DNA from: Eubacteriales bacterium
GTDB lineage: Bacteria > Bacillota > Clostridia > Lachnospirales > Lachnospiraceae
Reading direction: 5' to 3'
Assembly: GCA_030524545.1 (NCBI GenBank)
Contig: JAUNGM010000009.1
Span: forward strand, 62,001 to 126,000
DNA length: 64,000 bases
Position 1 is the first letter of the stretch; each line of letters begins with the position of its first letter. The notes beneath the pieces are model-generated. The model was not told the DNA's origin, searched no databases, and was given only the letters and a program-made list of their open reading frames with translations. Below are positions 1-64,000 of this stretch, piece by piece. The translations under genes were made by a program, and so were the position numbers.

Positions 1-67
1 AGATCCATTCTGCGTAACGCTTTGTATAACCGTATTTTGATTCATATATCACAACTGTCTTCTTCAT
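1..67 (-). CDS. Flavodoxin-family protein, N-terminal fragment
   Basis: Only the first 22 codons lie in the window; the gene runs off the left edge. The start ATG (complement of 65-67) has an AAGGAGG ribosome-binding site a few bases upstream. The peptide begins MKKTVVIYESKYGYTKRYAEW, a first beta strand followed by an S-K-Y-G-Y-T-K phosphate-binding loop, as in flavodoxins and flavodoxin-like protoporphyrinogen oxidases, where this loop holds the FMN phosphate. It is divergent from the TetR-type regulator at 245, which makes that regulator a candidate controller. The subfamily cannot be decided from so short a piece. Confidence 0.7.
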   Translation of the reverse strand, partial: MKKTVVIYESKYGYTKRYAEWI

Positions 68-244
68 GGGAAACCTCCTTGCTTATGATTGGGTGAAGGA
101 CAAGCCTAAGTAACAAATACTTAACTGGCACACTTGTAACATTTCTTTGCTTATCGTATACTTATCATTGAAAAAAATCAAGACTTTGCAGGAAAGTGCT
201 GCAATAACGGTTATTTGTGCCAGAAAATGCGGGAGGAAGCAGGA

Positions 245-817
245 ATGAACGGTCATCAGAAACAGAAAGAACAGTCAAGGCAGATGATGGAAGAGGCGCT
301 GTTTGCGCTGATGAAGGAAAAAAATTATGGGCAGATCACAATTTCCGAGCTTGTAAAAAGGGCGGATGTGTCAAGGCGTACCTTTTACCGGCTGTACGAG
401 AGAAAAGAAGACATTATTTATTTCTATTTTGAGAAATTATGCAGGGATTACAGCAGCAGGTATGAAACCCTGAACAGTTATGATGTAGAAAAGGTTGCGG
501 CGGAATATTTTTTATTCTGGTATCAGCACAGAACGTTCCTGTTGCTTCTGCATAAAAACAATCTGGATGATATGCTGTATTACGGAATCATCCGGGGCTC
601 CATGGAGGTTATGAAAAAGCGGATCGGGGATGAGAAACTCAGGAAAATGCCGGAACTGGAATACTTTGCGGACTATTCCGCAGGTGGTTTTATCAATCTT
701 CTTTATCGTTGGATCCTATTCGGGATGAAGGAAAATCCGGAAGAGTATGCAGCGTCTGTCAGCCATGCAATTTTACAATTTGTCAGGCCTGTACGGAATT
801 CGTATGCGCAGTCCTGA
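245..817 (+). CDS. TetR/AcrR-family transcriptional regulator
   Basis: A 190-residue protein with an N-terminal TetR helix-turn-helix (about residues 10-55; ITISELVKRADVSRRTFYRLYERKEDI) followed by an all-helical ligand/dimer domain resembling the TetR_C domains of DhaS-like regulators. I chose ATG 245 because GGGAGG sits eight bases upstream; an in-frame TTG at 215 has no better signal. Family members repress nearby genes until a ligand binds. The divergent flavodoxin-like gene is the natural first candidate target, which is an inference from position only. It converges on the symporter gene at 889. Confidence 0.88.
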   Translation: MNGHQKQKEQSRQMMEEALFALMKEKNYGQITISELVKRADVSRRTFYRLYERKEDIIYFYFEKLCRDYSSRYETLNSYDVEKVAAEYFLFWYQHRTFLLLLHKNNLDDMLYYGIIRGSMEVMKKRIGDEKLRKMPELEYFADYSAGGFINLLYRWILFGMKENPEEYAASVSHAILQFVRPVRNSYAQS

Positions 818-854
818 AAAACAGGCGCATTGGAAAAACCTTCCAATGCGCCTG
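817..854 (-). terminator. Intrinsic terminator for the symporter gene
   Basis: A perfect 14-bp stem (822-835 with 841-854, 5-base loop) lies between two convergent genes. Read on the minus strand it is followed by five T (complement of 817-821), so it ends the symporter transcript. On the plus strand no T run follows, though the hairpin could still help end the regulator transcript. Confidence 0.8.
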
Positions 855-888
855 TACCTATATAACAAAACCTATTTCACTTCATGAG

Positions 889-2292
889 TCAGATATGAGC
901 AGAAGGATTCTGCTTTCTCTTTGCTTCATAGTCCTTCAGGGATTCAATGGCCTGTGTTGATAAAGGAATCAGTGCGATCATGTTAAAAACAGTCATCAGT
1001 CCGACACCGATATCTCCCAGATCCCACACAAAGGTATAGGCAGCCAGCCCGCCGATAAAGAGCATGATGAGTGCCAGAATCTTATACAAAGTCTGTGACA
1101 GCCAGTTATCCCCGAAAAGATACGCGACATTCGGCCTTGCATAAAACAGGATGCCGATAAAGGTGGAGAAGCTGAACAGCCACAAAATGACGGCAATAAA
1201 AATCACGCCGAATTCTCCGAGATGATACTTCATGGCAGTCTGGAGCAGATCCATACCTGCCAGTCCGGCGGTAAGTTCCGCGGGAGCCAAAAGCATGATC
1301 ATAGCGGAACAACTGCAGATGACGATGGTATCAATGAAGACGCCAAAAGCCTGCAGAAGTCCTTCCTTGGCAGGATGGCTGATATCTGCGGCAGCAGCGG
1401 CACATGGAGCGGAACCGGAGCCTGCCTCATTGGAAAAGAGGCCTCGTTTGGCACCGTTCATCAGAACAGCGCCGAATCCGCCGGCAACTGCCTGACGCAG
1501 TCCGAAGGCTTCTTCAAAAATCCTTTGGAAGACTGAAGGAAGCTGTCCGGCATTTTTTACGATAATAAAGATGGTGAACAGGAAGTAAAGGCTGGCCATG
1601 ATCGGGACGATCACATCCAGGACTTTTACAGTCGCATTTTTGCGCAGCACGATCACCGCAGCAACAAGTACAAGAATGATCGTTGTAAAAAGCGGCGGAA
1701 TATGAAACGCATTGTCAAAAGCAGAGGAAACGGAGTTGCCGATAACCTGGCTGATACCGCACCAGCATATCAGGCCGGAGACGGCAAACAATGCTGCAAT
1801 GACGGAACGGCGGCTTTTACTGTCTTTTTTTATAAAAAGATGATGGATGTAGTAAGCCGGACCGCCCCGGAAACCTCCGTAAAGGGGATCTTTTTCCTTA
1901 TAAAGCTGTGCCAAGGTAGCTTCAGCAAAAGCAGTGGAAGAGCCGAGCAATGCCGTTACCCACATCCAGAATACCGCACCTGCGCCCCCGGCGGAAATGG
2001 CGGCTACAACGCCGACCAGGTTTCCCATACCAACACGGGTTGCCGTGGAAATGATCAAAGCCTGTACACCGGAGATGGAGTTTTTCTCGGAAAGGTTTTT
2101 CTTTTCCGTAGCAATTTTCAGCATTTCAGGAAAGAGCCGGAAGGGAAGAAAGCGGGTGCGTATGGTAAAGTAAATTCCGGCAGGAATCAGGATCAGAACA
2201 AGCAGAGAAAGCCCTACGGAGCTTCCTCCCGGCAGGGGAAGGGTAATGAGATCTCCCCACAACAGGTGATAGAAAAATGTGATGATTTTCAT
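889..2292 (-). CDS. Sodium:alanine symporter (AGCS family)
   Basis: A 467-residue polytopic membrane protein of the alanine or glycine:cation symporter family (AgcS/DagA/AlsT-like). Visible family signatures are the early GTRxxMGNLVGV-type stretch (here TATRVGMGNLVGVVAAI), GGFRGGPAYYI, and the conserved FSNEAGSGSAP segment late in the protein. It should import small neutral amino acids with Na+. ATG 2292 is chosen because GGGGAGA lies just upstream; an in-frame TTG at 2307 is less likely. It is divergent from the LysR-type regulator at 2449, the usual arrangement for a regulator controlling its neighbour. A strong hairpin follows the gene. Confidence 0.92.
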   Translation of the reverse strand: MKIITFFYHLLWGDLITLPLPGGSSVGLSLLVLILIPAGIYFTIRTRFLPFRLFPEMLKIATEKKNLSEKNSISGVQALIISTATRVGMGNLVGVVAAISAGGAGAVFWMWVTALLGSSTAFAEATLAQLYKEKDPLYGGFRGGPAYYIHHLFIKKDSKSRRSVIAALFAVSGLICWCGISQVIGNSVSSAFDNAFHIPPLFTTIILVLVAAVIVLRKNATVKVLDVIVPIMASLYFLFTIFIIVKNAGQLPSVFQRIFEEAFGLRQAVAGGFGAVLMNGAKRGLFSNEAGSGSAPCAAAAADISHPAKEGLLQAFGVFIDTIVICSCSAMIMLLAPAELTAGLAGMDLLQTAMKYHLGEFGVIFIAVILWLFSFSTFIGILFYARPNVAYLFGDNWLSQTLYKILALIMLFIGGLAAYTFVWDLGDIGVGLMTVFNMIALIPLSTQAIESLKDYEAKRKQNPSAHI

Positions 2293-2448
2293 GATAATTC
2301 TCCCCAATACTGTATGTTTATTCCAATTGTTAAACTCAATATGTTTTATTTGTCTTTTTCTGCCTTTTAGTATATAGTAGAAAATAGCATCTGTAAAATT
2401 GATAATTATAATACTAAGAATCGAATATATCGATATAAGGAAACCAGG
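2293..2448. promoter_or_regulatory. Divergent control region, symporter / LysR
   Basis: AT-rich 156-base spacer between divergent genes. It holds a TATAAT at 2407-2412 facing the LysR gene and a perfect 12-bp palindrome (2426-2437) centred on TCGA just upstream of the LysR start. LysR proteins usually bind such dyads and repress themselves; the assignment is inferred from position. I found no convincing -35 box for either direction. Confidence 0.4.
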
Positions 2449-3336
2449 ATGGACATTAAAAATTTACTGACATTCATTCATGTGGCGGAATTAAACAGCT
2501 TTACGAAGGCGGCTGAGAAACTGGGATATTCCCAGTCAACCGTATCCTTTCAGATCAAACAACTGGAAACGGAGCTGAATTCCCAGCTTTTTGAACGGAT
2601 CAACCATACGATCGCTCTGACGGAGAAGGGGCGGGAGGTACTGAACTATGCGCATCAGATCAATAAGCTGACACAGGAATTAGAAGAAAACATGCAGAAG
2701 GAAGGAACCGTCAGGGGCCATGTAAGACTGGCTATGGCAGATTCCCTTTGTGATTCCCTGCTCAGTGAGAACTTTCTCACATTTCGGGAAAAGTATCCCG
2801 GCATCACGCTGAAGATGATCGCCGCAGGCACGGAAGAGATGTTCCGGCTGCTCAACCACAATGAGGCAGATGCGATCCTGACACTGGATAATCACATTTA
2901 TAATACGGAATATGTGATCGTCCGGGAGGAAAAAGTGGGGGTGCATTTTGTGACGAATGCGGATTGCCCGCTGGCCGGGTTAAGTACCATTTCTATTTCA
3001 GAACTGATACAAATCCCTTTTGTCCTTACGGAGAAGGGAATGAGCTATCGCAGGCTGATGGATGAAAAACTGGCAGAAATGTCGTTGGAGATTCAGCCTG
3101 TTCTGGAGGTGGGCAGTACGGATCGGATCTGTTCTCTTGTAGAGCAGGGCGTAGGTGTTTCGTTCTTACCTGACTATGTCACTACCCAAAAGGTTCGGGA
3201 GGGAAAACTGGTTTATCTGAAGGTGGAAAATTTTGAGATTAATGTCTGGAAGCAGCTTCTCTACCACCGGGATAAATGGGTTTCCCCTCAGATGGAATCG
3301 GTACTGCAGTATTGTGTGGACAGAGAGTTTCAGTAA
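2449..3336 (+). CDS. LysR-family transcriptional regulator
   Basis: A 295-residue LysR-type protein. Residues 1-60 form the winged helix-turn-helix (FTKAAEKLGYSQSTVSFQIKQLE), followed by a linker helix and the two-lobed periplasmic-binding-like effector domain to the C terminus. Length is typical. It is transcribed away from the alanine-type symporter at 889-2292, so amino-acid-responsive control of that transporter is the simplest reading. ATG 2449 follows an AAGG/AGG purine stretch. The effector is not predictable from sequence. Confidence 0.9.
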   Translation: MDIKNLLTFIHVAELNSFTKAAEKLGYSQSTVSFQIKQLETELNSQLFERINHTIALTEKGREVLNYAHQINKLTQELEENMQKEGTVRGHVRLAMADSLCDSLLSENFLTFREKYPGITLKMIAAGTEEMFRLLNHNEADAILTLDNHIYNTEYVIVREEKVGVHFVTNADCPLAGLSTISISELIQIPFVLTEKGMSYRRLMDEKLAEMSLEIQPVLEVGSTDRICSLVEQGVGVSFLPDYVTTQKVREGKLVYLKVENFEINVWKQLLYHRDKWVSPQMESVLQYCVDREFQ

Positions 3337-3400
3337 TTGATTTGTTTTTGCTGCAGGAGTCAATAAGGGTAAAAAATAGTTTGATAGAAGAGGTGATTAA

Positions 3401-3742
3401 GTGAAGGATACATTTGAGATGACAACCAGGCAGTCAGTTCTGGATTATGGAATGACGTTTCCGGATGTCTATATAGATAAGCCATTCCATGACGATAACT
3501 GGGTATTGCTGCGTCTGAAGAAAGGCAAAAAAGCTTTCGCATGGACCTATGAAAGGAATGGGCAAATGTGTGTGAATGTCAAAGTGAACCCGGAATGGAG
3601 AGATTTTTGGAGAAACACTTACAAAGCGGTAACTCCGGGATGGCATCAGAATAAGGAACACTGGAATACGATCATTCTGAATGGAACAATTCCCGACAGG
3701 GAGATTAAGCGAATGATCGCAGAGAGTTTTGATCTTATGTAG
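3401..3742 (+). CDS. MmcQ/YjbR-family protein
   Basis: A 113-residue small protein with the MmcQ/YjbR double-wing fold signature: a C-terminal section with TPGWHQNKEHWNTIILNG followed by an amphipathic helix (EIKRMIAESFDLM). The family is often called DNA-binding from structure, but its biochemical role is not established. The start is a GTG at 3401 preceded by an AGAGG box about six bases away. It is a lone gene between two LysR regulators, and the 170 bases after it hold no convincing gene. A second YjbR-type domain occurs in the window, in the fusion protein at 11376. Confidence 0.75.
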   Translation: MKDTFEMTTRQSVLDYGMTFPDVYIDKPFHDDNWVLLRLKKGKKAFAWTYERNGQMCVNVKVNPEWRDFWRNTYKAVTPGWHQNKEHWNTIILNGTIPDREIKRMIAESFDLM

Positions 3743-3912
3743 TCCGGCAGATGCGGCGTGGAAATGATAGATGGCATAAAAGGCAAGTCAGCCTGCTGTG
3801 AAAGAAAAATAGAAAAATCCGCGAACTCTATTGCGATCAGAGATATATAGGATACAGCGATACGGGGACAGGTACAGTGACCTGGAATGCGCAACATCCT
3901 GAGGCGGGAGTT

Positions 3913-4815
3913 TTATTTGATGCCGTTATGGATTCGGGAAGAACCATTTTCCATCATTTCCCAGAATAACCGTGCTACCTGGGGCAGCTGTTCTTTGTTC
4001 CTGCATAGGAGGGCGATTTCTGTGGTGAGGGCTATATCATCCAGTTCCATGACGGTTAAAGCCGGTTCTTTCATCTGATAGATAGCGGAAGCAGGCAGGA
4101 TACCGATACCGAGTCCTCTTTTAGCAAGGGAGAGGGTGGTCTGGGCATCATCATTGCAGCAGCGGATCTGCGGGGTACACCCTGCGGCTTCGAAACGGGA
4201 AAGGAGAATCCGCTCCCATCTGCGGTACAGGATCAGCGGCTGGCCGCTGAGTGCGGAGAGCGGGATGCAGGTGGTGCCATCGGAAATTCCTTTAAAATAA
4301 GCAGATCGTCCCACAGCCATCATAGGCTCTTTGCCAAGGGTCAGGCTTTCTGCTTCCGGAGCAGAAAAAGGTGTGCGCACGATCGCCAGGTCGATCTGAT
4401 CCATGCGGAGCTGTTCCAGAAGCTGATACGTATTTGCACTGTATAATTCATGCCGGATTTGAGGATGTATTTCGGCAAATCCGGATATCCATTCCATAAA
4501 TAAAGTGCTGTGCACGGAAGAGATTACTCCGATGCGCAGGGTACCTGCATTTCCGGTGCCGAACTGTTCCATTTCTGCGGCAGTCGCATTACACATCCCA
4601 AGAATCGTGCAGGCCCGCTGGTAAAAGGTGTGTCCCGCCTCGGTCAGATGCAGGCGGCGTCCTTCATGTTTAAAAAGGACACAGCCCAGCTCTTCCTCCA
4701 GATTGTGAAGCTGTGCGGTCAGCGGTGGCTGGGTCATATTCAGCCTTCTGGCTGCTCCGATGACGGTACCTTCTTCCACCACAGCCGTAAAATAACGTAA
4801 CTGACGTATCTCCAT
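3913..4815 (-). CDS. LysR-family transcriptional regulator
   Basis: A 300-residue LysR-type regulator starting MEIRQLRYFTAVVEEGTV, with the helix-turn-helix at about residues 16-45 (GAARRLNMTQPPLTAQLHNLE) and a C-terminal substrate-binding domain. ATG 4815 is preferred over the in-frame ATG at 4833 because GGGGAAAG lies between them at the right distance. The N terminus resembles the CatR/BenM/AlsR branch of the family. It is divergent from the ABC exporter pair beginning at 4997 and separated by an AT-rich spacer carrying an inverted repeat, so it probably controls that pair. Confidence 0.9.
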   Translation of the reverse strand: MEIRQLRYFTAVVEEGTVIGAARRLNMTQPPLTAQLHNLEEELGCVLFKHEGRRLHLTEAGHTFYQRACTILGMCNATAAEMEQFGTGNAGTLRIGVISSVHSTLFMEWISGFAEIHPQIRHELYSANTYQLLEQLRMDQIDLAIVRTPFSAPEAESLTLGKEPMMAVGRSAYFKGISDGTTCIPLSALSGQPLILYRRWERILLSRFEAAGCTPQIRCCNDDAQTTLSLAKRGLGIGILPASAIYQMKEPALTVMELDDIALTTEIALLCRNKEQLPQVARLFWEMMENGSSRIHNGIK

Positions 4816-4930
4816 AGAAAATCTTTCCCCCATCTATAAAATCTATATGAAATCCATATAATTATATCATAAAATAAATATTATTCATATAAAAATACAT
4901 GTGTTATTCTTATAGAAGTGGTGTGAAATA

Positions 4931-4956
4931 GTTACTGGTCACAGAGGGGCAGTAAC
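4931..4956. promoter_or_regulatory. Inverted repeat, possible LysR operator
   Basis: GTTACTG (4931-4937) and CAGTAAC (4950-4956) form a perfect 7-bp inverted repeat with 12 bases between them, in the spacer between the LysR gene and the exporter genes. Spacing and location fit a regulator-binding dyad. A leader hairpin is the alternative. Confidence 0.4.
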
Positions 4957-4996
4957 GTGGAATACACAAAAAGGAATGTAAAGGAGAAAACAGCAA

Positions 4997-6736
4997 ATGA
5001 AGTATTTGTTGGAGAATTTGAAGCAGTATAAGAAGGAGAGCATTCTGGCGCCGCTGTTTAAGATGCTGGAAGCATTCTTCGATCTGTTTGTGCCGATCGT
5101 TGTTGCGGATATCATCAATATCGGCATCGGCAATCAGGACAGGCAGTACATCATGCAGAGATGCGGGATCCTGGTGCTTTTGGCTCTGATCGGAATCACC
5201 TGCAGCTTTACTGCGCAGTTTTTTGCGGCCAGGGCTTCCGTGGGATGTGCCGCAGGACTTCGGCACATGCTATTTTCCCATATCCAGACATTGGGATATT
5301 CGGAAATCGATACCATGGGAACGAGTACGCTGATCACCCGTATGACCAGTGATATCAACCAGGTGCAGAACGGTGTAAACATGTTTCTGCGTCTGTTTCT
5401 TCGAAGCCCGTTTATTGTATTGGGCGCAATGATCATGGCTTTTACCATCAATGCAAAAATTGCGCTGGTATTTCTCATTGCGATTCCCGTGCTGTCCGTT
5501 ATCATTTTTGGGATCATGCGGATCACTTCTCCATTGTATAAGATGGTGCAGGGAAGGCTGGACTGCGTCCTTGGAATCACCAGGGAAAACCTGACCGGTG
5601 TAAGGGTTGTGCGTGCCTTTGGCAAAGAACGTGCAGAGGTTGAACGGTTTGAGGCTGCCAATGGGAGGCTGAATGATATGCAGCTTCATGTAGGACATAT
5701 TTCCGGCCTTATGAATCCGCTGACATATGTGGTAGTAAACCTGGGAATCATTGCGATCCTGAACATGGGAGCCTCCCATATCCATAACGGGATCCTTTTA
5801 AGCGGTGATGTGATCGCCCTGGTAAATTATATGAGCCAGATCCTTGTAGAGCTGGTAAAACTGGCGAATACGGTCGTGCTGCTAAGCAAGGCACTGGCCA
5901 GCCTGAACCGTGTAAAAGGCGTCCTGGAAACGGAACCGTCCATGAAGTTTATCCGGAAGGAGGGTATCTCTTCTGCCGGAGAAGGAAATGCCGGGGAAGC
6001 GGTTGCCTTTGAGCATGTAAGTCTGACTTATGCAGGCGCAGGTGAGGAGAGCCTGACAGATATTTCCTTCTGTGCCCAAAGGGGTCAGACCATCGGAGTG
6101 ATCGGAGGTACCGGAAGCGGCAAATCCAGCCTGGTAAGCCTGATACCGCGTTTCTATGACGCTACCAAAGGGCAGGTACGCATTATGGGAAAGCCTATCC
6201 GGGAATGGGACAGGGAAGAGCTTCGCACAACCGTTGGCGTAGTCATGCAGAAGGCACAGCTTTTTGCCGGAACGATCCGTTCCAATCTCCTGTGGGGAAA
6301 TCAGGATGCGGATGATGAACAGCTCTGGAAAGCACTGGAGCTTGCCCAGGCAGCAGAATTTGTCCGCAGCAAGCCGCTGGGGCTGGATGAGCCTGTGGAG
6401 CAGGGCGGCAGGAACTTTTCCGGCGGACAGAAGCAGCGTCTGACCATTGCAAGGGCATTGGTAAGACAGCCAAAGATCCTGATTCTGGACGACAGTGCAA
6501 GCGCGCTGGACTTTGCAACCGACGCAGCCCTTCGTAAAGCGCTTGGCACTCTTCCGGAGGATATTACCGTATTTATTGTTTCCCAGCGTGCATCCAGCTT
6601 AAAACATGCAGATCAGATCCTGGTGCTGGATGATGGAGAAACCGCAGATAAGGGAACCCATGAGGAACTTCTGAAACGCTGTGATGTCTACCGCGAAATT
6701 TATGAAAGCCAGTTTAAGAAAGGGGAGGCGTACTGA
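4997..6736 (+). CDS. ABC exporter half-transporter, degenerate ATPase site
   Basis: A 579-residue half-transporter: an N-terminal type IV (MsbA-like) membrane domain (about 1-310) and a C-terminal ATPase. Walker A is at 370-378 (GGTGSGKSS) and the signature is FSGGQKQR. The residue that should be the catalytic Glu after Walker B is Asp (ILILDDS, D499), and the switch histidine is Gln (VSQR). These are the classic changes of the degenerate subunit in heterodimeric exporters such as BmrCD or TM287/288. Its stop overlaps the next gene's ATG, so the two are translationally coupled partners. Likely substrates are drugs or other amphiphiles; the substrate is unknown. The divergent LysR gene is the probable regulator. 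Confidence 0.92.
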   Translation: MKYLLENLKQYKKESILAPLFKMLEAFFDLFVPIVVADIINIGIGNQDRQYIMQRCGILVLLALIGITCSFTAQFFAARASVGCAAGLRHMLFSHIQTLGYSEIDTMGTSTLITRMTSDINQVQNGVNMFLRLFLRSPFIVLGAMIMAFTINAKIALVFLIAIPVLSVIIFGIMRITSPLYKMVQGRLDCVLGITRENLTGVRVVRAFGKERAEVERFEAANGRLNDMQLHVGHISGLMNPLTYVVVNLGIIAILNMGASHIHNGILLSGDVIALVNYMSQILVELVKLANTVVLLSKALASLNRVKGVLETEPSMKFIRKEGISSAGEGNAGEAVAFEHVSLTYAGAGEESLTDISFCAQRGQTIGVIGGTGSGKSSLVSLIPRFYDATKGQVRIMGKPIREWDREELRTTVGVVMQKAQLFAGTIRSNLLWGNQDADDEQLWKALELAQAAEFVRSKPLGLDEPVEQGGRNFSGGQKQRLTIARALVRQPKILILDDSASALDFATDAALRKALGTLPEDITVFIVSQRASSLKHADQILVLDDGETADKGTHEELLKRCDVYREIYESQFKKGEAY

Positions 6737-8502
6737 TGGCTGCAAAAAAAATATCCAAAGAGAAACGTAAAGAAAATCAGCAGGTTATGAAGCGGATCCT
6801 CCGCTTTATCAAACCTTATTCTCTGTTTTTGATCATCAGCTTTGTATGTGCTGCAGTCAGTGTGGCTGCGCAACTCCTTGTTCCGATCCTGTGCGGAGAT
6901 GCCATTGATTATATGATCGGAGAAGGCCGGGTGGATTTCGGCAGTGTGAAGACCATGGTGACCGCCATTGCCGCAGCTACGGCGATTACAGCATTTGCCC
7001 AGTGGATCCTGGCCGTGTGCAACAATAAGATCACCTTCTGCGTGTCCAGGGATCTTCGGAATGCTTCTATTAATAAGATTCAGAAGCTGCCCCTTTCCTA
7101 TCTGGATGCCCATCCTTCAGGAGATCTGGTAAGCCGTGTCATTGCGGATGTCGATACCTTTGCAGACGGTCTTCTGATGGGCTTTACGCAGTTGTTTACC
7201 GGTGTGCTGACTATTGTTGGAACCCTGGGTTTTATGGTATCCGTAAACCCATTGATTACACTGGTGGTTGTGTGCCTGACTCCATTAAGTCTCTTTGTGG
7301 CAAATTTCATTGCAAAGCATACCTACCAGCATTTCCAAAGCCAGACGGCAGTGAGGGGCGAGCAGACCGCCTATATTAATGAAATGATTGAAGGCATGAA
7401 GGTGGTGCAGGCTTTTGGATATGAAAGAAGAAGCCTGGAAAAATTTGATGAGGTAAACGGACGTCTTCAGGAGACGAGCTTAAAGGCGGTATTTTATTCA
7501 AGCCTTACCAATCCTTGTACCCGTTTTGTGAACAATCTGGTTTATGCGGCCGTGGGACTTGCAGGTGCCCTGTATGCGGTTGTGGGCGGCATTACGGTAG
7601 GACAGCTCAGTATTTTCTTAAGCTATGCAAACCAGTATTCCAAGCCATTTAATGAAATTTCCAGCGTGGTGACGGAGCTTCAGAATGCCATTGCCTGTGC
7701 AGACCGGGTATTTCAGCTTCTGGACGAGGAAGACCAGGTACAGGAAAAGGATACCGTCCTTGTAAGTGACGGACATGTCAGCCTGGAGCATGTATCTTTC
7801 CGTTATGTGCCGGACAGGCCGCTGATCGAAAACTTTACCCTGGATGTAAAACCGGGTCAGAGGATCGCCATTGTCGGACCTACCGGCTGCGGCAAGACGA
7901 CTTTGATCAACCTGCTGATGCGTTTTTATGATGTGAACGGCGGAAGCATTCAGGTATCCGGGCAGGATATCCGGAATGTATCCAGGAAATCCCTGCGCCA
8001 GAATTACGGGATGGTGCTGCAGGAGACCTGGCTGAAGGCGGGTACCATCCGGGAAAATATTGCCTATGGAAAGCCGGATGCCACAGAAGAAGAGGTCATT
8101 GCAGCGGCAAAGGCCGCCCATGCCCACAGCTTTATCAAACGTCTGCCGGACGGATACAATACTATGATCTCGGAAGACGGCGGGAATATCAGCCAGGGAC
8201 AGAAGCAGCTTCTGTGTATTGCCCGTGTAATGCTCTGCCTGCCGCCTATGCTGATCCTGGATGAGGCCACCAGCAGTATTGATACCCGTACGGAAATCCG
8301 TATCCAGGCAGCCTTTGCGCGGATGATGGAGGGCAGGACAAGTTTCATCGTGGCCCACAGGCTTTCTACGATCCGTGAGGCAGATGTGATCCTGGTTATG
8401 AAGGACGGCCATATTATCGAACAGGGCGACCATGATTCGCTGATGGCACAGAAAGGGTTCTATGCGCATCTATATAACAGCCAGTTTGAGGAAACCGCTT
8501 AA
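6736..8502 (+). CDS. ABC exporter half-transporter, catalytic partner
   Basis: A 588-residue MsbA-like half-transporter that overlaps the upstream gene by one base. Membrane domain is about residues 25-335; the ATPase has Walker A GPTGCGKTT, Walker B LILDEATS with the catalytic Glu (E510), and the switch histidine (IVAHRLS). Its signature reads SQGQ (486-489) in place of SGGQ. In the ATP sandwich this altered signature faces the Asp-containing Walker B of the partner, giving one weak and one active site. This complementary pattern supports an obligate heterodimer. A hairpin terminator follows at 8557. Confidence 0.92.
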   Translation: MAAKKISKEKRKENQQVMKRILRFIKPYSLFLIISFVCAAVSVAAQLLVPILCGDAIDYMIGEGRVDFGSVKTMVTAIAAATAITAFAQWILAVCNNKITFCVSRDLRNASINKIQKLPLSYLDAHPSGDLVSRVIADVDTFADGLLMGFTQLFTGVLTIVGTLGFMVSVNPLITLVVVCLTPLSLFVANFIAKHTYQHFQSQTAVRGEQTAYINEMIEGMKVVQAFGYERRSLEKFDEVNGRLQETSLKAVFYSSLTNPCTRFVNNLVYAAVGLAGALYAVVGGITVGQLSIFLSYANQYSKPFNEISSVVTELQNAIACADRVFQLLDEEDQVQEKDTVLVSDGHVSLEHVSFRYVPDRPLIENFTLDVKPGQRIAIVGPTGCGKTTLINLLMRFYDVNGGSIQVSGQDIRNVSRKSLRQNYGMVLQETWLKAGTIRENIAYGKPDATEEEVIAAAKAAHAHSFIKRLPDGYNTMISEDGGNISQGQKQLLCIARVMLCLPPMLILDEATSSIDTRTEIRIQAAFARMMEGRTSFIVAHRLSTIREADVILVMKDGHIIEQGDHDSLMAQKGFYAHLYNSQFEETA

Positions 8503-8556
8503 AAGGCAGTCTGCCAAATTAGTCAAAAGAACCGTAAAAGAGAAAATTTCCGTCAG

Positions 8557-8613
8557 AGTGCCGGGAGCAGGGAGAATGATCTGCTTCCGGCACTTTGTGT
8601 ACCTGTCTTTTTT
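8557..8613 (+). terminator. Intrinsic terminator after the exporter pair
   Basis: A 14-bp stem with one G-T pair (8557-8570 with 8581-8594) is followed after about ten bases by a T-rich run (8607-8613). It separates the exporter operon from the HAD gene. Confidence 0.7.
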
Positions 8614-8689
8614 CTGCTCATTACAGTAGCAGGATGCCGGGAAACTGTGCTATACTATTAGAAAAAATTAAAAAGAAGAGAGGGCAGAA

Positions 8690-9364
8690 ATGGAAGCAGT
8701 GATTTTTGATATGGACGGAGTGATCTTTGATTCCGAGACACTTGTGATGGAAACATGGGAGGAAGTGGCGCGGAGACACCAGATCGCACATATAGAAAAA
8801 GCCTGCAGGAAATGTCTGGGAACGAATGCGGCAGCCAGCAAAGAAATTTTTCTGAAGCATTACGGACAGGATTTTCCTTATGATGATTATAAAAAAGAAA
8901 TGTCTGCACTGTTTCATGAGTGTGCGGCAGGCGGACAGCTTCGGCAGAAACCCGGAATCAAAGAGCTGCTGGCCTTTCTGAAGGAACATCAGATAAAAAC
9001 GGCAGTTGCCTCTTCCACCAGAAGAGAAGTGGTATGCAGAGAACTGGAAGAGGGCGGGCTTCTGCAATGGTTTGACGGAATCATATGCGGAGATATGGTA
9101 ACAAAAAGCAAGCCGGAGCCGGAGATTTATGTAAAGGCATGTGAAGTGCTGAGGGTTTTGCCGGAAAGATCCTATGCGATTGAGGATTCCTACAATGGGA
9201 TACGTGCCGCATACAGGGCCGGAGTAAAACCGATCATGGTGCCGGATCTGGCAGAGCCTACGGAAGAAATGGAACATCTGGCAGTTGGTATCTTTCCTTC
9301 TCTGATTTATGTAAAAGAGTTTCTGGAAAAAGAGATACATGCAGCAAATAACGATGAAAGCTGA
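8690..9364 (+). CDS. HAD-family phosphatase, beta-phosphoglucomutase-like
   Basis: A 224-residue haloacid dehalogenase-type hydrolase. Motif I is FDMDGVIFDSE (nucleophile Asp at residue 7, acid/base Asp at residue 9), motif II is VASSTR, motif III Lys lies in KSKPEPEIY, and motif IV is IEDSYNG. The helical cap inserted after motif I matches the beta-phosphoglucomutase/GPH subfamily, which acts on small sugar phosphates; the exact substrate cannot be read from sequence. ATG 8690 follows GAGAGGG. An extended -10 like sequence (TGCTATACT, ending 8656) lies upstream. The gene probably forms an operon with dinB, 30 bases on. Confidence 0.85.
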   Translation: MEAVIFDMDGVIFDSETLVMETWEEVARRHQIAHIEKACRKCLGTNAAASKEIFLKHYGQDFPYDDYKKEMSALFHECAAGGQLRQKPGIKELLAFLKEHQIKTAVASSTRREVVCRELEEGGLLQWFDGIICGDMVTKSKPEPEIYVKACEVLRVLPERSYAIEDSYNGIRAAYRAGVKPIMVPDLAEPTEEMEHLAVGIFPSLIYVKEFLEKEIHAANNDES

Positions 9365-9394
9365 CAGGAAACACTGCTGATAGGAGTGAGAACG

Positions 9395-10603
9395 ATGGAC
9401 AGAAAAATCATACATGTGGATATGGACGCCTTTTTTGCCGCTGTGGAGAGCAGGGATAACCCGGAGCTTGCAGGGAAGCCTCTGATCATCGGGGCTTTGC
9501 CGTCGGAGAGAGGCGTGGTGTCTACCTGCAGTTATGAGGCGAGGAAGTACGGCGTCCGCTCCGCGATGAATATCAAGGAAGCTTACCGGCGCTGCCCGCA
9601 CGGGATTTATATGCATCCGAACATGCAGAAATACAAGGCCGCATCCGGGGCCATCCATGAAATCTGGAGCACCTATACGGATGTGATCGAATATCTGTCC
9701 CTTGATGAAGGATATCTGGATGTTACCAGTACCGTGAACCTGTTTGGCGGAGCAAATGCGATTGCGTGGAAGATTAAAGAGCGGACGAAACAGGAGGTGG
9801 GCCTCACCTGTTCCGTAGGCATCGGATACAGCAAAGCCACTGCCAAATTTGCCAGCGAGGAGAAAAAACCGGACGGCTTTTTTGAAGTTCCGGACCAGGC
9901 ATTTTTCCAAAAGCTGGTCATGAACCGGAAGATTGAGGGGCTGTTGGGCGTCGGGACGAAATCCTCGGAGAAGCTTCACCAGATGAAGATTTTTACGGTA
10001 CGGGATATCCTGGAAAACCAGAAGCGGGTGATCGAGGTGTTCGGCAAGCGCGGGCGTCAGATCGTGGAGGTTGCCAATGGAATTGATGACAGGGAAGTAG
10101 TTCCTTATTATGAATCGGAGGCGAAATCCATCAGCAGGGAGCATACCTTCCAGCAGGATTCTACAGACCTGGAATACATAAAAAGCTATCTTCTCCTTTT
10201 TGCAAAAGAACTGAGCCTGAAGCTGCGGGCTGCTAATCTATACGGACAGACTGTGACGCTGAAGATTACGTATGCTACTATGAGAGGGATCACCCGTTCC
10301 GAGACAGTGGAGCCAACGAATCGGATGGAAGATATCTATCACGCAGCCGTGAAACAGCTTGACCGGGTGTCTATCCAGCCTATCCGCCTTGTTGGTGTGG
10401 GGGTTGGAAATTTTACCCAGACGAGAGAGGAACAGATATCCTTTTGGAATATGGACAGTATTGAGAAAAATGATAAAAAGGATGAGCTGAACAAAAAGCT
10501 CTTTAAGCTTCAGCAGAAATATGGCTCTGAAATTATTAAAACAGCCGCGGAACTGGAGGCAGAGAAAAAAATTCAGGAGACGATTCTCCGGTCGGATGCT
10601 TGA
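9395..10603 (+). CDS. dinB: DNA polymerase IV (Y family)
   Basis: A 402-residue Y-family translesion polymerase. Catalytic motifs are visible: [12 protein letters not shown] (first metal Asp), [12 protein letters not shown] in the fingers, and [12 protein letters not shown] with SLDE carrying the other acidic residues, followed by [15 protein letters not shown] and the little-finger domain (from about residue 240). ATG 9395 is chosen because AGGAG lies eight bases upstream; the GTG at 9386 is part of that box. It has no clear C-terminal clamp-binding QxxLF peptide, only [11 protein letters not shown]. No LexA-like box is visible upstream, so SOS control is not evident here. Confidence 0.95.
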
Positions 10604-10665
10604 TTCTTACTGGGGAAATTCCTGACTTTTTACGGAATGGATTTCTTAACACGAAGGAGGACAAA

Positions 10666-11226
10666 ATGGGACTTATTGAACTTTTTGTATTGGCGGTGGG
10701 ACTCTCTATGGATGCCTTTGCGGTGTCCGTCTGTAAGGGCCTGTCTCTTGGCAGGATCAACGGGAAACATATGTGCATTGCAGGGGCATGGTTCGGTGGT
10801 TTCCAGGCACTGATGCCGCTGCTTGGTTATCTGGGCGGACGGTATTTTGCAGATATGGTGGCAAAATATGCCCACTGGATTGCTTTTATACTGCTTCTTT
10901 GCATCGGAGGAAGCATGATCAAAGAATCGTTTGAAAAGGAAGCGGATGAATGCGACAGCTCCATGGCACCGAAAGAGATGTTCATCCTTGCTGTAGCTAC
11001 CAGTATTGATGCCCTGGCAGTAGGCGTGACCTTCGCCTTTCTGCGGGTTGCGATCGTTCCTGCTATCAGCTTTATCGGTGCAACCACCTTCGTCTGTTCT
11101 GCAGTCGGCGTTAAGATCGGCAGCATGTTTGGAATGAAATACAAGTCAAGGGCTGAGTTGTGCGGCGGAATCATCCTGATCCTCATTGGCCTGAAAATTC
11201 TCCTGGAGGGCGTGGGTATCCTTTAG
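10666..11226 (+). CDS. mntP: Manganese efflux pump MntP
   Basis: A 186-residue, six-helix membrane protein of the MntP (UPF0059/YebN) family, which exports Mn2+. It shows the internal duplication typical of the family: [16 protein letters not shown] near the N terminus and [17 protein letters not shown] in the second half, each with the DA motif that contributes metal-binding acidic residues. ATG 10666 is preceded by a perfect AAGGAGG. No room exists upstream for a yybP-ykoY manganese riboswitch (62 bases after dinB), so expression may depend on the dinB operon. A terminator follows. Confidence 0.92.
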
Positions 11227-11250
11227 CAGACGGAGAGCAGCTTTTTTCAG

Positions 11251-11303
11251 ATATCACACATAACGCGACATACAGATGTCATGTTATGTGTGATATATTT
11301 TTA
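11251..11303 (+). terminator. Intrinsic terminator after mntP
   Basis: A perfect 14-bp outer stem (11251-11264 with 11283-11296) with a shorter inner stem (GACAT/ATGTC) is followed by a T-rich stretch (ATTTTTA). It ends the HAD-dinB-mntP transcript. Confidence 0.8.
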
Positions 11304-11375
11304 TATATACAAAGCCCCTAAATCAGGGGGATCGAAAAAATAAAAGACGAACAAAAGAATTGGGAGGTTTGCTAT

Positions 11376-12002
11376 ATGAAATATCTTTGGTTAGACGAAT
11401 ATTTACTAAGCAAAAGAGGCGTGACAAAGGATCTTCAGCCGAGCTGGAACTGGATCCGTTATCATGTGGGAGGGAAAATGTTTGCGGCTGTCTGTCTTGA
11501 TGATGCGGACAGGCCATATTACATAAATCTGAAGCTGGAGCCTTTGGAGGGTGAGTTTTTCCGGTCACAGTACAAGGACATCATCCCCGGATATTATTCA
11601 AACAAGATCCATTGGAATTCAATCAATCCGGACGGAGAAGTTCCGGATGAACTTTTGAAGGACATGTTGGATAAATCCTATCAGCTTGTTCTGAAGGGTT
11701 TTAGCAAAAAGCAGCAGAGAGAAATCCTGGGACTGAGCTGCTGCGGTACGGAATGTACAAAATGCGGCTGCTACGGAACCTTATGCCAGGGCTGCAACGA
11801 ATGTCAGGGAAAGGTTTTTCATGCACCGGAAGGAAAAGCCTGTCCGATTTATACCTGCTCCGTTCAAAAAAAGCGGCTGGCCACCTGCGGCGGCTGTGAT
11901 CAGATTCCGTGTTCGATCTGGAAAGAGACGAGAGATCCGCAGTTTTCTGATGAGGAATTTGAGAAATCTATAACGGATCGAGTAAAAAATCTGAAGGGCT
12001 GA
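11376..12002 (+). CDS. YjbR-like / DUF3795 cysteine-rich fusion protein
   Basis: A 208-residue two-part protein. Residues 1-115 look like an MmcQ/YjbR domain (IIPGYYSNKIHWNSINPDGEVP is the recognisable end). Residues 125-190 are a Cys-rich module: CCGTECTKCGCYG, CQGCNECQG, CPIYTCSVQKK, and CGGCDQIPCSIW, matching DUF3795, a presumed metal-binding domain. About a dozen cysteines suggest zinc or Fe-S. Function is unknown; the fusion suggests that YjbR-type domains work with a metal-binding partner. Ribosome-binding site GGGAGG precedes ATG 11376. It stands alone between two terminated units. Confidence 0.75.
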   Translation: MKYLWLDEYLLSKRGVTKDLQPSWNWIRYHVGGKMFAAVCLDDADRPYYINLKLEPLEGEFFRSQYKDIIPGYYSNKIHWNSINPDGEVPDELLKDMLDKSYQLVLKGFSKKQQREILGLSCCGTECTKCGCYGTLCQGCNECQGKVFHAPEGKACPIYTCSVQKKRLATCGGCDQIPCSIWKETRDPQFSDEEFEKSITDRVKNLKG

Positions 12003-12042
12003 TTTTATTGCGAGAGGAAGGCGCAGGGAAAAAGAGGAGCGG

Positions 12043-13083
12043 TCATTTTGCCGTATTGCTGTTTCTGTATGCGGTAGGTGTCATTTGATAGTGCTTATAA
12101 AAGATTTTACGGAAATTATTAAAAGATTGAAAACCAAGCTGTTCGCATATTTTGGAAATCGGAAGGCTGCTGTGAAGGAGAAGATCAGCAGCCTTTGTCA
12201 TTTTCTGCTTCTGGATATTCTCCTTAAAAGTCATCCCTGTGGCTTTTAATATGATTCGCTGAAGATGGCGTTCGCTGTAATTAAAAAAGGCAGAAAGTTC
12301 TTTCAGGGTGATCGTAGTGTAATGGGCCTGCATATAACGCAGGATATACATAAGGTTTTCTTCTGCTGTATTTAAGCGGATATTTGGGACTTCAATATCC
12401 TGTTCATGTTTGCGGAACAAAGCAATAAAAAATTCGGAAAGAATTGCATTAAGCATCTGTTTTTTGTATCTGTTTTTACTATTGTATTCTGTGTAGGCAC
12501 GATTCACATAATGGTGAAGCTGTGTATCATTCCCGGTGTGAAACAGCAGGTAAGGGATTTCCACCGTCTGATAAAAAGTCCTTTTGAAAAAATCCGAAAG
12601 GATATCATCACCTTCCAAAAGCCCAAGAAAGGAGCGCTCAAAGGTACTCTTACGTATGAGAATATTTAATAAGATATCTTCATCTGAAAAAGCGCTTATG
12701 GCGTGGACAACACCGGGAGCGATGATACAGATATCGCCGGCTTTCATGGAAATTGTCTGGTTGAACATGGTATTTGTACACTGGCCATTCAATACGTAAA
12801 GCAGTTCAAAGAAGTCATGTTCATGCCAGAAAGCAGGTGTGTAGCGCATATGCTTGACAAAAGCGGCATCCATATCATCGCTGATAAAGGTATGCTCCCC
12901 GATTTTGGGCTTCAGAGTTTCGGAGACGAAAGGCTGGCTGTTGGCGTAGGATGCCTCCAGAATATCCTGGACCTGTTCCTGCATACAGGGGAGATGGAAA
13001 TGTCGGGAAGGATACTTTTTATAATAGGATTTTAACTGCTGCTCAATAGGATTCAGTTCTTTGTCTTCCACTATATATGTCAT
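12043..13083 (-). CDS. AraC-family regulator with cupin sensor domain
   Basis: A 346-residue regulator: an N-terminal cupin (about residues 75-165; FWHEHDFFELLYVLNG, then KAGDICIIAPGVVHAIS) and a C-terminal double helix-turn-helix of the AraC type (about 245-342; LKELSAFFNYSERHLQRI and ISKICEQLGFQSFNNFRKIFYK). Such proteins sense a sugar and switch on a neighbouring uptake and degradation operon. It is divergent from the GPH symporter, rhamnosidase and rhamnulose-phosphate aldolase genes, so rhamnose or a rhamnoside is the likely inducer. AGGAG precedes its ATG on the minus strand. Confidence 0.92.
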   Translation of the reverse strand: MTYIVEDKELNPIEQQLKSYYKKYPSRHFHLPCMQEQVQDILEASYANSQPFVSETLKPKIGEHTFISDDMDAAFVKHMRYTPAFWHEHDFFELLYVLNGQCTNTMFNQTISMKAGDICIIAPGVVHAISAFSDEDILLNILIRKSTFERSFLGLLEGDDILSDFFKRTFYQTVEIPYLLFHTGNDTQLHHYVNRAYTEYNSKNRYKKQMLNAILSEFFIALFRKHEQDIEVPNIRLNTAEENLMYILRYMQAHYTTITLKELSAFFNYSERHLQRIILKATGMTFKENIQKQKMTKAADLLLHSSLPISKICEQLGFQSFNNFRKIFYKHYQMTPTAYRNSNTAK

Positions 13084-13256
13084 AGATTGCTCCTGCTTTC
13101 ATGTTTTATATTCTGATTATAGCATGTTTATGTCGTAAAAGATACCTTTTCATGTCTCTTTTTCCTCTTTTTAAAGAATTTGATTCGTGATACTCTATCC
13201 TTACAAACACGGCCGTGATAGTAAACGAAATATTTTTTTAGAGAGAGGATAAACGA

Positions 13257-14639
13257 ATGAGTACAGGAAGAAAACTAAAATTCACAGAAAAACTTTCCTA
13301 TGGCCTGGCAGATTTCCCGGAAGCTGCAAATTCGATTCTGGCGGCATTTTTGACAATGTTTTATACGGATAATATCGGTCTGGCTGCGGGGGCAGTGGGA
13401 ACCATGTTCTTTATTTCAAAGCTCTTTGACGGCATATCGGATATTCTTGCAGGAACGCTGATCGACAAAACCAAGACGAAATGGGGGAAAGCCCGTCCGT
13501 GGCTTTTATGGCTTGCAGTACCTACAGGCTTGGCGCTTGCTCTGATCTTTTTTATACCGCAGGATGGTTCCAAAACCATGCAGATGGTTTATGCGTTTGT
13601 TACCTATAACCTATTTACTGCGGTGATGTTTACCATTACAGGTATTGCAAGAAGTGCACTGCTTGCTTTAATGACCCAGGATATGCAGGAGCGCGGCTCC
13701 ATGGCTTCTTTTGGAATGTTCTTCGGCCTTGGCGGAACCATCCTTGGCTGCTCTGTTACGTTCCCGCTGGTATTTAAACTTGGCGGTGACGTAATGGCAT
13801 GGAGGATTCTGTTTATCATTTATGGTGTGATCGTTATGGCAGGACTTTTTGCAGGATTTTTTCTGTCAAAAGAATACGTAACATCTGTGGAATCTGTAAC
13901 ACAGACGGAAGAAAGCAAAACATCCTTCCGGGAAGGCGTGAAATTATTTTTTACCAATAAGTATTTGATTCTTGCACTGATCATGACGGTGCTTGTAAAC
14001 TTCGTTACACAGGTGAATTCTTCTTCACAAACATATTTTTATACATATACCATGGGAGACCCCATGCTTACAACAACGCTGAATCTTGTCAGTGTTGTGC
14101 CGATTCTGGCAGGTATTGTGGTTCTTGTAGGTCCTTGTCTTGCGAAATTTGGTAAACGAAATTGCATGTACATTGGAATCTGGGGCCAGTTAGTCGGAAG
14201 TGTGATCCGCGGGATTGCAGGTATGACTCAGAGTGTGCCGCTTCTGATCGTCGGCACGATTGTCAGCGGAGCAGTTACCGGACTGCTTGCAGTGCCGGTA
14301 AGCACCTTGTTCGCAGATGGAATTGACTATGGAGAATATAAGACGAATAAACGAATTGAGGGTATGGGATCTGCCATCACAAGTTTTTCTCAGAAGATCA
14401 GCTCTGGTCTTGCTTTAGCAAGTGTAGGATGGATCCTTTCCATGACCGGATATGTACAGAACGCAGTACAGTCAGCAGCTACCAATATGGGAATTATTAC
14501 ATTATATTCCTGGCTCCCGGCAATCCTTTTGCTGGTCATTTTCTTCATCCTCAAATTCTGCTATCACTATGATAAAGAAGCGGCAACTGTCATTGCAGAG
14601 CTGGAAAGCCGTAAAGCAAAGAATAGGAAGAATAAATAA
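13257..14639 (+). CDS. GPH-family sugar:cation symporter
   Basis: A 460-residue, twelve-helix transporter of the glycoside-pentoside-hexuronide:cation symporter (MelB/XynP-like) branch of the MFS. The N terminus KLSYGLADFPEAANSILAAF and the conserved cytoplasmic DKTKTKWGKARPWLL loop between helices 2 and 3 identify the family, as does the DGIDYGEYKTNKRIEGM segment late in the protein. It should import a glycoside with H+ or Na+. Together with the intracellular GH78 enzyme 36 bases downstream, the substrate is probably a rhamnose-containing oligosaccharide or glycoside. AGAGAGGAT precedes ATG 13257. Confidence 0.93.
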   Translation: MSTGRKLKFTEKLSYGLADFPEAANSILAAFLTMFYTDNIGLAAGAVGTMFFISKLFDGISDILAGTLIDKTKTKWGKARPWLLWLAVPTGLALALIFFIPQDGSKTMQMVYAFVTYNLFTAVMFTITGIARSALLALMTQDMQERGSMASFGMFFGLGGTILGCSVTFPLVFKLGGDVMAWRILFIIYGVIVMAGLFAGFFLSKEYVTSVESVTQTEESKTSFREGVKLFFTNKYLILALIMTVLVNFVTQVNSSSQTYFYTYTMGDPMLTTTLNLVSVVPILAGIVVLVGPCLAKFGKRNCMYIGIWGQLVGSVIRGIAGMTQSVPLLIVGTIVSGAVTGLLAVPVSTLFADGIDYGEYKTNKRIEGMGSAITSFSQKISSGLALASVGWILSMTGYVQNAVQSAATNMGIITLYSWLPAILLLVIFFILKFCYHYDKEAATVIAELESRKAKNRKNK

Positions 14640-14675
14640 CAAAATAAGTATCAGGCTGGAGGAAATCAAGGAATT

Positions 14676-16934
14676 ATGCATGGAAATTGGATTACGAATC
14701 AGACAGCAGCCCCGTTTTACGCACGAAAAGAATTTGAGATTGATAAAAAGGTGAAAAGTGCGAGAGCAAAAGTTTGCGGACTTGGTCAGTTTATTTTCTA
14801 CGTGAATGGGAGAAAAGTTTCGGACCATGAGCTTGATCCGGGATGGACAAATTATCATAAACTCATCGAATACGTGACCTTTGATGTCACGGATTACCTG
14901 TGCCAGGGCAGAAATGCCCTGGGTGCAGAGGTGGGGAACGGATGGTTTATTAAGAGGGATGAGCATTATACCTTCACATTTCCGGCCTTTATGCCGCCGA
15001 ACCCTAATCCGTATAAACCTTTTGGGAAGGCGCTTGTGTTGGCTTTGGAATTGCTTGTGGAATATGAAGACGGTACGAAAATGGAGCTTTCTTCTGATGA
15101 CACGTTTAAAGTAAAGAAACATCCCACCATCATGAGTAATATATATGGCTCCGAGACAGTGGATGCAGCTTTGACACAACATGGATGGAGTACGTGCGGA
15201 TTTGATGATTCTGCATGGGAGCAGGCAGCAGTGGTTCCAAAGGAGGAAGCCCCGAAAGGAAAATTGATTGAACAGTTTCAGCCTGCCATCAGGGTGATAA
15301 AAACATATGAAGCAAATTTCCTTCATATGTTTGGCGAACGTGAGATTTACGACTTTACGCAGAATATGTCCGGCATTTTACAAATGCAGGTGAAGGGAAA
15401 AAAGGGTGATGTGGTCAAAATTTATCCGGCGGAAAAGCTTACAAAGGATGGTGATGCTGACCAGGTTGCAAAAGGCTGGGTGACAGTAGATACCTGTATT
15501 ACTTATATCATTGGCGAAGATGACTGCTGGGAAACATTCCGCATGAAATTCACATACTTTGCAGGACGTTATATAGCAGTGGAAAAGAGCCGCACGGATA
15601 TAGAGATCCGGAATCTGCAGGCGGAAGCCATTACCAGTGCCTGGAAAAAGGATGGAACCTTTTCCTGTGATGACAAGCGATATGAACAGATCTATGACAT
15701 TGTAGAGAAGGCAGTAGAAGCCAATATGATGAGTGTCCATACGGATTGTCCGACGATAGAGCGCTTTGCATGGCAGGAGCCGAATCATCTGATGGCACCT
15801 GCAATTATGTATATGAAGGACGGACGTAAGCTCTGGGAAAAATTCCTTTTGGATATGCGTACGGAACAGCATACGGAGGAAGACTATTTCTATGATTACG
15901 AGGGAAAGAAGTTTTATCCGGGGGATGGACTGATGCCGTCGCAGTGCCCGTGTTACATTCCAAATGTACTTCCTGTTCCGGGCATGGGCAGCTTCTATGA
16001 CATTATTCCATGGGGCAGTACCTGTATCCTGGGAACCAGATGGCATTACATGTTCTATGGCGATCAGAGAATTATTGAAGAAAACTATGAGGCCGGAAAA
16101 CGATATCTGGCTTATTTGAAGGGAAGAATCAACAAGGACGGTTTTATTAATCATGGGTTGGGTGACTGGGGAAATCCCGATCAGGAACTGGCAAGAGAGA
16201 ATATAGAAACTGCATTTTTATACGCAGATGCAAAGACGATGGCATGGTTTGCGGAAATTCTCGAAAAGGATAGCGACGCAGAGGAATTCAGGAATTTTTC
16301 GGAACAGGTTTTGAAAAACTATAATGAGAAACTGCTGGTTCAGGACAAAAAAGGCAGATGGTGTTACCGGAATTATGAACACAGGGATATGCTGGTGCTT
16401 ACCCAGGCATGTGAGGCACTTCCTCTTTACTGGGGGATGGTTCCGGAAGAAAAACAGGGGGATGTGGCAGAAGTATTCCGGGAGACTCTGCTGGAAAAAC
16501 AGGCATTTTCCGCAGGAGAAATCGGACTTCCCTATATTATTCAGACTGCACGGAAATATGGTATGAATGACCTGATTTCCCGCTTTATTACAAAGGAGTG
16601 TCACCCGTCTTATTATGCATTTGTAAAAGAAGGGCTGACGACTCTCGGAGAATACTGGGAAGAAAATCCGCGCAGCCACTGCCATGATATGATGGGACAT
16701 ATTGTAGAATGGTATTATAACGGAATTGCCGGTATTTTGCCGTTGGAGCCGGGATTCAGGAAAATTTTGGTTAAACCGTATCTGCCGGAGAGTATCAATC
16801 AAATGACCTGTAGATACGAATCAGTAAATGGGCCAATCTGTGTTTCTATGGAGCGGCAAAATGGGAAGATTCATTTAGATGTGAAGGCTCCGGACAACAT
16901 TTGTGTTGAGATTGATAAGACGAACCTGCGGTGA
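14676..16934 (+). CDS. GH78 alpha-L-rhamnosidase-like enzyme
   Basis: A 752-residue protein with no signal peptide, so it should act in the cytoplasm on imported rhamnosides. The N terminus is a beta-sandwich ligand domain (FIFYVNGRKVSDHELDPGWT, typical of GH78 N-terminal modules), followed by the (alpha/alpha)6 catalytic barrel. The GH78 acid motif reads DCPTIERFAWQEPNH (D357, E362); the Asp usually found near the end of this motif is replaced by Pro. The base motif reads LTTLGEYWEE (E659). It is shorter than most GH78 enzymes. Position between a sugar symporter and rhaD supports release of L-rhamnose. Confidence 0.85.
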   Translation: MHGNWITNQTAAPFYARKEFEIDKKVKSARAKVCGLGQFIFYVNGRKVSDHELDPGWTNYHKLIEYVTFDVTDYLCQGRNALGAEVGNGWFIKRDEHYTFTFPAFMPPNPNPYKPFGKALVLALELLVEYEDGTKMELSSDDTFKVKKHPTIMSNIYGSETVDAALTQHGWSTCGFDDSAWEQAAVVPKEEAPKGKLIEQFQPAIRVIKTYEANFLHMFGEREIYDFTQNMSGILQMQVKGKKGDVVKIYPAEKLTKDGDADQVAKGWVTVDTCITYIIGEDDCWETFRMKFTYFAGRYIAVEKSRTDIEIRNLQAEAITSAWKKDGTFSCDDKRYEQIYDIVEKAVEANMMSVHTDCPTIERFAWQEPNHLMAPAIMYMKDGRKLWEKFLLDMRTEQHTEEDYFYDYEGKKFYPGDGLMPSQCPCYIPNVLPVPGMGSFYDIIPWGSTCILGTRWHYMFYGDQRIIEENYEAGKRYLAYLKGRINKDGFINHGLGDWGNPDQELARENIETAFLYADAKTMAWFAEILEKDSDAEEFRNFSEQVLKNYNEKLLVQDKKGRWCYRNYEHRDMLVLTQACEALPLYWGMVPEEKQGDVAEVFRETLLEKQAFSAGEIGLPYIIQTARKYGMNDLISRFITKECHPSYYAFVKEGLTTLGEYWEENPRSHCHDMMGHIVEWYYNGIAGILPLEPGFRKILVKPYLPESINQMTCRYESVNGPICVSMERQNGKIHLDVKAPDNICVEIDKTNLR

Positions 16935-16974
16935 TAAATTTTGGGAATTATGTGGAAAGAAGGAGACAAAGAAA

Positions 16975-17802
16975 ATGAAGATTTTGGATACGAAATTTGT
17001 GCGTGGATTTGTAAAAATGGCAGATGACGGGTTTCACCAGGGATGGCATGAACGAAACGGCGGAAACTTATCTTATCGTCTGAAAAAAGAAGAAGTAGAA
17101 GAAATCCGTCCCCGGTTAAACGACCATGGGGAATGGAACCCTATTGGAACGTCAGTGCCGGGTCTGGCCGGAGAATTTTTCCTGGTGACTGGAAGCGGCA
17201 AATATTTTCGAAATATTATTGTGGATCCGGAAGCATGCATTGCGATTATCGAACTGGATGAAAAGGGAGAAAGATATCGTATTCGATGGGGCCTTGTAGA
17301 AGGCGGTAATCCTACAAGTGAGCTTCCGGCACACCTGATGAACCATGAAGTAAAAAAGCGTGTGACAGATGGAAAGCACAGGGTAATCTACCATGCCCAT
17401 ACTACAAACATTATTGCCCTGACATTTATCCTCCCGTTGGATGATGTTGTGTTCACCCGTGAATTGTGGGAATCTGCAACAGAATGCCCTGTAGTATTTC
17501 CGGATGGAGTAGGTGTTGTACCATGGATGGTTCCTGGCGGCAGGGAAATTGCCGTTGCAACCAGTAAATTGATGGAGTCCTATGATGTGGCAATCTGGGC
17601 ACATCACGGCATGTTCTGTTCCGGGGAAGGTTTTGATCTTACCTTTGGATTGATGCATACGGTTGAGAAGTCTGCGGAAATTTTGCTCAAAGTTTATGCC
17701 TGCCGGCCGGACAAGCTTCAGACCATTACAGCAGACAATTTACGGGATGTTGCAAAGGGATTCCATGTGACATTACCCGAGAAGTTCCTATTTGAAAAAT
17801 AA
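16975..17802 (+). CDS. rhaD: Rhamnulose-1-phosphate aldolase
   Basis: A 275-residue class II aldolase that cleaves L-rhamnulose 1-phosphate to dihydroxyacetone phosphate and L-lactaldehyde. The length matches E. coli RhaD (274). The catalytic Glu is in NPTSELP (E116) and the zinc histidines are H140, H142 (HAHTTN) and H211 (AHHGMFCSG), each one residue off the E. coli numbering. ATG 16975 follows AAGGAG. No rhaA isomerase or rhaB kinase is present in the window, so the upstream steps must be encoded elsewhere. Confidence 0.95.
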   Translation: MKILDTKFVRGFVKMADDGFHQGWHERNGGNLSYRLKKEEVEEIRPRLNDHGEWNPIGTSVPGLAGEFFLVTGSGKYFRNIIVDPEACIAIIELDEKGERYRIRWGLVEGGNPTSELPAHLMNHEVKKRVTDGKHRVIYHAHTTNIIALTFILPLDDVVFTRELWESATECPVVFPDGVGVVPWMVPGGREIAVATSKLMESYDVAIWAHHGMFCSGEGFDLTFGLMHTVEKSAEILLKVYACRPDKLQTITADNLRDVAKGFHVTLPEKFLFEK

Positions 17803-17803
17803 G

Positions 17804-17856
17804 AGAAAACAGCGCGTTTTTATCCCATAAAAAGTGATAAAAGCGTGCTGTTTTCT
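17804..17856 (+). terminator. Intrinsic terminator after rhaD
   Basis: A long stem of about 21 bp (17804-17824 with 17836-17856) with two imperfect pairs; the descending arm ends in CTGTTTTCT, supplying the U-rich tail. It closes the rhamnoside operon. Confidence 0.75.
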
Positions 17857-17969
17857 ATATAGTGCGGTTATGCTTTGGCAAATTGATTTGTAGTAAAAAA
17901 GGCCATATTGTGTTAAAATAGATTATCTGAAATTTTAGAAGTTTACCTGATGTAGGAGAAAATAAAGAG

Positions 17970-20900
17970 ATGAAACAGATTGCAGATTTACACATTCATT
18001 CCAGATATTCTATGGCAACCAGTAAAGAAGGCACTCCGGAGATGCTGGATCTGTGGGCAAGGAAAAAGGGAATTTCAATCGTGGGAACCGGGGATTTTAC
18101 CCATCCTGCGTGGAGAGAGGAACTGAAGGAACGGCTGGTAATGGCGGAGGATGGCCTGTATAAGCTAAAAGATGAGTACATCCAGGAGGCGGCCAAGAGC
18201 CTTCCGGGAGAAGCTCCGCGGTTTGTGATCACCGGGGAGATCAGCTCTATTTATAAGAAAAACGGCAAAACCAGGAAAGTGCACAATCTCATTCTTCTTC
18301 CCAGCCTTGAAGATGCTGAGCGGTTTTCGAAAAAACTGGAGACCATTGGAAATATCCACTCGGACGGCAGGCCTATCCTTGGCCTGGACTGCCGTGATCT
18401 GCTGGAAATCATGCTGGAAATCTGCCCGGAGGGATTTCTGGTTCCCGCCCATATCTGGACGCCGCATTTTTCCTTATTCGGTGCCATGTCCGGATTCGAT
18501 ACCATTGAGGAGTGTTTTGAAGATCTGACGCCGCATATTCATGCCCTGGAAACAGGTCTGTCATCCGACCCGCTGATGAACTGGCGGATTTCCGCTCTGG
18601 ACCGTTTTCAGCTCATCTCCAATTCGGATGCCCATTCCCCTGCAAAGCTTGGAAGAGAGGCGAATCTTCTGGATATTGAGCCGTTTTATGAGGGGCTTAA
18701 ATCTGCTATCCAGGAGGGAAAAGGGCTGGAAGGAACCATTGAATTTTTCCCGGAGGAGGGCAAATATCACTTTGACGGACACCGGAAATGCCATATTTGT
18801 TTAAGTCCGAAGGAAGCAGAAAAATACAACGGCAGATGTCCTGTCTGCGGCAAAAAGTTGACCATGGGAGTGGATCACAGAATCGTGCAGCTTGCAGACA
18901 GAGAGGATGGATTTGTAAAGGAAAATGCGAAGCCATTCGAAAGTCTTGTGCCTTTGCCGGAGGTCATTGCAGCCTCCACCGGCCGTTCCGCAGCGAGTAA
19001 AAAAGTACAGGATGATTACGAGCATATGCTTTCTGCGTTGGGCGCGGAGTTTTCCGTATTAAGAGAGATTCCGGTGGAAGATATCCGCAAAGAAAGCGGC
19101 TATCTGATTTCCGAGGGAATCCGCCGTCTCCGTGCGGGACAGGTGATCCGTCGTCCCGGATTTGACGGAGAATACGGAACCATCAAATTATTTGAAAATG
19201 ATGAAATACGGAATCTGGACGGGCAGATGAGCCTGTTTGGAAATCTGGGAGAATGGCAGATCAAAGAGAGCGGGGCAGCAGAGCAAGAAAACGAAAGAGC
19301 AGTAGATACGGATGAATCTGCCGCGGTTATAGCAGGTAAAATGAGCAATAAAAACAACAAGAATGAGGAAAAAGACAGTAAGGCAGAAGAAACTCCGGCT
19401 AATCGAATCTCTGCGGATCAGATTCCTGCCGGCCGAATGGAAACACCTTCGAAAGATTTGTTAAATCCGGCCCAGCAGGCAGCCGTGGAGTCCATTGACC
19501 GTGCAGTTGCGGTTATCGCAGGCCCGGGAACAGGAAAGACCAAGACACTTGTATCCAGGATCCTCTATCTGCTGGAACACAGAAAGGTAAAACCTTCCGA
19601 GATTACGGCGGTCACTTTTACCAATCAGGCAGCCGCGGAGATGAAGAAACGCCTCGCCGCAAGGCTTGGGGGTGGAAAGAGCATTCAGCGGATGAATATC
19701 GGAACCTTCCATGCCATCAGCCTGGAGCTTCTTAAGAAAAACGGTGCCGAATTCACGCTTGCCCCTCCGGAAGAAACACTTGCGGTTGCAAAGGAGTTCT
19801 GTGCGGAATATGGGATATCCATCCCGCCGTCAAAGTTCCTGCAGCAGCTTTCCTTATGGAAAGCAGGAAATGCCGTGCTGTTTACAGAAACGCATAAAGC
19901 ATATGGTACGCAGGAAGATGTGGAAAGCAAGCCCCATTCGGAAGTGCCGGAAGATGCATTCCCTGCTTTTCAGGCAAAAATGAAGGAGAAGGGCTGGCTT
20001 GATTTTGATGACCTTTTGCTGGAGGCTTTGCGCATGGCGAAGACATCCCTCGGTACCTTTCCCTATCTTCTTGTAGATGAATTCCAGGACATCAGCCCTC
20101 TTCAGCAGGAACTGATCCGGGCCTGGAACCAGGAGGGCAGGGAGCTGTTTGTGATCGGTGACCCTGACCAGTCCATCTACGGATTCCGTGGTTCCGATGC
20201 CCATTGCTTTGAGAAATTAAAGACAATTTATCCGGGCCTGAAAGTCATCACTCTGGAAGAGAATTACCGCTGCACAGCTTCCATTGCAGAGGCAGCCGTC
20301 CGGGTAATTTCCCATAATCCGGGAGAGCCAAGGAAGCTGCTTCCTCACAGGGAAAAAGGGATCCCGGTTCAGGTGGCGGCAGCCAAATCCAAGATGTCTG
20401 AGGCTATTTTTGCAGCAAAAGAAGTCAACCGGCTCATTGGCGGAATCGATATGGTAGATACGGAGCAGCGAGAAATATTCCGGGAAGAAAAGAAAACGTA
20501 TTCCTTTGGAGAAATTGCAATTCTATACCGCACACACCATCAGGCAAGGCTTCTGGAAAAATGCCTGAAAAAAGAAGGAATCCCTTATGTAGTGCGCGGC
20601 AGGGAGGACTTTCTTACCAATCCCCTTGTGCAGGGAACGATTTTTTTCTTCCGTTCTTTGGTAGATCCGGAGGAAATTTCCTGTGCAAAGGAGGCCGCAA
20701 GATTTTTGTGGGGACTTCAGGAGAATGCCCTTACAGAAACCATTTATGAGCAAATGAAAGAAAAATACCGTACCAGATGGAAACGTACCAAACCCGGAAA
20801 ATTGCTGAAGGAGTGGGTGGAGGACCTGGAACAGACGGAGAACGAAGCTCTGCTGAATCTGGCATCCATAGCCCTCTGCTATCAGGATATGCCGCGTTTT

Positions 20901-21272
20901 CTGGAAGCACTGATTCTTGGAGAAGAGGGAGATCTGAAGCGCTGCGGAGGCAAAAGCTATCAGACGGATGCGGTGCAGCTTATGACTCTTCACGGATCTA
21001 AGGGCCTGGAATTTCCGGCGGTGATTCTTTATGGAGTCGGCAAAGGGGAGATTCCTCCGGAAAGCGAGAAGCATCCTTGTGATGAGGAAGAAGAGCGCCG
21101 GCTTTTCTATGTGGGAATGACCAGAGCAAAAGAAGAACTGATCCTCACCTATGCAGAAGAGCCGTCCCCGTTCCTTGGAGAGCTTCCGGAAAACGAACTG
21201 CAGAAGATAAACGCAGGCAGAACAAAAGCAGTAGAAGCAGCCAGACAATTAAGCCTGTTTGACTTTCTGTAG
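17970..21272 (+). CDS. Endonuclease Q-like PHP nuclease fused to UvrD-type helicase
   Basis: A 1100-residue fusion. Residues 1-300 are a PHP phosphoesterase: DLHIHS (D6, H8, H10), GTGDFTHP (D42, H45), and SNSDAHSP, followed by a zinc ribbon C274-x2-C277 ... C290-x2-C293. This PHP-plus-zinc layout matches endonuclease Q, which nicks DNA 5' to deaminated or abasic bases. A charged linker (about 425-490) leads to a UvrD/PcrA-type SF1 helicase: Walker A GPGTGKT (518-524), VDEFQD (D703, E704), GDPDQSIYGFRG, LHGSKGLEF, and VGMTRAKEEL. The probable role is repair of deaminated DNA, with nicking followed by unwinding (inference). RBS TAGGAG lies upstream of ATG 17970. Confidence 0.88.
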   Translation: MKQIADLHIHSRYSMATSKEGTPEMLDLWARKKGISIVGTGDFTHPAWREELKERLVMAEDGLYKLKDEYIQEAAKSLPGEAPRFVITGEISSIYKKNGKTRKVHNLILLPSLEDAERFSKKLETIGNIHSDGRPILGLDCRDLLEIMLEICPEGFLVPAHIWTPHFSLFGAMSGFDTIEECFEDLTPHIHALETGLSSDPLMNWRISALDRFQLISNSDAHSPAKLGREANLLDIEPFYEGLKSAIQEGKGLEGTIEFFPEEGKYHFDGHRKCHICLSPKEAEKYNGRCPVCGKKLTMGVDHRIVQLADREDGFVKENAKPFESLVPLPEVIAASTGRSAASKKVQDDYEHMLSALGAEFSVLREIPVEDIRKESGYLISEGIRRLRAGQVIRRPGFDGEYGTIKLFENDEIRNLDGQMSLFGNLGEWQIKESGAAEQENERAVDTDESAAVIAGKMSNKNNKNEEKDSKAEETPANRISADQIPAGRMETPSKDLLNPAQQAAVESIDRAVAVIAGPGTGKTKTLVSRILYLLEHRKVKPSEITAVTFTNQAAAEMKKRLAARLGGGKSIQRMNIGTFHAISLELLKKNGAEFTLAPPEETLAVAKEFCAEYGISIPPSKFLQQLSLWKAGNAVLFTETHKAYGTQEDVESKPHSEVPEDAFPAFQAKMKEKGWLDFDDLLLEALRMAKTSLGTFPYLLVDEFQDISPLQQELIRAWNQEGRELFVIGDPDQSIYGFRGSDAHCFEKLKTIYPGLKVITLEENYRCTASIAEAAVRVISHNPGEPRKLLPHREKGIPVQVAAAKSKMSEAIFAAKEVNRLIGGIDMVDTEQREIFREEKKTYSFGEIAILYRTHHQARLLEKCLKKEGIPYVVRGREDFLTNPLVQGTIFFFRSLVDPEEISCAKEAARFLWGLQENALTETIYEQMKEKYRTRWKRTKPGKLLKEWVEDLEQTENEALLNLASIALCYQDMPRFLEALILGEEGDLKRCGGKSYQTDAVQLMTLHGSKGLEFPAVILYGVGKGEIPPESEKHPCDEEEERRLFYVGMTRAKEELILTYAEEPSPFLGELPENELQKINAGRTKAVEAARQLSLFDFL

Positions 21273-21400
21273 GGGAAAAGTTTCTGTAGGGGAAACGTTG
21301 AAATCTAACGGGTGATATGATAGGATAGAGCAAACAGAAAACGCAGAATCACAGGAAAGATACGGCAAAGAGATCTTTCATAAAGGACAGGAGAATAAAA

Positions 21401-22675
21401 ATGAGTGTATTAGACAGTGTAAAAGCAGTAAAAAAGGCAGAAGCCCAAATGGCATCCCAGACAGAAGAGGCACGGAACCGCGCGCTTGAGGAAATTGGCC
21501 GTAGCCTGGAAGAAAATCAGGAACAGATCTTCAAGGCAAATGCAGAAGACATGGAGCAGGCAAAAAAGGACGGAAAGCCTGCACCTGTGATTAAGAGACT
21601 GGAGCTGAATGCTGATAAGCTGCAGGTGCTGGTAAGCGGCATCAGGGATCTGATTCAGCTTCCGGATCCGCTGTTCCATACCCAGCTTGCCAGGGAACTG
21701 GATGAAGGGCTGATGCTTTACAGAGAGAGCTGCCCGATCGGAACCATCGGTATTATTTTTGAGGCCAGACCGGATGCCCTTGTCCAGATTTCCACACTCT
21801 GTGTAAAGAGCGGCAACTGTGTGATTTTAAAAGGCGGAAGCGAAGCTGCCAAAACAAACAGGACATTATTTAAGCTGATCTATGAGGCAGTGCTGAAGGC
21901 GGGACTGCCGGAAAACTGTCTCCTCCAGCTTGAAGACAGGGAGGAGATTGCAGAGCTTCTCAAATGTGCCGGCTATGTGGACCTGCTCATTCCACGGGGG
22001 TCCAACAGCTTTGTCCGCTACATTATGGACAATACCAAAATCCCGGTTATGGGACATGCGGACGGCGTCTGCCATATTTATGTGGATAAAGCGGCAGACC
22101 TGGAAAAGGCGGTTCCCATCATTTTTGATGCCAAGACCCAGTATGTGGCTGCCTGCAATACCGTAGAGACGCTACTTGTCCACAGGAGCATTGCAGCAGA
22201 GCTTCTGCCCGCACTGAAAGCGGCTGTTGATGGAAAAGTGGAAATCCGCGGTACGCAGGAGGTACGGGATATCATTGACTGTATTCCTGCGGCAGCAGAA
22301 GATTTCGGCAGAGAATATATGGATTATATTCTTTCTGTCAAACTTGTGGACAGCGTGGAGGAAGCGATTGAACATATCAATACCTTCGGTTCCCATCATA
22401 CGGACTGTATTGTGACGGAAGACGCAGAAGCTGCCCGTCTGTTTATGAGTATGGTAGATTCCGCAGGTGTTTATCAGAACTGCTCCACGCGTTTTGCGGA
22501 CGGCTACCGTTATGGTTTCGGCGCAGAAGTGGGAATCAGTACAGGCAAGCTTCACGCAAGAGGCCCGGTTGGCCTGGAAGGCCTGGTAAGCTATAAGTAC
22601 AAACTCTTTGGCAGCGGTCAGACGGTTGGAGACTATGCTTCCGGCAAAAAGCAGTTCCATTTCAGAAATCTCTGA
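21401..22675 (+). CDS. proA: Glutamate-5-semialdehyde dehydrogenase
   Basis: A 424-residue gamma-glutamyl phosphate reductase, the second step of proline synthesis, which reduces gamma-glutamyl phosphate with NADPH. The aldehyde-dehydrogenase fold motifs are present: IGIIFEARPDA, LKGGSEA, and the active cysteine in AACNTVETLL (C252). The C-terminal YQNCSTRFADGYRYGFGAEVGIST block is characteristic of ProA. Length is typical. The usual partner proB is not adjacent, so the gene stands alone here between the nuclease-helicase fusion and nagB. CAGGAG precedes ATG 21401. Confidence 0.96.
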   Translation: MSVLDSVKAVKKAEAQMASQTEEARNRALEEIGRSLEENQEQIFKANAEDMEQAKKDGKPAPVIKRLELNADKLQVLVSGIRDLIQLPDPLFHTQLARELDEGLMLYRESCPIGTIGIIFEARPDALVQISTLCVKSGNCVILKGGSEAAKTNRTLFKLIYEAVLKAGLPENCLLQLEDREEIAELLKCAGYVDLLIPRGSNSFVRYIMDNTKIPVMGHADGVCHIYVDKAADLEKAVPIIFDAKTQYVAACNTVETLLVHRSIAAELLPALKAAVDGKVEIRGTQEVRDIIDCIPAAAEDFGREYMDYILSVKLVDSVEEAIEHINTFGSHHTDCIVTEDAEAARLFMSMVDSAGVYQNCSTRFADGYRYGFGAEVGISTGKLHARGPVGLEGLVSYKYKLFGSGQTVGDYASGKKQFHFRNL

Positions 22676-22731
22676 TTTTTGAAAATTATTTTTATAAAAT
22701 AAAATTTTTGATAATTATTTTCATTTTACTA

Positions 22732-22760
22732 TTGCAAACCAACAGACCAGAGGCTATAAT
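22732..22760 (+). promoter_or_regulatory. Sigma-A promoter of nagB
   Basis: TTGCAA (22732-22737), a 17-base spacer, and a perfect TATAAT (22755-22760). About 50 bases of nearly pure A/T (22677-22730) lie directly upstream and may serve as an UP element. Confidence 0.8.
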
Positions 22761-22764
22761 CAAA

Positions 22765-22802
22765 CTAGTACAGTGAATAATAAATGATTGGCACTGTACT
22801 AG
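22765..22802. promoter_or_regulatory. Palindromic operator at the nagB start site
   Basis: CTAGTACAGTG (22765-22775) and CACTGTACTAG (22792-22802) form a perfect 11-bp inverted repeat with 16 bases between the arms. It begins four bases after the -10 box, so it covers the expected transcription start. A bound regulator here would block initiation. It could also form an RNA hairpin at the 5' end of the message. Confidence 0.65.
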
Positions 22803-22921
22803 GCTTACATATGGCAAAAATGTGTAACCGTATCTGTGTGATGTGGAAACAGATGAAGAAACCATGCGGCAGTTCCGTTTGATAGGGAAACAGCCGCAAA
22901 TAATAGTAAAGGAGAACGATT

Positions 22922-23665
22922 ATGATTATTTACGCCGCAAAAGATTATGAGGAAGTAAGCAAAAAAGCAGCTACCGTTATGGGTGCGCTGATCGTGTCGA
23001 AGCCCAATGCTGTGCTTGGACTGGCTACCGGTTCTACTCCGGTGGGAATGTACCGTTACCTTGTAGAATGGTGTAAGAATGGGGATCTGGACTTTTCACA
23101 GATATCCAGCGTGAATCTTGACGAATACAGAGGACTTTCAGGAGACAATGATCAGAGCTACCGCTATTTTATGAACACGAATCTGTTCGATCATGTAAAC
23201 ATTGACAAAGCTAAGACGAACGTACCAAATGGTCTGGCTGAGGATGCTGACCAGGCATGCGCAGAGTACAATGCAATCATCCGCAGTATGGGCGGTGTGG
23301 ATATGCAGCTTCTGGGAATCGGCGGAAACGGACATATCGGCTTCAACGAGCCATCCGATGTTTTCGAAAAAGAAACCCATGTAGTAGACCTGGCAGAGAG
23401 CACCATTCAGGCAAATGCAAGATTCTTCGAGAGCATGGATGATGTACCGAAGCAGGCATTTACCATGGGAATCAAGAACATCATGGAGGCTAAGAAAATT
23501 CTTCTGGTTGCCACCGGAGCAGCCAAGGCAGACGCTCTTTACAAAGCATTATACGGACCGATCACCCCGCAGGTTCCTGCATCGATCCTGCAGCTTCACA
23601 GCGATGTGGTAGTGGTTGCCGATGAAGAAGCATTGTCCGTCATCAGAGAAAAAGGCCTTCTGTAA
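22922..23665 (+). CDS. nagB: Glucosamine-6-phosphate deaminase
   Basis: A 247-residue enzyme converting glucosamine 6-phosphate to fructose 6-phosphate and ammonia, the entry of amino sugars into glycolysis. Motifs include GLATGSTPVGMY (phosphate loop), SVNLDEYRGL (catalytic Asp), and GIGGNGHIGFNEP with the catalytic His and Glu region. Length is normal for the short Gram-positive type without the allosteric C-terminal tail of E. coli NagB. No nagA is adjacent. It has its own strong promoter, a palindromic operator and a terminator, so it is a single-gene, tightly controlled unit. GlmS, which catalyses the opposing reaction, is encoded at 57062. Confidence 0.96.
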   Translation: MIIYAAKDYEEVSKKAATVMGALIVSKPNAVLGLATGSTPVGMYRYLVEWCKNGDLDFSQISSVNLDEYRGLSGDNDQSYRYFMNTNLFDHVNIDKAKTNVPNGLAEDADQACAEYNAIIRSMGGVDMQLLGIGGNGHIGFNEPSDVFEKETHVVDLAESTIQANARFFESMDDVPKQAFTMGIKNIMEAKKILLVATGAAKADALYKALYGPITPQVPASILQLHSDVVVVADEEALSVIREKGLL

Positions 23666-23709
23666 AAGGGGCAGCTCACACTAAAAAATGAATACTTATT
23701 TGATAATTA

Positions 23710-23739
23710 GCACACTGATTTTCAGTGTGCTTTTTTTTT
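23710..23739 (+). terminator. Intrinsic terminator after nagB
   Basis: A 9-bp perfect stem (23710-23718 with 23722-23730), a 3-base loop, and nine T (23731-23739). A textbook Rho-independent terminator. Confidence 0.93.
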
Positions 23740-23929
23740 ATACTATAGAAAACTTCGTTTCCTATAGTATAAAAACCCTCCGGGAGGATCGTACTGCGGC
23801 GGATGCGCACTCGCACGAGAGGAAATATTGCTTTGCAATCGTGCTCGGCGCGGCAAAAATGTGCTTCTTTGGAAGAAATGGAAACCGTGAGGATGTGCGA
23901 AGCACATTTTTGTTACACTATGGATAGTG
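23740..23929. repeat. Hairpin-rich noncoding element, MITE/REP-like
   Basis: A 190-base noncoding stretch made of successive inverted repeats: 23740-23753 with 23757-23770 (14 bp, one G-T pair); 23813-23818 with 23839-23844, enclosing ATTGC/GCAAT; 23855-23867 with 23899-23911 (13 bp, perfect); and 23916-23921 with 23924-23929. There is no credible reading frame. The pattern suggests a small dispersed palindromic repeat inserted between nagB and the glycan operon, or a structured leader RNA for that operon. Copy number cannot be tested from one window. Confidence 0.5.
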
Positions 23930-23959
23930 AGTAAATCTAAAAACAAGGAGTGACACCCT

Positions 23960-26647
23960 ATGAAAGTAACGTTTATTGATAAAGAAGGCAGCTTCCTTGC
24001 GGAAGGAGCAGATGCAGCCGGTTATCTTTATTTTCCTCTGACAAATGAGGCCGGTATTATGGACAGCATTGCACCTGATCTGGCGGGAGACAGCAAGATC
24101 AGCCAGAACAGCTTCCTTCTGGAACCGGTCAGTGCGGAAAATCTTCACAGCAATACCACAGGAAGAAATTTATGGTGCCGGATCAGAGAAGAGAACGGCG
24201 AATGGGCTGTGTGGTCGGCTGCCGGAAAATCCGCACATCAGCAGGCATTGAAATATACAGATAAAAAGGATCAGGTATCCGTTTTTGGAAGCAAGCTCTC
24301 CCAGACGGTAAAAAGAATCAGCCGGGAATATGGGATTGTTGCGGAAATACGGAGTTTCTGTCCTGCTTCAATGGAGCGGGCGGAAATCATGAAGATTACG
24401 TTTTCCAATATCCGGAACAGCTCTATCCGGGTGACTCCGATTACCGCAATTCCCATTTATGGAAGGAGTGCGGATAATCTCCGGGACCACCGCCATGTAA
24501 CATCTCTTCTTCACCGGATCACAACGGAGGAGGATGGGGTGACGGTAAAGCCGGTTCTGTCTTTTGACGAGAGAGGGCATCAGAGAAACGAGGTGTCTTA
24601 TGGCGTTTATGCAAGAGGCGACAACGGAGAACGCCCGGCAGGCTTCTATCCGGTTCTGGAAGAGTTTATTGGCGAGGGCGGCAGTCTGCTGTGGCCGGAA
24701 GCAGTCGTTCTGGGCAATGCAAAGCTGTACCCAGCGGGCAGCAGCATTGACGGCTATGAAGCCATGGGCGGCATTCAGTTTGAGGAAACGGAGCTGAAGC
24801 CGGGAGAACAGAAATCCTATTTTGTGGTACTTAGCTATCACCATGAGGGTTTGCAGTACCTGGCTGAGGAAGCCTGTGAACGCGCTTATCAGGAGCAGCA
24901 GTCCTGGTGGGCAGAAGCATCAAAGGTTTCCTGCCATTCCGGTGATCAGAATTTTGACAGGTGGATGGGCTGGGTAGGAATCCAGCCGACCCTTCGAAGA
25001 ATTTATGGATGTTCCTTCCTGCCGCATCATGATTACGGAAGAGGAGGACGGGGCTGGCGTGATCTCTGGCAGGACAGTTTGTCATTGCTCTTGATGGATC
25101 CGGGGAAGGTTCGCCCAATGCTGGTAAGCTATTTTGACGGTGTGCGGATGGACGGCAGCAATGCGACCATCATCGGCTCCAGGCCGGGAGAGTTTAAAGC
25201 GGACAGGAATGCGATCGTCCGGTTGTGGATGGATCATGGGCTCTGGCCATTGATCACAGTGAAACAGTATATGGAGATGACCGGGGATTACGGGATCCTG
25301 TTTGAGGAAGGAACCTATTTCAAGGATAAAGTCTGCTGCCGGGGAGAGGACAGAGATGAGCAGTGGGACGGAAAGAGCAGCGTACAGCAGACGGCAGCAG
25401 GCGGAACTGCTGTGGGAACGGTGCTGGAGAGGATTCTTCTGCAGAATCTGACCATGTTTTATGATGTTGGTGAGCATAACCATATGCGTCTTCGCGGTGC
25501 TGACTGGAACGATGCGCTGGATATGGCAAAGGAATATGGAGAGAGCGTAGCGTTCTCCGCAGCCTACAGCGGAAACTTCAGAAGCCTGGAAAAGATCTTT
25601 CATGTTCTTCGTACGGAAAAGGGAATGGAGGAGGTAGAGCTGAGTGAGGAAATCTGCCTGCTTTTGAACCGTCCCGTATCTCTGTATGATTCCAAAGAGG
25701 ATAAACAGGCACTGCTCCGCCAATACTGTCAGCTCTGCAGACATACGGTTTCCGGAAGAAAAGTAAAATTTTCCCTGGAGGAGCTGGAAGAAGATATGCG
25801 CAGAAAGGCCAACTGGATTCAGAACCATATCCGAAAAACGGAATGGGTGGGGGATGAGGAAGGACATCATTGGTTTAACGGTTACTATGACAACAGCAAA
25901 CGCCAGGTGGAGGGAGTTTTTGATACAGGCGTGCGTATGATGCTGACAGGCCAGGTATTTTCCATCATGTCAGGCACTGCCACCAACGAGCAGATCGCGG
26001 AGATCTGCAGCGCGGCTGACCGGTATCTTTATGAGGAGCAGCTTGGCGGATACCGCCTGAACACCGATTTCCGTGAAGTGAAAACAGACCTTGGAAGAAT
26101 GTTTGGCTTTGCTTATGGACATAAGGAAAACGGCGCAGTTTTCTGCCATATGGCAGTAATGTATGCATACAGCCTGTATTCCAGGGGCTTTGTGAAAGAG
26201 GGGTATCAAGTGATCCGATCTCTTTACCGGCAGGTGATGCGCTCGGAGACAAGCTGTATTTATCCGGGAATCCCGGAATATTTCAGCGATAAGGGAAGAG
26301 GAATGTACCATTACCTGACAGGGGCGGCAAGCTGGCTGGTCCTCACCGTGCTGACTGAGATGTTCGGTATTCAGGGCATTGACGGAGATTTATCCCTGCA
26401 GCCGAAGCTTTTAGGCGAGCAGTTTGACGCAGAAGGAAAAGCAGAGATCTGCTTTGTGTTTGCCGGACGCAGGATCAGGGTCGTTTATGAAAATAAAAAT
26501 CACCGGGAAATCGGCGACTACAACATCGAAGAGGTCTATCTGGACGGCAGGCAGATTCCGGTCGGGGAAGACAGCCGCATTCCAAGAGAGCTGCTGAATG
26601 ATCTGGCAGCGGAGGCAGAACACAAAATCTATGTGGTACTGGCCTGA
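23960..26647 (+). CDS. GH94-family beta-glycoside phosphorylase
   Basis: An 895-residue cytoplasmic enzyme of the GH94 (formerly GT36) family, which splits beta-glucosides with phosphate to give a sugar 1-phosphate. The N-terminal beta-sandwich contains YLYFPLTNEAGIMDSIAP and SAENLHSNTTGRNLW; the (alpha/alpha)6 catalytic domain carries MRLRGADWNDALDMA, whose first Asp (D515) aligns with the family's general acid. Its size and N terminus recall laminaribiose phosphorylases more than cellobiose phosphorylases, but I cannot fix the linkage. It is the first gene of a run with a second phosphorylase, a GH30 enzyme and ABC importer genes. AAGGAG precedes ATG 23960. Confidence 0.82.
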   Translation: MKVTFIDKEGSFLAEGADAAGYLYFPLTNEAGIMDSIAPDLAGDSKISQNSFLLEPVSAENLHSNTTGRNLWCRIREENGEWAVWSAAGKSAHQQALKYTDKKDQVSVFGSKLSQTVKRISREYGIVAEIRSFCPASMERAEIMKITFSNIRNSSIRVTPITAIPIYGRSADNLRDHRHVTSLLHRITTEEDGVTVKPVLSFDERGHQRNEVSYGVYARGDNGERPAGFYPVLEEFIGEGGSLLWPEAVVLGNAKLYPAGSSIDGYEAMGGIQFEETELKPGEQKSYFVVLSYHHEGLQYLAEEACERAYQEQQSWWAEASKVSCHSGDQNFDRWMGWVGIQPTLRRIYGCSFLPHHDYGRGGRGWRDLWQDSLSLLLMDPGKVRPMLVSYFDGVRMDGSNATIIGSRPGEFKADRNAIVRLWMDHGLWPLITVKQYMEMTGDYGILFEEGTYFKDKVCCRGEDRDEQWDGKSSVQQTAAGGTAVGTVLERILLQNLTMFYDVGEHNHMRLRGADWNDALDMAKEYGESVAFSAAYSGNFRSLEKIFHVLRTEKGMEEVELSEEICLLLNRPVSLYDSKEDKQALLRQYCQLCRHTVSGRKVKFSLEELEEDMRRKANWIQNHIRKTEWVGDEEGHHWFNGYYDNSKRQVEGVFDTGVRMMLTGQVFSIMSGTATNEQIAEICSAADRYLYEEQLGGYRLNTDFREVKTDLGRMFGFAYGHKENGAVFCHMAVMYAYSLYSRGFVKEGYQVIRSLYRQVMRSETSCIYPGIPEYFSDKGRGMYHYLTGAASWLVLTVLTEMFGIQGIDGDLSLQPKLLGEQFDAEGKAEICFVFAGRRIRVVYENKNHREIGDYNIEEVYLDGRQIPVGEDSRIPRELLNDLAAEAEHKIYVVLA

Positions 26648-26690
26648 GTATAGTGACCAAGAAGAGAGAAAAAGGAGTTCATAAGATCGT

Positions 26691-29600
26691 ATGATTGAGC
26701 AGAAAGAGAAATTTGTGATACAGGACTATGGAAAAAAAGCGGGATTTGCCAGCTTTCTTCCCGGAATCAGCGGGGAAAAGGGAATTCCCATCTGGTGCTA
26801 TTATGTAAACCGCGGACAGTGTATTACCAGTTTCGGTATTCAGGACAAGGATCATGCCATTATGGAATTTTATCCGGCGCACCAGTCTTATGTGCTGACC
26901 AAAAAAATGGGATTCCGTACCTTCATCAAGGCAGATGGAAAAGTGATCGAGCCATTCGCCTGTGAAAAGATTCCTCATACCATGTATGTTGGAATGAATA
27001 CGCTGGAAATCTCTGAAATGGATGAGGAAAATGGGCTGAAGACAGAAGTGGTTTATTTTACCCTGCCGGGAGAAACGGCAGGTGCACTGGTGCGTTGTGT
27101 ACATATCCGTAATATCAGTTCCCGAAGCAAGAACCTGGAAGTGCTGGACGGGATGCCCGCAGTGATTCCTTACGGAGTCACCATGAATTCCATGAAAGAG
27201 ATGGGGCAGACCATGAAAGCGTGGATGGAAGTCCTTCATCCGGACAGCCGTGTGCCGTTCTTTAAAGTCAGGGCCAGCACGGCAGACTCCGCAGAGGTGA
27301 AAGAGGTTCACGGGGGAAACTTTGGATTTGCGGTGGATCAGGAGGGAATGCAGCTTCCGGTCATTGTGGATACCGAGCAGATTTTTGCGTATGATACCTC
27401 TTTTGGGCAGCCGGTATGTCTTCAGGAAAGTTCCCTGAAGGACATCTGCAATGGAAGACAGACAACGGAAAACCTGGTTCCCTGCTGCTTCTTTGCAAAA
27501 GAAGCGGAGACCGCGCCCGGAGAAGAACTGGTTCTCTATGAGATTTACGGACAGGCAGAATCCAGGGAGATTCTGGAGGAATTTTTAAGCCATGTGGATG
27601 GCCCGGAGTATTTTGAGAGAAAAATGCAGGAGGCCGTCAGCCTGACGGAAAAAATCACAGATAAAATTGCCACAAAGACAGGGAACGCTGCTTTTGATCA
27701 ATACTGCCGCCAGACCTTTCTGGACAATGTGCTCCGGGGCGGCTATCCGGTGATTCTTGGAAAGAATACACTGTTCTACTTATATTCCAGAAAACACGGA
27801 GATATAGAACGGGATTATAACTACTTCTCCATGCTGCCGGAGTTTTTCTCCCAGGGAAACGGGAATTTCCGGGATGTGAACCAGAACCGGAGATGCGACG
27901 TACAGTTTGCGCCTTATGTGGAGGATAAAAATATCAGGACGTTCTATAACTGTATCCAGATCAATGGATACAATCCTCTTGGCATTGAAAAAATGACATA
28001 CCGTGCAGATGTGGAGGGCTTTCAGGAGGTATTTACCCCCGGAGAGCTGTATGCATATCTGAAAAAGACAACAGAGAATCCGGAGGAGCTGGAAGCTCGT
28101 TTTACGGATATTCTGGAAAAGGCAGAATGCGGGGATGCGACAAAATTTATCGAAGGATACTGGACAGATCACTGGACTTATAATCTGGATCTGCTGGAAT
28201 CCTATCTTACCGTTTATCCGGAAAGAGAAGAGACACTTTTGTTCGGAGAACGCATTTTTACCTATCTCCAGGCGAAGGAAGAAATCCTGCCGAGGGCGAA
28301 GCGTTATGTAAAGACGGCAAACGGTATTCGCCAGTATCATTTCCTGACAGCAAACCCAAAGGCAGAACAGACCTGTTTAACGGACAATAACGGAACGATA
28401 GTAAAGAGTACGCTGGCAGAAAAACTGTTCCTGTTAAGTGTGGTAAAAACGGCGGCACTGGATGCATACGGGATGGGAACGGAAATGGAGGGCGGAAAAC
28501 CGGGATGGTATGATGCACTTAACGGACTGCCGGGACTCCTCGGCTCATCCATGTGCGAAACCTATGAAACGGCGAGAAACCTGGAATTTCTGCTTCGTGT
28601 ACTGGAGACTTACAAAAGGGAGCTGAAGATTCCGGAAGAACTGAACAAGCTTGCGGCAAAGATCTGCAGTGCAGCATTCAGGGAGCATCCGGACAAGGCG
28701 GAGGGGGAAGTCCTTTCTTACTGGAATCTGGTCAATGATGCAAAAGAAGCATACTGGAAGGCAACGGAAGAGGGAATTTCCGGGAACATGGCTGTACTGT
28801 CCTGGACAGAAGCCGCTGTGATTGTGAAGCAGCTCCAGGCAGTGGTGCTGCAGGGAATTGCCAAGGCTGTCAGAATGGGCGGAGGAATCAGCCCTGCCTA
28901 TTTCTATTATGAAGTAACGGATTATACGGAGGACCATGAGGGAATCCATCCTGTGGAAATGAAATGCCATATGCTTCCCTACTTCCTGGAAGGCCCTGTG
29001 CGCCATCTGAAGCTTGAAATGGAGACAGAGGAAAAACGTGCGCTTTGTGCCAGAGTGAAGGAAAGCGACCTTTATGACAGAAAACTAAAGATGTACAAAG
29101 TGAATGCACCGCTTGCAGACAGCAGCTTTGAGCTGGGACGCTGCCGTGCCTTTACACCGGGCTGGCTGGAAAATGAATCCATCTGGCTGCATATGGAATA
29201 TAAGTATCTGCTGGAAGAGCTGAAATCCGGGCTGTATCCGGAATTTCTGGAGGACTTCCATAAGGCTGCGATCCCGTTCCTTTCAGCGGAAACCTATGGC
29301 CGCAGCCTGTATGAGAATTCTTCCTTTATCGCAAGCAGTGCCAATCCCAATCCAAAACTCCACGGAAAAGGATTTGTGGCAAGACTCAGCGGTTCTACTG
29401 CGGAATTTTTACAGATGTGGCAGATCATGATGTTTGGAAAACGGCCTTTTGGAATGGAAGACGGAGAGCTGGCGCTGGAATTTCAGCCGCTTCTTCCTGC
29501 ATACCTGCTGAACGGGCAGGACACAGTGGAAGCCGCGTTCCTCGGGACGATTCCGGTGACTTATCACCTATGCGGAAGCGGGGACTTTGTGCCGGGAAAT

Positions 29601-29738
29601 TATAGGGTGGCATCCGCTGAAGTGAAATTTGCGGACGGAACGGCAGAAAAGACGGCAGGAAAGATCACCGGGGAGGCAGCAGAGAAGATCCGCAGGGGAG
29701 AAGCATCCGGGATTTCCGTTTACCTTACGAAAGAATAG
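26691..29738 (+). CDS. Large GH94/GH161-type glycoside phosphorylase
   Basis: A 1015-residue protein without a signal peptide, related to the GH94-like clan of phosphorylases. The N terminus has FLPGISGEKGIPIWCYYVNRG and the middle has GNFRDVNQNRRCDVQF followed by QINGYNPLGI, motifs of the large 'cellobiose phosphorylase-like' group that also includes the beta-glucan phosphorylase families (GH149/GH161). It probably shortens imported beta-gluco-oligosaccharides by phosphorolysis. Family placement is from memory of motifs. It lies 43 bases after the first phosphorylase; AAAGGAG is present but 13 bases from the ATG, so initiation may be modest. Confidence 0.7.
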   Translation: MIEQKEKFVIQDYGKKAGFASFLPGISGEKGIPIWCYYVNRGQCITSFGIQDKDHAIMEFYPAHQSYVLTKKMGFRTFIKADGKVIEPFACEKIPHTMYVGMNTLEISEMDEENGLKTEVVYFTLPGETAGALVRCVHIRNISSRSKNLEVLDGMPAVIPYGVTMNSMKEMGQTMKAWMEVLHPDSRVPFFKVRASTADSAEVKEVHGGNFGFAVDQEGMQLPVIVDTEQIFAYDTSFGQPVCLQESSLKDICNGRQTTENLVPCCFFAKEAETAPGEELVLYEIYGQAESREILEEFLSHVDGPEYFERKMQEAVSLTEKITDKIATKTGNAAFDQYCRQTFLDNVLRGGYPVILGKNTLFYLYSRKHGDIERDYNYFSMLPEFFSQGNGNFRDVNQNRRCDVQFAPYVEDKNIRTFYNCIQINGYNPLGIEKMTYRADVEGFQEVFTPGELYAYLKKTTENPEELEARFTDILEKAECGDATKFIEGYWTDHWTYNLDLLESYLTVYPEREETLLFGERIFTYLQAKEEILPRAKRYVKTANGIRQYHFLTANPKAEQTCLTDNNGTIVKSTLAEKLFLLSVVKTAALDAYGMGTEMEGGKPGWYDALNGLPGLLGSSMCETYETARNLEFLLRVLETYKRELKIPEELNKLAAKICSAAFREHPDKAEGEVLSYWNLVNDAKEAYWKATEEGISGNMAVLSWTEAAVIVKQLQAVVLQGIAKAVRMGGGISPAYFYYEVTDYTEDHEGIHPVEMKCHMLPYFLEGPVRHLKLEMETEEKRALCARVKESDLYDRKLKMYKVNAPLADSSFELGRCRAFTPGWLENESIWLHMEYKYLLEELKSGLYPEFLEDFHKAAIPFLSAETYGRSLYENSSFIASSANPNPKLHGKGFVARLSGSTAEFLQMWQIMMFGKRPFGMEDGELALEFQPLLPAYLLNGQDTVEAAFLGTIPVTYHLCGSGDFVPGNYRVASAEVKFADGTAEKTAGKITGEAAEKIRRGEASGISVYLTKE

Positions 29739-29751
29739 GAGAATCGATGAT

Positions 29752-31080
29752 ATGAAAATCATAACCACAGACTATCAGAAACAGATTTACTGGAAAACAG
29801 AGGAGACTGCTGCGGAAGAAATCGGCTGCAATAATCTTATCAAAATTTATCCGGATTATCAGAAGCAGCAGATGAAAGGCTTCGGCGGAGCTTTTACGGA
29901 GGCGGCAGGATTCTGCTATGAAAAGCTTCCCAAGGAAAAGAAGAAGGAATTTCTGCAGGCATATTTCGGAGATGAAGGGCTGCGCTACAATATTGGCAGG
30001 ACTCATATCAATAGCTGTGATTTTGCCCTGGAAAATTACGATGCCCTTTCATCCGACGGGGAGGATCTGGATCTGACCCGGGCAAATCAATATGTTCTGC
30101 CTTTGATGAAAGATGCCCGGAGTGTGTGCAGGGAAGAACCGGAGTTTCTCCTTTCCCCGTGGAGTCCGCCAGCATCCATGAAGACAAACGGAGAAATGAA
30201 CCACGGAGGCAAGCTGAAACCGGAATGCAGAAAAGAGTGGGCGCAGTATATTGCCCGGTATCTTTGCAGGCTTAAAGAAGAGGGGATTAAGATTTCCTAC
30301 CTGACGATCCAGAATGAGCCGGAAGCTGTGCAGACCTGGGATTCCTGCGTCTATTCTGCAAAAGAAGAAATGGAATTTGCCTGTGAGTATTTAGCGGATG
30401 CACTTGCCGGGGCCGGCCTTTCCCATGTACGTATCCTTGTATGGGATCACAACAAAGAAATCGTCTATGACAGGGCAAAAGAGATTTTCCGGAATGAAAA
30501 AGCACTGGAAACGATTTATGGAGTTGCAGTCCACTGGTACACAGGGGATCACTTCCAGGGACTTTCCATGGTAAAGGAAACCTGGCCGGAAAAGGAGATC
30601 TTTTTCACAGAGGGCTGTGTGGAATACAGCCGTTTCATGGATTCCAATGAAGTGAATAAAGCAGAGATGTATGCCCACGACATGATCGGCAATTTTAATA
30701 ACGGCGTCAGTGCCTTTTTTGACTGGAACCTGCTGCTGGATGAAAAGGGAGGCCCGAACCATGTGGGCAACTTCTGTGCGGCTCCTGTGATGGCCTCTGA
30801 GGACGGCCTTGATTTTGAAAAGCGACTCAGCTATTACTATATCGGCCATTTCAGCCGCTATGTGAAGAAGGGAGCCTGTGCGGCAGCCGTGACCTCTTTT
30901 TCAACGGATGTGGAGACCTCCGGTTTTGTAAATCCTTCAGGGGAACGAGTGATCGTACTGTTAAACCGTCAGGAAAAAGCCATTTCCATAGCCCTTGGCA
31001 AAGATGGAAAAGGAAAGAATCTGTTGCTTGCCCCGCATACGATCACAACGGTTTGCTATATGGAGGAGGAACTGAAGTGA
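29752..31080 (+). CDS. GH30-family glycoside hydrolase
   Basis: A 442-residue TIM-barrel hydrolase of GH30 (glucosylceramidase / beta-1,6-glucanase type) with the usual C-terminal beta-sandwich. Landmarks are MKGFGGAFTEAAG, the acid/base in LTIQNEPEA (E189), and the nucleophile in FFTEGCVEY (E287). No signal peptide is present, so it acts inside the cell, probably on short oligosaccharides. ATG 29752 starts 14 bases after the stop of the upstream phosphorylase; TAGGAGA is the ribosome-binding site. With two phosphorylases it suggests a mixed-linkage beta-glucan or gentio-oligosaccharide diet; beta-glucosidase or beta-xylosidase activity cannot be excluded. Confidence 0.88.
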   Translation: MKIITTDYQKQIYWKTEETAAEEIGCNNLIKIYPDYQKQQMKGFGGAFTEAAGFCYEKLPKEKKKEFLQAYFGDEGLRYNIGRTHINSCDFALENYDALSSDGEDLDLTRANQYVLPLMKDARSVCREEPEFLLSPWSPPASMKTNGEMNHGGKLKPECRKEWAQYIARYLCRLKEEGIKISYLTIQNEPEAVQTWDSCVYSAKEEMEFACEYLADALAGAGLSHVRILVWDHNKEIVYDRAKEIFRNEKALETIYGVAVHWYTGDHFQGLSMVKETWPEKEIFFTEGCVEYSRFMDSNEVNKAEMYAHDMIGNFNNGVSAFFDWNLLLDEKGGPNHVGNFCAAPVMASEDGLDFEKRLSYYYIGHFSRYVKKGACAAAVTSFSTDVETSGFVNPSGERVIVLLNRQEKAISIALGKDGKGKNLLLAPHTITTVCYMEEELK

Positions 31081-31116
31081 CCGGCGGCATTTTTGCAGTG
31101 GTATTACGAAAATAAA

Positions 31117-31168
31117 AAAATGACACCATTAAAAAATTTACGGCATTTTTTCCGTATGTGTCATTTTA
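31117..31168 (+). terminator. Hairpin between GH30 and the binding-protein gene
   Basis: AAAATGACAC (31117-31126) pairs with GTGTCATTTT (31158-31167), with an inner ACGG/CCGT stem. It may be a partial terminator or a 3'-end protector, letting enzyme and importer genes be expressed at different levels. No clear promoter follows. Confidence 0.5.
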
Positions 31169-31239
31169 TATAATACAACCATCAGAAAGAGCTAAGCGAA
31201 AAGAGCTGAAAAAATAAAAATCAAGGAGGAAATGAAAAC

Positions 31240-32559
31240 ATGAAAGCAAAAAAAGTTATGGCACTGGCTCTGGCAGGAGTTATGGGAGCAACTATCGTTC
31301 CGGCAGTAAGTGTAAGTGCGGCAAGCGACAAACTGGTAATCTGGACACTGGCAGCAGACCTTGAGCAGTTCGCTGACAGATATGAGGAGGAAACGGGGCA
31401 GGCGTGCGATGTAGTCATCATCCAGCCGGCAGATTATCCGACTAAGGTACAGACTGCGATCATGGCAGGCGAAAAAGAACCGGATATCGTTGTAGGTGAG
31501 CCGAAGATGCTGGATACCTATTATGAAGCAGGACTTCTGGCAGACCTTGACGAGCTTGGCGCTTCCGAGTTTGACGGACAGATCGTAGATTACGTTTGGA
31601 ACGAAGGAAAAGATGCTGACGGCGTACAGAGAGCAATCTCCTATCAGATCACACCGGCAGGTATCTACTACAGAAGAGATATCGCAAAGGAAGTATTCGG
31701 AACAGAAGATCCGGAAGAAATCGGACAGTTGTTCAAAGATTATGACACCATTCTGGAAACTGCTGAAACTCTGAAACAGGCAGGCTACAAGATCTTTGCT
31801 TCCGATGCTGAAATGAATGTATTCTCCAACAAAGAAGCCTGGGTCGTAGATGACAAACTGAATGTAAGCCAGGCAAGACTCGACTATATGGATCTCTGCG
31901 TAAAACTGTTCCAGGAAGACTACACTGCATATGCAACTCCGTGGACAGCTCCATGGTATCAGGCAATGGCAGAAGAAATCCCGGTATTTGATAAAGATAC
32001 AAACCTGTGGGATGATGCGGAACGTGAAGAAGCAGAAGCAAATGCAACAGAAACCACACAGGTATTTGCATACGGACTTCCTTCCTGGGGCGTTCTGACA
32101 ATGAGAGACCACTACGGCGCAACAGAAGGCAAATGGGGCGTATGCGCAGGCCCGAGCGATGGATTTGACGGCGGTACATATCTTGGAATCAATACAAACA
32201 GCGAAAAGAAAGACCTTGCATGGGATTTCATCAAATTCTGTACTCTGAATGAAGATACACTTGAGTGGTGGCTGGACGCTTCCAAGGGCGATACCGTATC
32301 CAATGTAGCAGTTCTTGACAAGCACAAAGACGACGAAAATGCAACCTACGGCGGTGAAAAACTGTACCAGTTCTGGATGGAGCAGGCAGAAAAGATCGAC
32401 CTTTCCATCGTAACACCTTATGATCAGGCAATCGGCGATGCATGGGGCAATGCTATCACCAGCATCAAAACAGAGCAGATGTCCAAAGAAGATGCCATCA
32501 GCGCATTCTATGACGAAATCGAAGCAACCTATCCGGAAATCATTGTAGAGAGAGACTGA
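31240..32559 (+). CDS. ABC sugar importer, extracellular binding protein
   Basis: A 439-residue family-1 solute-binding protein (MalE/UgpB-like). It has a signal peptide of about 27 residues with a lysine-rich start, a hydrophobic core and a signal peptidase I type end (SVSVSA-like, then ASDKLVIWT). Unlike most Gram-positive binding proteins it has no lipobox cysteine, so it would not be lipid-anchored by the usual route. The adjacent permease genes and the upstream phosphorylases point to a beta-gluco-oligosaccharide ligand. AAGGAGG lies upstream of ATG 31240. No ATPase gene is in the cluster; a shared MsmK-type ATPase is likely. Confidence 0.88.
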   Translation: MKAKKVMALALAGVMGATIVPAVSVSAASDKLVIWTLAADLEQFADRYEEETGQACDVVIIQPADYPTKVQTAIMAGEKEPDIVVGEPKMLDTYYEAGLLADLDELGASEFDGQIVDYVWNEGKDADGVQRAISYQITPAGIYYRRDIAKEVFGTEDPEEIGQLFKDYDTILETAETLKQAGYKIFASDAEMNVFSNKEAWVVDDKLNVSQARLDYMDLCVKLFQEDYTAYATPWTAPWYQAMAEEIPVFDKDTNLWDDAEREEAEANATETTQVFAYGLPSWGVLTMRDHYGATEGKWGVCAGPSDGFDGGTYLGINTNSEKKDLAWDFIKFCTLNEDTLEWWLDASKGDTVSNVAVLDKHKDDENATYGGEKLYQFWMEQAEKIDLSIVTPYDQAIGDAWGNAITSIKTEQMSKEDAISAFYDEIEATYPEIIVERD

Positions 32560-32614
32560 TTTCGGACAGTTTTACAAAATTAAGACAGTTTCTTAAGAAC
32601 ATACTGCATAAGCG

Positions 32615-32639
32615 GGGGAGGCTCATACGGGTGCTCCCC
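32615..32639 (+). terminator. Stem-loop between binding protein and permease
   Basis: GGGGAG (32615-32620) pairs with CTCCCC (32634-32639), followed by TTTATAA. Such hairpins in importer operons usually stabilise the binding-protein message or partly end transcription, giving less permease. Confidence 0.5.
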
Positions 32640-32677
32640 TTTATAACAGCAGTAGAGTGGATAGGAAGGAGAACAAG

Positions 32678-33607
32678 ATGAGTAACACGAAAACGGTTAA
32701 AAAGAAAAAAAGAAACATCGATAATACCGGATATCTGTTTGTGCTGCCGTTCGTCATTGTATTTCTGGTGTTCAGTGTGTATCCGGTACTTCGAACCTTG
32801 TATTTGAGTTTTATGAACTATAAAGGCTTTGGCGAACCTACACCTGTAGGATTGGCCAACTATGCCCGTGTTATCAAGGATAAATTCTTCTGGCGTGCTT
32901 TATGGAACACGGTTAAGATCTGGGGTGTAAACATTGTGCTGCAGCTTGGTCTGGCATTCCTTCTGACCATCGTATTCAGTGATGTGAAATACAAAATGAA
33001 GGGACTTGGAATTTTCCGTACGATTTATTATCTGCCGAATATCATTGCAGCAACTTCTGTGGCATTCCTGTTTAAGACTCTTCTGGACTGGAAGTACGGC
33101 TCTGTGAACAATGTCCTCATGGATCTGGGAATCATTGCAAAAGGTGCTCAGATCAACTGGCTGGGCGAACCCGGAATTGCTCCTTATGTAGTATCCGTAG
33201 TCAGCACCTGGATGTGGTTTGGTAATTCCTTTATTGTATTAATGGCAGGTGTACAGGGAATCAGCAAGGATTATTTTGAGGCGGCCGCCATTGACGGTGC
33301 AGGAAGGTGGAAAACCTTTGGAAAGATTACCCTTCCGCTGTTAAGACCGATCCTGATCTATGTATCCATTACTTCTCTGATCGGCGGTCTGCAGATGTTT
33401 GACCTTCCGTATCTGATGAATGACAAAGGCTCTGCGGGAAATCCGGCGGGAAGCCTGCAGACAGTGGTAATGTATCTGTACAAGTTCGGTTTTGAAGGCG
33501 GTGCGAGAAAACAGGTGGGCTATGCTTCGGCAATCGCATACAGTCTGTTTATCATTGTTATGATCGTATCGGTGATTCAGTTTAAAGTAATGAATAAGGA
33601 GGATTAA
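32678..33607 (+). CDS. ABC sugar importer permease (MalF type)
   Basis: A 309-residue inner-membrane permease with about six helices. The coupling-loop EAA motif reads YFEAAAIDGAGRWKTFGKITLPLL, which docks onto the ATPase. The N terminus is lysine-rich (VKKKKRNID) before the first helix. ATG 32678 follows AGGAAGGAG; an upstream in-frame GTG at 32657 is not needed. It pairs with the MalG-type permease three bases downstream to form the membrane heterodimer of the sugar importer. Confidence 0.93.
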   Translation: MSNTKTVKKKKRNIDNTGYLFVLPFVIVFLVFSVYPVLRTLYLSFMNYKGFGEPTPVGLANYARVIKDKFFWRALWNTVKIWGVNIVLQLGLAFLLTIVFSDVKYKMKGLGIFRTIYYLPNIIAATSVAFLFKTLLDWKYGSVNNVLMDLGIIAKGAQINWLGEPGIAPYVVSVVSTWMWFGNSFIVLMAGVQGISKDYFEAAAIDGAGRWKTFGKITLPLLRPILIYVSITSLIGGLQMFDLPYLMNDKGSAGNPAGSLQTVVMYLYKFGFEGGARKQVGYASAIAYSLFIIVMIVSVIQFKVMNKED

Positions 33608-33610
33608 GGG

Positions 33611-34438
33611 ATGGCTACGAAAATTAAAAAAGTGATTTTATACATTGCCTTAATAGCTCTGGCAGCTTTATGTCTCCTTCCGTTCCTGATGATGATGGTA
33701 AATGCTACCAGAAGCGGAAATGAGATCATGGGTTCCTTTACCCTGATTCCCGGAAACAGCCTGAAGGCCAACTGGAAGGTCGTATCCAGCTTTTTCAATA
33801 TTTTTAAGGGAATGCTTAACAGTGTGATCGTGGCAGTTCCGGCTACATTGCTGACCGCATACTTTTCGTCCATGACTGCTTTTGCACTGGCAATTTACAA
33901 ATTCAGGGGAAAGAACGTGCTTTTTGTGATCATTCTCCTTTTTATGATGATTCCGGCACAGCTCGGACTCCTTGGCTTTTACGATCTGGTAAGCTTTCTG
34001 CATCTGGTAAACTCTTATATTCCGCTGGTCATTCCGGCTGTAGCAGCCCCGGGCATTGTCTTTTTCCTGAAGCAGTATGTGGAATCCACTTTGCCGCCGG
34101 CACTTCTGGAAGCAGCCAGAATTGACGGAGCCGGGGAGCTGTATATTTTCCATAAGATCGTTCTTCCGATCATGTCCCCGGGTATTGCGACCATGTCCAT
34201 CGGTGCATTTATCGGAAACTGGAACAGCTACCTGACACCAATGATCTTGCTGACAACAAAAGAAAAGTTCACTCTTCCGGTATTGATCGCTACCTTGAAT
34301 TCTTCTACGGATATTGTAGCCAACCAGGGAGCGACGTATCTGGCAGTTGCCATTTCCGTCATCCCGATCCTGATCGTATTCTGCTTCTGCTCCAAATATA
34401 TCATCAGCAGTATTTCCGCAGGAAGTGTAAAGGGTTAG
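33611..34438 (+). CDS. ABC sugar importer permease (MalG type)
   Basis: A 275-residue permease of the MalG group, the second membrane subunit of the importer. It shows about six hydrophobic helices and the EAA loop LLEAARIDGAGELYIFHKIVLPIM. It begins three bases after the stop of the first permease, so the two are co-translated. No ATP-binding subunit follows; the next gene is a second binding protein under its own promoter-like sequence. Confidence 0.93.
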   Translation: MATKIKKVILYIALIALAALCLLPFLMMMVNATRSGNEIMGSFTLIPGNSLKANWKVVSSFFNIFKGMLNSVIVAVPATLLTAYFSSMTAFALAIYKFRGKNVLFVIILLFMMIPAQLGLLGFYDLVSFLHLVNSYIPLVIPAVAAPGIVFFLKQYVESTLPPALLEAARIDGAGELYIFHKIVLPIMSPGIATMSIGAFIGNWNSYLTPMILLTTKEKFTLPVLIATLNSSTDIVANQGATYLAVAISVIPILIVFCFCSKYIISSISAGSVKG

Positions 34439-34446
34439 TTTCGTAC

Positions 34447-34475
34447 TTGCAATACGGCAAAAAATTCATTAAGAT
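34447..34475 (+). promoter_or_regulatory. Possible promoter of second binding protein / two-component genes
   Basis: TTGCAA (34447-34452), 17 bases, TAAGAT (34470-34475). It lies in the 72-base gap between the permease and the next binding-protein gene and could give separate control of the sensing genes. Confidence 0.4.
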
Positions 34476-34510
34476 AAGTCCATAGTAATCTTATACTGGA
34501 GGATGGATTC

Positions 34511-36106
34511 ATGAAAAATTTTTTGCATAAAACCGCAGCGCTTGTCTGCTGCTGTACGGCGGTTCTTTCTATGACCGCCTGCAGCGGCACGCAGGCGCTT
34601 AAAAGTGCTTCTGAGGAAAATACGGTTTCCCCTGTCACACTGGACTGGTATGTGAATTTTTCCTGGTTTAAGACAGGCTGGGGAGAGAATCTCGTATCTA
34701 AAAAGATCACGGAAGAAACCGGCATATCGATTAATTTTGTGACACCCGCAGGAAATGAAACGGAGAAGCTCAATTCCATGATCTCTTCCGATACGCTGCC
34801 TGACCTGGTGACACTGGGCTGGTGGGAACCGCAGGCACAGGAGATGGTTGAAAAAGGAATCGTTTATGCCTTAAATGAGCTGGCGGATGAATATGATCCG
34901 TATTTTTATCAGGTGATTGACCAGGACTGTGCGGACTGGTACACAAAGGAAGACGGCAATCTCTACTGCTATCCCAATTCTTCCTATACACCAAAAGATT
35001 ATGAGGAACATGAAAACATTGGCTCCAATCAGAATTTCCTTGTGCGCAAGGACATTTACGAAGCGATCGGCAGCCCTGATATGACGACACCGGAGGGATT
35101 CTGTGCAGCAGTAAAGGCAGCTGCGGAGCAGTTTCCGGAGGTGGACGGCTATCCTCTGATTCCTATAGGTGCAGATGAATTTAAACCGGAGGGATGCAAT
35201 TCCTTTGATAAATATCTTCAGAATTTTCTTGCTGTTCCCAATGAAAAGGACGGGAAGATTTATGACCGTTATACGGACAGTGAATATCTTGCATGGCTGA
35301 AGGTGTTCCGCGGGCTGGCCCGGGAGGGATATCTGGCAGACGATATTTTTATTGACAGAAGGACGCAGATTGAGGAAAAGATTGCCCAGGGAAGGTATTT
35401 CTGTATGCTTTATCAGGGACAGGACATGCTGAACCAGCAGAAGATTCTCTATCAGAATGATCCGGACAGTATCTATATAGCGGTAGAAGGACCAAGAAAC
35501 TCTTCCGGAGATGATCCGATCCTTCCGGGGACAGGCATCAACGGCTGGACTGTAACCTTTATTTCCAGGAATTGTGAGAATCCGGACAGGGCGATTTCCT
35601 TTCTCTCCTATCTTATCAGCGAGCATGGACAGAAGCTGGTCTATCTTGGGGTAGAAGGAGAAATGTACGATATGGTGGACGGCAAACCTGTGATCCGGCC
35701 GGAGGTACAGGCCGTACTGGATACGGACAGGGATGAGTATGACAGGAAATACGGAGGGGATGACACTTACTGGATGATGCAGGATAATGTGATGCAGGCA
35801 CAGTGGGGCAGCGGACTTTCCGCTCAGGAACGGCAGATCAAGGAATGGTCGTATCCTTATACAGTTTACGCGGGGCAGTATGAGATCAATCTGGAAGCTG
35901 ACACGGAGGAAGCCAATATTTATACGAAAGTGGAACAGGAATGGGGAAGCACCCTGCCAAGGCTGCTTCTGGCAGAATCCGAAGAGGAATTTGATGAGAT
36001 TCTGGAGGAATTTATCAGGAAGCGTGATTCTTACGGCTATGATAAGGTACTGGAAGCACAGAGCGAACAAATGAATCTGCAGAAAGAGCGGCTGGGTTTG
36101 AAATGA
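34511..36106 (+). CDS. Extracellular solute-binding lipoprotein
   Basis: A 531-residue binding protein of the LplA-like family-1 group. The signal peptide ends in a lipobox (LSMTAC, Cys at about residue 24), so it is anchored to the outer face of the membrane. It is about 90 residues longer than the other binding protein at 31240. Its gene sits directly before a YesM/YesN-type two-component pair, a common arrangement in which such a lipoprotein either feeds the importer or presents ligand to the sensor kinase. GGAGGAT precedes ATG 34511. Confidence 0.88.
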   Translation: MKNFLHKTAALVCCCTAVLSMTACSGTQALKSASEENTVSPVTLDWYVNFSWFKTGWGENLVSKKITEETGISINFVTPAGNETEKLNSMISSDTLPDLVTLGWWEPQAQEMVEKGIVYALNELADEYDPYFYQVIDQDCADWYTKEDGNLYCYPNSSYTPKDYEEHENIGSNQNFLVRKDIYEAIGSPDMTTPEGFCAAVKAAAEQFPEVDGYPLIPIGADEFKPEGCNSFDKYLQNFLAVPNEKDGKIYDRYTDSEYLAWLKVFRGLAREGYLADDIFIDRRTQIEEKIAQGRYFCMLYQGQDMLNQQKILYQNDPDSIYIAVEGPRNSSGDDPILPGTGINGWTVTFISRNCENPDRAISFLSYLISEHGQKLVYLGVEGEMYDMVDGKPVIRPEVQAVLDTDRDEYDRKYGGDDTYWMMQDNVMQAQWGSGLSAQERQIKEWSYPYTVYAGQYEINLEADTEEANIYTKVEQEWGSTLPRLLLAESEEEFDEILEEFIRKRDSYGYDKVLEAQSEQMNLQKERLGLK

Positions 36107-36122
36107 GAGGGGTGGACATGAG

Positions 36123-37922
36123 ATGAAGTGGTTTATCAATCAGAAACTGAAAGTGAAGTTTACACTTGTGATCGGTCTGATCGTGTTCATTCCCATTGTG
36201 ATCATCTATTCCATGCAGTTTGGAAATATGGAAAAAACCAGAGTGGATCAGCTGAAAGGAGCTGTGGAGGATTCTCTGGCGGAGACTTACAGTGAGATTC
36301 AGAAGACAGTGGATCTCTGCAACATGTCCACGCAGATGTTTCTGAATAACCAGAACCTGAATGATTTTCTCTCAGGACTGAAAAAGGGGGAGGATTTTGA
36401 AACGGAGGAAATTGTTTCCTTTTATCAGAATGACATTGCCATGCTGGAAAAACTGGTAAACAGCAATCCTTACCTGTATAGAATCCGTGTGTATGCGGAA
36501 AATGATGATTTTCTTGAGATGATGCCCATTTTGTTCCGCCATCAGCGAATGGAGGCTTTTCCATGGGCAGATTCCTATGTTTCCGGTCAGTGGCAGTTTG
36601 ACTATGATGATCATGCTCTGGAGGGTGTCTCTGCCCGCAGTATGGAGCATATCATGTCGCTGGTTACGACCTTTGCAGATTATGAGCTTGGAGAAACGGG
36701 AGTTTTGGAGGTTGCCGTGGATATGACGCAGATCTTTCCTCAGCTTTTTGCGGAAGAGGAGAATCAGTGGGGCTGCTTTGTGGCAGAGGACGGAATCGTA
36801 TATTCCGGCAGCAACAGGGAAGGCAGGTGGAACGAACTGGAGGAAGAAATCCTCTCCGAAGCTTTTTCCAAAGAAGAAGCAGGGGAAGTCTGCAGGAGGG
36901 CAAAGGTCGGGGATGAACCGGTGGTCATCGCAGCCATTCCGGTAAAGGAGCTTTCCGGTCAGCTTGTGTATCTTGTCAGCATAAAAGATGAGCTGAGAAA
37001 GATTTCTGAGCAGAGAGACCGGTTTCTGGTCATTCTGACAGTGATCTTTGTTTTAGCGGTCCTTGTGATCAACTGGGTGGTAAAAAAACTTCTGAAAGGT
37101 TTTTACGACCTGATGGAGATCATCCGTCATGTACAGGAAGGTGACCTGGATGTGCGGGTGTCTGCAACAGGAAATGATGAGATCGGGGAACTGGGCGGAC
37201 AGATCAATAAAATGCTGGACCGCATCCGCACTTTGATCGAAGAAAACGTCAATCGGGAGCGTCTGATGAAAAACTCGGAGATCCGGGCCCTGCAGAATCA
37301 GATCAATGCCCATTTTATTTATAATGTGCTGGAATCCATCAAAATGATGGCGGAAATTGATGAGGAATATGCAATCTCAGATGCGGTGACTTCTCTGGGA
37401 AGGCTTCTCCGCTACAGTATGCGGTGGGTTTCCCAGGAGGTGACGGTGCGCCAGGAAATCCAGTATGTACAGGATTATCTGGAACTGATGAACCTGCGCT
37501 ATGATTATGAGATTATTTTGTCCCTGAAGATATCAGACCTCGTATATATGCAGAAAATCCCAAAGATGTCCCTTCAGCCTATCGTGGAAAATGCAATCTG
37601 CCATGGGATTGAGGAGCTGGCGGAAGATGCAAGCATTTATATCAAGGCTGTGGAATACAAGGACTATTTTGAAATCGAGATTACTGATTCAGGCAGGGGG
37701 ATGACACAGGAACAGGTGAGGACTCTGGAAGAAAAAATAGCAGGAAAGATGGAAATCAGCGGAGGTTCCGGGAATGGCATTGGTCTGAAGAACGTACAGG
37801 ACAGAATTCATGTAGCTTTTGGCGAGCGATATGGAATCCGCGTGGCTTCCAAAGAGGGATGTTATACAAAGGTGATCGTAAAGGTTCCGATTACTCAAAG
37901 AGAGGAAAGTGTAGAAGGATGA
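36123..37922 (+). CDS. Sensor histidine kinase, YesM/LytS-type
   Basis: A 599-residue membrane kinase. Order: a first transmembrane helix (about 10-32), a large extracellular sensor domain (about 33-300), a second helix (about 302-322), a HAMP domain (VQEGDLDVRVSATGNDEIGELGGQINKML), then a HisKA_7TM/LytS-type phosphoacceptor region with H397 (NAHFIYNVLESIKMM) and a HATPase domain (PIVENAICHGIEE; GSGNGIGLKNVQDRI). It should phosphorylate the overlapping response regulator when an extracellular sugar or its binding protein is sensed. Sixteen bases separate it from the lipoprotein gene. Confidence 0.93.
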   Translation: MKWFINQKLKVKFTLVIGLIVFIPIVIIYSMQFGNMEKTRVDQLKGAVEDSLAETYSEIQKTVDLCNMSTQMFLNNQNLNDFLSGLKKGEDFETEEIVSFYQNDIAMLEKLVNSNPYLYRIRVYAENDDFLEMMPILFRHQRMEAFPWADSYVSGQWQFDYDDHALEGVSARSMEHIMSLVTTFADYELGETGVLEVAVDMTQIFPQLFAEEENQWGCFVAEDGIVYSGSNREGRWNELEEEILSEAFSKEEAGEVCRRAKVGDEPVVIAAIPVKELSGQLVYLVSIKDELRKISEQRDRFLVILTVIFVLAVLVINWVVKKLLKGFYDLMEIIRHVQEGDLDVRVSATGNDEIGELGGQINKMLDRIRTLIEENVNRERLMKNSEIRALQNQINAHFIYNVLESIKMMAEIDEEYAISDAVTSLGRLLRYSMRWVSQEVTVRQEIQYVQDYLELMNLRYDYEIILSLKISDLVYMQKIPKMSLQPIVENAICHGIEELAEDASIYIKAVEYKDYFEIEITDSGRGMTQEQVRTLEEKIAGKMEISGGSGNGIGLKNVQDRIHVAFGERYGIRVASKEGCYTKVIVKVPITQREESVEG

Positions 37923-39367
37923 AAAGTCTGTTAGTGGTTGAAGATGAAAAAATGATCCGTCAGGGGATTGTGACTATGATCAGGCGTTCTCCTGTCATGG
38001 TGGAAGAGATCCTGGAATGCCGGAACGGAGAGGAAGCATTGGAAATTCTGCATTCCAGACAGATTGATGTAATGTTTACGGATATACGTATGCCGAAGAT
38101 GGATGGAATCGCACTGATCGGCCATCTGGAGAGTCTTCCGAATCCGCCGAAGACGATCGTAGTCAGCGGTTATGATGATTTTAGCTATGCTGTAGAGGCC
38201 ATGCGGGGAGGGGTTCTGGATTATCTTCTGAAGCCCATTGAACGGGAAAAGCTGTATGAACTGCTGGAAAAGCTGGAAACAGAGCTGAAAGCAGACGAAC
38301 AAAAGCATAAGAGAGAGCTGGAGATTGGCAGAAAGGAGCTGCGTTATCTTCTTCTGAATCCTCAGGTACCCCAGGAAGAACTGGCAGAAATGGAGCAGCG
38401 TTTTTTCTCTGAGAAATACCGGGTGTGCATTTGCAGTGATCTGCCGGAAATAGAAAACAGCGGATCCGTACAACTGTGCGGGCTTGACGGACAGACGGTG
38501 TTTCTTGTAAAAGAAGGCGGTCTGGAGGAGCTGACAGAGAGGATTCTGGCAGGCCACTGCCTTGGAATCAGCCGGGCATATCAGGGAGTACGTCTGCTGT
38601 GGGAGGCATATGGTGAGGCTCTGGCAGCCAGAAAGCGTGCATTTGTCACAGGAAAGCATGCGGTTTTCTATGAAAATCCGGCAGTGAACGATGAAAAAGA
38701 GCAGGAAGAGATCCCGGATACGTTTCCGGAGCAATTTGTTCACCTGTTTGGTACGGAAAAAATACAGACGGGAATGAACCGGCTGGAAAATTACTATTTT
38801 ATGGCAAAACACGGAAGTGTGGATGAAGAACGGATTCTGGATGTCACGAGAGAAATCCTTGATAAGATCCTTACCACCTATAAAAACGTCATTGAGCTGG
38901 ATATGGATGGATATCTTGGACTGAAGCAGCCGCTGGCTTTTGAGAGTGCGGCAGGCTTCATGGAAAGATTTAAAGACTGGGCATACAGGACAAACCAGCG
39001 GCTTACGGAAGAGTTTGAGGATTACAGGAATAAAGGAAAGATCAGCCAGGCAGTTGCCTATATACATGAGAATTATGATAAGGAGCTGAATATGGCTGTT
39101 GTTTCGAATCATATTTCCATGAACTATTCCCTGTTTTCCCTGAGCTTTAAGCAGTATACGGGGATGAATTTTGTCAATTACCTGAAGATGATCCGTATCC
39201 GGGAGGCTAAGCGGCTTCTGGAGGAGACGGATGAGAAGATCATTGACATCAGCCAGAAGGTCGGTTATGAAAATGAGAAACATTTTATGAAGACCTTCAA
39301 AAGCGTCTGCGGCGTTTCACCGTCGGAATACCGCAGAAATGTCCAGATGGGACGGCCAAAAGAATAG
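37919..39367 (+). CDS. Response regulator with AraC-type output, YesN-type
   Basis: A 482-residue regulator. Residues 1-120 are a receiver domain (acidic pocket VVEDE, phosphoacceptor D55 in MFTDIRMPKMDG, Lys in LLKPIERE). A middle region of unknown fold leads to a C-terminal AraC double helix-turn-helix (about 385-478; MAVVSNHISMNYSLFSLSFKQYTG and IIDISQKVGYENEKHFMKTFKS). The ATG overlaps the kinase stop by four bases, so the pair is translationally coupled. The likely target is the upstream phosphorylase/importer operon; no binding site could be defined. Confidence 0.93.
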   Translation: MKSLLVVEDEKMIRQGIVTMIRRSPVMVEEILECRNGEEALEILHSRQIDVMFTDIRMPKMDGIALIGHLESLPNPPKTIVVSGYDDFSYAVEAMRGGVLDYLLKPIEREKLYELLEKLETELKADEQKHKRELEIGRKELRYLLLNPQVPQEELAEMEQRFFSEKYRVCICSDLPEIENSGSVQLCGLDGQTVFLVKEGGLEELTERILAGHCLGISRAYQGVRLLWEAYGEALAARKRAFVTGKHAVFYENPAVNDEKEQEEIPDTFPEQFVHLFGTEKIQTGMNRLENYYFMAKHGSVDEERILDVTREILDKILTTYKNVIELDMDGYLGLKQPLAFESAAGFMERFKDWAYRTNQRLTEEFEDYRNKGKISQAVAYIHENYDKELNMAVVSNHISMNYSLFSLSFKQYTGMNFVNYLKMIRIREAKRLLEETDEKIIDISQKVGYENEKHFMKTFKSVCGVSPSEYRRNVQMGRPKE

Positions 39368-39389
39368 TACCGTCTGGATAGCGTCAAGA

Positions 39390-39428
39390 AGAGATTTGGC
39401 ATTAAACCTTAGTGCCAAATCTCTTTTT
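39390..39428 (+). terminator. Terminator of the two-component operon, overlaps PTS operator
   Basis: A perfect 12-bp stem (39390-39401 with 39413-39424) is followed by five T (39424-39428). Its arms contain the ATTTGGC/GCCAAAT palindrome, also found at 44849, so the same DNA appears to end one transcript and bind the activator of the next. Confidence 0.75.
39394..39420. promoter_or_regulatory. Operator 1 of the PTS regulon
   Basis: ATTTGGC-N13-GCCAAAT, 27 bp, ending 15 bases before the -35 box of the EIICB promoter. The same palindrome with identical spacing occurs at 44849-44875. The likely binder is the MtlR-like activator at 42652; known MtlR sites also contain TTG-CA/TG-CAA half sites. 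Confidence 0.75.
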
Positions 39429-39435
39429 CTATTAG

Positions 39436-39465
39436 TTGAAAAATGGCACCGGCGGCGTTTATAAT
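39436..39465 (+). promoter_or_regulatory. Promoter of the first PTS EIICB gene
   Basis: TTGAAA (39436-39441), an 18-base spacer, TATAAT (39460-39465). The long spacer suits an activator-dependent promoter, and operator 1 is centred about 65 bases before the expected start. Confidence 0.78.
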
Positions 39466-39567
39466 AAGCTCATGAAACAGAGATTGATTGGCCAGTCACT
39501 CCTCTAATGAAAACGAAAAATGAAAAACGAGCAATCGTAAAAAAGAAAAAGAAGAGGTGTGAAATCA

Positions 39568-40959
39568 ATGAAAGAAAAAGTTCAGCTTTTCGGCAGATTT
39601 TTGAGCGGAATGGTAATGCCAAATATCGGTGCCTTTATCGCGTGGGGCCTGATCACAGCGTTGTTTTTGGAAACAGGCTGGATCCCCAATGAAACATTCG
39701 CAAAATTAATTTCCCCAATGTCCCAGATGCTTCTGCCGCTTTTGATCGCTTATACAGGCGGTAATGTAGTGGCAGGACAGCGCGGCGGCGTTATCGGTGC
39801 TATTGCCACCATGGGTGTTATCGTAGGATCTGATGTGCCGATGTTCATCGGAGCAATGATCGTAGGTCCTCTGTCCGCATGGGTTATCAAGAAATTTGAC
39901 AAATTTATGGAGAATAAAGTAAAAGCCGGATTTGAAATGCTGGTAAATAACTTCTCCCTTGGTATCATCGGTGCGATCCTCTGCCTCCTGGCAATGAAAG
40001 GAATCACCCCGCTGGTAGGCGTACTGAACAGTGCAATGGAAGCTGGTGTAGGCTTCTTCGTAAACCACGGCTTACTGCCGCTGACAAGTGTTTTCATTGA
40101 ACCTGCAAAGGTTCTGTTCCTGAATAATGCTATCAACCACGGAATCTTATCTCCGATGGGAATCAAACAGGTAGAAGAACTTGGAAAATCCGTATTCTTC
40201 TTACTGGAAGCAAACCCTGGCCCTGGCCTTGGTGTATTGCTGGCTTACTGTATCGCAGGAAAAGGAAGTGCAAAGAGTTCTGCTCCCGGTGCTGTGATCA
40301 TCCACTTCCTGGGCGGTATTCATGAAATTTACTTCCCATACATCCTGATGAACCCGTTGCTGATCCTTTCCGTAATCGCAGGCGGCGCAAGCGGTGTGTT
40401 TGTTTTCAACCTGATGGGTGTCGGCCTGACAGCTCCGGCTTCTCCAGGAAGTATTCTTGCGATCATGATGATGGCAGAACGTCACAGCTACCTTGGAATT
40501 ATCCTCGGTGTACTTGTAGCAACGGTTGTTTCTTTTGTAATTTCTCTTCCGATCCTGAAATTCATGAGCAAGGATGCAAGCCTTGAGGAAGCACAGCAGA
40601 AGAAAGATGCTATGAAGAGCCAGGCAAAGGGCATCAAAACGGCAGCCCCGGCAGCAGCTCCGGCAAAAATGGGCAAAGTAAGCAAGATCGCATTTGCATG
40701 TGATGCAGGTATGGGTTCCAGTGCCATGGGCGCTACCGTACTGAAAAAGAAGATCGCGGCAGCCGGAATCGAAGGTATTGAGGTCATCCATACTCCGGTT
40801 TCTTCCATCCCGCAGGATGTACAGATCGTTGTAACACATCAGGAGCTTGGAGAGCGCGCAGCACACAGCAATCCGAATGCGAAGCTGGTGCTGATTACAA
40901 ACTTCCTGGCAGCTCCTGAGTATGAGACTCTGGTAGAAGAACTGAAAGCAAATAACTAA
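39568..40959 (+). CDS. PTS mannitol-type EIICB component
   Basis: A 463-residue membrane transporter and phosphotransferase. Residues 1-340 form the IIC channel domain with mannitol-family signatures (GRFLSGMVMPNIGAFIAWG; GGIHEIYFPY). A short Ala/Pro linker leads to the IIB domain with the phosphocysteine C378 (FACDAGMGSSAMGA). It takes up and phosphorylates a hexitol, using phosphate from EIIA at 44984. No fused IIA domain is present, as in Gram-positive MtlA. ATG 39568 follows AAGAGGTG. A paralogue lies 236 bases downstream. Confidence 0.92.
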   Translation: MKEKVQLFGRFLSGMVMPNIGAFIAWGLITALFLETGWIPNETFAKLISPMSQMLLPLLIAYTGGNVVAGQRGGVIGAIATMGVIVGSDVPMFIGAMIVGPLSAWVIKKFDKFMENKVKAGFEMLVNNFSLGIIGAILCLLAMKGITPLVGVLNSAMEAGVGFFVNHGLLPLTSVFIEPAKVLFLNNAINHGILSPMGIKQVEELGKSVFFLLEANPGPGLGVLLAYCIAGKGSAKSSAPGAVIIHFLGGIHEIYFPYILMNPLLILSVIAGGASGVFVFNLMGVGLTAPASPGSILAIMMMAERHSYLGIILGVLVATVVSFVISLPILKFMSKDASLEEAQQKKDAMKSQAKGIKTAAPAAAPAKMGKVSKIAFACDAGMGSSAMGATVLKKKIAAAGIEGIEVIHTPVSSIPQDVQIVVTHQELGERAAHSNPNAKLVLITNFLAAPEYETLVEELKANN

Positions 40960-41022
40960 AAATAAAATATAAGATATCGGGTACCTAAATGGTGGACAAT
41001 TTTTTAAAAAATAATACCGGTG

Positions 41023-41051
41023 TTGCGGTAACGTTTGGGGAATGATATGAT
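41023..41051 (+). promoter_or_regulatory. Promoter of second EIICB gene
   Basis: TTGCGG (41023-41028), 17 bases, TATGAT (41046-41051) with an extended TGA before it. A TACCG/CGGTA inverted repeat (41015-41019, 41026-41030) overlaps the -35 box. The ATTTGGC palindrome of the other two PTS promoters is absent. Confidence 0.6.
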
Positions 41052-41056
41052 AAAAG

Positions 41057-41121
41057 AGGCACGCAGAGTGATTCTGATGTCCGGTCTGAAGGACGGGCAC
41101 TGAGGAATCAGCCGCGTGCCT
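41057..41121 (+). other. Structured 5' leader of second EIICB gene
   Basis: Three nested stems: AGGCACGC/GCGTGCCT (41057-41064, 41114-41121), TGATTC/GAATCA (41069-41074, 41105-41110), and GTCC/GGAC (41079-41082, 41091-41094). The fold would start at the predicted transcription start. No T run follows, so it is not a simple terminator. A leader RNA with a regulatory or stabilising role is possible. Confidence 0.45.
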
Positions 41122-41195
41122 TGTGGTGTCATAAACAGGATGGAATTGTGTGGAAGAAAGCACTGATAAAAATAAAATACAGGCGGATAATGATT

Positions 41196-42647
41196 ATGAA
41201 TAAGCGTTTACATGATATCGGAAAATTTTACAGCAGCATCTTTATGGGAAATATCGGCCTGTTTCTTTTTATCGGCCTGCTTTCCGTAATTTTTCAGGAA
41301 CAGGGATGGTTTCCAAATGAAAAGCTTTATAACATCTCTCAGCTTGTCTATGAAGTGGTCCTGCCCACCTGCATCGGATATGTGGGCGGAGAAAAAATCG
41401 CCGGACGCAGCGGAGGAATCCTTGCAGTCCTTATGGTGGCAGGCGTTCTGACTGCGGATGTTCATGTGGGGATTTTGGCAGCGATGATCGCAGGTCCTGT
41501 GGGCGGAGCGGTATGGAAGTACGCGGGAAGCCGTATGAAGGAACGTGTCGGCTCCAGCCTTCAGATGCTGGCCGGTAATCTGCTGATCGGAATACTGGGA
41601 AGCCTTCTCGCAGTCCTGGGGTATTATATTCTGGAACCGGCAGTTACCTGGTGGGCAGAGGGGATCTCGGGATGTCTGAAAGCATTGATCGAGCATCGTC
41701 TGCTTCTCCTTGCCAATGTTTTTATTGAACCGATGAAGGTGTTTTTCCTGAATAATATTGTCAACCACGGAATGCTGGTTCCCCTGGGAATGAACCAGAT
41801 TCAGGAGGGCGGAAAATCCGTGCTGTTTCTTCTGGAATCCAATCCCGGCCCCGGATTTGGAATGCTCCTGGCGCTTTTTCTGACGCAACGGGAACGGAGA
41901 GGAGAATACGGAACGGCCCTGTTTGCCCAGGGAGCAGGAGGAATTCATGAAGTTTATTTTCCCTATGTTCTTGCAAATCTGTGGCTGCTGCTGCCTCTGA
42001 TCGCGGGAGGAGCAGCCGGAACCCTTTGTTTTGAACTGCTGCATGTGGGAGTGACGGCTCCGGTGTCTCCGGGAAGCATCATTACGATCCTTATTATGGC
42101 AGGCAAAGAGAACCTGCTTACGGCAGCAGGGGGAATTGCTGTATCGGCTGCCGTGTCATTTGCCGGAAGTCTGCTTGTACTTGGGTTTCGGAGACAGCGA
42201 AGAGAAAACAGTAAACCAATGAAAGAATCAACGGAAAAACTGACAGAAGAACCGATAGAAGAATCAACGGAAAAACCAACGGAAAAACCGACAGAAGAAT
42301 TAACAGAAGAGCTGATAGAAGAACCAATAGTAGAACCGATAAAGGAGGAAACGCGGATGCCATTAAAAAATATTGGATTTGTCTGTGATGCAGGAGTAGG
42401 CTCCAGTGCAATGGGAGCTGCGCTCTTTCGCAGGAAACTTGCACAGAATGGGATTCAGGGTGTTGCGGTACAGGCATATGCTTCGGATCAGATACCGAAG
42501 AGCCTGGATCTGATCGTCTGTCAGAAGGATTTTCTCCGTCTCCTTCCGGATGGAACAAAAGAAATGGAAATTTTTGCGGTTGACAGTCTCATGGGCGGAG
42601 AAGCATTTGACAAATTGATCAATACCATAAAGGAAAGAAACAGGTGA
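41196..42647 (+). CDS. Second PTS mannitol-type EIICB, repeat linker
   Basis: A 483-residue paralogue of the upstream EIICB. The IIC domain (about 1-340) keeps the family landmarks, including GGIHEVYFPY and FIEPMKVFFLNN. A Glu/Thr-rich linker (residues 342-385) built of eleven 4-residue repeats separates it from the IIB domain, whose phosphocysteine is C397 (FVCDAGVGSSAMGA). The start is uncertain: ATG 41196 has AGGCGG nine bases upstream, while ATG 41190 is too close to that box. An internal ATG at 42357 has an excellent ribosome-binding site. Substrate may differ from the first copy. Confidence 0.88.
   Translation: MNKRLHDIGKFYSSIFMGNIGLFLFIGLLSVIFQEQGWFPNEKLYNISQLVYEVVLPTCIGYVGGEKIAGRSGGILAVLMVAGVLTADVHVGILAAMIAGPVGGAVWKYAGSRMKERVGSSLQMLAGNLLIGILGSLLAVLGYYILEPAVTWWAEGISGCLKALIEHRLLLLANVFIEPMKVFFLNNIVNHGMLVPLGMNQIQEGGKSVLFLLESNPGPGFGMLLALFLTQRERRGEYGTALFAQGAGGIHEVYFPYVLANLWLLLPLIAGGAAGTLCFELLHVGVTAPVSPGSIITILIMAGKENLLTAAGGIAVSAAVSFAGSLLVLGFRRQRRENSKPMKESTEKLTEEPIEESTEKPTEKPTEELTEELIEEPIVEPIKEETRMPLKNIGFVCDAGVGSSAMGAALFRRKLAQNGIQGVAVQAYASDQIPKSLDLIVCQKDFLRLLPDGTKEMEIFAVDSLMGGEAFDKLINTIKERNR
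42219..42350 (+). repeat. Eleven 12-bp coding repeats in EIICB linker
   Basis: Eleven consecutive imperfect 12-base units (consensus ACGGAAGAACCG) encode tetrapeptides of the type T-E-E/K-P, I-E-E-P and T-E-E-L. The stretch forms a charged, probably extended linker between the IIC and IIB domains. Such repeats can change in number by slippage, altering linker length without breaking the frame. Confidence 0.9.
42341..42359 (+). promoter_or_regulatory. Internal ribosome-binding site and ATG for a free EIIB
   Basis: AAAGGAGG (42341-42348) lies eight bases before an in-frame ATG (42357-42359) at the first residues of the IIB domain (MPLKNIGFVCDAG). The spacing is ideal, so ribosomes could make a separate EIIB of 96 residues in addition to the full EIICB. 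The box also encodes the last linker repeat, so the match could be chance. Confidence 0.5.
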
Positions 42648-42651
42648 AACA

Positions 42652-44745
42652 ATGGAATTTACACCAAGGACGAAACAGATTCTGAGTATTATGCTGAAGG
42701 AAAACCAGACAATGTCGGTACAAAATCTGGCAGAGCAGGTGGGGGTCAGCAAGCGGACCGTTCAGCGGGAGCTGGAGTATATGGGCAGCAGCCTGAAGTC
42801 ATATGATATCACCTTTATGTCAAAGACCGGGGTGGGAATCTGGCTGGAGGGAAGCCAGGAAGAAAAAGACCGGCTTTTTTCGGATATTACCAATGGCGAT
42901 TCCTATGATGTGAGCAACCGGGAAGACCGGCGGAAACGCCTGATTCTGGAAATCCTTAAGGATAAAGGCCTGAAAAAGCTGTTTTATTACAGCAGCAAGT
43001 TTAAGGTCAGCGAGGCTACGGTGAGCGGAGACCTGGAGGCGATTGAAGAGTGGCTGAACCGCTATGACCTGTCGGTTGTCCGCAAACCGGGAAGCGGAAT
43101 TGCCGTGGAGGGGAGCGAAGGAAGCTACAGGAGAGCAATTCGTGCGTTTATCAATGAGAATATAGATACCAAGATGCTCCATGATGCCTACGAAAACGAG
43201 GAGGATCATTCGGGCGTCTGCGATGGCCTGCAGCAGAGTAATATCGGCCAGATCCTGAATGATGATATTCTGAAGAGAGTCGTAAACTGTATTATCGGAA
43301 TGAACGATGCCAGGGTCATGTCACTGACGGAAAATTCTTATATCGGTCTGGTCATCCATATTACCATTGCCATTAACAGGATCTTGAAAAACGAGATAAT
43401 GGAGGCGGATGCCGGATGGAATCATGAGATGCCAAGGGATGAGGAATACATCCTGGCAGAAAGGATCGTGCAGGAGCTGGAAGAGGAATTCGAAATTGAA
43501 ATTCCCCCTGTGGAGGTTTCCTATATATGCCTGCATATTAAAGGAGCAAAACATGAGAAGATCCAGTGGAACGGACAGAAAACCCTGGAGCTGGAAAACA
43601 GGGAGCTGCAGCAGCTTGTAAATGAGATGATCGATACTTTTGATGAACAGAATGGGTTTCTCCTGAAGCAGGATGAGGAATTTATCCAGGGTCTTCTGGC
43701 TCATTTACAGCCGACGTTTATCCGGATCCTTCATGGGATGCAGATCAGCAATCCTGTTCTGGAGGACATTAAAAAGGACTATCACGATACCTTTGTGAAA
43801 TGTAAAAAAGTAGCAGAGGTACTCGGCAGCTGGATCGGAAAAGAGGTTCCTGAGGCAGAAATCGGTTTTCTGACCGTGCATTTCGGCGCTGCCATGGTGC
43901 GCCTGGAGGGGAAGAGCGAGAACATCCGTCAGGTACATATGGGAGTGGTCTGCTCCAGCGGTATCGGGATTTCCAGGCTTATGTCCACCAAGCTGGAAAA
44001 AGCGTTTAAAGACAGGGTAGTGATCACAACATACGGCAAGAAAGATATTACCCCGTACATTGCCGGAAAGGTGGATTTCTTTGTTTCCAGCATTCCGATG
44101 GATCCGATGGATACTCCTGCCGTTTTTGTGAATCCTCTGCTGAATGAAGAGGATATGGAGCAGGTGAGAAAAATGGTCTACAGCTATGAGCGGATGCCGC
44201 AGAAGCATAAAGAAGAAAATGAGTTCACCGTAGAGCTGGAAGAAATCAACCTGGTAGCAGCACAGGTGAATGCGGTCATTAAATATATGGAGTTTTTCAA
44301 AGTGGACAATTATATCACTTTTGAGGAGCTTCTGATCGCCATCGGAGAGAAGCTGTCCCCTTATAGAGACAGAGGCGAGATGATTCAGGAGGATATCCGG
44401 AAGAGAGAAAAGATTGCATCGCAGATTTTTGCGGAATTCGGCTTTGCACTCCTTCATACCAGGACGAAGGGTGTTGTACGTCCAAGCTTTACCGTATGCA
44501 TGACCAAGGATCTGCAGCCATTTCAGGATTCTTATTTTAAAGGAATCCAGGTGGTATTCATCATGCTCCTGCCTGTAGATGAAAATCTGAAGATCAACAG
44601 CGAGATTCTGGGGTATATCAGCAGTATTCTGATTGAGGATTATCAGTTTATGGATACGGTCCTTACCGGAGATAAGGAGAAGATCCGCAGTGCGCTGTCC
44701 GTACATCTGAAGAAGTTTTTTAGTAAGTATATTTCCCGTATCTGA
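42652..44745 (+). CDS. PRD-containing activator, MtlR-like
   Basis: A 697-residue transcription activator of the MtlR/LicR group. Order: two helix-turn-helix domains (about 1-65, VQNLAEQVGVSKRTVQRELE, and 85-150), two PTS regulation domains (about 185-410, with conserved histidines in LVIHITIAI and FLTVHFGAAM), an EIIB-like domain with C434 (VVCSSGIGISRL), and an EIIA-like domain with H602 (ALLHTRTKG). Phosphorylation by PTS proteins at these sites tunes activity to sugar flux. It begins four bases after the second EIICB gene. Its likely binding sites are the two identical palindromes at 39394 and 44849. Confidence 0.93.
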   Translation: MEFTPRTKQILSIMLKENQTMSVQNLAEQVGVSKRTVQRELEYMGSSLKSYDITFMSKTGVGIWLEGSQEEKDRLFSDITNGDSYDVSNREDRRKRLILEILKDKGLKKLFYYSSKFKVSEATVSGDLEAIEEWLNRYDLSVVRKPGSGIAVEGSEGSYRRAIRAFINENIDTKMLHDAYENEEDHSGVCDGLQQSNIGQILNDDILKRVVNCIIGMNDARVMSLTENSYIGLVIHITIAINRILKNEIMEADAGWNHEMPRDEEYILAERIVQELEEEFEIEIPPVEVSYICLHIKGAKHEKIQWNGQKTLELENRELQQLVNEMIDTFDEQNGFLLKQDEEFIQGLLAHLQPTFIRILHGMQISNPVLEDIKKDYHDTFVKCKKVAEVLGSWIGKEVPEAEIGFLTVHFGAAMVRLEGKSENIRQVHMGVVCSSGIGISRLMSTKLEKAFKDRVVITTYGKKDITPYIAGKVDFFVSSIPMDPMDTPAVFVNPLLNEEDMEQVRKMVYSYERMPQKHKEENEFTVELEEINLVAAQVNAVIKYMEFFKVDNYITFEELLIAIGEKLSPYRDRGEMIQEDIRKREKIASQIFAEFGFALLHTRTKGVVRPSFTVCMTKDLQPFQDSYFKGIQVVFIMLLPVDENLKINSEILGYISSILIEDYQFMDTVLTGDKEKIRSALSVHLKKFFSKYISRI

Positions 44746-44789
44746 AACCGGGAGAGCATAAAATGCTGATAATTAAAGGAATGATTATG

Positions 44790-44832
44790 AGAAAGAACTG
44801 CCGTCTTCGGAGGGAAGTTCTTTCTTTTTTTT
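44790..44832 (+). terminator. Intrinsic terminator after the PRD regulator
   Basis: A 10-bp perfect stem (44790-44799 with 44816-44825) with a short inner stem, followed by a run of eight T (44825-44832). It separates the EIICB/regulator unit from the EIIA operon. Confidence 0.9.
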
Positions 44833-44848
44833 AGACTTGTCAAATGGA

Positions 44849-44875
44849 ATTTGGCACTATCGGATGACGCCAAAT
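44849..44875. promoter_or_regulatory. Operator 2 of the PTS regulon
   Basis: ATTTGGC-N13-GCCAAAT, the same 27-bp palindrome as at 39394-39420, again ending exactly 15 bases before the -35 box. The thirteen central bases differ, so the matched arms and spacing are what is conserved. Confidence 0.78.
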
Positions 44876-44890
44876 CCCAGCTTCTTTGAG

Positions 44891-44920
44891 TTGAAATTTA
44901 TATATAAAAGGCACTATAAT
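44891..44920 (+). promoter_or_regulatory. Promoter of the EIIA-fruK-dehydrogenase-HPr operon
   Basis: TTGAAA (44891-44896), 18 bases, TATAAT (44915-44920). Boxes and spacer length equal those of the first EIICB promoter. Confidence 0.8.
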
Positions 44921-44983
44921 AGGCTCATAAAGAACAACGGACAACACAAAAAAATATGAAAATAGTGATAAGGAGGATTTCAA

Positions 44984-45454
44984 ATGTTTTTCAGAAAGAA
45001 AAAAGAAGAACCGAAAGCGGAACCAGTAAAGAAGGAGCTGTTATATCGCGAAAACATTAAGGTAGGATGCAAGGCAGACACACAGGAAAATGTCATCCGT
45101 GAGGTAGGCCAGATGCTGGTAGACAGCGGATATGTGGATCAGCCGTATGTTGAGGCAATGTTGGAAAGAGAAAAATCTTTCTCCACCTTTATGGGAAACG
45201 GCCTTGCACTTCCGCATGGCGTAGAATCTGCAAAAAAGGAGATCAAGGCATCCGGAATTGCTGTTATGGTTTTCCCGGAAGGAACAGAGTGGGGTGCTGA
45301 AAAAGTGAATATTGTGATAGGCATCGCAGGCGTTGGTGAAGAACATCTTCAGATTCTTGCCGTAATCGCAGATAAGATGCTGGCACCGGAAGCAACAGAA
45401 GAGCTGATCAAGGGTGATGTTGATACAGTATACAGAATGCTTTCCGGAAACTAA
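44984..45454 (+). CDS. PTS mannitol-type EIIA component
   Basis: A 156-residue cytoplasmic phosphocarrier of the mannitol/fructose EIIA family. The phosphohistidine is H78 in GNGLALPHGVESAK. A short Lys/Glu-rich N-terminal tail (FFRKKKEEPKAEP) precedes the domain. It should pass phosphate from HPr to the IIB domains of one or both EIICB proteins at 39568 and 41196. It is the first gene of an operon with fruK, a dehydrogenase and an HPr. AAGGAGG precedes ATG 44984. Confidence 0.94.
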   Translation: MFFRKKKEEPKAEPVKKELLYRENIKVGCKADTQENVIREVGQMLVDSGYVDQPYVEAMLEREKSFSTFMGNGLALPHGVESAKKEIKASGIAVMVFPEGTEWGAEKVNIVIGIAGVGEEHLQILAVIADKMLAPEATEELIKGDVDTVYRMLSGN

Positions 45455-45591
45455 ACAGTTAAGGACGTGAAGCAGAGATAAGAGAAGCTGAGATAGAAGC
45501 TTAAATAAAACCGGTGTTAAAATCGGAGAGAAGATGACCTGCGATGCAGGAAAATTGTAGAACACCTGCACAGCAGGGAAAGGAGTAAGGC

Positions 45592-46521
45592 ATGATTATT
45601 ACAGTGACTATGAACCCGGCGATTGATAAGACCGTAGAAATCGATGCACTGGTACAGGGAGGTCTGAACCGCATTAAAAAAGTAGAATATGATGCAGGAG
45701 GAAAGGGAATCAACGTTTCCAAGACCATCTGCGAACTTGGCGGACATACCATTGCTACCGGCTTTCTGGGAGGTAACAACGGACGTACCATTGCCAGCGT
45801 GCTGAAAGAAAAAGGCATCGAAAGTGATTTTATCTGGGTTGACGGAGAAACAAGAACCAACACCAAGGTTTTTGAAGAAAACGGAGCTTTGACAGAGTTA
45901 AATGAGCCTGGCCCGACCATCACGGAAGATAAGATTGAAGAATTGATGAAGAAACTTCTGGGCTATGCAGGAATTGATTCTCTGTTTGTCCTGTCAGGCA
46001 GCATTCCGGCAGGGGTTCCCAAAGATACTTATGCCAGAATCATCCGTGCAGTCCATGAAAAAGGATCTAAAGTCCTGCTGGATGCAGACGGCGAACTGTT
46101 CCGCCAGGGACTGGAAGCCGGACCGGATATCATCAAACCGAACCGTGTAGAACTGGAAGAATATGCAGATATGGATTACAGAGCATCGGAAGAGGAGCTT
46201 CTGAAGATCGCGAAGAAATTTACGGAAAAGGGTGTAGGAACAATTGCCGTATCCATGGGCAAAAGCGGTGCTATGTTCGTCCTGAAAGAAACTACGGCAA
46301 AATGCCCGGCACTGTCCGTAAAAGCACACTCTACCGTAGGCGCAGGAGATGCGATGGTAGCAGCACTTGCCTACTCCTGGGATGAAAAGCTTCCGGAAGA
46401 GGAAATGATCCGTCTCAGCATGGCTGTTTCCGCGGGGGCAGTAACCACCATCGGAACCAAGCCGCCTGCAAAGGAACTGGTAGATACATTGAAGGAACAG
46501 GTCATCATTGAGAAGATGTAA
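45592..46521 (+). CDS. fruK: 1-Phosphofructokinase
   Basis: A 309-residue PfkB-family kinase of the FruK/LacC group. Signatures: TMNPAIDKTVEID at the N terminus, the substrate motif GGKGINVSKTI, SGSIPAGVP, and the C-terminal STVGAGDAMVAALAY with the catalytic Asp. FruK makes fructose 1,6-bisphosphate from fructose 1-phosphate; a tagatose-6-phosphate kinase role is the main alternative. In a hexitol PTS operon it implies that the dehydrogenase next door yields a ketose 1-phosphate. A 137-base gap separates it from EIIA. Confidence 0.88.
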   Translation: MIITVTMNPAIDKTVEIDALVQGGLNRIKKVEYDAGGKGINVSKTICELGGHTIATGFLGGNNGRTIASVLKEKGIESDFIWVDGETRTNTKVFEENGALTELNEPGPTITEDKIEELMKKLLGYAGIDSLFVLSGSIPAGVPKDTYARIIRAVHEKGSKVLLDADGELFRQGLEAGPDIIKPNRVELEEYADMDYRASEEELLKIAKKFTEKGVGTIAVSMGKSGAMFVLKETTAKCPALSVKAHSTVGAGDAMVAALAYSWDEKLPEEEMIRLSMAVSAGAVTTIGTKPPAKELVDTLKEQVIIEKM

Positions 46522-46581
46522 TCATTGAAAAACCAGATGTCAGATATAGAGATCAGAGATTATGAAAAGGAGATTGAAATT

Positions 46582-47847
46582 ATGAAAACGAAAGCAGTCA
46601 GACTGTATGGAGAAAGAGATTTAAGACTGGAAGAATTTGAATTACCGGCAATCAAAGACGATGAGATCCTTGTAAAAGTTATGAGCGACAGTATCTGCAT
46701 GTCCACCTACAAACTGGTAGAGCAGGGAAAGAGACATAAAAGAGCACCGCAGAATATTGATACCAACCCTGTTATCGTAGGACATGAATTTGCCGGTGTG
46801 ATCGTAGAAGTCGGTGAAAAATGGAAAGATCAGTTTAAGCCTGGCATGAAATTCGCACAGCAGCCTGCACTGAACTACAAAGGAAGCCTTGCTTCTCCCG
46901 GATATTCCTATGAGTTCTTCGGCGGTGCATGCACTTACTGCATCATTCCTCACGAAGTAATGGAGCTTGGATGCCTGATGCCGTACGACGGCGACAGCTT
47001 CTTTGAAGCATCCCTCGGCGAGCCGATGAGCTGCTGTATCGGCGGTTATCACGGAAACTACCACACAAACAAGAGAAACCATGACCTTGCAACCGGAACA
47101 AAACCGGACGGAAACATTTTAGTAGCAGGCGGATGCGGACCGATGGGACTTGGTATGATCACCTACGGTATCCAGATCGAAAACCGTCCGAAACGCATTG
47201 TAGTTACCGATATTGATGATGCAAAGCTGGCACGTGCGGCAGAAGTGATCTCTCCGGAGAAAGCGGCAGCCAACGGCGTAGAATTGCTGTATGTCAATAC
47301 TGCAAAAATGGCAGATCCTGTAGAAGAACTGAGAGCGATCACAGACGGCAAAGGCTATGATGATGTTTTTGTAATGCTTCCGATCCGGCCTGTTGTAGAA
47401 ATGTGCGATAAGCTTCTGGCATTTGACGGCTGCATGAACTTCTTTGCAGGCCCGACAGACAACCAGTTTACTTCTGAACTGAATATGTACAATGTACATT
47501 ACATCAGCACACATATCGTAGGAACCACCGGAGGAAACAACGACGACCTGATCGAGGCCAACACTCTTGCAGCAGCAGGAAAGATTGAGCCGGCCGTTAT
47601 GGTAACACATGTCGGCGGTATCGACAGTATCGCAGATGCTACTATGAACCTGCCGAAAATCCCCGGCGGAAAGAAACTGACCTATACTCAGTTTGATATG
47701 CCTCTGACTGCAATCACAGATTTCGAGGAGCTTGGAAAGACAGACCCGTTATTCAAGAAACTGGATGAAGTATGCAAGAAGAACAGAGGCCTGTGGAGCG
47801 CAGAAGCAGAGAAGATTCTGTTTGAACATTTTGGTGTAGAAGCTTAA
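46582..47847 (+). CDS. Zinc alcohol dehydrogenase, sorbose-1-phosphate reductase-like
   Basis: A 421-residue medium-chain zinc dehydrogenase. The catalytic zinc site is suggested by SICMSTYK and GHEFAGV; the nucleotide-binding fold by VAGGCGPMGLGMITYG and a following VVTDIDD acidic strand end. Overall it resembles SorE, which interconverts L-sorbose 1-phosphate and glucitol 6-phosphate by acting on the carbon next to the phosphate-bearing carbon. Here it probably oxidises the hexitol phosphate made by the PTS. ATG 46582 follows AAGGAG; an upstream in-frame TTG at 46525 is less likely. Confidence 0.8.
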   Translation: MKTKAVRLYGERDLRLEEFELPAIKDDEILVKVMSDSICMSTYKLVEQGKRHKRAPQNIDTNPVIVGHEFAGVIVEVGEKWKDQFKPGMKFAQQPALNYKGSLASPGYSYEFFGGACTYCIIPHEVMELGCLMPYDGDSFFEASLGEPMSCCIGGYHGNYHTNKRNHDLATGTKPDGNILVAGGCGPMGLGMITYGIQIENRPKRIVVTDIDDAKLARAAEVISPEKAAANGVELLYVNTAKMADPVEELRAITDGKGYDDVFVMLPIRPVVEMCDKLLAFDGCMNFFAGPTDNQFTSELNMYNVHYISTHIVGTTGGNNDDLIEANTLAAAGKIEPAVMVTHVGGIDSIADATMNLPKIPGGKKLTYTQFDMPLTAITDFEELGKTDPLFKKLDEVCKKNRGLWSAEAEKILFEHFGVEA

Positions 47848-47877
47848 TTATATTGTTGAATAAGGAGGAAAAATCAT

Positions 47878-48141
47878 ATGGTATCCAAAAAAATCGTAGT
47901 AAAAAATGAATCCGGCCTTCATGCAAGACCGGCAGGTATTCTGGCAAAAGAAGCAGGCAAATGCAGATCCAATGTTCTTATTAAAGTCGGTGACAGAACA
48001 ATTGTAGCAAAAAGTATCCTGAACATTATGGCAGCAGCGATCAAATGCGGCACAGAGATCGAGCTTTGCTGCGACGGCGAAAATGAAGAAACAGATCTTG
48101 CGAAACTTGCAGAGCTGATTGAAAGCGGCCTTGGCGAATAA
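47878..48141 (+). CDS. HPr-family phosphocarrier protein
   Basis: An 87-residue HPr. Both phosphorylation sites are intact: H15 in ESGLHARPAG for transfer from enzyme I to EIIA, and S46 in AKSILNIMAA for regulatory phosphorylation by HPr kinase. The usual GVMSL stretch after S46 is changed to LNIMAAAIKCG, so regulatory contacts may differ. It is the last gene of the EIIA operon, which suggests an HPr dedicated to this PTS in addition to the housekeeping one. AAGGAGG lies upstream. Confidence 0.92.
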   Translation: MVSKKIVVKNESGLHARPAGILAKEAGKCRSNVLIKVGDRTIVAKSILNIMAAAIKCGTEIELCCDGENEETDLAKLAELIESGLGE

Positions 48142-48180
48142 TTCGTTTGAAATACATCCCCCCTATTTTCATTTACTATA

Positions 48181-48223
48181 GAAAAGTACCCGGCAGGACT
48201 TAAGCGACTGCCGGGTGCTTTTC
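48181..48223 (+). terminator. Intrinsic terminator after the PTS operon
   Basis: A 16-bp stem with one G-T pair (48181-48196 with 48208-48223); the descending arm ends CTTTTC. The preceding TACTATAGAAAA also occurs in the hairpin element at 23741. Confidence 0.75.
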
Positions 48224-48282
48224 GTTGAGAGACACACAGGAGTGATATGGAAAGGAGAAGGATTGTGCGGCTGCAGGCCCGA

Positions 48283-48311
48283 TTGTTTTTTTGGAATGCT
48301 CATGTTATGAT
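48283..48311 (+). promoter_or_regulatory. Promoter of the purine nucleoside phosphorylase gene
   Basis: TTGTTT (48283-48288), 17 bases, TATGAT (48306-48311), with an extended -10 TGT directly before it. Confidence 0.5.
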
Positions 48312-48343
48312 AAGGACAAAAGCAGAGATAAGGAGGAAGCAAT

Positions 48344-49198
48344 ATGAATCCTGTATATGAAAAATTGATGCGCTGTTACAGGAGTGTCAGAGAAAAAATA
48401 GATTTCAGGCCGCAGGTTGCTCTGGTTCTTGGCTCAGGACTTGGCGGCTTTGGAGAAGAGATCAGGGTTGTTCAGACGCTGGAGTACAGCGAGATTGAAG
48501 GATTTCCTGTATCTACGGTTCCGGGACATGCGGGCAGGTTTTTATTTGGATATGTGGGCGGTGTTCCTGTGGCAGCTATGCAGGGGCGTGTCCATTATTA
48601 CGAAGGATATTCCATGGATATGGTGGTCCTTCCGGTACGGCTGATGAAAATGATGGGTGCGGAGATTCTGTTTCTCACCAATGCGGCGGGCGGGGTGAAT
48701 TACGATTTTTGCCCGGGTGATCTGATGCTGATCAAAGACCAGATTGCTTCGTTTGTTCCTTCCCCTTTGATTGGCATGAATATAGAAGAACTGGGGCCGA
48801 GATTCTGTGATATGAGTGAGGTTTATGAGAAAAGCCTGCAAAGGATCCTTCGGGAAACGTCGAAAGATCTGCATATCCCTCTTCAGGAAGGCGTTTATCT
48901 TCAGTTCAGCGGCCCGGCGTATGAGACACCTGCGGAAGTGCGGATGGCAAGGGTCCTGGGTGCGGATGCCGTTGGTATGAGCACTGCCTGCGAGGCAGTG
49001 GCGGCGAATCATATGGGAATGAAAATCTGCGGGATTTCCTGCATCACGAATAAGGCATGCGGAATGTCGGATCAGCCCCTTTCCCATGAGGAGGTTCAGG
49101 AGACTGCGGACAGGATCGGGGCCCCTTTTCAGAAACTCGTAAAAGAGTCCATCATCAGGATGGGAAAAGTGCTGAACGGAGAGACGGCCGATGAATGA
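48344..49198 (+). CDS. punA: Purine-nucleoside phosphorylase
   Basis: A 284-residue trimeric-type phosphorylase that splits inosine or guanosine with phosphate. Signatures are VLGSGLGGFGE (phosphate loop), TVPGHAGRFLFG, MQGRVHYYEGYS, LTNAAGGVN, and GPAYETPAEVRMARVLGADAVGMST with the base-binding Glu region. Length is typical of the PNP/MTAP family type I enzymes. Its 3' end overlaps the next gene by eight bases, so it shares a transcript with trmO. AAGGAGG precedes ATG 48344. Confidence 0.95.
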   Translation: MNPVYEKLMRCYRSVREKIDFRPQVALVLGSGLGGFGEEIRVVQTLEYSEIEGFPVSTVPGHAGRFLFGYVGGVPVAAMQGRVHYYEGYSMDMVVLPVRLMKMMGAEILFLTNAAGGVNYDFCPGDLMLIKDQIASFVPSPLIGMNIEELGPRFCDMSEVYEKSLQRILRETSKDLHIPLQEGVYLQFSGPAYETPAEVRMARVLGADAVGMSTACEAVAANHMGMKICGISCITNKACGMSDQPLSHEEVQETADRIGAPFQKLVKESIIRMGKVLNGETADE

Positions 49199-49937
49199 TA
49201 AAGAGATTGTGGAAAATACCACAACACCTGAGCTGCAGAAAGAAACACAGGGGCTGACCATGAAAGTGATAGCCCGGATTCATACGGACTTTCCTACGAA
49301 ATTCGGGATTCCTCATCAGAGCAGCCGGATTGAGTCACTGAAGGCGCAGATCGTGTTTGAGCCGGAATACCGTGTGCCGGAAGCTGTCCGCGGCCTGGAG
49401 GAATATACGTATCTGTGGCTGATCTGGGAGTTTTCGGAAAATGTCAGGGATACATGGTCACCGACTGTGCGTCCGCCAAAGCTTGGGGGAAATATCCGCA
49501 AAGGGGTATTTGCCACCCGTTCCCCCTTCCGGCCGAATGCCCTGGGGCTGTCATCCGTGAAGCTGGAGAGGATTGAAATGGACAGAGCACTTGGCCCTGT
49601 CCTTCATGTAACGGGCGCAGACATGATGGATGGAACGCCTATTTATGATATCAAACCATATCTGCCATATGTGGACAGCCATCCGGATGCCTCGGGAGGA
49701 TTTACGGATCGGATTTCCTATTCCGGGCTAACGGTAGTATTTCCGGATAAATGGCTGGAAATGATTCCGACAGAAAGCAGGAAAGCCCTGACTGAGGTAC
49801 TGGCGGGTGATCCCCGGCCGGGCTACCAGAAAGATCCCGGACGGATTTACGGACTGGCATTTGGGGGAAAGGATGTACATTTCCGGGTGGAAGGAGATGT
49901 GCTGACGGTCTGCGGCGTTACGGATTTTTCCGGATAA
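49191..49937 (+). CDS. trmO: tRNA (t6A37) N6-methyltransferase TrmO
   Basis: A 248-residue member of the TrmO (TsaA/YaeB/VirR-like) family, which methylates threonylcarbamoyladenosine at position 37 of some tRNAs using S-adenosylmethionine. The conserved beta-barrel motifs are IHTDFPTKFGIPHQS, YLWLIWEFSEN, VRPPKLGGNIRKGVFATRSPFRPNALGLSSVKL (split here across residues 80-115), and MMDGTPIYDIKPYLPYVDS. A short, poorly conserved N-terminal extension of about 22 residues precedes MKVIARIHTD. It overlaps the phosphorylase gene. Confidence 0.9.
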   Translation: MNDKEIVENTTTPELQKETQGLTMKVIARIHTDFPTKFGIPHQSSRIESLKAQIVFEPEYRVPEAVRGLEEYTYLWLIWEFSENVRDTWSPTVRPPKLGGNIRKGVFATRSPFRPNALGLSSVKLERIEMDRALGPVLHVTGADMMDGTPIYDIKPYLPYVDSHPDASGGFTDRISYSGLTVVFPDKWLEMIPTESRKALTEVLAGDPRPGYQKDPGRIYGLAFGGKDVHFRVEGDVLTVCGVTDFSG

Positions 49938-49940
49938 GGG

Positions 49941-50192
49941 ATGCCGGAAAATATCAGGCGCATGTCAGCGATGATCTTCGTTCAGGGTGCCAAAATGGAT
50001 ATTGGCATTTTAGATATGGAAAGGGAACCGCGAAGGTGCAGGCTTGTGGAATATCACAATTTTCTTTCTTATGTTAAAGAAACACTTGCAAAACCTTCGC
50101 ATTTTCAATACAATATATTCGATTTTAACGTAAAGAAAAAAAGAGTAACTGTTCGTCAGGAAGCAGCGGAGAAGATACCGGGAAAATGGTGA
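49941..50192 (+). CDS. Doubtful small open frame, hypothetical
   Basis: An 83-codon open frame between trmO and the aspartate kinase gene. I do not recognise the sequence (it contains AKMDIGILDMEREPRR and FQYNIFDFNVKKKR). No good ribosome-binding site precedes the ATG, and a strong promoter for the next gene lies inside it. It may be a chance frame, or a decayed gene. Confidence 0.2.
   Translation: MPENIRRMSAMIFVQGAKMDIGILDMEREPRRCRLVEYHNFLSYVKETLAKPSHFQYNIFDFNVKKKRVTVRQEAAEKIPGKW
50086..50114 (+). promoter_or_regulatory. Promoter of aspartate kinase gene
   Basis: TTGCAA (50086-50091), 17 bases, TACAAT (50109-50114). It would give a leader of about 108 bases before the kinase ATG. I see no lysine riboswitch or T-box in that leader. 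Confidence 0.6.
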
Positions 50193-50228
50193 ACAGATGC
50201 GAAAAGTTTAGTTACGAGGAGCAGGATT

Positions 50229-51548
50229 ATGAAAAAAGTTGTAAAGTTCGGCGGAAGCTCCCTTGCAAATGCGGAGCAGTTTGAAAAGGTCGGAGAGATT
50301 ATCAGAAGCGAGGAGAGCAGGCGCTATGTGGTGCCGTCTGCGCCGGGGAAAAGATTTGGCGGAGATACCAAGGTAACAGATATGCTGTACCAGTGCTATG
50401 ATGCTGCAGCAGCAGGTGAAGATTTCAGCCAGCAGCTCTCTGCCATTAAAGAACGGTATTATGAGATCATTCGGGGGCTGGGCCTGAGCCTTTCTCTGGA
50501 AGAGGAATTCCAGCAGATCGAAACAGATTTTAAAGCACAGGCAGGCCGCGAATATGCGGCTTCCCGCGGAGAATTTCTGAATGGAAAGGTGATGGCTGCT
50601 TATCTTGGCTATGATTTTGTGGATGCGGCTTCTGTGATCCGTTTTGACAAAGACGGGAATTTTGATCCGGAGAAGACCGATAAGCTGCTTGGAAAGAGAC
50701 TTGCCAAATGTGAACGTGCGGTCATTCCGGGGTTTTACGGTGCTATGGAGGACGGTACGGTGAAGACCTTCTCCAGAGGCGGTTCTGATGTAACCGGTTC
50801 TTTGGTAGCCAAGGCTATCCGTGCAGATGTTTACGAGAACTGGACCGATGTTTCCGGTTTTCTGGTAACAGACCCAAGAATCGTGGATAATCCTGTAGCT
50901 ATGGATACCATTACCTACAGAGAGCTCCGTGAGCTTTCCTATATGGGCGCTACGGTTCTTCATGAAGAGGCCATTTTCCCTGTGCGTAAGGAAGGAATCC
51001 CGATCAATATCCGTAATACCAATCGTCCCCAGGACAAAGGTACTTTCATTGTAGAGAGTACCTGTAAGAAACCGCGCTATGTCATCACCGGAATTGCCGG
51101 TAAAAAGGGATTCTGCTCCATCAATATCGAAAAGTCCATGATGAACAGCGAAATCGGTTTCGGGAGAAAAATCCTGCAGGTATTTGAAGACCAGGGAATC
51201 AGCTTTGAACATGTTCCCTCCGGTATTGATACGATGACTGTCTATGTCCATCAGGATGAATTTGAAGAAAAAGAGCAGCAGGTCATTGCAGGAATCCATC
51301 GTGCCGTACAGCCGGATTTTGTGGAAATGGAATCTGACCTGGCACTGATCGCTGTTGTGGGCCGCGGGATGAAATCCCAGAGAGGAACTGCCGGAAGAAT
51401 TTTCTCCGCACTGGCACATGCCAATGTGAATGTCAAGATGATCGACCAGGGTTCCAGTGAGTTGAATATCATCATCGGGGTATCCAATGATGAATTTGAG
51501 CGTGCGGTAAAAGCGATTTATGATATTTTTGTAATCACACAGATTTAA
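50229..51548 (+). CDS. Aspartate kinase
   Basis: A 439-residue enzyme phosphorylating aspartate, the first step to lysine, threonine and methionine. The kinase domain starts VVKFGGSSLANAEQF and has FSRGGSDVTGSLVAKAIRAD and WTDVSGFLVTDPRIV. Two C-terminal ACT domains (about 300-435; ITGIAGKKGFCSINIEK and LIAVVGRGM) provide end-product inhibition. It is monofunctional, with no homoserine dehydrogenase fused. AGGAG lies before ATG 50229. A terminator follows, so it is probably a single-gene unit. Which amino acid inhibits it cannot be read from sequence. Confidence 0.95.
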   Translation: MKKVVKFGGSSLANAEQFEKVGEIIRSEESRRYVVPSAPGKRFGGDTKVTDMLYQCYDAAAAGEDFSQQLSAIKERYYEIIRGLGLSLSLEEEFQQIETDFKAQAGREYAASRGEFLNGKVMAAYLGYDFVDAASVIRFDKDGNFDPEKTDKLLGKRLAKCERAVIPGFYGAMEDGTVKTFSRGGSDVTGSLVAKAIRADVYENWTDVSGFLVTDPRIVDNPVAMDTITYRELRELSYMGATVLHEEAIFPVRKEGIPINIRNTNRPQDKGTFIVESTCKKPRYVITGIAGKKGFCSINIEKSMMNSEIGFGRKILQVFEDQGISFEHVPSGIDTMTVYVHQDEFEEKEQQVIAGIHRAVQPDFVEMESDLALIAVVGRGMKSQRGTAGRIFSALAHANVNVKMIDQGSSELNIIIGVSNDEFERAVKAIYDIFVITQI

Positions 51549-51606
51549 AGGCAGTCTTATTATCAGAGTCTGCAGATTTGTATTTGCAGGCTTAAAAAAA
51601 TGTAAA

Positions 51607-51644
51607 GAGTCTCGGGTTTTATTCATTACCGGGGCTCTTTTTTT
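51607..51644 (+). terminator. Intrinsic terminator after aspartate kinase
   Basis: GAGTCTCGG (51607-51615) pairs with CCGGGGCTC (51629-51637) using two G-T pairs, followed by seven T. Confidence 0.85.
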
Positions 51645-51735
51645 GTATGAGACGGCTTTTTTGGAGTCTGCATTGTATTTGTGAAAATTTGTCAGAGATT
51701 TCACTTAAAAATATAGTTCGTCCCGTTTTATTGCC

Positions 51736-51764
51736 TTGACACGAACAGATGTTTGAAATATAAT
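51736..51764 (+). promoter_or_regulatory. SOS-type promoter of the radical SAM / DUF4130 pair
   Basis: Consensus TTGACA (51736-51741), 17 bases, consensus TATAAT (51759-51764). One LexA-like box fills most of the spacer and a second lies just after the start site. Confidence 0.88.
51742..51755. promoter_or_regulatory. LexA-like box 1
   Basis: CGAACAGATGTTTG fits the Gram-positive LexA consensus CGAAC-N4-GTTCG with changes only in the right arm. It lies between the -35 and -10 boxes, where LexA would block RNA polymerase. Confidence 0.7.
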
Positions 51765-51771
51765 TCAAGAA

Positions 51772-51785
51772 AGAACAAATGTTTG
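51772..51785. promoter_or_regulatory. LexA-like box 2
   Basis: AGAACAAATGTTTG, almost the same as box 1, sits 30 bases further on, just downstream of the predicted start site and abutting the ribosome-binding site. Two boxes suggest tight repression. Confidence 0.65.
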
Positions 51786-51794
51786 GAGGACGAA

Positions 51795-53108
51795 ATGGTT
51801 ATTCAGGAATCAATGAGTATCATGGAGAAGCTGGAAATCTTGTCAGATGCGGCGAAGTATGATGTCGCCTGTACATCCAGCGGTGTGGATCGAAGCGGGG
51901 ACGGCAGCGGGATCGGCAACAGCATCCATGCCGGAATCTGCCACAGCTTTGCAGGAGACGGACGATGCATCAGCCTTTTGAAGGTCTTGTATACGAATGA
52001 ATGTGTATTTGACTGCAAATACTGTGTGAACCGTGCATCCAATGATGTAGTGCGTACCAGCTTCACTCCTGAGGAGATCAGCAGGCTTACGATTGAATTT
52101 TACAGACGTAATTATATAGAAGGATTATTTTTAAGCTCCGGAGTGAAAGGCAGCCCCGATGCCACTATGGAGGAGATGATCAGAGCTGTAGAGATTCTTC
52201 GGGGGCAATATCATTTTCAGGGATATATCCATATGAAAGCGATTCCGGGGGCTTCTCCGGATCTGATCGAACGGGCAGGCTTTCTGGTGGACAGGATGAG
52301 TGTGAATCTGGAGCTGCCAACTGCAGAGGGACTGAAGCGCCTGGCTCCCAATAAGAGCCGCAGAACCATTCTGAAGCCGATGAAGCAGATTCAGGTACGG
52401 CATATGGAGAATAAGCAGGAACTGGTGCTGTACCGCCATGCACCAAAATTCGTCCCTGCAGGCCAGAGTACACAGATGATCATCGGGGCGACGGGAGAGA
52501 GCGACTATCAGATCGTATCCGTAGCAGAATCACTGTATCAGCAATATTCCCTGAAGCGTGTCTTCTATTCCGCATTTGTGTCAGTGAACCGGGACAGTGC
52601 ACTTCCTATGCTGCCCCAGGGGCCGCCGCTTCTTCGGGAACACAGGCTGTACCAGGCAGACTGGCTGCTGCGGTTTTATGGATTCCGGGCACAGGAGCTT
52701 TTGTCAGAGAAGCACCCTAATTTCAACCTTCTTCTGGATCCGAAGTGTGACTGGGCCATTGGCCATCTGGAATATTTTCCTGTGGAGATCAATACGGCAG
52801 ATTACCGGACGCTTCTGCGTGTACCGGGTATCGGAGAGAAATCCGCATCCAGGATTCTGGGGGCACGGCGGTATCACTCCCTGGACTTCCATGACCTGAA
52901 GAAAATCGGTGTGGTTCTTAAGCGGGCACTGTACTTTATTACCTGTAATGGAAGGATGATGTATCCTACGAAGCTGGAGGAGGATTATATTGTACGGAAC
53001 ATGCTGGACCCGAGGGAGAAGCTTCCGGTGCATCCCTCAGAGGTGACTTACCGCCAGTTATCTTTGTTTGATGACCAGACGCTTATGCAGGCAGGAATCG
53101 GAGGATAA
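51795..53108 (+). CDS. Radical SAM protein, putative DNA modification/repair
   Basis: A 438-residue radical SAM enzyme. The iron-sulfur motif is CVFDCKYC (CxxxCxxC) after NECVFD. The C terminus has a helix-hairpin-helix DNA-binding element (LLRVPGIGEKSASRILGARR). This matches the family named for linkage to a uracil-DNA-glycosylase-like/DUF4130 partner (TIGR03916), whose reaction is unknown. ATG 51795 follows TGGAGGA. The SOS-like promoter directly upstream supports a DNA damage role. Its partner gene starts four bases after its stop. Confidence 0.88.
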   Translation: MVIQESMSIMEKLEILSDAAKYDVACTSSGVDRSGDGSGIGNSIHAGICHSFAGDGRCISLLKVLYTNECVFDCKYCVNRASNDVVRTSFTPEEISRLTIEFYRRNYIEGLFLSSGVKGSPDATMEEMIRAVEILRGQYHFQGYIHMKAIPGASPDLIERAGFLVDRMSVNLELPTAEGLKRLAPNKSRRTILKPMKQIQVRHMENKQELVLYRHAPKFVPAGQSTQMIIGATGESDYQIVSVAESLYQQYSLKRVFYSAFVSVNRDSALPMLPQGPPLLREHRLYQADWLLRFYGFRAQELLSEKHPNFNLLLDPKCDWAIGHLEYFPVEINTADYRTLLRVPGIGEKSASRILGARRYHSLDFHDLKKIGVVLKRALYFITCNGRMMYPTKLEEDYIVRNMLDPREKLPVHPSEVTYRQLSLFDDQTLMQAGIGG

Positions 53109-53112
53109 CGCT

Positions 53113-53886
53113 ATGGAATATGAGAAAATGATCTTTGTTTGTGAGGACAGCATGGAAGGGATTTTTACCGCCGTTTATGAAGGATGGCTGTGGTGTGTCC
53201 GTGGGAAGACTGTGGAAATCTCTGTAAAAGAACCGGAATGTCCGGAATTTTTTACGACAGTAATCCCTGTTCCTTCCGACAGTGAGAAGGCGGGGAAGGT
53301 TTTGCGGACCGTACGGGACAAGCTGGGGTTTGCTGTCTATGAAGCGGTGTGTTATACGGCAGTGTCTGTCCATCCGGATAAAGGAACGCTGGTTTTTCGG
53401 GTGCTCTGGCAGGCACTTTCGGGCAGGCGATGCGACAGGCGGGTGATGGAGAATCTGGCCGACCCTGATGTGAATCAGGTTTCCAGGCTTCGGATCAAGG
53501 TCTGGCATGAGCTGCACAGATATTATGGATTTGTGCGTTTCCGGGAGATTGGCGGAAGTGTTCTTTATTCCCGGATCACACCCGAAAATGATGTGCTGGA
53601 AATGCTGGCTCCCCATTTTTCGGACCGTTTTCCAAATGAGAACTGGATGATTTATGATGAGGGGCGGAAGAAAGTACTGCTCCACCCCAAAGGCGGGAGC
53701 TGTTCCATACAGAAAGGTGCTGTTCTGCAGGCTGAGAAGGACGGTGCATTGACCGAAACAGAAGAATATGAGGAGCTTTGGAAGAGTTTTTGCCGCAGCA
53801 TCACCATTCAGGAACGGAAGAATCCCCGGCTCCAGCAGCAGCTCCTTCCGCTGAAATTTCGTTCCAATATGCCGGAATTTCCATGA
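53113..53886 (+). CDS. DUF4130 (TIGR03915) putative DNA repair partner
   Basis: A 257-residue protein of the TIGR03915/DUF4130 family, found next to the radical SAM protein in many Firmicutes and sometimes fused to a uracil-DNA glycosylase domain. Here no glycosylase domain is present; the C terminus ends after SFCRSITIQERKNPRLQQQLLPLKFR. Landmarks are SMEGIFTAVYEGWLW near the start and LHRYYGFVRFREIGG with APHFSDRFPNENWMIYDEGR in the middle. It is co-transcribed with the radical SAM gene (gap of four bases; GGAGGA ribosome-binding site). Function is inferred from linkage only. Confidence 0.85.
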   Translation: MEYEKMIFVCEDSMEGIFTAVYEGWLWCVRGKTVEISVKEPECPEFFTTVIPVPSDSEKAGKVLRTVRDKLGFAVYEAVCYTAVSVHPDKGTLVFRVLWQALSGRRCDRRVMENLADPDVNQVSRLRIKVWHELHRYYGFVRFREIGGSVLYSRITPENDVLEMLAPHFSDRFPNENWMIYDEGRKKVLLHPKGGSCSIQKGAVLQAEKDGALTETEEYEELWKSFCRSITIQERKNPRLQQQLLPLKFRSNMPEFP

Positions 53887-53944
53887 GATTCCTTTATTTT
53901 ATTCGGTGTACTTGCTGTTCTGACAGGAATATGCCTGATAAGAT

Positions 53945-54073
53945 ATGGGATTTAGTGACGAATCTTTTTTGGATAAATATTCAAATTCTGTGAATAATGT
54001 TGAAAAATTTAAAGAAATTATTAACAGTCTTGACAATAGATTCCAGAAATGGCAAAATACGCATAAGCTGTAA
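53945..54073 (+). CDS. Possible small AT-rich ORF or gene remnant
   Basis: A 42-codon frame beginning MGFSDESFLDKYSNSVNN and ending QKWQNTHKL. It is far richer in A/T than the neighbouring genes, and its residue mix (Asn, Lys, Ile, Asp) is protein-like with a likely helix in EKFKEIINSLDNRFQK. It has no ribosome-binding site, and a stop codon lies two codons before the ATG. It may be the tail of a decayed foreign gene. I do not recognise it. Confidence 0.25.
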   Translation: MGFSDESFLDKYSNSVNNVEKFKEIINSLDNRFQKWQNTHKL

Positions 54074-54154
54074 TCGGTTACAGAAATGAACCGTTTATAG
54101 CTGAAACAGCTGATTAAAACAAATTGCGATTTTGCATAAGGAGGATGATTGATC

Positions 54155-54382
54155 ATGACAGAGTGTCAGATTAAATTTCAGGCAGCAGATGACGTAAGGG
54201 AGTTTGTAAATGCAGCAAGCAAATGCGATTTTGATATTGATATCTTCTACAACCGGATTATTATTGATGCAAAATCCATTCTCGGAATTCTGAGTATGGA
54301 TCTGACAAAGGTTATGACTGTAAAATGCTATGGGGAAGACAAGAACTTTAACAAAACCATCGCTAAATTTGCAGTTGCATAA
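54155..54382 (+). CDS. HPr-like protein lacking the active histidine
   Basis: A 75-residue protein with the HPr fold. The segment IIIDAKSILGILSMDL aligns with the S46 region of HPr (Ser at residue 41 here), and AASK aligns nineteen residues before it as in B. subtilis HPr. By that alignment the H15 position is Ala (A10) and R17 is Asp, so it cannot carry phosphate for sugar uptake. It may be a Crh-like regulatory protein modified only at serine. AAGGAGG precedes ATG 54155, and a terminator follows, so it is a single-gene unit. Confidence 0.82.
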   Translation: MTECQIKFQAADDVREFVNAASKCDFDIDIFYNRIIIDAKSILGILSMDLTKVMTVKCYGEDKNFNKTIAKFAVA

Positions 54383-54434
54383 CAGATATTTGCGGACTTT
54401 GATTTGAACTGAATAGATCTAAAATACATGCAAG

Positions 54435-54468
54435 GGCGCATATCTCCAGGGGGGATGTGCGCCTGTTT
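54435..54468 (+). terminator. Intrinsic terminator after HPr-like gene
   Basis: GGCGCATATC (54435-54444) pairs with GGATGTGCGCC (to 54463), with one G-T pair and a G-rich loop, then GTTTTC. Confidence 0.75.
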
Positions 54469-54601
54469 TCATTGTCATATGCTTTTGTATCGTGTATAAT
54501 ATACGCGTTGGCAATGAGCTGTGCGGAAGCTGTCCGCCGCTGCGGGGATGGTAAATGGCTCAGGCACAAGCAAAATAGAAGGTACAAAGGCAGGAGCGTT
54601 T

Positions 54602-56962
54602 ATGGAAAAACCAGTTATCCGTATTTCCGTGCGAAATCTGGTGGAGTTTATTTTAAGAAGCGGTGATCTGGACAGTAGGAGAGGCTCCGGAGATAAGGAG
54701 GCCATGCTGAAGGGAGGACGGCTTCACAGAAAGATACAGAAACAGATGGGCAGCAATTACCGCCCGGAGGTTTCCCTGAAAAAAGAAACGGAATATGAGG
54801 ATCTGACTCTTCTGGTAGAAGGCCGTGCAGACGGTATTTTTACGGAAGAAGGCAGAACAGCAATTGACGAAATCAAGGGAATCTATGGGAATGTCAGGAA
54901 CCTGGAAGAGCCCGTACCGGTACACCGTGCCCAGGCCATGTGCTATGCAAAGATTTATGCAGAGATGGAAGGTCTTGCGGAAATTGATATCCAGATGACT
55001 TATGCAAATCTGGATACGGAAGAAATCCGGCGGTTCCGGGAGACATTTTCTTTCCCGGAATTGGAGACCTGGTATCAGGATCTGCTGGATTCCTACCACA
55101 AGTGGGTTTCCTACCGGCTTTCCTGGAAGAAGGAACGAAACCGGTCTATGGAGGGCCTGGAGTTTCCGTTTCCTTACCGTGAAGGACAGAGAAAGATGGT
55201 CAGCAGTGTCTACCACACAATCTGTGCAGGAAAGCAAATTTTTATCCAGGCACCTACAGGTGTGGGAAAAACCATGTCTACGGTATTTCCGGCTGTTCGT
55301 GCCGTAGGCGAGGGAAAGGGAGAAACAATCTTTTACCTGACAGCCAAGACGATTACCAGAACAGTTGCGGAAGAAGCATTTTCCATATTACAGCAGAATG
55401 GACTGAAGTTTAAGGTGATCACGATCACTGCCAAGGAAAAGCTTTGTTTCTGCGAGAAGCCGGAGTGTAATCCCGGGGCCTGCCCGTATGCCAGAGGACA
55501 CTTTGACAGGGTGAATGACGCAGTTTATGAGCTGTGGACCACAGAACAGACCTTTGACCGGGAGACAATCAAAAATCAGGCGCAGAAATGGCAGGTATGC
55601 CCTTTTGAAATGTGCCTGGATCTGGCAGTATGGACGGATGGGATCATCTGTGACTATAACTATGTATTTGACCCCAATGTACACCTGAAACGCTTTTTCG
55701 GGGAGAATATATCCGGGGAGTATCTGTTTCTGATTGACGAGGCTCACAATCTGGTGGAACGCGGACGGGAGATGTACAGCGCCTCTATTTGTAAGGAGGA
55801 GGTACTGGAAGTCAGAAAATTTATCAAACCATACAGCCAGAGAATTACCAGGGCACTGGACCGGGTGAATAAACAGCTTCTGGAGCTGAAAAAGGAATGT
55901 GTTGAGTACCGTGTTCTGGAAAATCCAGGTGCGCTGCCCCTCTGTCTTTTGAGTTTGCAGGGGGAGATGGATAAGCTGCTGGAGGAACCGCCCAGCGAGG
56001 AGGCCGTAGACGGAATTCTGGATTTTTATTTTTGTGTGCGGGATTTTTTGAATATTTCAGAGCTTGTGGATGAAAATTATGTAGTATATACGGAGAACGG
56101 TGAAGATGGAAAATTCCGCATGAAGCTGTTTTGCGTGAATCCGGCTTCCAATCTGGGAGAGTATCTGAAAAAGGGTGTCAGCACCGTTTTCTTTTCCGCC
56201 ACACTGCTTCCTATGTCCTATTACAGGAAGCTTCTGAGTATCCGGAAGGATGATTATGGAATTTATGTGCAGTCCCCCTTTGAGAAGGAGAAACGCTGCA
56301 TTTTGGCTGCTATGGATGTAAGCAGCCGTTATACAAGAAGAAATTATGAAGAGTATCGCAGGATTGCCGAATACATTGCCAGGACAGCATGGCAGAAAAA
56401 GGGCAATTATATGGTATTTTTTCCCTCGTATAAATTAATGGAGGATGTTTATCAGGTATATGAACAGGAATTCTCTGCTGACTGGGTACGCTGCATCCGC
56501 CAGAGTTCTTCCATGAATGAACAGGAGAGGGAGGAGTTTCTGGCGGAATTCCGGATTCGGGGGAAAACGCTTCTCGGGTTTTGTGTGATGGGCGGAATCT
56601 TTTCCGAAGGGATTGACCTGATGGGGGATCGCCTCATCGGAGCAATCGTGGTAGGAACCGGCCTGCCTCAGATCGGAAATGAAAGGGAAATCCTGAAGAA
56701 CTATTATGACGGCCGCGGTGAAAGCGGTTTTGATTATGCATATCGTTATCCGGGAATGAATAAAGTGTTACAGGCTGCCGGCCGTGTGATCCGCACACAG
56801 GAGGATGTGGGGATGATCCTGCTTCTGGATGACCGTTTTGGAAAAGCAGATTATCGTAATCTTTTCCCGGTGGAATGGGCGGATCTGAAAAAGTGCCGTC
56901 TGGACAGTCTGGAGAGATTTTTGCAGGAGTTTTGGAAGAAGACTGAGAAACTTGACAGATGA
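54602..56962 (+). CDS. XPD/DinG-type Fe-S helicase with N-terminal nuclease-like domain
   Basis: A 786-residue SF2 helicase. Residues 1-175 look like a Cas4/RecB-type PD-(D/E)XK domain (GRADGIF, then IDEIKG, then QAMCYAKIYAEM). The helicase part has Walker A APTGVGKT (217-224), an Fe-S cysteine cluster (C282, C284, C289, C294, C333, C338 are candidates for the four ligands), DEAH box LIDEAHNLVE, and C-terminal motifs FSEGIDLMGDRLIGA and QAAGRVIRTQED. It should unwind DNA 5' to 3' in repair. ATG 54602 follows CAGGAG. Its 3' end carries the glmS promoter. Confidence 0.9.
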   Translation: MEKPVIRISVRNLVEFILRSGDLDSRRGSGDKEAMLKGGRLHRKIQKQMGSNYRPEVSLKKETEYEDLTLLVEGRADGIFTEEGRTAIDEIKGIYGNVRNLEEPVPVHRAQAMCYAKIYAEMEGLAEIDIQMTYANLDTEEIRRFRETFSFPELETWYQDLLDSYHKWVSYRLSWKKERNRSMEGLEFPFPYREGQRKMVSSVYHTICAGKQIFIQAPTGVGKTMSTVFPAVRAVGEGKGETIFYLTAKTITRTVAEEAFSILQQNGLKFKVITITAKEKLCFCEKPECNPGACPYARGHFDRVNDAVYELWTTEQTFDRETIKNQAQKWQVCPFEMCLDLAVWTDGIICDYNYVFDPNVHLKRFFGENISGEYLFLIDEAHNLVERGREMYSASICKEEVLEVRKFIKPYSQRITRALDRVNKQLLELKKECVEYRVLENPGALPLCLLSLQGEMDKLLEEPPSEEAVDGILDFYFCVRDFLNISELVDENYVVYTENGEDGKFRMKLFCVNPASNLGEYLKKGVSTVFFSATLLPMSYYRKLLSIRKDDYGIYVQSPFEKEKRCILAAMDVSSRYTRRNYEEYRRIAEYIARTAWQKKGNYMVFFPSYKLMEDVYQVYEQEFSADWVRCIRQSSSMNEQEREEFLAEFRIRGKTLLGFCVMGGIFSEGIDLMGDRLIGAIVVGTGLPQIGNEREILKNYYDGRGESGFDYAYRYPGMNKVLQAAGRVIRTQEDVGMILLLDDRFGKADYRNLFPVEWADLKKCRLDSLERFLQEFWKKTEKLDR

Positions 56963-56979
56963 GAAATTTAAGGTATACT
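56952..56979 (+). promoter_or_regulatory. Promoter of glmS
   Basis: TTGACA (56952-56957), 16 bases, TATACT (56974-56979). It overlaps the last codons of the helicase gene. The leader of about 75 bases is too short for a glmS ribozyme and shows none of its features. Confidence 0.75.
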
Positions 56980-57061
56980 TTTGAGTGTATTTTGCTTTCG
57001 CACAGCAGAAGGATTATGAATTCATGCGAGGCTGTGTGAAGAATAGCAGGAGGATAAGAAT

Positions 57062-58888
57062 ATGTGTGGAATTGTAGGATATATTGGCGAGCATCAGGCG
57101 GCTCCGATTCTGCTGGATGGGCTTTCCAAGCTGGAATACCGCGGATATGATTCTGCGGGCATCGCCATTTTTGACGGCGAAAAAATTGAGATGCAGAAGG
57201 TTATGGGACGGCTTAAAGTTCTGGAGGAACTGACGCACGGAGGCGAGACTATGCCCGGAACCCTGGGAATCGGCCATACACGATGGGCAACTCACGGGTG
57301 CCCGTCCGATACCAACGCGCATCCCCACTTCAATAAAGAGCATACGATTGTGGTGGTTCACAATGGTATCATTGAAAACTATTCGAAATTAAAGAGAAAA
57401 CTGGAAGTTAAGGGATATGAGTTCCTTTCGGAGACAGATACGGAAGTTCTGGTACACCTGCTGACAGAATATTATAACGGCGACCCTATTTCGGCCATTG
57501 AGAAAGTGATGCGCAGAGTGGAAGGTTCCTATGCACTGGGAATTATGTTTCTGGATCATCCGCATCACATTTATGCGGCGCGTAAGGACAGCCCTTTGAT
57601 CGTAGGGGCAAGCGCTATGGGAAATCTCATTGCATCGGACGTTCCGGCTGTTTTGAAATATACCAGAAACGTCTACTATATGGAAAATGAGGAAATTGCC
57701 TGCCTCTCTAAAGAAAATATCCGTTTTTATAACATTGACGGAGATGTACTGGAAAAGAACGCTGCAAAAATCGAATGGGATATTGACGCTGCCGAAAAGG
57801 GCGGATATGAACACTTTATGCTGAAGGAAATCTATGAGCAGCCAAAGGCTGTCCGCGATACCATAAACCCGCGTCTTCGGGAGGATGACGTGGTGATCGA
57901 TGAGCTTGGCATGAGTGACGAGGAAATCCGTGCAGTCAAAAAGATTACGATTGTTGCCTGCGGTTCCGCATATCATGCGGGAATGACGGGCAAATATGTG
58001 CTGGAAGGCATGGCAAGGATTCCGGTGGAAGTGGATCTGGCAAGCGAATTCCGTTACAGAAATCCTATTTACGAGGAGGGTACACTGGCTGTGATCATCA
58101 GTCAGTCAGGAGAAACTGCTGACTCTCTGGCTGCACTTCGTGAAGCCAAAAACCATGGCGTGCGTGTTCTTGGCATTGTAAATGTGGTGGGGAGCTCCAT
58201 TGCAAGGGAAGCAGACAATGTCATGTATACCTGGGCCGGACCGGAAATTTCCGTTGCCACTACCAAGGCTTACAGCGCACAGATCTCAGCACTGTACCTT
58301 CTGGCCCTGAAATTTGCAAAAGTCCGGGAAACGATCACACAGGAGGAATTTTTGAAGCTGAAGTCCGATCTGGAACAGCTTCCGGAGCAGATTGAAACCC
58401 TTTTGGGTATGAAAGAAAAAATACAGCGCTTTGCAAACCGCTATCTGGCCGCAAACCATATGTTCTTTATCGGAAGAGGTGTGGATTATGCCATTGCCCT
58501 GGAGGGTTCCCTGAAATTAAAGGAAATCTCCTATGTGCATTCGGAAGCTTATGCGGCAGGAGAACTGAAGCACGGAACGATTTCTCTGATCGAGGAAGGA
58601 ACTCTGGTTGTTGCGGTGGCTACTCAGGAGAATCTTTATCCGAAGACGATCAGCAACATTGTGGAAGTGAAGACAAGAGGGGCTTTTGTTATGGCAGTGA
58701 CCAATTTCGGACACAAGGAAATTGAAAAGACGGCAGATTATGTCATCTATATTCCAAAGACAAGTTCCTATTTTACGAATTCCCTTGCAATCATTCCGCT
58801 GCAGCTTTTCGGATACTATGTTTCCCTTGGAAAAGGGCTGGATGTGGATAAACCAAGAAATCTGGCAAAATCTGTAACTGTGGAATAA
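57062..58888 (+). CDS. glmS: Glucosamine-fructose-6-phosphate aminotransferase
   Basis: A 608-residue enzyme making glucosamine 6-phosphate from fructose 6-phosphate and glutamine, the entry to cell-wall amino sugars. The N-terminal glutaminase begins with the catalytic Cys2 (MCGIVGYIGEHQ) and has YRGYDSAGIA and GHTRWATHG. Two SIS sugar-isomerase domains follow (VACGSAYHAG; ISQSGETADSLAALREAK; FIGRGVDYAIALEGSLKLKEISYVHSEAY), ending LAKSVTVE. Length is standard. No ribozyme is seen upstream, so feedback must act otherwise. It is probably co-transcribed with the next gene (16 bases on). Confidence 0.97.
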   Translation: MCGIVGYIGEHQAAPILLDGLSKLEYRGYDSAGIAIFDGEKIEMQKVMGRLKVLEELTHGGETMPGTLGIGHTRWATHGCPSDTNAHPHFNKEHTIVVVHNGIIENYSKLKRKLEVKGYEFLSETDTEVLVHLLTEYYNGDPISAIEKVMRRVEGSYALGIMFLDHPHHIYAARKDSPLIVGASAMGNLIASDVPAVLKYTRNVYYMENEEIACLSKENIRFYNIDGDVLEKNAAKIEWDIDAAEKGGYEHFMLKEIYEQPKAVRDTINPRLREDDVVIDELGMSDEEIRAVKKITIVACGSAYHAGMTGKYVLEGMARIPVEVDLASEFRYRNPIYEEGTLAVIISQSGETADSLAALREAKNHGVRVLGIVNVVGSSIAREADNVMYTWAGPEISVATTKAYSAQISALYLLALKFAKVRETITQEEFLKLKSDLEQLPEQIETLLGMKEKIQRFANRYLAANHMFFIGRGVDYAIALEGSLKLKEISYVHSEAYAAGELKHGTISLIEEGTLVVAVATQENLYPKTISNIVEVKTRGAFVMAVTNFGHKEIEKTADYVIYIPKTSSYFTNSLAIIPLQLFGYYVSLGKGLDVDKPRNLAKSVTVE

Positions 58889-58904
58889 TCGGAGGAATAC
58901 CTGA

Positions 58905-60341
58905 ATGAAACCACAGATGAGCTTTCGACGAATCGGAATTCTGTTAGGTGCTGTGCTGCTGACTCTGGGTACGGCTGCTTCTGCTTATGGCGCGGAGGTT
59001 GACAATGCGAGTCTTTTGTCAGTCACAGAGGAGGCTCAGATCAAGCCCCTGACAGATGGAAGCGGGAAATACCTGCTGAAGAGCGACGGCTTTTATTGCC
59101 TGAATGCTGACGGCACAAAAGAAAAAGCGGCGGCTGTCCATTATTTTGACCATATGGAAATAGACGGAACCACGTTGAATGGTTATTACTACCATGATGC
59201 GGACGGCAGATTTTCTGCCGGAAACAGTCATATGGTGCATATGGACGGCCTTGCCTGCGGTGATATGGTTTTTGATGGATTTTATATGATTCAGAATCTT
59301 GGGAAGATGACAGGTGCTCCCAGGGTTCGCTGCTTTGATGATTTTACAATGGACGGTCTTACATTGAACGGGTATTATTACTTTGATGAAAATGGAAGGC
59401 TGGTTACGGAAACAGGGATACATGAGCTGAAAATGAGCTGCAGCGGCAGGATGTTTGACGGCAGATATTATTTCGGCGGAACAGATGGCGCGCTTTTGCA
59501 GGAGGCAGGAACAACGTCGGAAGGCTTTCCGGTTGATGCCGATGGCAAAGTGACCGGGCTTGATGAACTGGGGATGGATACGTTAGAAGCGCAGCTGGAG
59601 TCTATGATTTCCGGATATACGGGAGAATGGAGCATTTTTGTAAAGAACCTAGGTACGGGAGAAACAATCCTGCTGAATGACAGGCCGATGTATTCCGCAA
59701 GCCTGGTTAAAGTTTTTGCGCTTGCAGCCTCCTATGATAATATGGAGACTGTACGCATAAATGAGGGAAACATAGCATCAGCTCCGGCAGACAGTGATGT
59801 GACCAGTGTGAAGCTGAACGATCTTCTTTGGAATATGATTGCGGTGAGCGACAATGAATCCTTTAATGAAATCGTGCGTTTACAGACCGAAAGCCACGAT
59901 TTTCTGAAAGGGGCGGAGCTTATCAATACATATCTCCGGACAGAAGGATATATGGATACTTCTGTGCAGAGCATTCTCCAGCCCTCTTCGTCACAGTCCG
60001 TAAGCCTTGGAGGAAAAAATACCACATCGGTGAAGGACTGCGGACTTCTTCTGGAACGGATTTTCCAAGGGGAGTGTGTAAGTCGGGAGGCTTCCGGGGA
60101 AATGCTGGAAATCCTGCTTGACCAGGAATGTACGTGGAAGATTCCGGAGGGAGTTCCGGACGGAATTGAGATTGCAAACAAAACCGGAGAAACGGATACG
60201 AACCAGCATGATATAGCCATTGTCTATGGATCAAAGACCACGTATATTCTTTGTGTGATGTCCGAGAATTGTCCTGAGGATACGGCCATTGACAATATCA
60301 GAAGCATTTCCGGAATCGTCTATCAGTATCTGAATCTTTAG
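58905..60341 (+). CDS. Exported serine hydrolase, beta-lactamase/PBP fold
   Basis: A 478-residue exported protein. A signal peptide ends near ASAYGAEV. Residues 40-210 hold repeats with aromatic-rich TLNGYYYHDADGRF and LTLNGYYYFDENGRL units, similar to glucan/choline-binding cell-wall repeats. The C-terminal domain has class A beta-lactamase-type motifs: SxxK (S266-K269, SLVK), SDN (315-317), and KTG (426-428). No Glu166-type ExxLN motif is visible, so a peptidoglycan carboxypeptidase or other serine hydrolase is as likely as a beta-lactamase. It follows glmS by 16 bases, fitting a cell-wall role. Confidence 0.82.
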   Translation: MKPQMSFRRIGILLGAVLLTLGTAASAYGAEVDNASLLSVTEEAQIKPLTDGSGKYLLKSDGFYCLNADGTKEKAAAVHYFDHMEIDGTTLNGYYYHDADGRFSAGNSHMVHMDGLACGDMVFDGFYMIQNLGKMTGAPRVRCFDDFTMDGLTLNGYYYFDENGRLVTETGIHELKMSCSGRMFDGRYYFGGTDGALLQEAGTTSEGFPVDADGKVTGLDELGMDTLEAQLESMISGYTGEWSIFVKNLGTGETILLNDRPMYSASLVKVFALAASYDNMETVRINEGNIASAPADSDVTSVKLNDLLWNMIAVSDNESFNEIVRLQTESHDFLKGAELINTYLRTEGYMDTSVQSILQPSSSQSVSLGGKNTTSVKDCGLLLERIFQGECVSREASGEMLEILLDQECTWKIPEGVPDGIEIANKTGETDTNQHDIAIVYGSKTTYILCVMSENCPEDTAIDNIRSISGIVYQYLNL

Positions 60342-60358
60342 ATATACAAAAAAATTGC

Positions 60359-60387
60359 TTGACCCTAATAAAATTTTGATATAGAAT
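60359..60387 (+). promoter_or_regulatory. Promoter of ridA
   Basis: TTGACC (60359-60364), 17 bases, TAGAAT (60382-60387). Confidence 0.55.
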
Positions 60388-60423
60388 AAAAACAACAAAA
60401 CGAAGACGAAAGGAGAACCCGAC

Positions 60424-60801
60424 ATGAAAGTAGTATATACGGAGAAAGCACCGGCTGCAATCGGACCGTACAGCCAGGCAATGATATTAAATGATGTTCT
60501 TTTTACATCCGGACAGATTCCGGTAGATCCTGCAACAGGAGAAGTAGCCGGTGATACGATCGAGGTACAGGCTGAACAGGTTATGAAGAATCTGGGTGCT
60601 GTTCTTGCAGAAGCCGGAACAAGTTTTGAAAATGCTGTGAAAACTACCTGCTTCCTTGCAGATATGGGCGACTTTGCAGCATTCAACGAGGTTTATGCCA
60701 AATATTTCGTGAATAAACCGGCACGTTCCTGCGTAGCCGTAAAGACCCTTCCGAAGAATGTTCTTTGCGAAGTGGAAGTGATTGCCGCAATTGAAAAATG
60801 A
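60424..60801 (+). CDS. ridA: RidA-family enamine/imine deaminase
   Basis: A 125-residue trimeric protein that hydrolyses reactive enamines and imines such as 2-aminoacrylate to ketoacids, protecting PLP enzymes. Signatures are APAAIGPYSQAM near the N terminus, VLFTSGQIPVDPATGE, and the C-terminal KPARSCVAVKTLPKNVLCEVEVIA with the active Arg and Glu. Length and spacing are typical. It has its own promoter and terminator. AAAGGAG precedes ATG 60424. Confidence 0.95.
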   Translation: MKVVYTEKAPAAIGPYSQAMILNDVLFTSGQIPVDPATGEVAGDTIEVQAEQVMKNLGAVLAEAGTSFENAVKTTCFLADMGDFAAFNEVYAKYFVNKPARSCVAVKTLPKNVLCEVEVIAAIEK

Positions 60802-60825
60802 TCTTGGAGCTTATAAGAGCCACAG

Positions 60826-60860
60826 GCCTTCCGGTACAGGTATATATCGGAAGGCTTTTT
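60826..60860 (+). terminator. Intrinsic terminator after ridA
   Basis: GCCTTCCG (60826-60833) pairs with CGGAAGGC (60848-60855), followed by a run of T. Confidence 0.88.
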
Positions 60861-60876
60861 TATTGCTTCGGAGAGA

Positions 60877-60905
60877 TTGCTTTTTGCCGGAAAATCGTGT
60901 ATAAT
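60877..60905 (+). promoter_or_regulatory. Promoter of the G1P dehydrogenase / ispF / cysS genes
   Basis: TTGCTT (60877-60882), 17 bases, TATAAT (60900-60905). Confidence 0.65.
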
Positions 60906-60960
60906 ACCAAACTGTACTATTGTATCTTTAAATAGAAGCGAAAAGGCTTTTTGCCGGAAA
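60880..60960 (+). repeat. 14-bp direct repeat around a promoter
   Basis: CTTTTTGCCGGAAA occurs at 60880-60893 (inside the promoter) and again at 60947-60960 (in the leader). The copies are 67 bases apart start to start. They may be two regulator-binding sites or traces of a local duplication. Confidence 0.6.
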
Positions 60961-60994
60961 GCAATTTTATAGAAAGTCAGGAGGAGAGAACCAA

Positions 60995-62272
60995 ATGCGA
61001 GTCGATGCGGATGATTTTGGCCGACCTTGCAGGTGCGGTAAGGAGCACCACGTAGATGTAAAGGAGATTCTAATTGAGGAAGGGGCGGTCGATGCCCTGG
61101 AGGAAGCCATGGCGGACGGCTTTTTGAAGGAATATATTTCCCCGCTGCTGATCTGTGATACCAACACATACCGGGCAACTGAAGAAATCATGGAGGAAAT
61201 CTATGACCGGTGCCAGGTGCTTGTGCTGGAGGCTGCCGGACTGCATGCTGATAATTATGCAGTGGAAATTGTGGAGAACTGCATGGAGGAGGATATCGAT
61301 CTGATTCTGGCTGTGGGAGGCGGAACCATTCATGATATCAGCCGTTACGTTGCTTGTCAGTACAGAATTCCTTTTGTTTCCGTGCCTACCGCGGCAAGTG
61401 TGGACGGATTCGTATCCACGGTAGCGGCAATGACCTGGAATGGTCTGAAGAAGACAATTCCTGCGGTGGCGCCTTTGGCCGTTTTTGCCGATACCAATAT
61501 CTTCGCAAAGGCACCGAAGCGTCTTACGGCTTCGGGATTATCTGATTTATTTGGTAAATATATCTGTCTGGCAGATTGGAAGATTTCCCATATGCTGACA
61601 AAAGAATACTATTGTGATTATGTGGCAGAGCTGGAGGAGAAGGCTCTGCGGACAGTCAAATCCTGTCTCCGGGATATTGCGGACGGGGATGAAGAAAGCT
61701 GTGAGAAGCTGATGTATGCGCTGATTTTGTCCGGGCTGGCCATGCAGATGGTGGGAAGTTCCCGCCCGGCCTCCTGTGCGGAGCATCATATGGCTCATCT
61801 GTGGGATATGGGAGTGATCAATGGAAATCTGGATGCTCTTCATGGAGAGAAGGTTTCCGTAGGCACCATGCTGGTACTGAAAGAATATAAGCGTATTGCC
61901 GATGCCATACGGGACGGGAGATGCCGTGTTATCGGCTATCAGGGGCCGGAAACAGAGCTTTTGGAGCAGACCTTTGGAAGAAAAGGACTGCTGGACGGTA
62001 TTCAGAAAGAGAATGAACCGGAACTGCTTTTGAGTCTGGATCCGAAACGTCTGGAGTCCAAACTTGGCCGGATCGCGGATTTGATCGAGGATCTTCCGGA
62101 TGAAAGAGAACTGCTTCATTATCTGGAAAAGGCAGGATGCTGCAGCAGTGTTCATGATATCGGTCTCACGGAGGAAATCATTGCACCCAGCCTGAAGCTG
62201 GCGCCCTATGTACGGAGACGCCTGAGCCTTCTTCGTATTAGCAAAATGCTGAAGATTAAAGGAGAAGAATGA
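60995..62272 (+). CDS. sn-Glycerol-1-phosphate dehydrogenase-like protein (AraM/EgsA)
   Basis: A 425-residue metal-dependent dehydrogenase of the AraM/EgsA family, which reduces dihydroxyacetone phosphate to sn-glycerol 1-phosphate. Motifs: [18 protein letters not shown] (nucleotide loop), [12 protein letters not shown], and metal ligands in [11 protein letters not shown] (Asp), [11 protein letters not shown] (His) and [10 protein letters not shown] (His). An N-terminal tail with CRCGKEHH, common in this family, precedes the fold. In Bacillus it feeds unusual glyceryl ethers; the role here is unknown. Its stop abuts the ispF start, so the two are coupled. AGGAGGAGAG precedes ATG 60995. Confidence 0.87.
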
Positions 62273-62748
62273 TGAGAATTGGAATGGGATATGATGTACA
62301 TAAGCTGGTAGAAGGACGGGATTTGATCCTGGGCGGAGTGAATATTCCGTGGGAAAAGGGGCTTCTCGGACACTCTGATGCGGATGTGCTCATCCATGCG
62401 GTAATGGATGCTCTTCTGGGAGCTGCGGCTCTTGGAGATATCGGTAAGCATTTTCCAGATACGGATCCGGCTTATAAGGGAATATCCAGCATCCTTTTGC
62501 TGAAGCATGTGGCTGAGCTTCTGAGGGAAAATGGCTATATTGTGGGAAATATCGATGCTACGATCATTGCCCAGAAACCAAAGATGGCACCGCATATTGA
62601 GCAGATGCGGAAGAATATGGCTGCGGCTTTGGACATTCCGGAATCCAGGCTGAATATTAAGGCAACTACAGAAGAGGGACTTGGTTTTACAGGCAGAGGA
62701 GAGGGAATTGCTTCAGAGGCCATCTGCCTTCTTGAAGAAGTAAGATAA
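62272..62748 (+). CDS. ispF: 2-C-methyl-D-erythritol 2,4-cyclodiphosphate synthase
   Basis: A 158-residue trimeric enzyme of the non-mevalonate isoprenoid pathway that releases CMP and forms the cyclic diphosphate. Motifs: [12 protein letters not shown] (metal Asp and His), [31 protein letters not shown] (split over residues 34-64), and [15 protein letters not shown] at the C terminus. Two adjacent ATGs exist; 62272 gives the standard N terminus and a seven-base gap to GGAG, while 62269 is too close. It overlaps the previous stop by one base and precedes cysS, a frequent Clostridia order. Confidence 0.96.
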
Positions 62749-62769
62749 GTTTATTGGAGGAGATAGATC

Positions 62770-64000
62770 ATGAAACTTTTTAATACGCTCACACGCAGAA
62801 AAGAAGAATTCGTACCGCTGGAAGAAGGCAAGGTGCGGATGTATGTCTGCGGACCTACTGTTTATAATCTGATTCATATCGGCAATGCACGCCCGATGAT
62901 TATCTTTGATACAGTACGCCGTTACATGGAGTACAAAGGCTATGAAGTAAATTACGTTTCTAATTTCACGGATGTTGATGACAAGATCATTAAAAAAGCG
63001 ATTGAGGAGGGAGTCAGCGCAGAGGAGGTCTCTGCCCGTTACATTGCAGAGTGCAAGAAGGATATGGCAGGCATGAATGTGAAGCCGGCTACCACCCATC
63101 CGCAGGCTACTCAGGAAATCGACGGAATGATCGATATGATCCAGACGCTTATTGACAAGGGATATGCTTATGCCGCAGCAGACGGCACCGTTTATTTCCG
63201 TGTGAAAAAATTTAAGGAATACGGCAAGCTTTCCCACAAGAATCTGGATGACCTTCAGTCCGGTTTCCGTGCCCTTCAGGTGTCCGGAGAGGATCAGAAG
63301 GAAGATCCGCTGGATTTTGTTCTCTGGAAACCGAAGAAGGAAGGAGAGCCATACTGGACTTCTCCATGGTGCGACGGACGTCCGGGCTGGCATATTGAAT
63401 GCTCTGTCATGTCTAAGAAATATCTTGGCGAGGAAATTGATATCCATGCAGGCGGCGAGGATCTGATCTTCCCGCATCATGAGAATGAGATCGCGCAAAG
63501 TGAATGCTGCAATGGAAAAATCTTTGCAAAATACTGGATGCACAATGCATTCCTGAACATTGACAACCGAAAAATGTCCAAATCCCTGGGCAACTTCCGT
63601 ACTGTCCGCGAGATCAGCCAGCAGTATGATCTTCAGGTGCTTCGTTTCTTCATGCTGAACGCGCATTACAGAAGCCCGCTGAATTTCAGTGCAGACCTCA
63701 TGGAAGCGTCCAAGAATGCTCTTGAGCGTATCGTGGAGGCCGCGAGCCGTCTGAAAGACCGGGTGGCAGCAGCGCAGACGGAAGCTTCCGGTGAAGAAGA
63801 GAAGGCTCTTCTGAAAGAAGCGGAAGCCTTTACTGCGAAATTTGAAGACGCAATGGACGATGACTTCAATACGGCGGATGCCCTGTCTGCTGTTTTTGAA
63901 CTGGTGAAATTTGCCAATACAAATGTCACAGAAGGTTCTTCCAAAGAATTTGCCGGTGCGCTTCTTGCACAGCTTGTGAAGCTTTGCGACGTGCTGGGAC
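62770..64000 (+). CDS. cysS: Cysteinyl-tRNA synthetase, C-terminally cut by window
   Basis: The first 410 codons of a class I synthetase; it continues past the window edge with no stop. It starts [14 protein letters not shown] and shows [16 protein letters not shown] (HIGH motif, with the zinc cysteine), [28 protein letters not shown] (zinc ligand), [18 protein letters not shown], and KMSKSLGNF (KMSKS). It charges tRNA-Cys. It lies 21 bases after ispF with a GGAGGAG ribosome-binding site, completing a dehydrogenase-ispF-cysS operon. Confidence 0.97.

Follow-up and report, generated by a model that had tools for sequence, protein, structure and literature searches.

The operon described here is most likely an MtlR-controlled mannitol PTS in which a zinc dehydrogenase (DH) would oxidize mannitol 1-phosphate at the end opposite to that oxidized by MtlD, giving fructose 1-phosphate for FruK. 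As judged from the sequence, DH is probably a mannitol 1-phosphate 2-dehydrogenase, paired with FruK in a variant of mannitol catabolism. The operon lies in a window of 64,000 nucleotides, the whole stretch of DNA analysed, from a Lachnospiraceae genome.

Gene content and shared predicted operators

What is read directly from the sequence is the set of genes, the families to which they belong, the recurring palindromes and the exchange of MtlD for DH. The features are as follows.

39395..39419, no strand: predicted MtlR-type operator, palindrome TTTGGCA-N11-TGCCAAA before EIICB1
39436..39465, + strand: promoter-like site TTGAAA-18-TATAAT, matching the consensus in 11 of 12 letters and lying 16 nt beyond the palindrome
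39559..40959, + strand: EIICB1, canonical mannitol permease MtlA (TIGR00851, 514.6 bits, curated cut-off 468.4; PRK15083, 680.9, cut-off 589)
41196..42647, + strand: EIICB2, MtlA-like but divergent permease carrying an EIIB domain of its own (TIGR00851, 269.2 bits, under the cut-off; PTS_IIB, 31.6 bits, cut-off 23.6)
42652..44745, + strand: MtlR-type transcriptional activator, a PRD regulator (HTH, two PRD and EIIA-2 domains; EIIB-like part just under cut-off)
44850..44874, no strand: second predicted MtlR-type operator, TTTGGCA-N11-CGCCAAA before EIIA
44891..44920, + strand: promoter-like site TTGAAA-18-TATAAT, layout as at 39436
44984..45454, + strand: EIIA, mannitol/fructose type (PTS_EIIA_2, 99.6 bits, cut-off 27)
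45592..46521, + strand: FruK, 1-phosphofructokinase (TIGR03828, 329.5 bits, cut-off 292)
46582..47847, + strand: DH, SorE/YggP-type zinc dehydrogenase by domain matches, trees and an AlphaFold2 model; proposed mannitol 1-phosphate 2-dehydrogenase (fructose 1-phosphate forming)
47878..48141, + strand: HPr (PTS-HPr, 91.6 bits, cut-off 23), with His15 and Ser46 located by eye in its translated sequence

The reading frames of EIIA, FruK, DH and HPr are all open and in one orientation, and the gene order was found again in many lineages, which argues against chance. The analysis upheld the initial annotation of these four genes as a mannitol-type EIIA, a 1-phosphofructokinase, a SorE-like zinc dehydrogenase and an HPr. 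The mannitol-type EIICB named with them is also present, but it sits upstream of the segment 44849..48141 to which it had been assigned, and in two copies rather than one. The probable start codon of EIICB1 is the ATG at 39568. EIICB1 exceeded the TIGR00851 cut-off for MtlA and EIICB2 did not, and EIICB2 formed a separate branch in the EIIC tree (12 pieces left out). Among 92 DH-family loci, comprising the best 80 of at least 594 stretches and 12 more from relatives, kin of EIICB1 occurred at 65 and EIICB2-like genes at 9.

The genome contains three occurrences of the MtlR-type palindrome: one precedes mtlA, one the EIIA-FruK-DH-HPr unit and one a ptsI gene remote from the operon. These shared sites, presumably bound by MtlR, tie the two halves of the operon to that ptsI. 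Among the 67 permease-bearing DH loci (best 80 of at least 594 stretches, plus 12), 14 have the 23-bp core of the palindrome ahead of mtlA or EIIA, and the exact palindrome was absent from the other 53. The B. subtilis MtlR site, as read from primer lists in PMC3217849, is TTGnCA...TGnCAA; its end letters and its distance to the -35 box are similar to those seen here, although its core is 20 bp rather than 23 bp long. Promoter-like sites as a class occurred at chance level (12, versus 13.2 in shuffles), and the two listed above are credited only because the palindrome, spacing and letters are shared between them. An Rfam scan of 38000-49500 gave no match at the gathering score and hence pointed to no described riboswitch, and the plasmid collection contained no close DNA copy of 44984-48141. 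Neither the shared operators nor an E. coli counterpart of the operon had been pointed out in the initial annotation.

Exchange of MtlD for DH and linkage to FruK

DH matched only ADH_N and ADH_zinc_N; neither the Mannitol_dh domain nor a PRK02318 model for MtlD was found in it. The lack of an MtlD-type dehydrogenase, noted initially for the operon, held genome-wide as far as searched (no NF002652 match at E ≤ 1e-40). Two PF01232 proteins are encoded in the genome: one is a tagaturonate reductase, scoring 620.5 bits against a cut-off of 359, and the other stays under every cut-off (best DalD, 139.7, and fructuronate reductase, 135.4). At 60 mtlA loci from 294 genomes of the order, which are related, so that the counts are not independent of one another and p-values on them are inflated in significance, DH adjoined mtlA in 42 cases, MtlD in 15, both in none and neither in 3, two of the last having DH-like pieces alongside. 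DH takes the place of MtlD in these gene neighborhoods. The 15 MtlD loci kept MtlR in 14 cases, HPr in 11 and PtsI in 10. In the EIIC tree, MtlD-linked permeases were scattered among the DH-linked ones instead of forming a single group, and supported branches force at least two label changes; this scatter suggests a single kind of permease whose partner changed.

FruK accompanied DH at 56 of the 67 permease-bearing loci (best 80 of at least 594 stretches, plus 12) and was found at none of the 15 MtlD loci. No FruK lay nearby at the other 11; in 10 of those 11 genomes a FruK over the cut-off was found in the genome, and in Roseburia porci none was detected at E ≤ 1e-60. The operon FruK belongs to a set of 40 rows in the FruK tree, 39 of them linked to DH. 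At several separate points of this tree, FruKs nested among those of fructose operons adjoin DH, and DH has partners from two FruK groups. Three pieces were dropped from this tree (two of locus L038, one of L067); its label "fructose-linked" was checked by models in four rows, in one of which (L137) the EIIC part, cut by the locus end, was just under the cut-off, and by eye in the rest. One further locus (L039) carries a FruK-DH pair without a permease, and a second kinase exceeding the 1-phosphofructokinase cut-off is encoded in another gene cluster (L161) of the genome analysed here. Action on tagatose 6-phosphate only had been named at the outset as an outcome that would speak against the route; by the models, FruK fell short of both tagatose-6-phosphate kinase (LacC) equivalog cut-offs (154.3 vs 409.55 and 170.6 vs 469).

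The nearest relative of DH from a characterized genome was E. coli YggP (53% identity), not SorE (44% over 414 aligned columns). In the DH tree, from which the truncated L065 sequence was dropped, Citrobacter SorE and one L. plantarum protein, called SorE by genomic context alone, were the only two such rows and stood apart from the other 94 with an SH-aLRT of 100. A permease and FruK were both absent from 22 of the 92 DH-family loci (best 80 of at least 594 stretches, plus 12), and 20 of these 22 branched outside the permease-linked set, suggesting that the family is not of one function. The AlphaFold2 model (pLDDT 92.5) showed a medium-chain dehydrogenase fold, and the fold and catalytic zinc site residues place DH in the zinc medium-chain dehydrogenase superfamily. 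Fold searches matched ordinary members of that superfamily, with no substrate-specific match and no SorE- or YggP-named entry among the 50 matches listed per program. A sequence search of the PDB brought up no close relative of solved structure; its top match, at 1.2e-12, was an ordinary alcohol dehydrogenase. None of the NCBIfam models identifies DH, with scyllo-inosose dehydrogenase scoring highest at 69.1 bits versus 450, and the model of the galactitol-1-phosphate 5-dehydrogenase GatD (PRK10309) scored 25.6 bits against a cut-off of 550.

Proposed route and alternatives

In the proposed route, EI and HPr would phosphorylate EIIA and EIICB1, which would import D-mannitol in the form of mannitol 1-phosphate. 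Using NAD+ and a catalytic zinc, DH would then oxidize the carbon beside the phosphate to give D-fructose 1-phosphate, which FruK would convert to fructose 1,6-bisphosphate for aldolase, by-passing fructose 6-phosphate and 6-phosphofructokinase. We infer the substrate, product, cofactor and direction of the DH reaction. When the stereochemistry of SorE was applied to eight tabulated hexitols, only D-mannitol gave D-fructose 1-phosphate. No fructose-type permease (EIIC) that could be another source of fructose 1-phosphate was found above the cut-off in the genome. The fructose 1-phosphate route, first put forward in the initial annotation, gains support from this stereochemistry, from the exchange with MtlD at mtlA loci, from the presence of FruK with DH and not with MtlD, and from the repeated, separate pairing of DH with fructose-operon-type FruKs across the FruK tree. 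As to the hexitol, left there as mannitol or a related one, the canonical MtlA favors mannitol and makes the others less likely.

It is improbable that DH is a zinc-dependent replacement of MtlD still making fructose 6-phosphate, with FruK as an accessory kinase. Such a role would fit the occupation of MtlD's place at mtlA loci, but it leaves unexplained both the distribution of FruK and the partnering of DH with kinases from two FruK groups. We consider quite improbable a sorbitol route, in which sorbitol would enter as glucitol 6-phosphate and DH would run as SorE in reverse to form L-sorbose 1-phosphate, which the kinase would turn into L-sorbose 1,6-bisphosphate. DH does share its 44% identity with an enzyme whose reaction, according to PMC12817954, is L-sorbose 1-phosphate to sorbitol 6-phosphate. 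However, the permease is MtlA by model, and the two SorE-type loci inspected have a mannose-family PTS and an SDR dehydrogenase, whereas the seven genes of the operon belong to other families. Moreover, the product would have the L configuration at C5, and aldolase would therefore yield L-glyceraldehyde 3-phosphate from it.

Another hexitol, such as galactitol or altritol, used via tagatose or psicose 1-phosphate and perhaps taken up by EIICB2, is a highly improbable substrate. EIICB2 is indeed divergent, and one locus (L070) belongs to a Caproiciproducens species named for galactitol use, the use being taken from the name only; yet EIICB1 is a canonical MtlA whose kin far outnumber EIICB2-like genes, FruK failed the tagatose-6-phosphate kinase models, and SorE stereochemistry applied to galactitol gives L-tagatose 1-phosphate. 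Dehydrogenases are reversible enzymes, and DH could in principle reduce fructose 1-phosphate to mannitol 1-phosphate as an electron sink; we regard this as very remote, given the absence of a fructose-type permease over the cut-off and the operon's own MtlA and MtlR-type activator.

Comparison with known systems and possible reach

The canonical mannitol operon (mtlA, mtlR, mtlF and mtlD in B. subtilis and E. coli) has MtlA, EIIA and an MtlR-type activator in common with the present one, which differs in having an unrelated zinc dehydrogenase in place of MtlD, usually together with FruK. As in the fructose PTS, FruK would turn fructose 1-phosphate into fructose 1,6-bisphosphate, but here its substrate would arise by oxidation of a hexitol phosphate and not by fructose uptake. 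SorE belongs to the same protein family as DH and acts on the carbon beside the phosphate, but it lies on the opposite side of a supported branch, and its operon combines a mannose-family PTS with a SorD-type SDR; this sor set was found in Citrobacter and not among the seven genes here. GatD, also a zinc medium-chain dehydrogenase with a hexitol phosphate as substrate, belongs to a different subfamily. In Haloarcula hispanica, according to PMC11519228, mannitol is also broken down via fructose 1-phosphate and FruK, but free mannitol is oxidized to fructose, which ketohexokinase then converts to fructose 1-phosphate, without a PTS. Within the open-access literature searched, we recognized no paper linking mannitol 1-phosphate to fructose 1-phosphate via one dehydrogenase.

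The chances seem to us about even that the operon represents a second widespread bacterial mannitol pathway, with a new mannitol 1-phosphate 2-dehydrogenase activity forming fructose 1-phosphate that is shared by YggP. Its proposed scope, which those odds include, takes in Bacillota, nearly all E. coli via cmtB-cmtA-yggP, and the Spirochaetota, Planctomycetota and Actinomycetota as represented by MAGs. If so, the textbook rule that PTS mannitol enters as fructose 6-phosphate via MtlD would break down for many clostridia, and annotation pipelines and metabolic models based on MtlD would score such bacteria as mannitol-negative. 6-Phosphofructokinase is a usual control point, and fructose 1-phosphate is a known signal in some bacteria; the route, if true, would skip the former and make the latter.

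The E. coli cluster cmtB-cmtA-yggP-yggF has an EIIA and an MtlA-type EIICB followed directly by YggP, which falls in the same DH-tree set as DH, but it lacks FruK, the PRD activator, HPr and EI, and a fructose-bisphosphatase comes after yggP. CmtAB is entered as a mannitol PTS in PMC10305011. YggP is annotated as a putative dehydrogenase only, and the proposed activity, if true, would explain what this core operon without an assigned purpose does. Of 5426 complete E. coli genomes, 5337 contain 80% or more of the cmtB-cmtA-yggP-yggF stretch.

Genes of the operon and of its genome

The initial annotation had placed an EIIA, a FruK, a zinc dehydrogenase and an HPr at 44849-48141, and all four were found there on the + strand. 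EIICB1, EIICB2 and an MtlR-type regulator, directly upstream of EIIA, belong to the same system.

Genes of the operon
39559-40959: EIICB1, canonical MtlA permease (514.6 bits; cut-off, 468.4)
41196-42647: EIICB2, divergent second permease (269.2 bits)
42652-44745: MtlR-type PRD regulator
44984-45454, + strand: EIIA
45592-46521, + strand: FruK
46582-47847, + strand: DH, the zinc dehydrogenase
47878-48141, + strand: HPr

Among zinc medium-chain dehydrogenases, DH falls by its sequence in the SorE/YggP branch, with 53% identity to E. coli YggP and 44% to Citrobacter SorE; it scored only 25.6 bits against the galactitol-1-phosphate dehydrogenase model. An AlphaFold2 model built with 40 sequences showed the expected fold (pLDDT 92.5). 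Residues C39, H68, E69 and E147, which we take from the superfamily to be the catalytic zinc ligands, were invariant across 40 sequences, and D210, which on the same grounds presumably points to NAD+, was nearly invariant. The kinase passed the 1-phosphofructokinase (1-PFK) profile model; it fell short of both tagatose-6-phosphate kinase models.

The absence of an MtlD-type dehydrogenase (mannitol-1-phosphate 5-dehydrogenase), noted initially for the operon, extends to the whole genome (completeness, 99.97%), where no match was found at E<=1e-40. Two proteins carried a Mannitol_dh domain: a tagaturonate reductase and an enzyme reaching no cut-off. A fructose-type permease was not found in the genome, the sole match to the fructose EIIC model being EIICB2 (32.9 bits; cut-off, 157.55), and therefore no fructose PTS was found to feed FruK. 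A second kinase above the 1-PFK cut-off lies in another cluster (L161, G000:C5:123648-124565), beside a GatD-like dehydrogenase (323 bits, under cut-off) and together with an aldo-keto-reductase-like protein under the cut-offs; locus L158 of a relative has a similar arrangement.

EIICB2-like genes, present at 9 of 92 DH loci, formed a long-branched group in the EIIC tree, and the substrate of EIICB2 may differ from that of EIICB1. The translations upstream of the operon (29629-39367), read by eye, resembled a glycosidase, components of an ABC transporter for sugars and a two-component system, and these genes seem to have no connection with the mannitol operon.

Dehydrogenases and kinases at mtlA loci

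Neighbours were scored within 8 kb of 60 mtlA loci from 47 of 294 genomes of the order. DH adjoined 42 loci (distance <=6,010 bases) and MtlD 15 (<=2,951 bases); none of the 60 had both and three had neither, these being, on reading, two loci with DH-like pieces (L193 and L194) and a solitary one (L195). The DH of L194 (1045-1434) appears in two pieces, from a frameshift or an assembly error. By genome, 32 of the 47 carried DH and 15 MtlD, including two with both (G074, at two separate loci, and G091), and two carried neither (Fisher p 7e-8, uncorrected for kinship). The distribution of DH was patchy (41/294 genomes). In a quick EIIC tree made with no bootstrap, 13 MtlD-linked and 12 DH-linked permeases formed a 25-row set (support, 99), E. 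coli MtlA clustered with 57 DH-linked rows (support, 83), and supported branches forced at least two MtlD/DH label changes. By sequence, the permease is of one kind and the adjoining dehydrogenase varies.

We examined 92 DH loci: 12 from relatives and the best 80 named loci, the closest of many, favouring the window's kin. An Mtl-type permease lay <=7.5 kb away on the same strand at 67 loci, 56 of which had FruK; three others had FruK without the permease, and 22 had neither. At the 15 MtlD loci, FruK was never present, as compared with MtlR at 14, HPr at 11 and PtsI at 10 (p 8e-10 for FruK with DH versus MtlD loci, uncorrected for kinship and with the L191 contig just 5 kb long). Ten of the 11 genomes with a permease-bearing, FruK-less DH locus carried FruK above the cut-off somewhere, at any distance from DH, and two of these loci sit on contigs <6 kb; Roseburia porci, with such a locus, had no FruK at E<=1e-60 in its genome.

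In the FruK tree (87 rows), the window kinase fell within a 40-row set, 39 of them DH-linked. A second, distant group consisted of FruKs adjoining fructose permeases (checked by models at L137, L143, L144 and L155), with DH-linked kinases nested at several points, and supported branches forced at least six changes of DH label. Ten DH-linked kinases, drawn from the two groups, were scored against the 1-PFK model: nine exceeded the cut-off and the tenth was 1.7 bits short. If DH makes fructose 1-phosphate, kinases of that compound would be expected to pair with it repeatedly, as they do here.

At L039 (8843-11064), a FruK-DH pair without permease has neighbours whose first residues resemble ABC transporter parts, and at L038 (8882-9644) FruK is in two pieces, owing to a frameshift or an assembly error. 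Twelve members of the DH family that lack both an Mtl-type permease and FruK lie near an SDR dehydrogenase (L043, L099, L101, L103, L107, L108, L111, L118, L120, L123, L125 and L131); they come from Oscillospiraceae and from other Clostridia and probably have another function.

Proposed mannitol route and YggP

SorE is described as the reductase that turns L-sorbose 1-phosphate into sorbitol 6-phosphate (PMC12817954), and on that account acts on the carbon beside the phosphate. When its stereochemistry was applied by Fischer bookkeeping to eight hexitols, each phosphorylated at one end or the other, the products were L-sorbose 1-phosphate from sorbitol, L-tagatose 1-phosphate from galactitol and D-fructose 1-phosphate from D-mannitol phosphate, in line with the earlier proposal that oxidation beside the phosphate yields the substrate of FruK. 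Mannitol 1-phosphate (= 6-phosphate) and sorbitol 6-phosphate differ solely at C2, a position distant from the phosphate, so that only a small modification would be required in an enzyme like SorE. The DH family presumably retains the stereochemistry of SorE. It is quite likely that this operon runs mannitol through mannitol 1-phosphate and fructose 1-phosphate to fructose 1,6-bisphosphate, with substrate, product, cofactor and direction as we infer them. The replacement of MtlD by DH at mtlA loci, and FruK accompanying DH and permease versus its absence beside MtlD, support the fructose 1-phosphate route suggested initially.

In E. coli, the gene order around YggP is cmtB-cmtA-yggP-yggF-fumE-yggC, and cmtB-cmtA-yggP-yggF was covered >=80% in 5337 of 5426 complete genomes. 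A quick DH tree, made with no bootstrap and with L065 dropped, placed YggP inside a 74-row set (SH-aLRT 97) that includes all 70 permease- or FruK-linked loci remaining in the tree, that of the window among them. Outside the set were the rows of SorE and, of the 22 permease-less, FruK-less loci, 20. The activity of DH is therefore predicted for YggP from this placement, with less certainty because no FruK adjoins yggP.

A palindrome shared with a distant ptsI

Ahead of each operon half stands a 25-bp palindrome, TTTGGCA-N11-(T/C)GCCAAA, with TTGAAA-18-TATAAT after it at an identical spacing. A search of the whole genome gave three sites with the palindrome, as against one match for a reversed control. 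The third site is ahead of ptsI on another contig, outside the window (G000:C20:12703-14495; L170 6704-8502), with the same layout. We found ptsI after HPr in the operon of some relatives (L033, L037 and L038), so that here ptsI lies elsewhere yet under a common control site. Both operon halves and the distant ptsI would form one regulon, to whose palindromes a regulator is predicted to bind. Three EI genes exceeded the cut-off in the genome, two of them flagged for stop codons inside the match.

The exact 23-bp core was found upstream of mtlA or EIIA at 14 of the 67 permease-bearing DH loci, including those of Treponema and Caproiciproducens, and not at the other 53; two scrambled versions gave 0. 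The end letters of the window palindrome correspond to those of the B. subtilis MtlR site, as read from the primer lists of PMC3217849.
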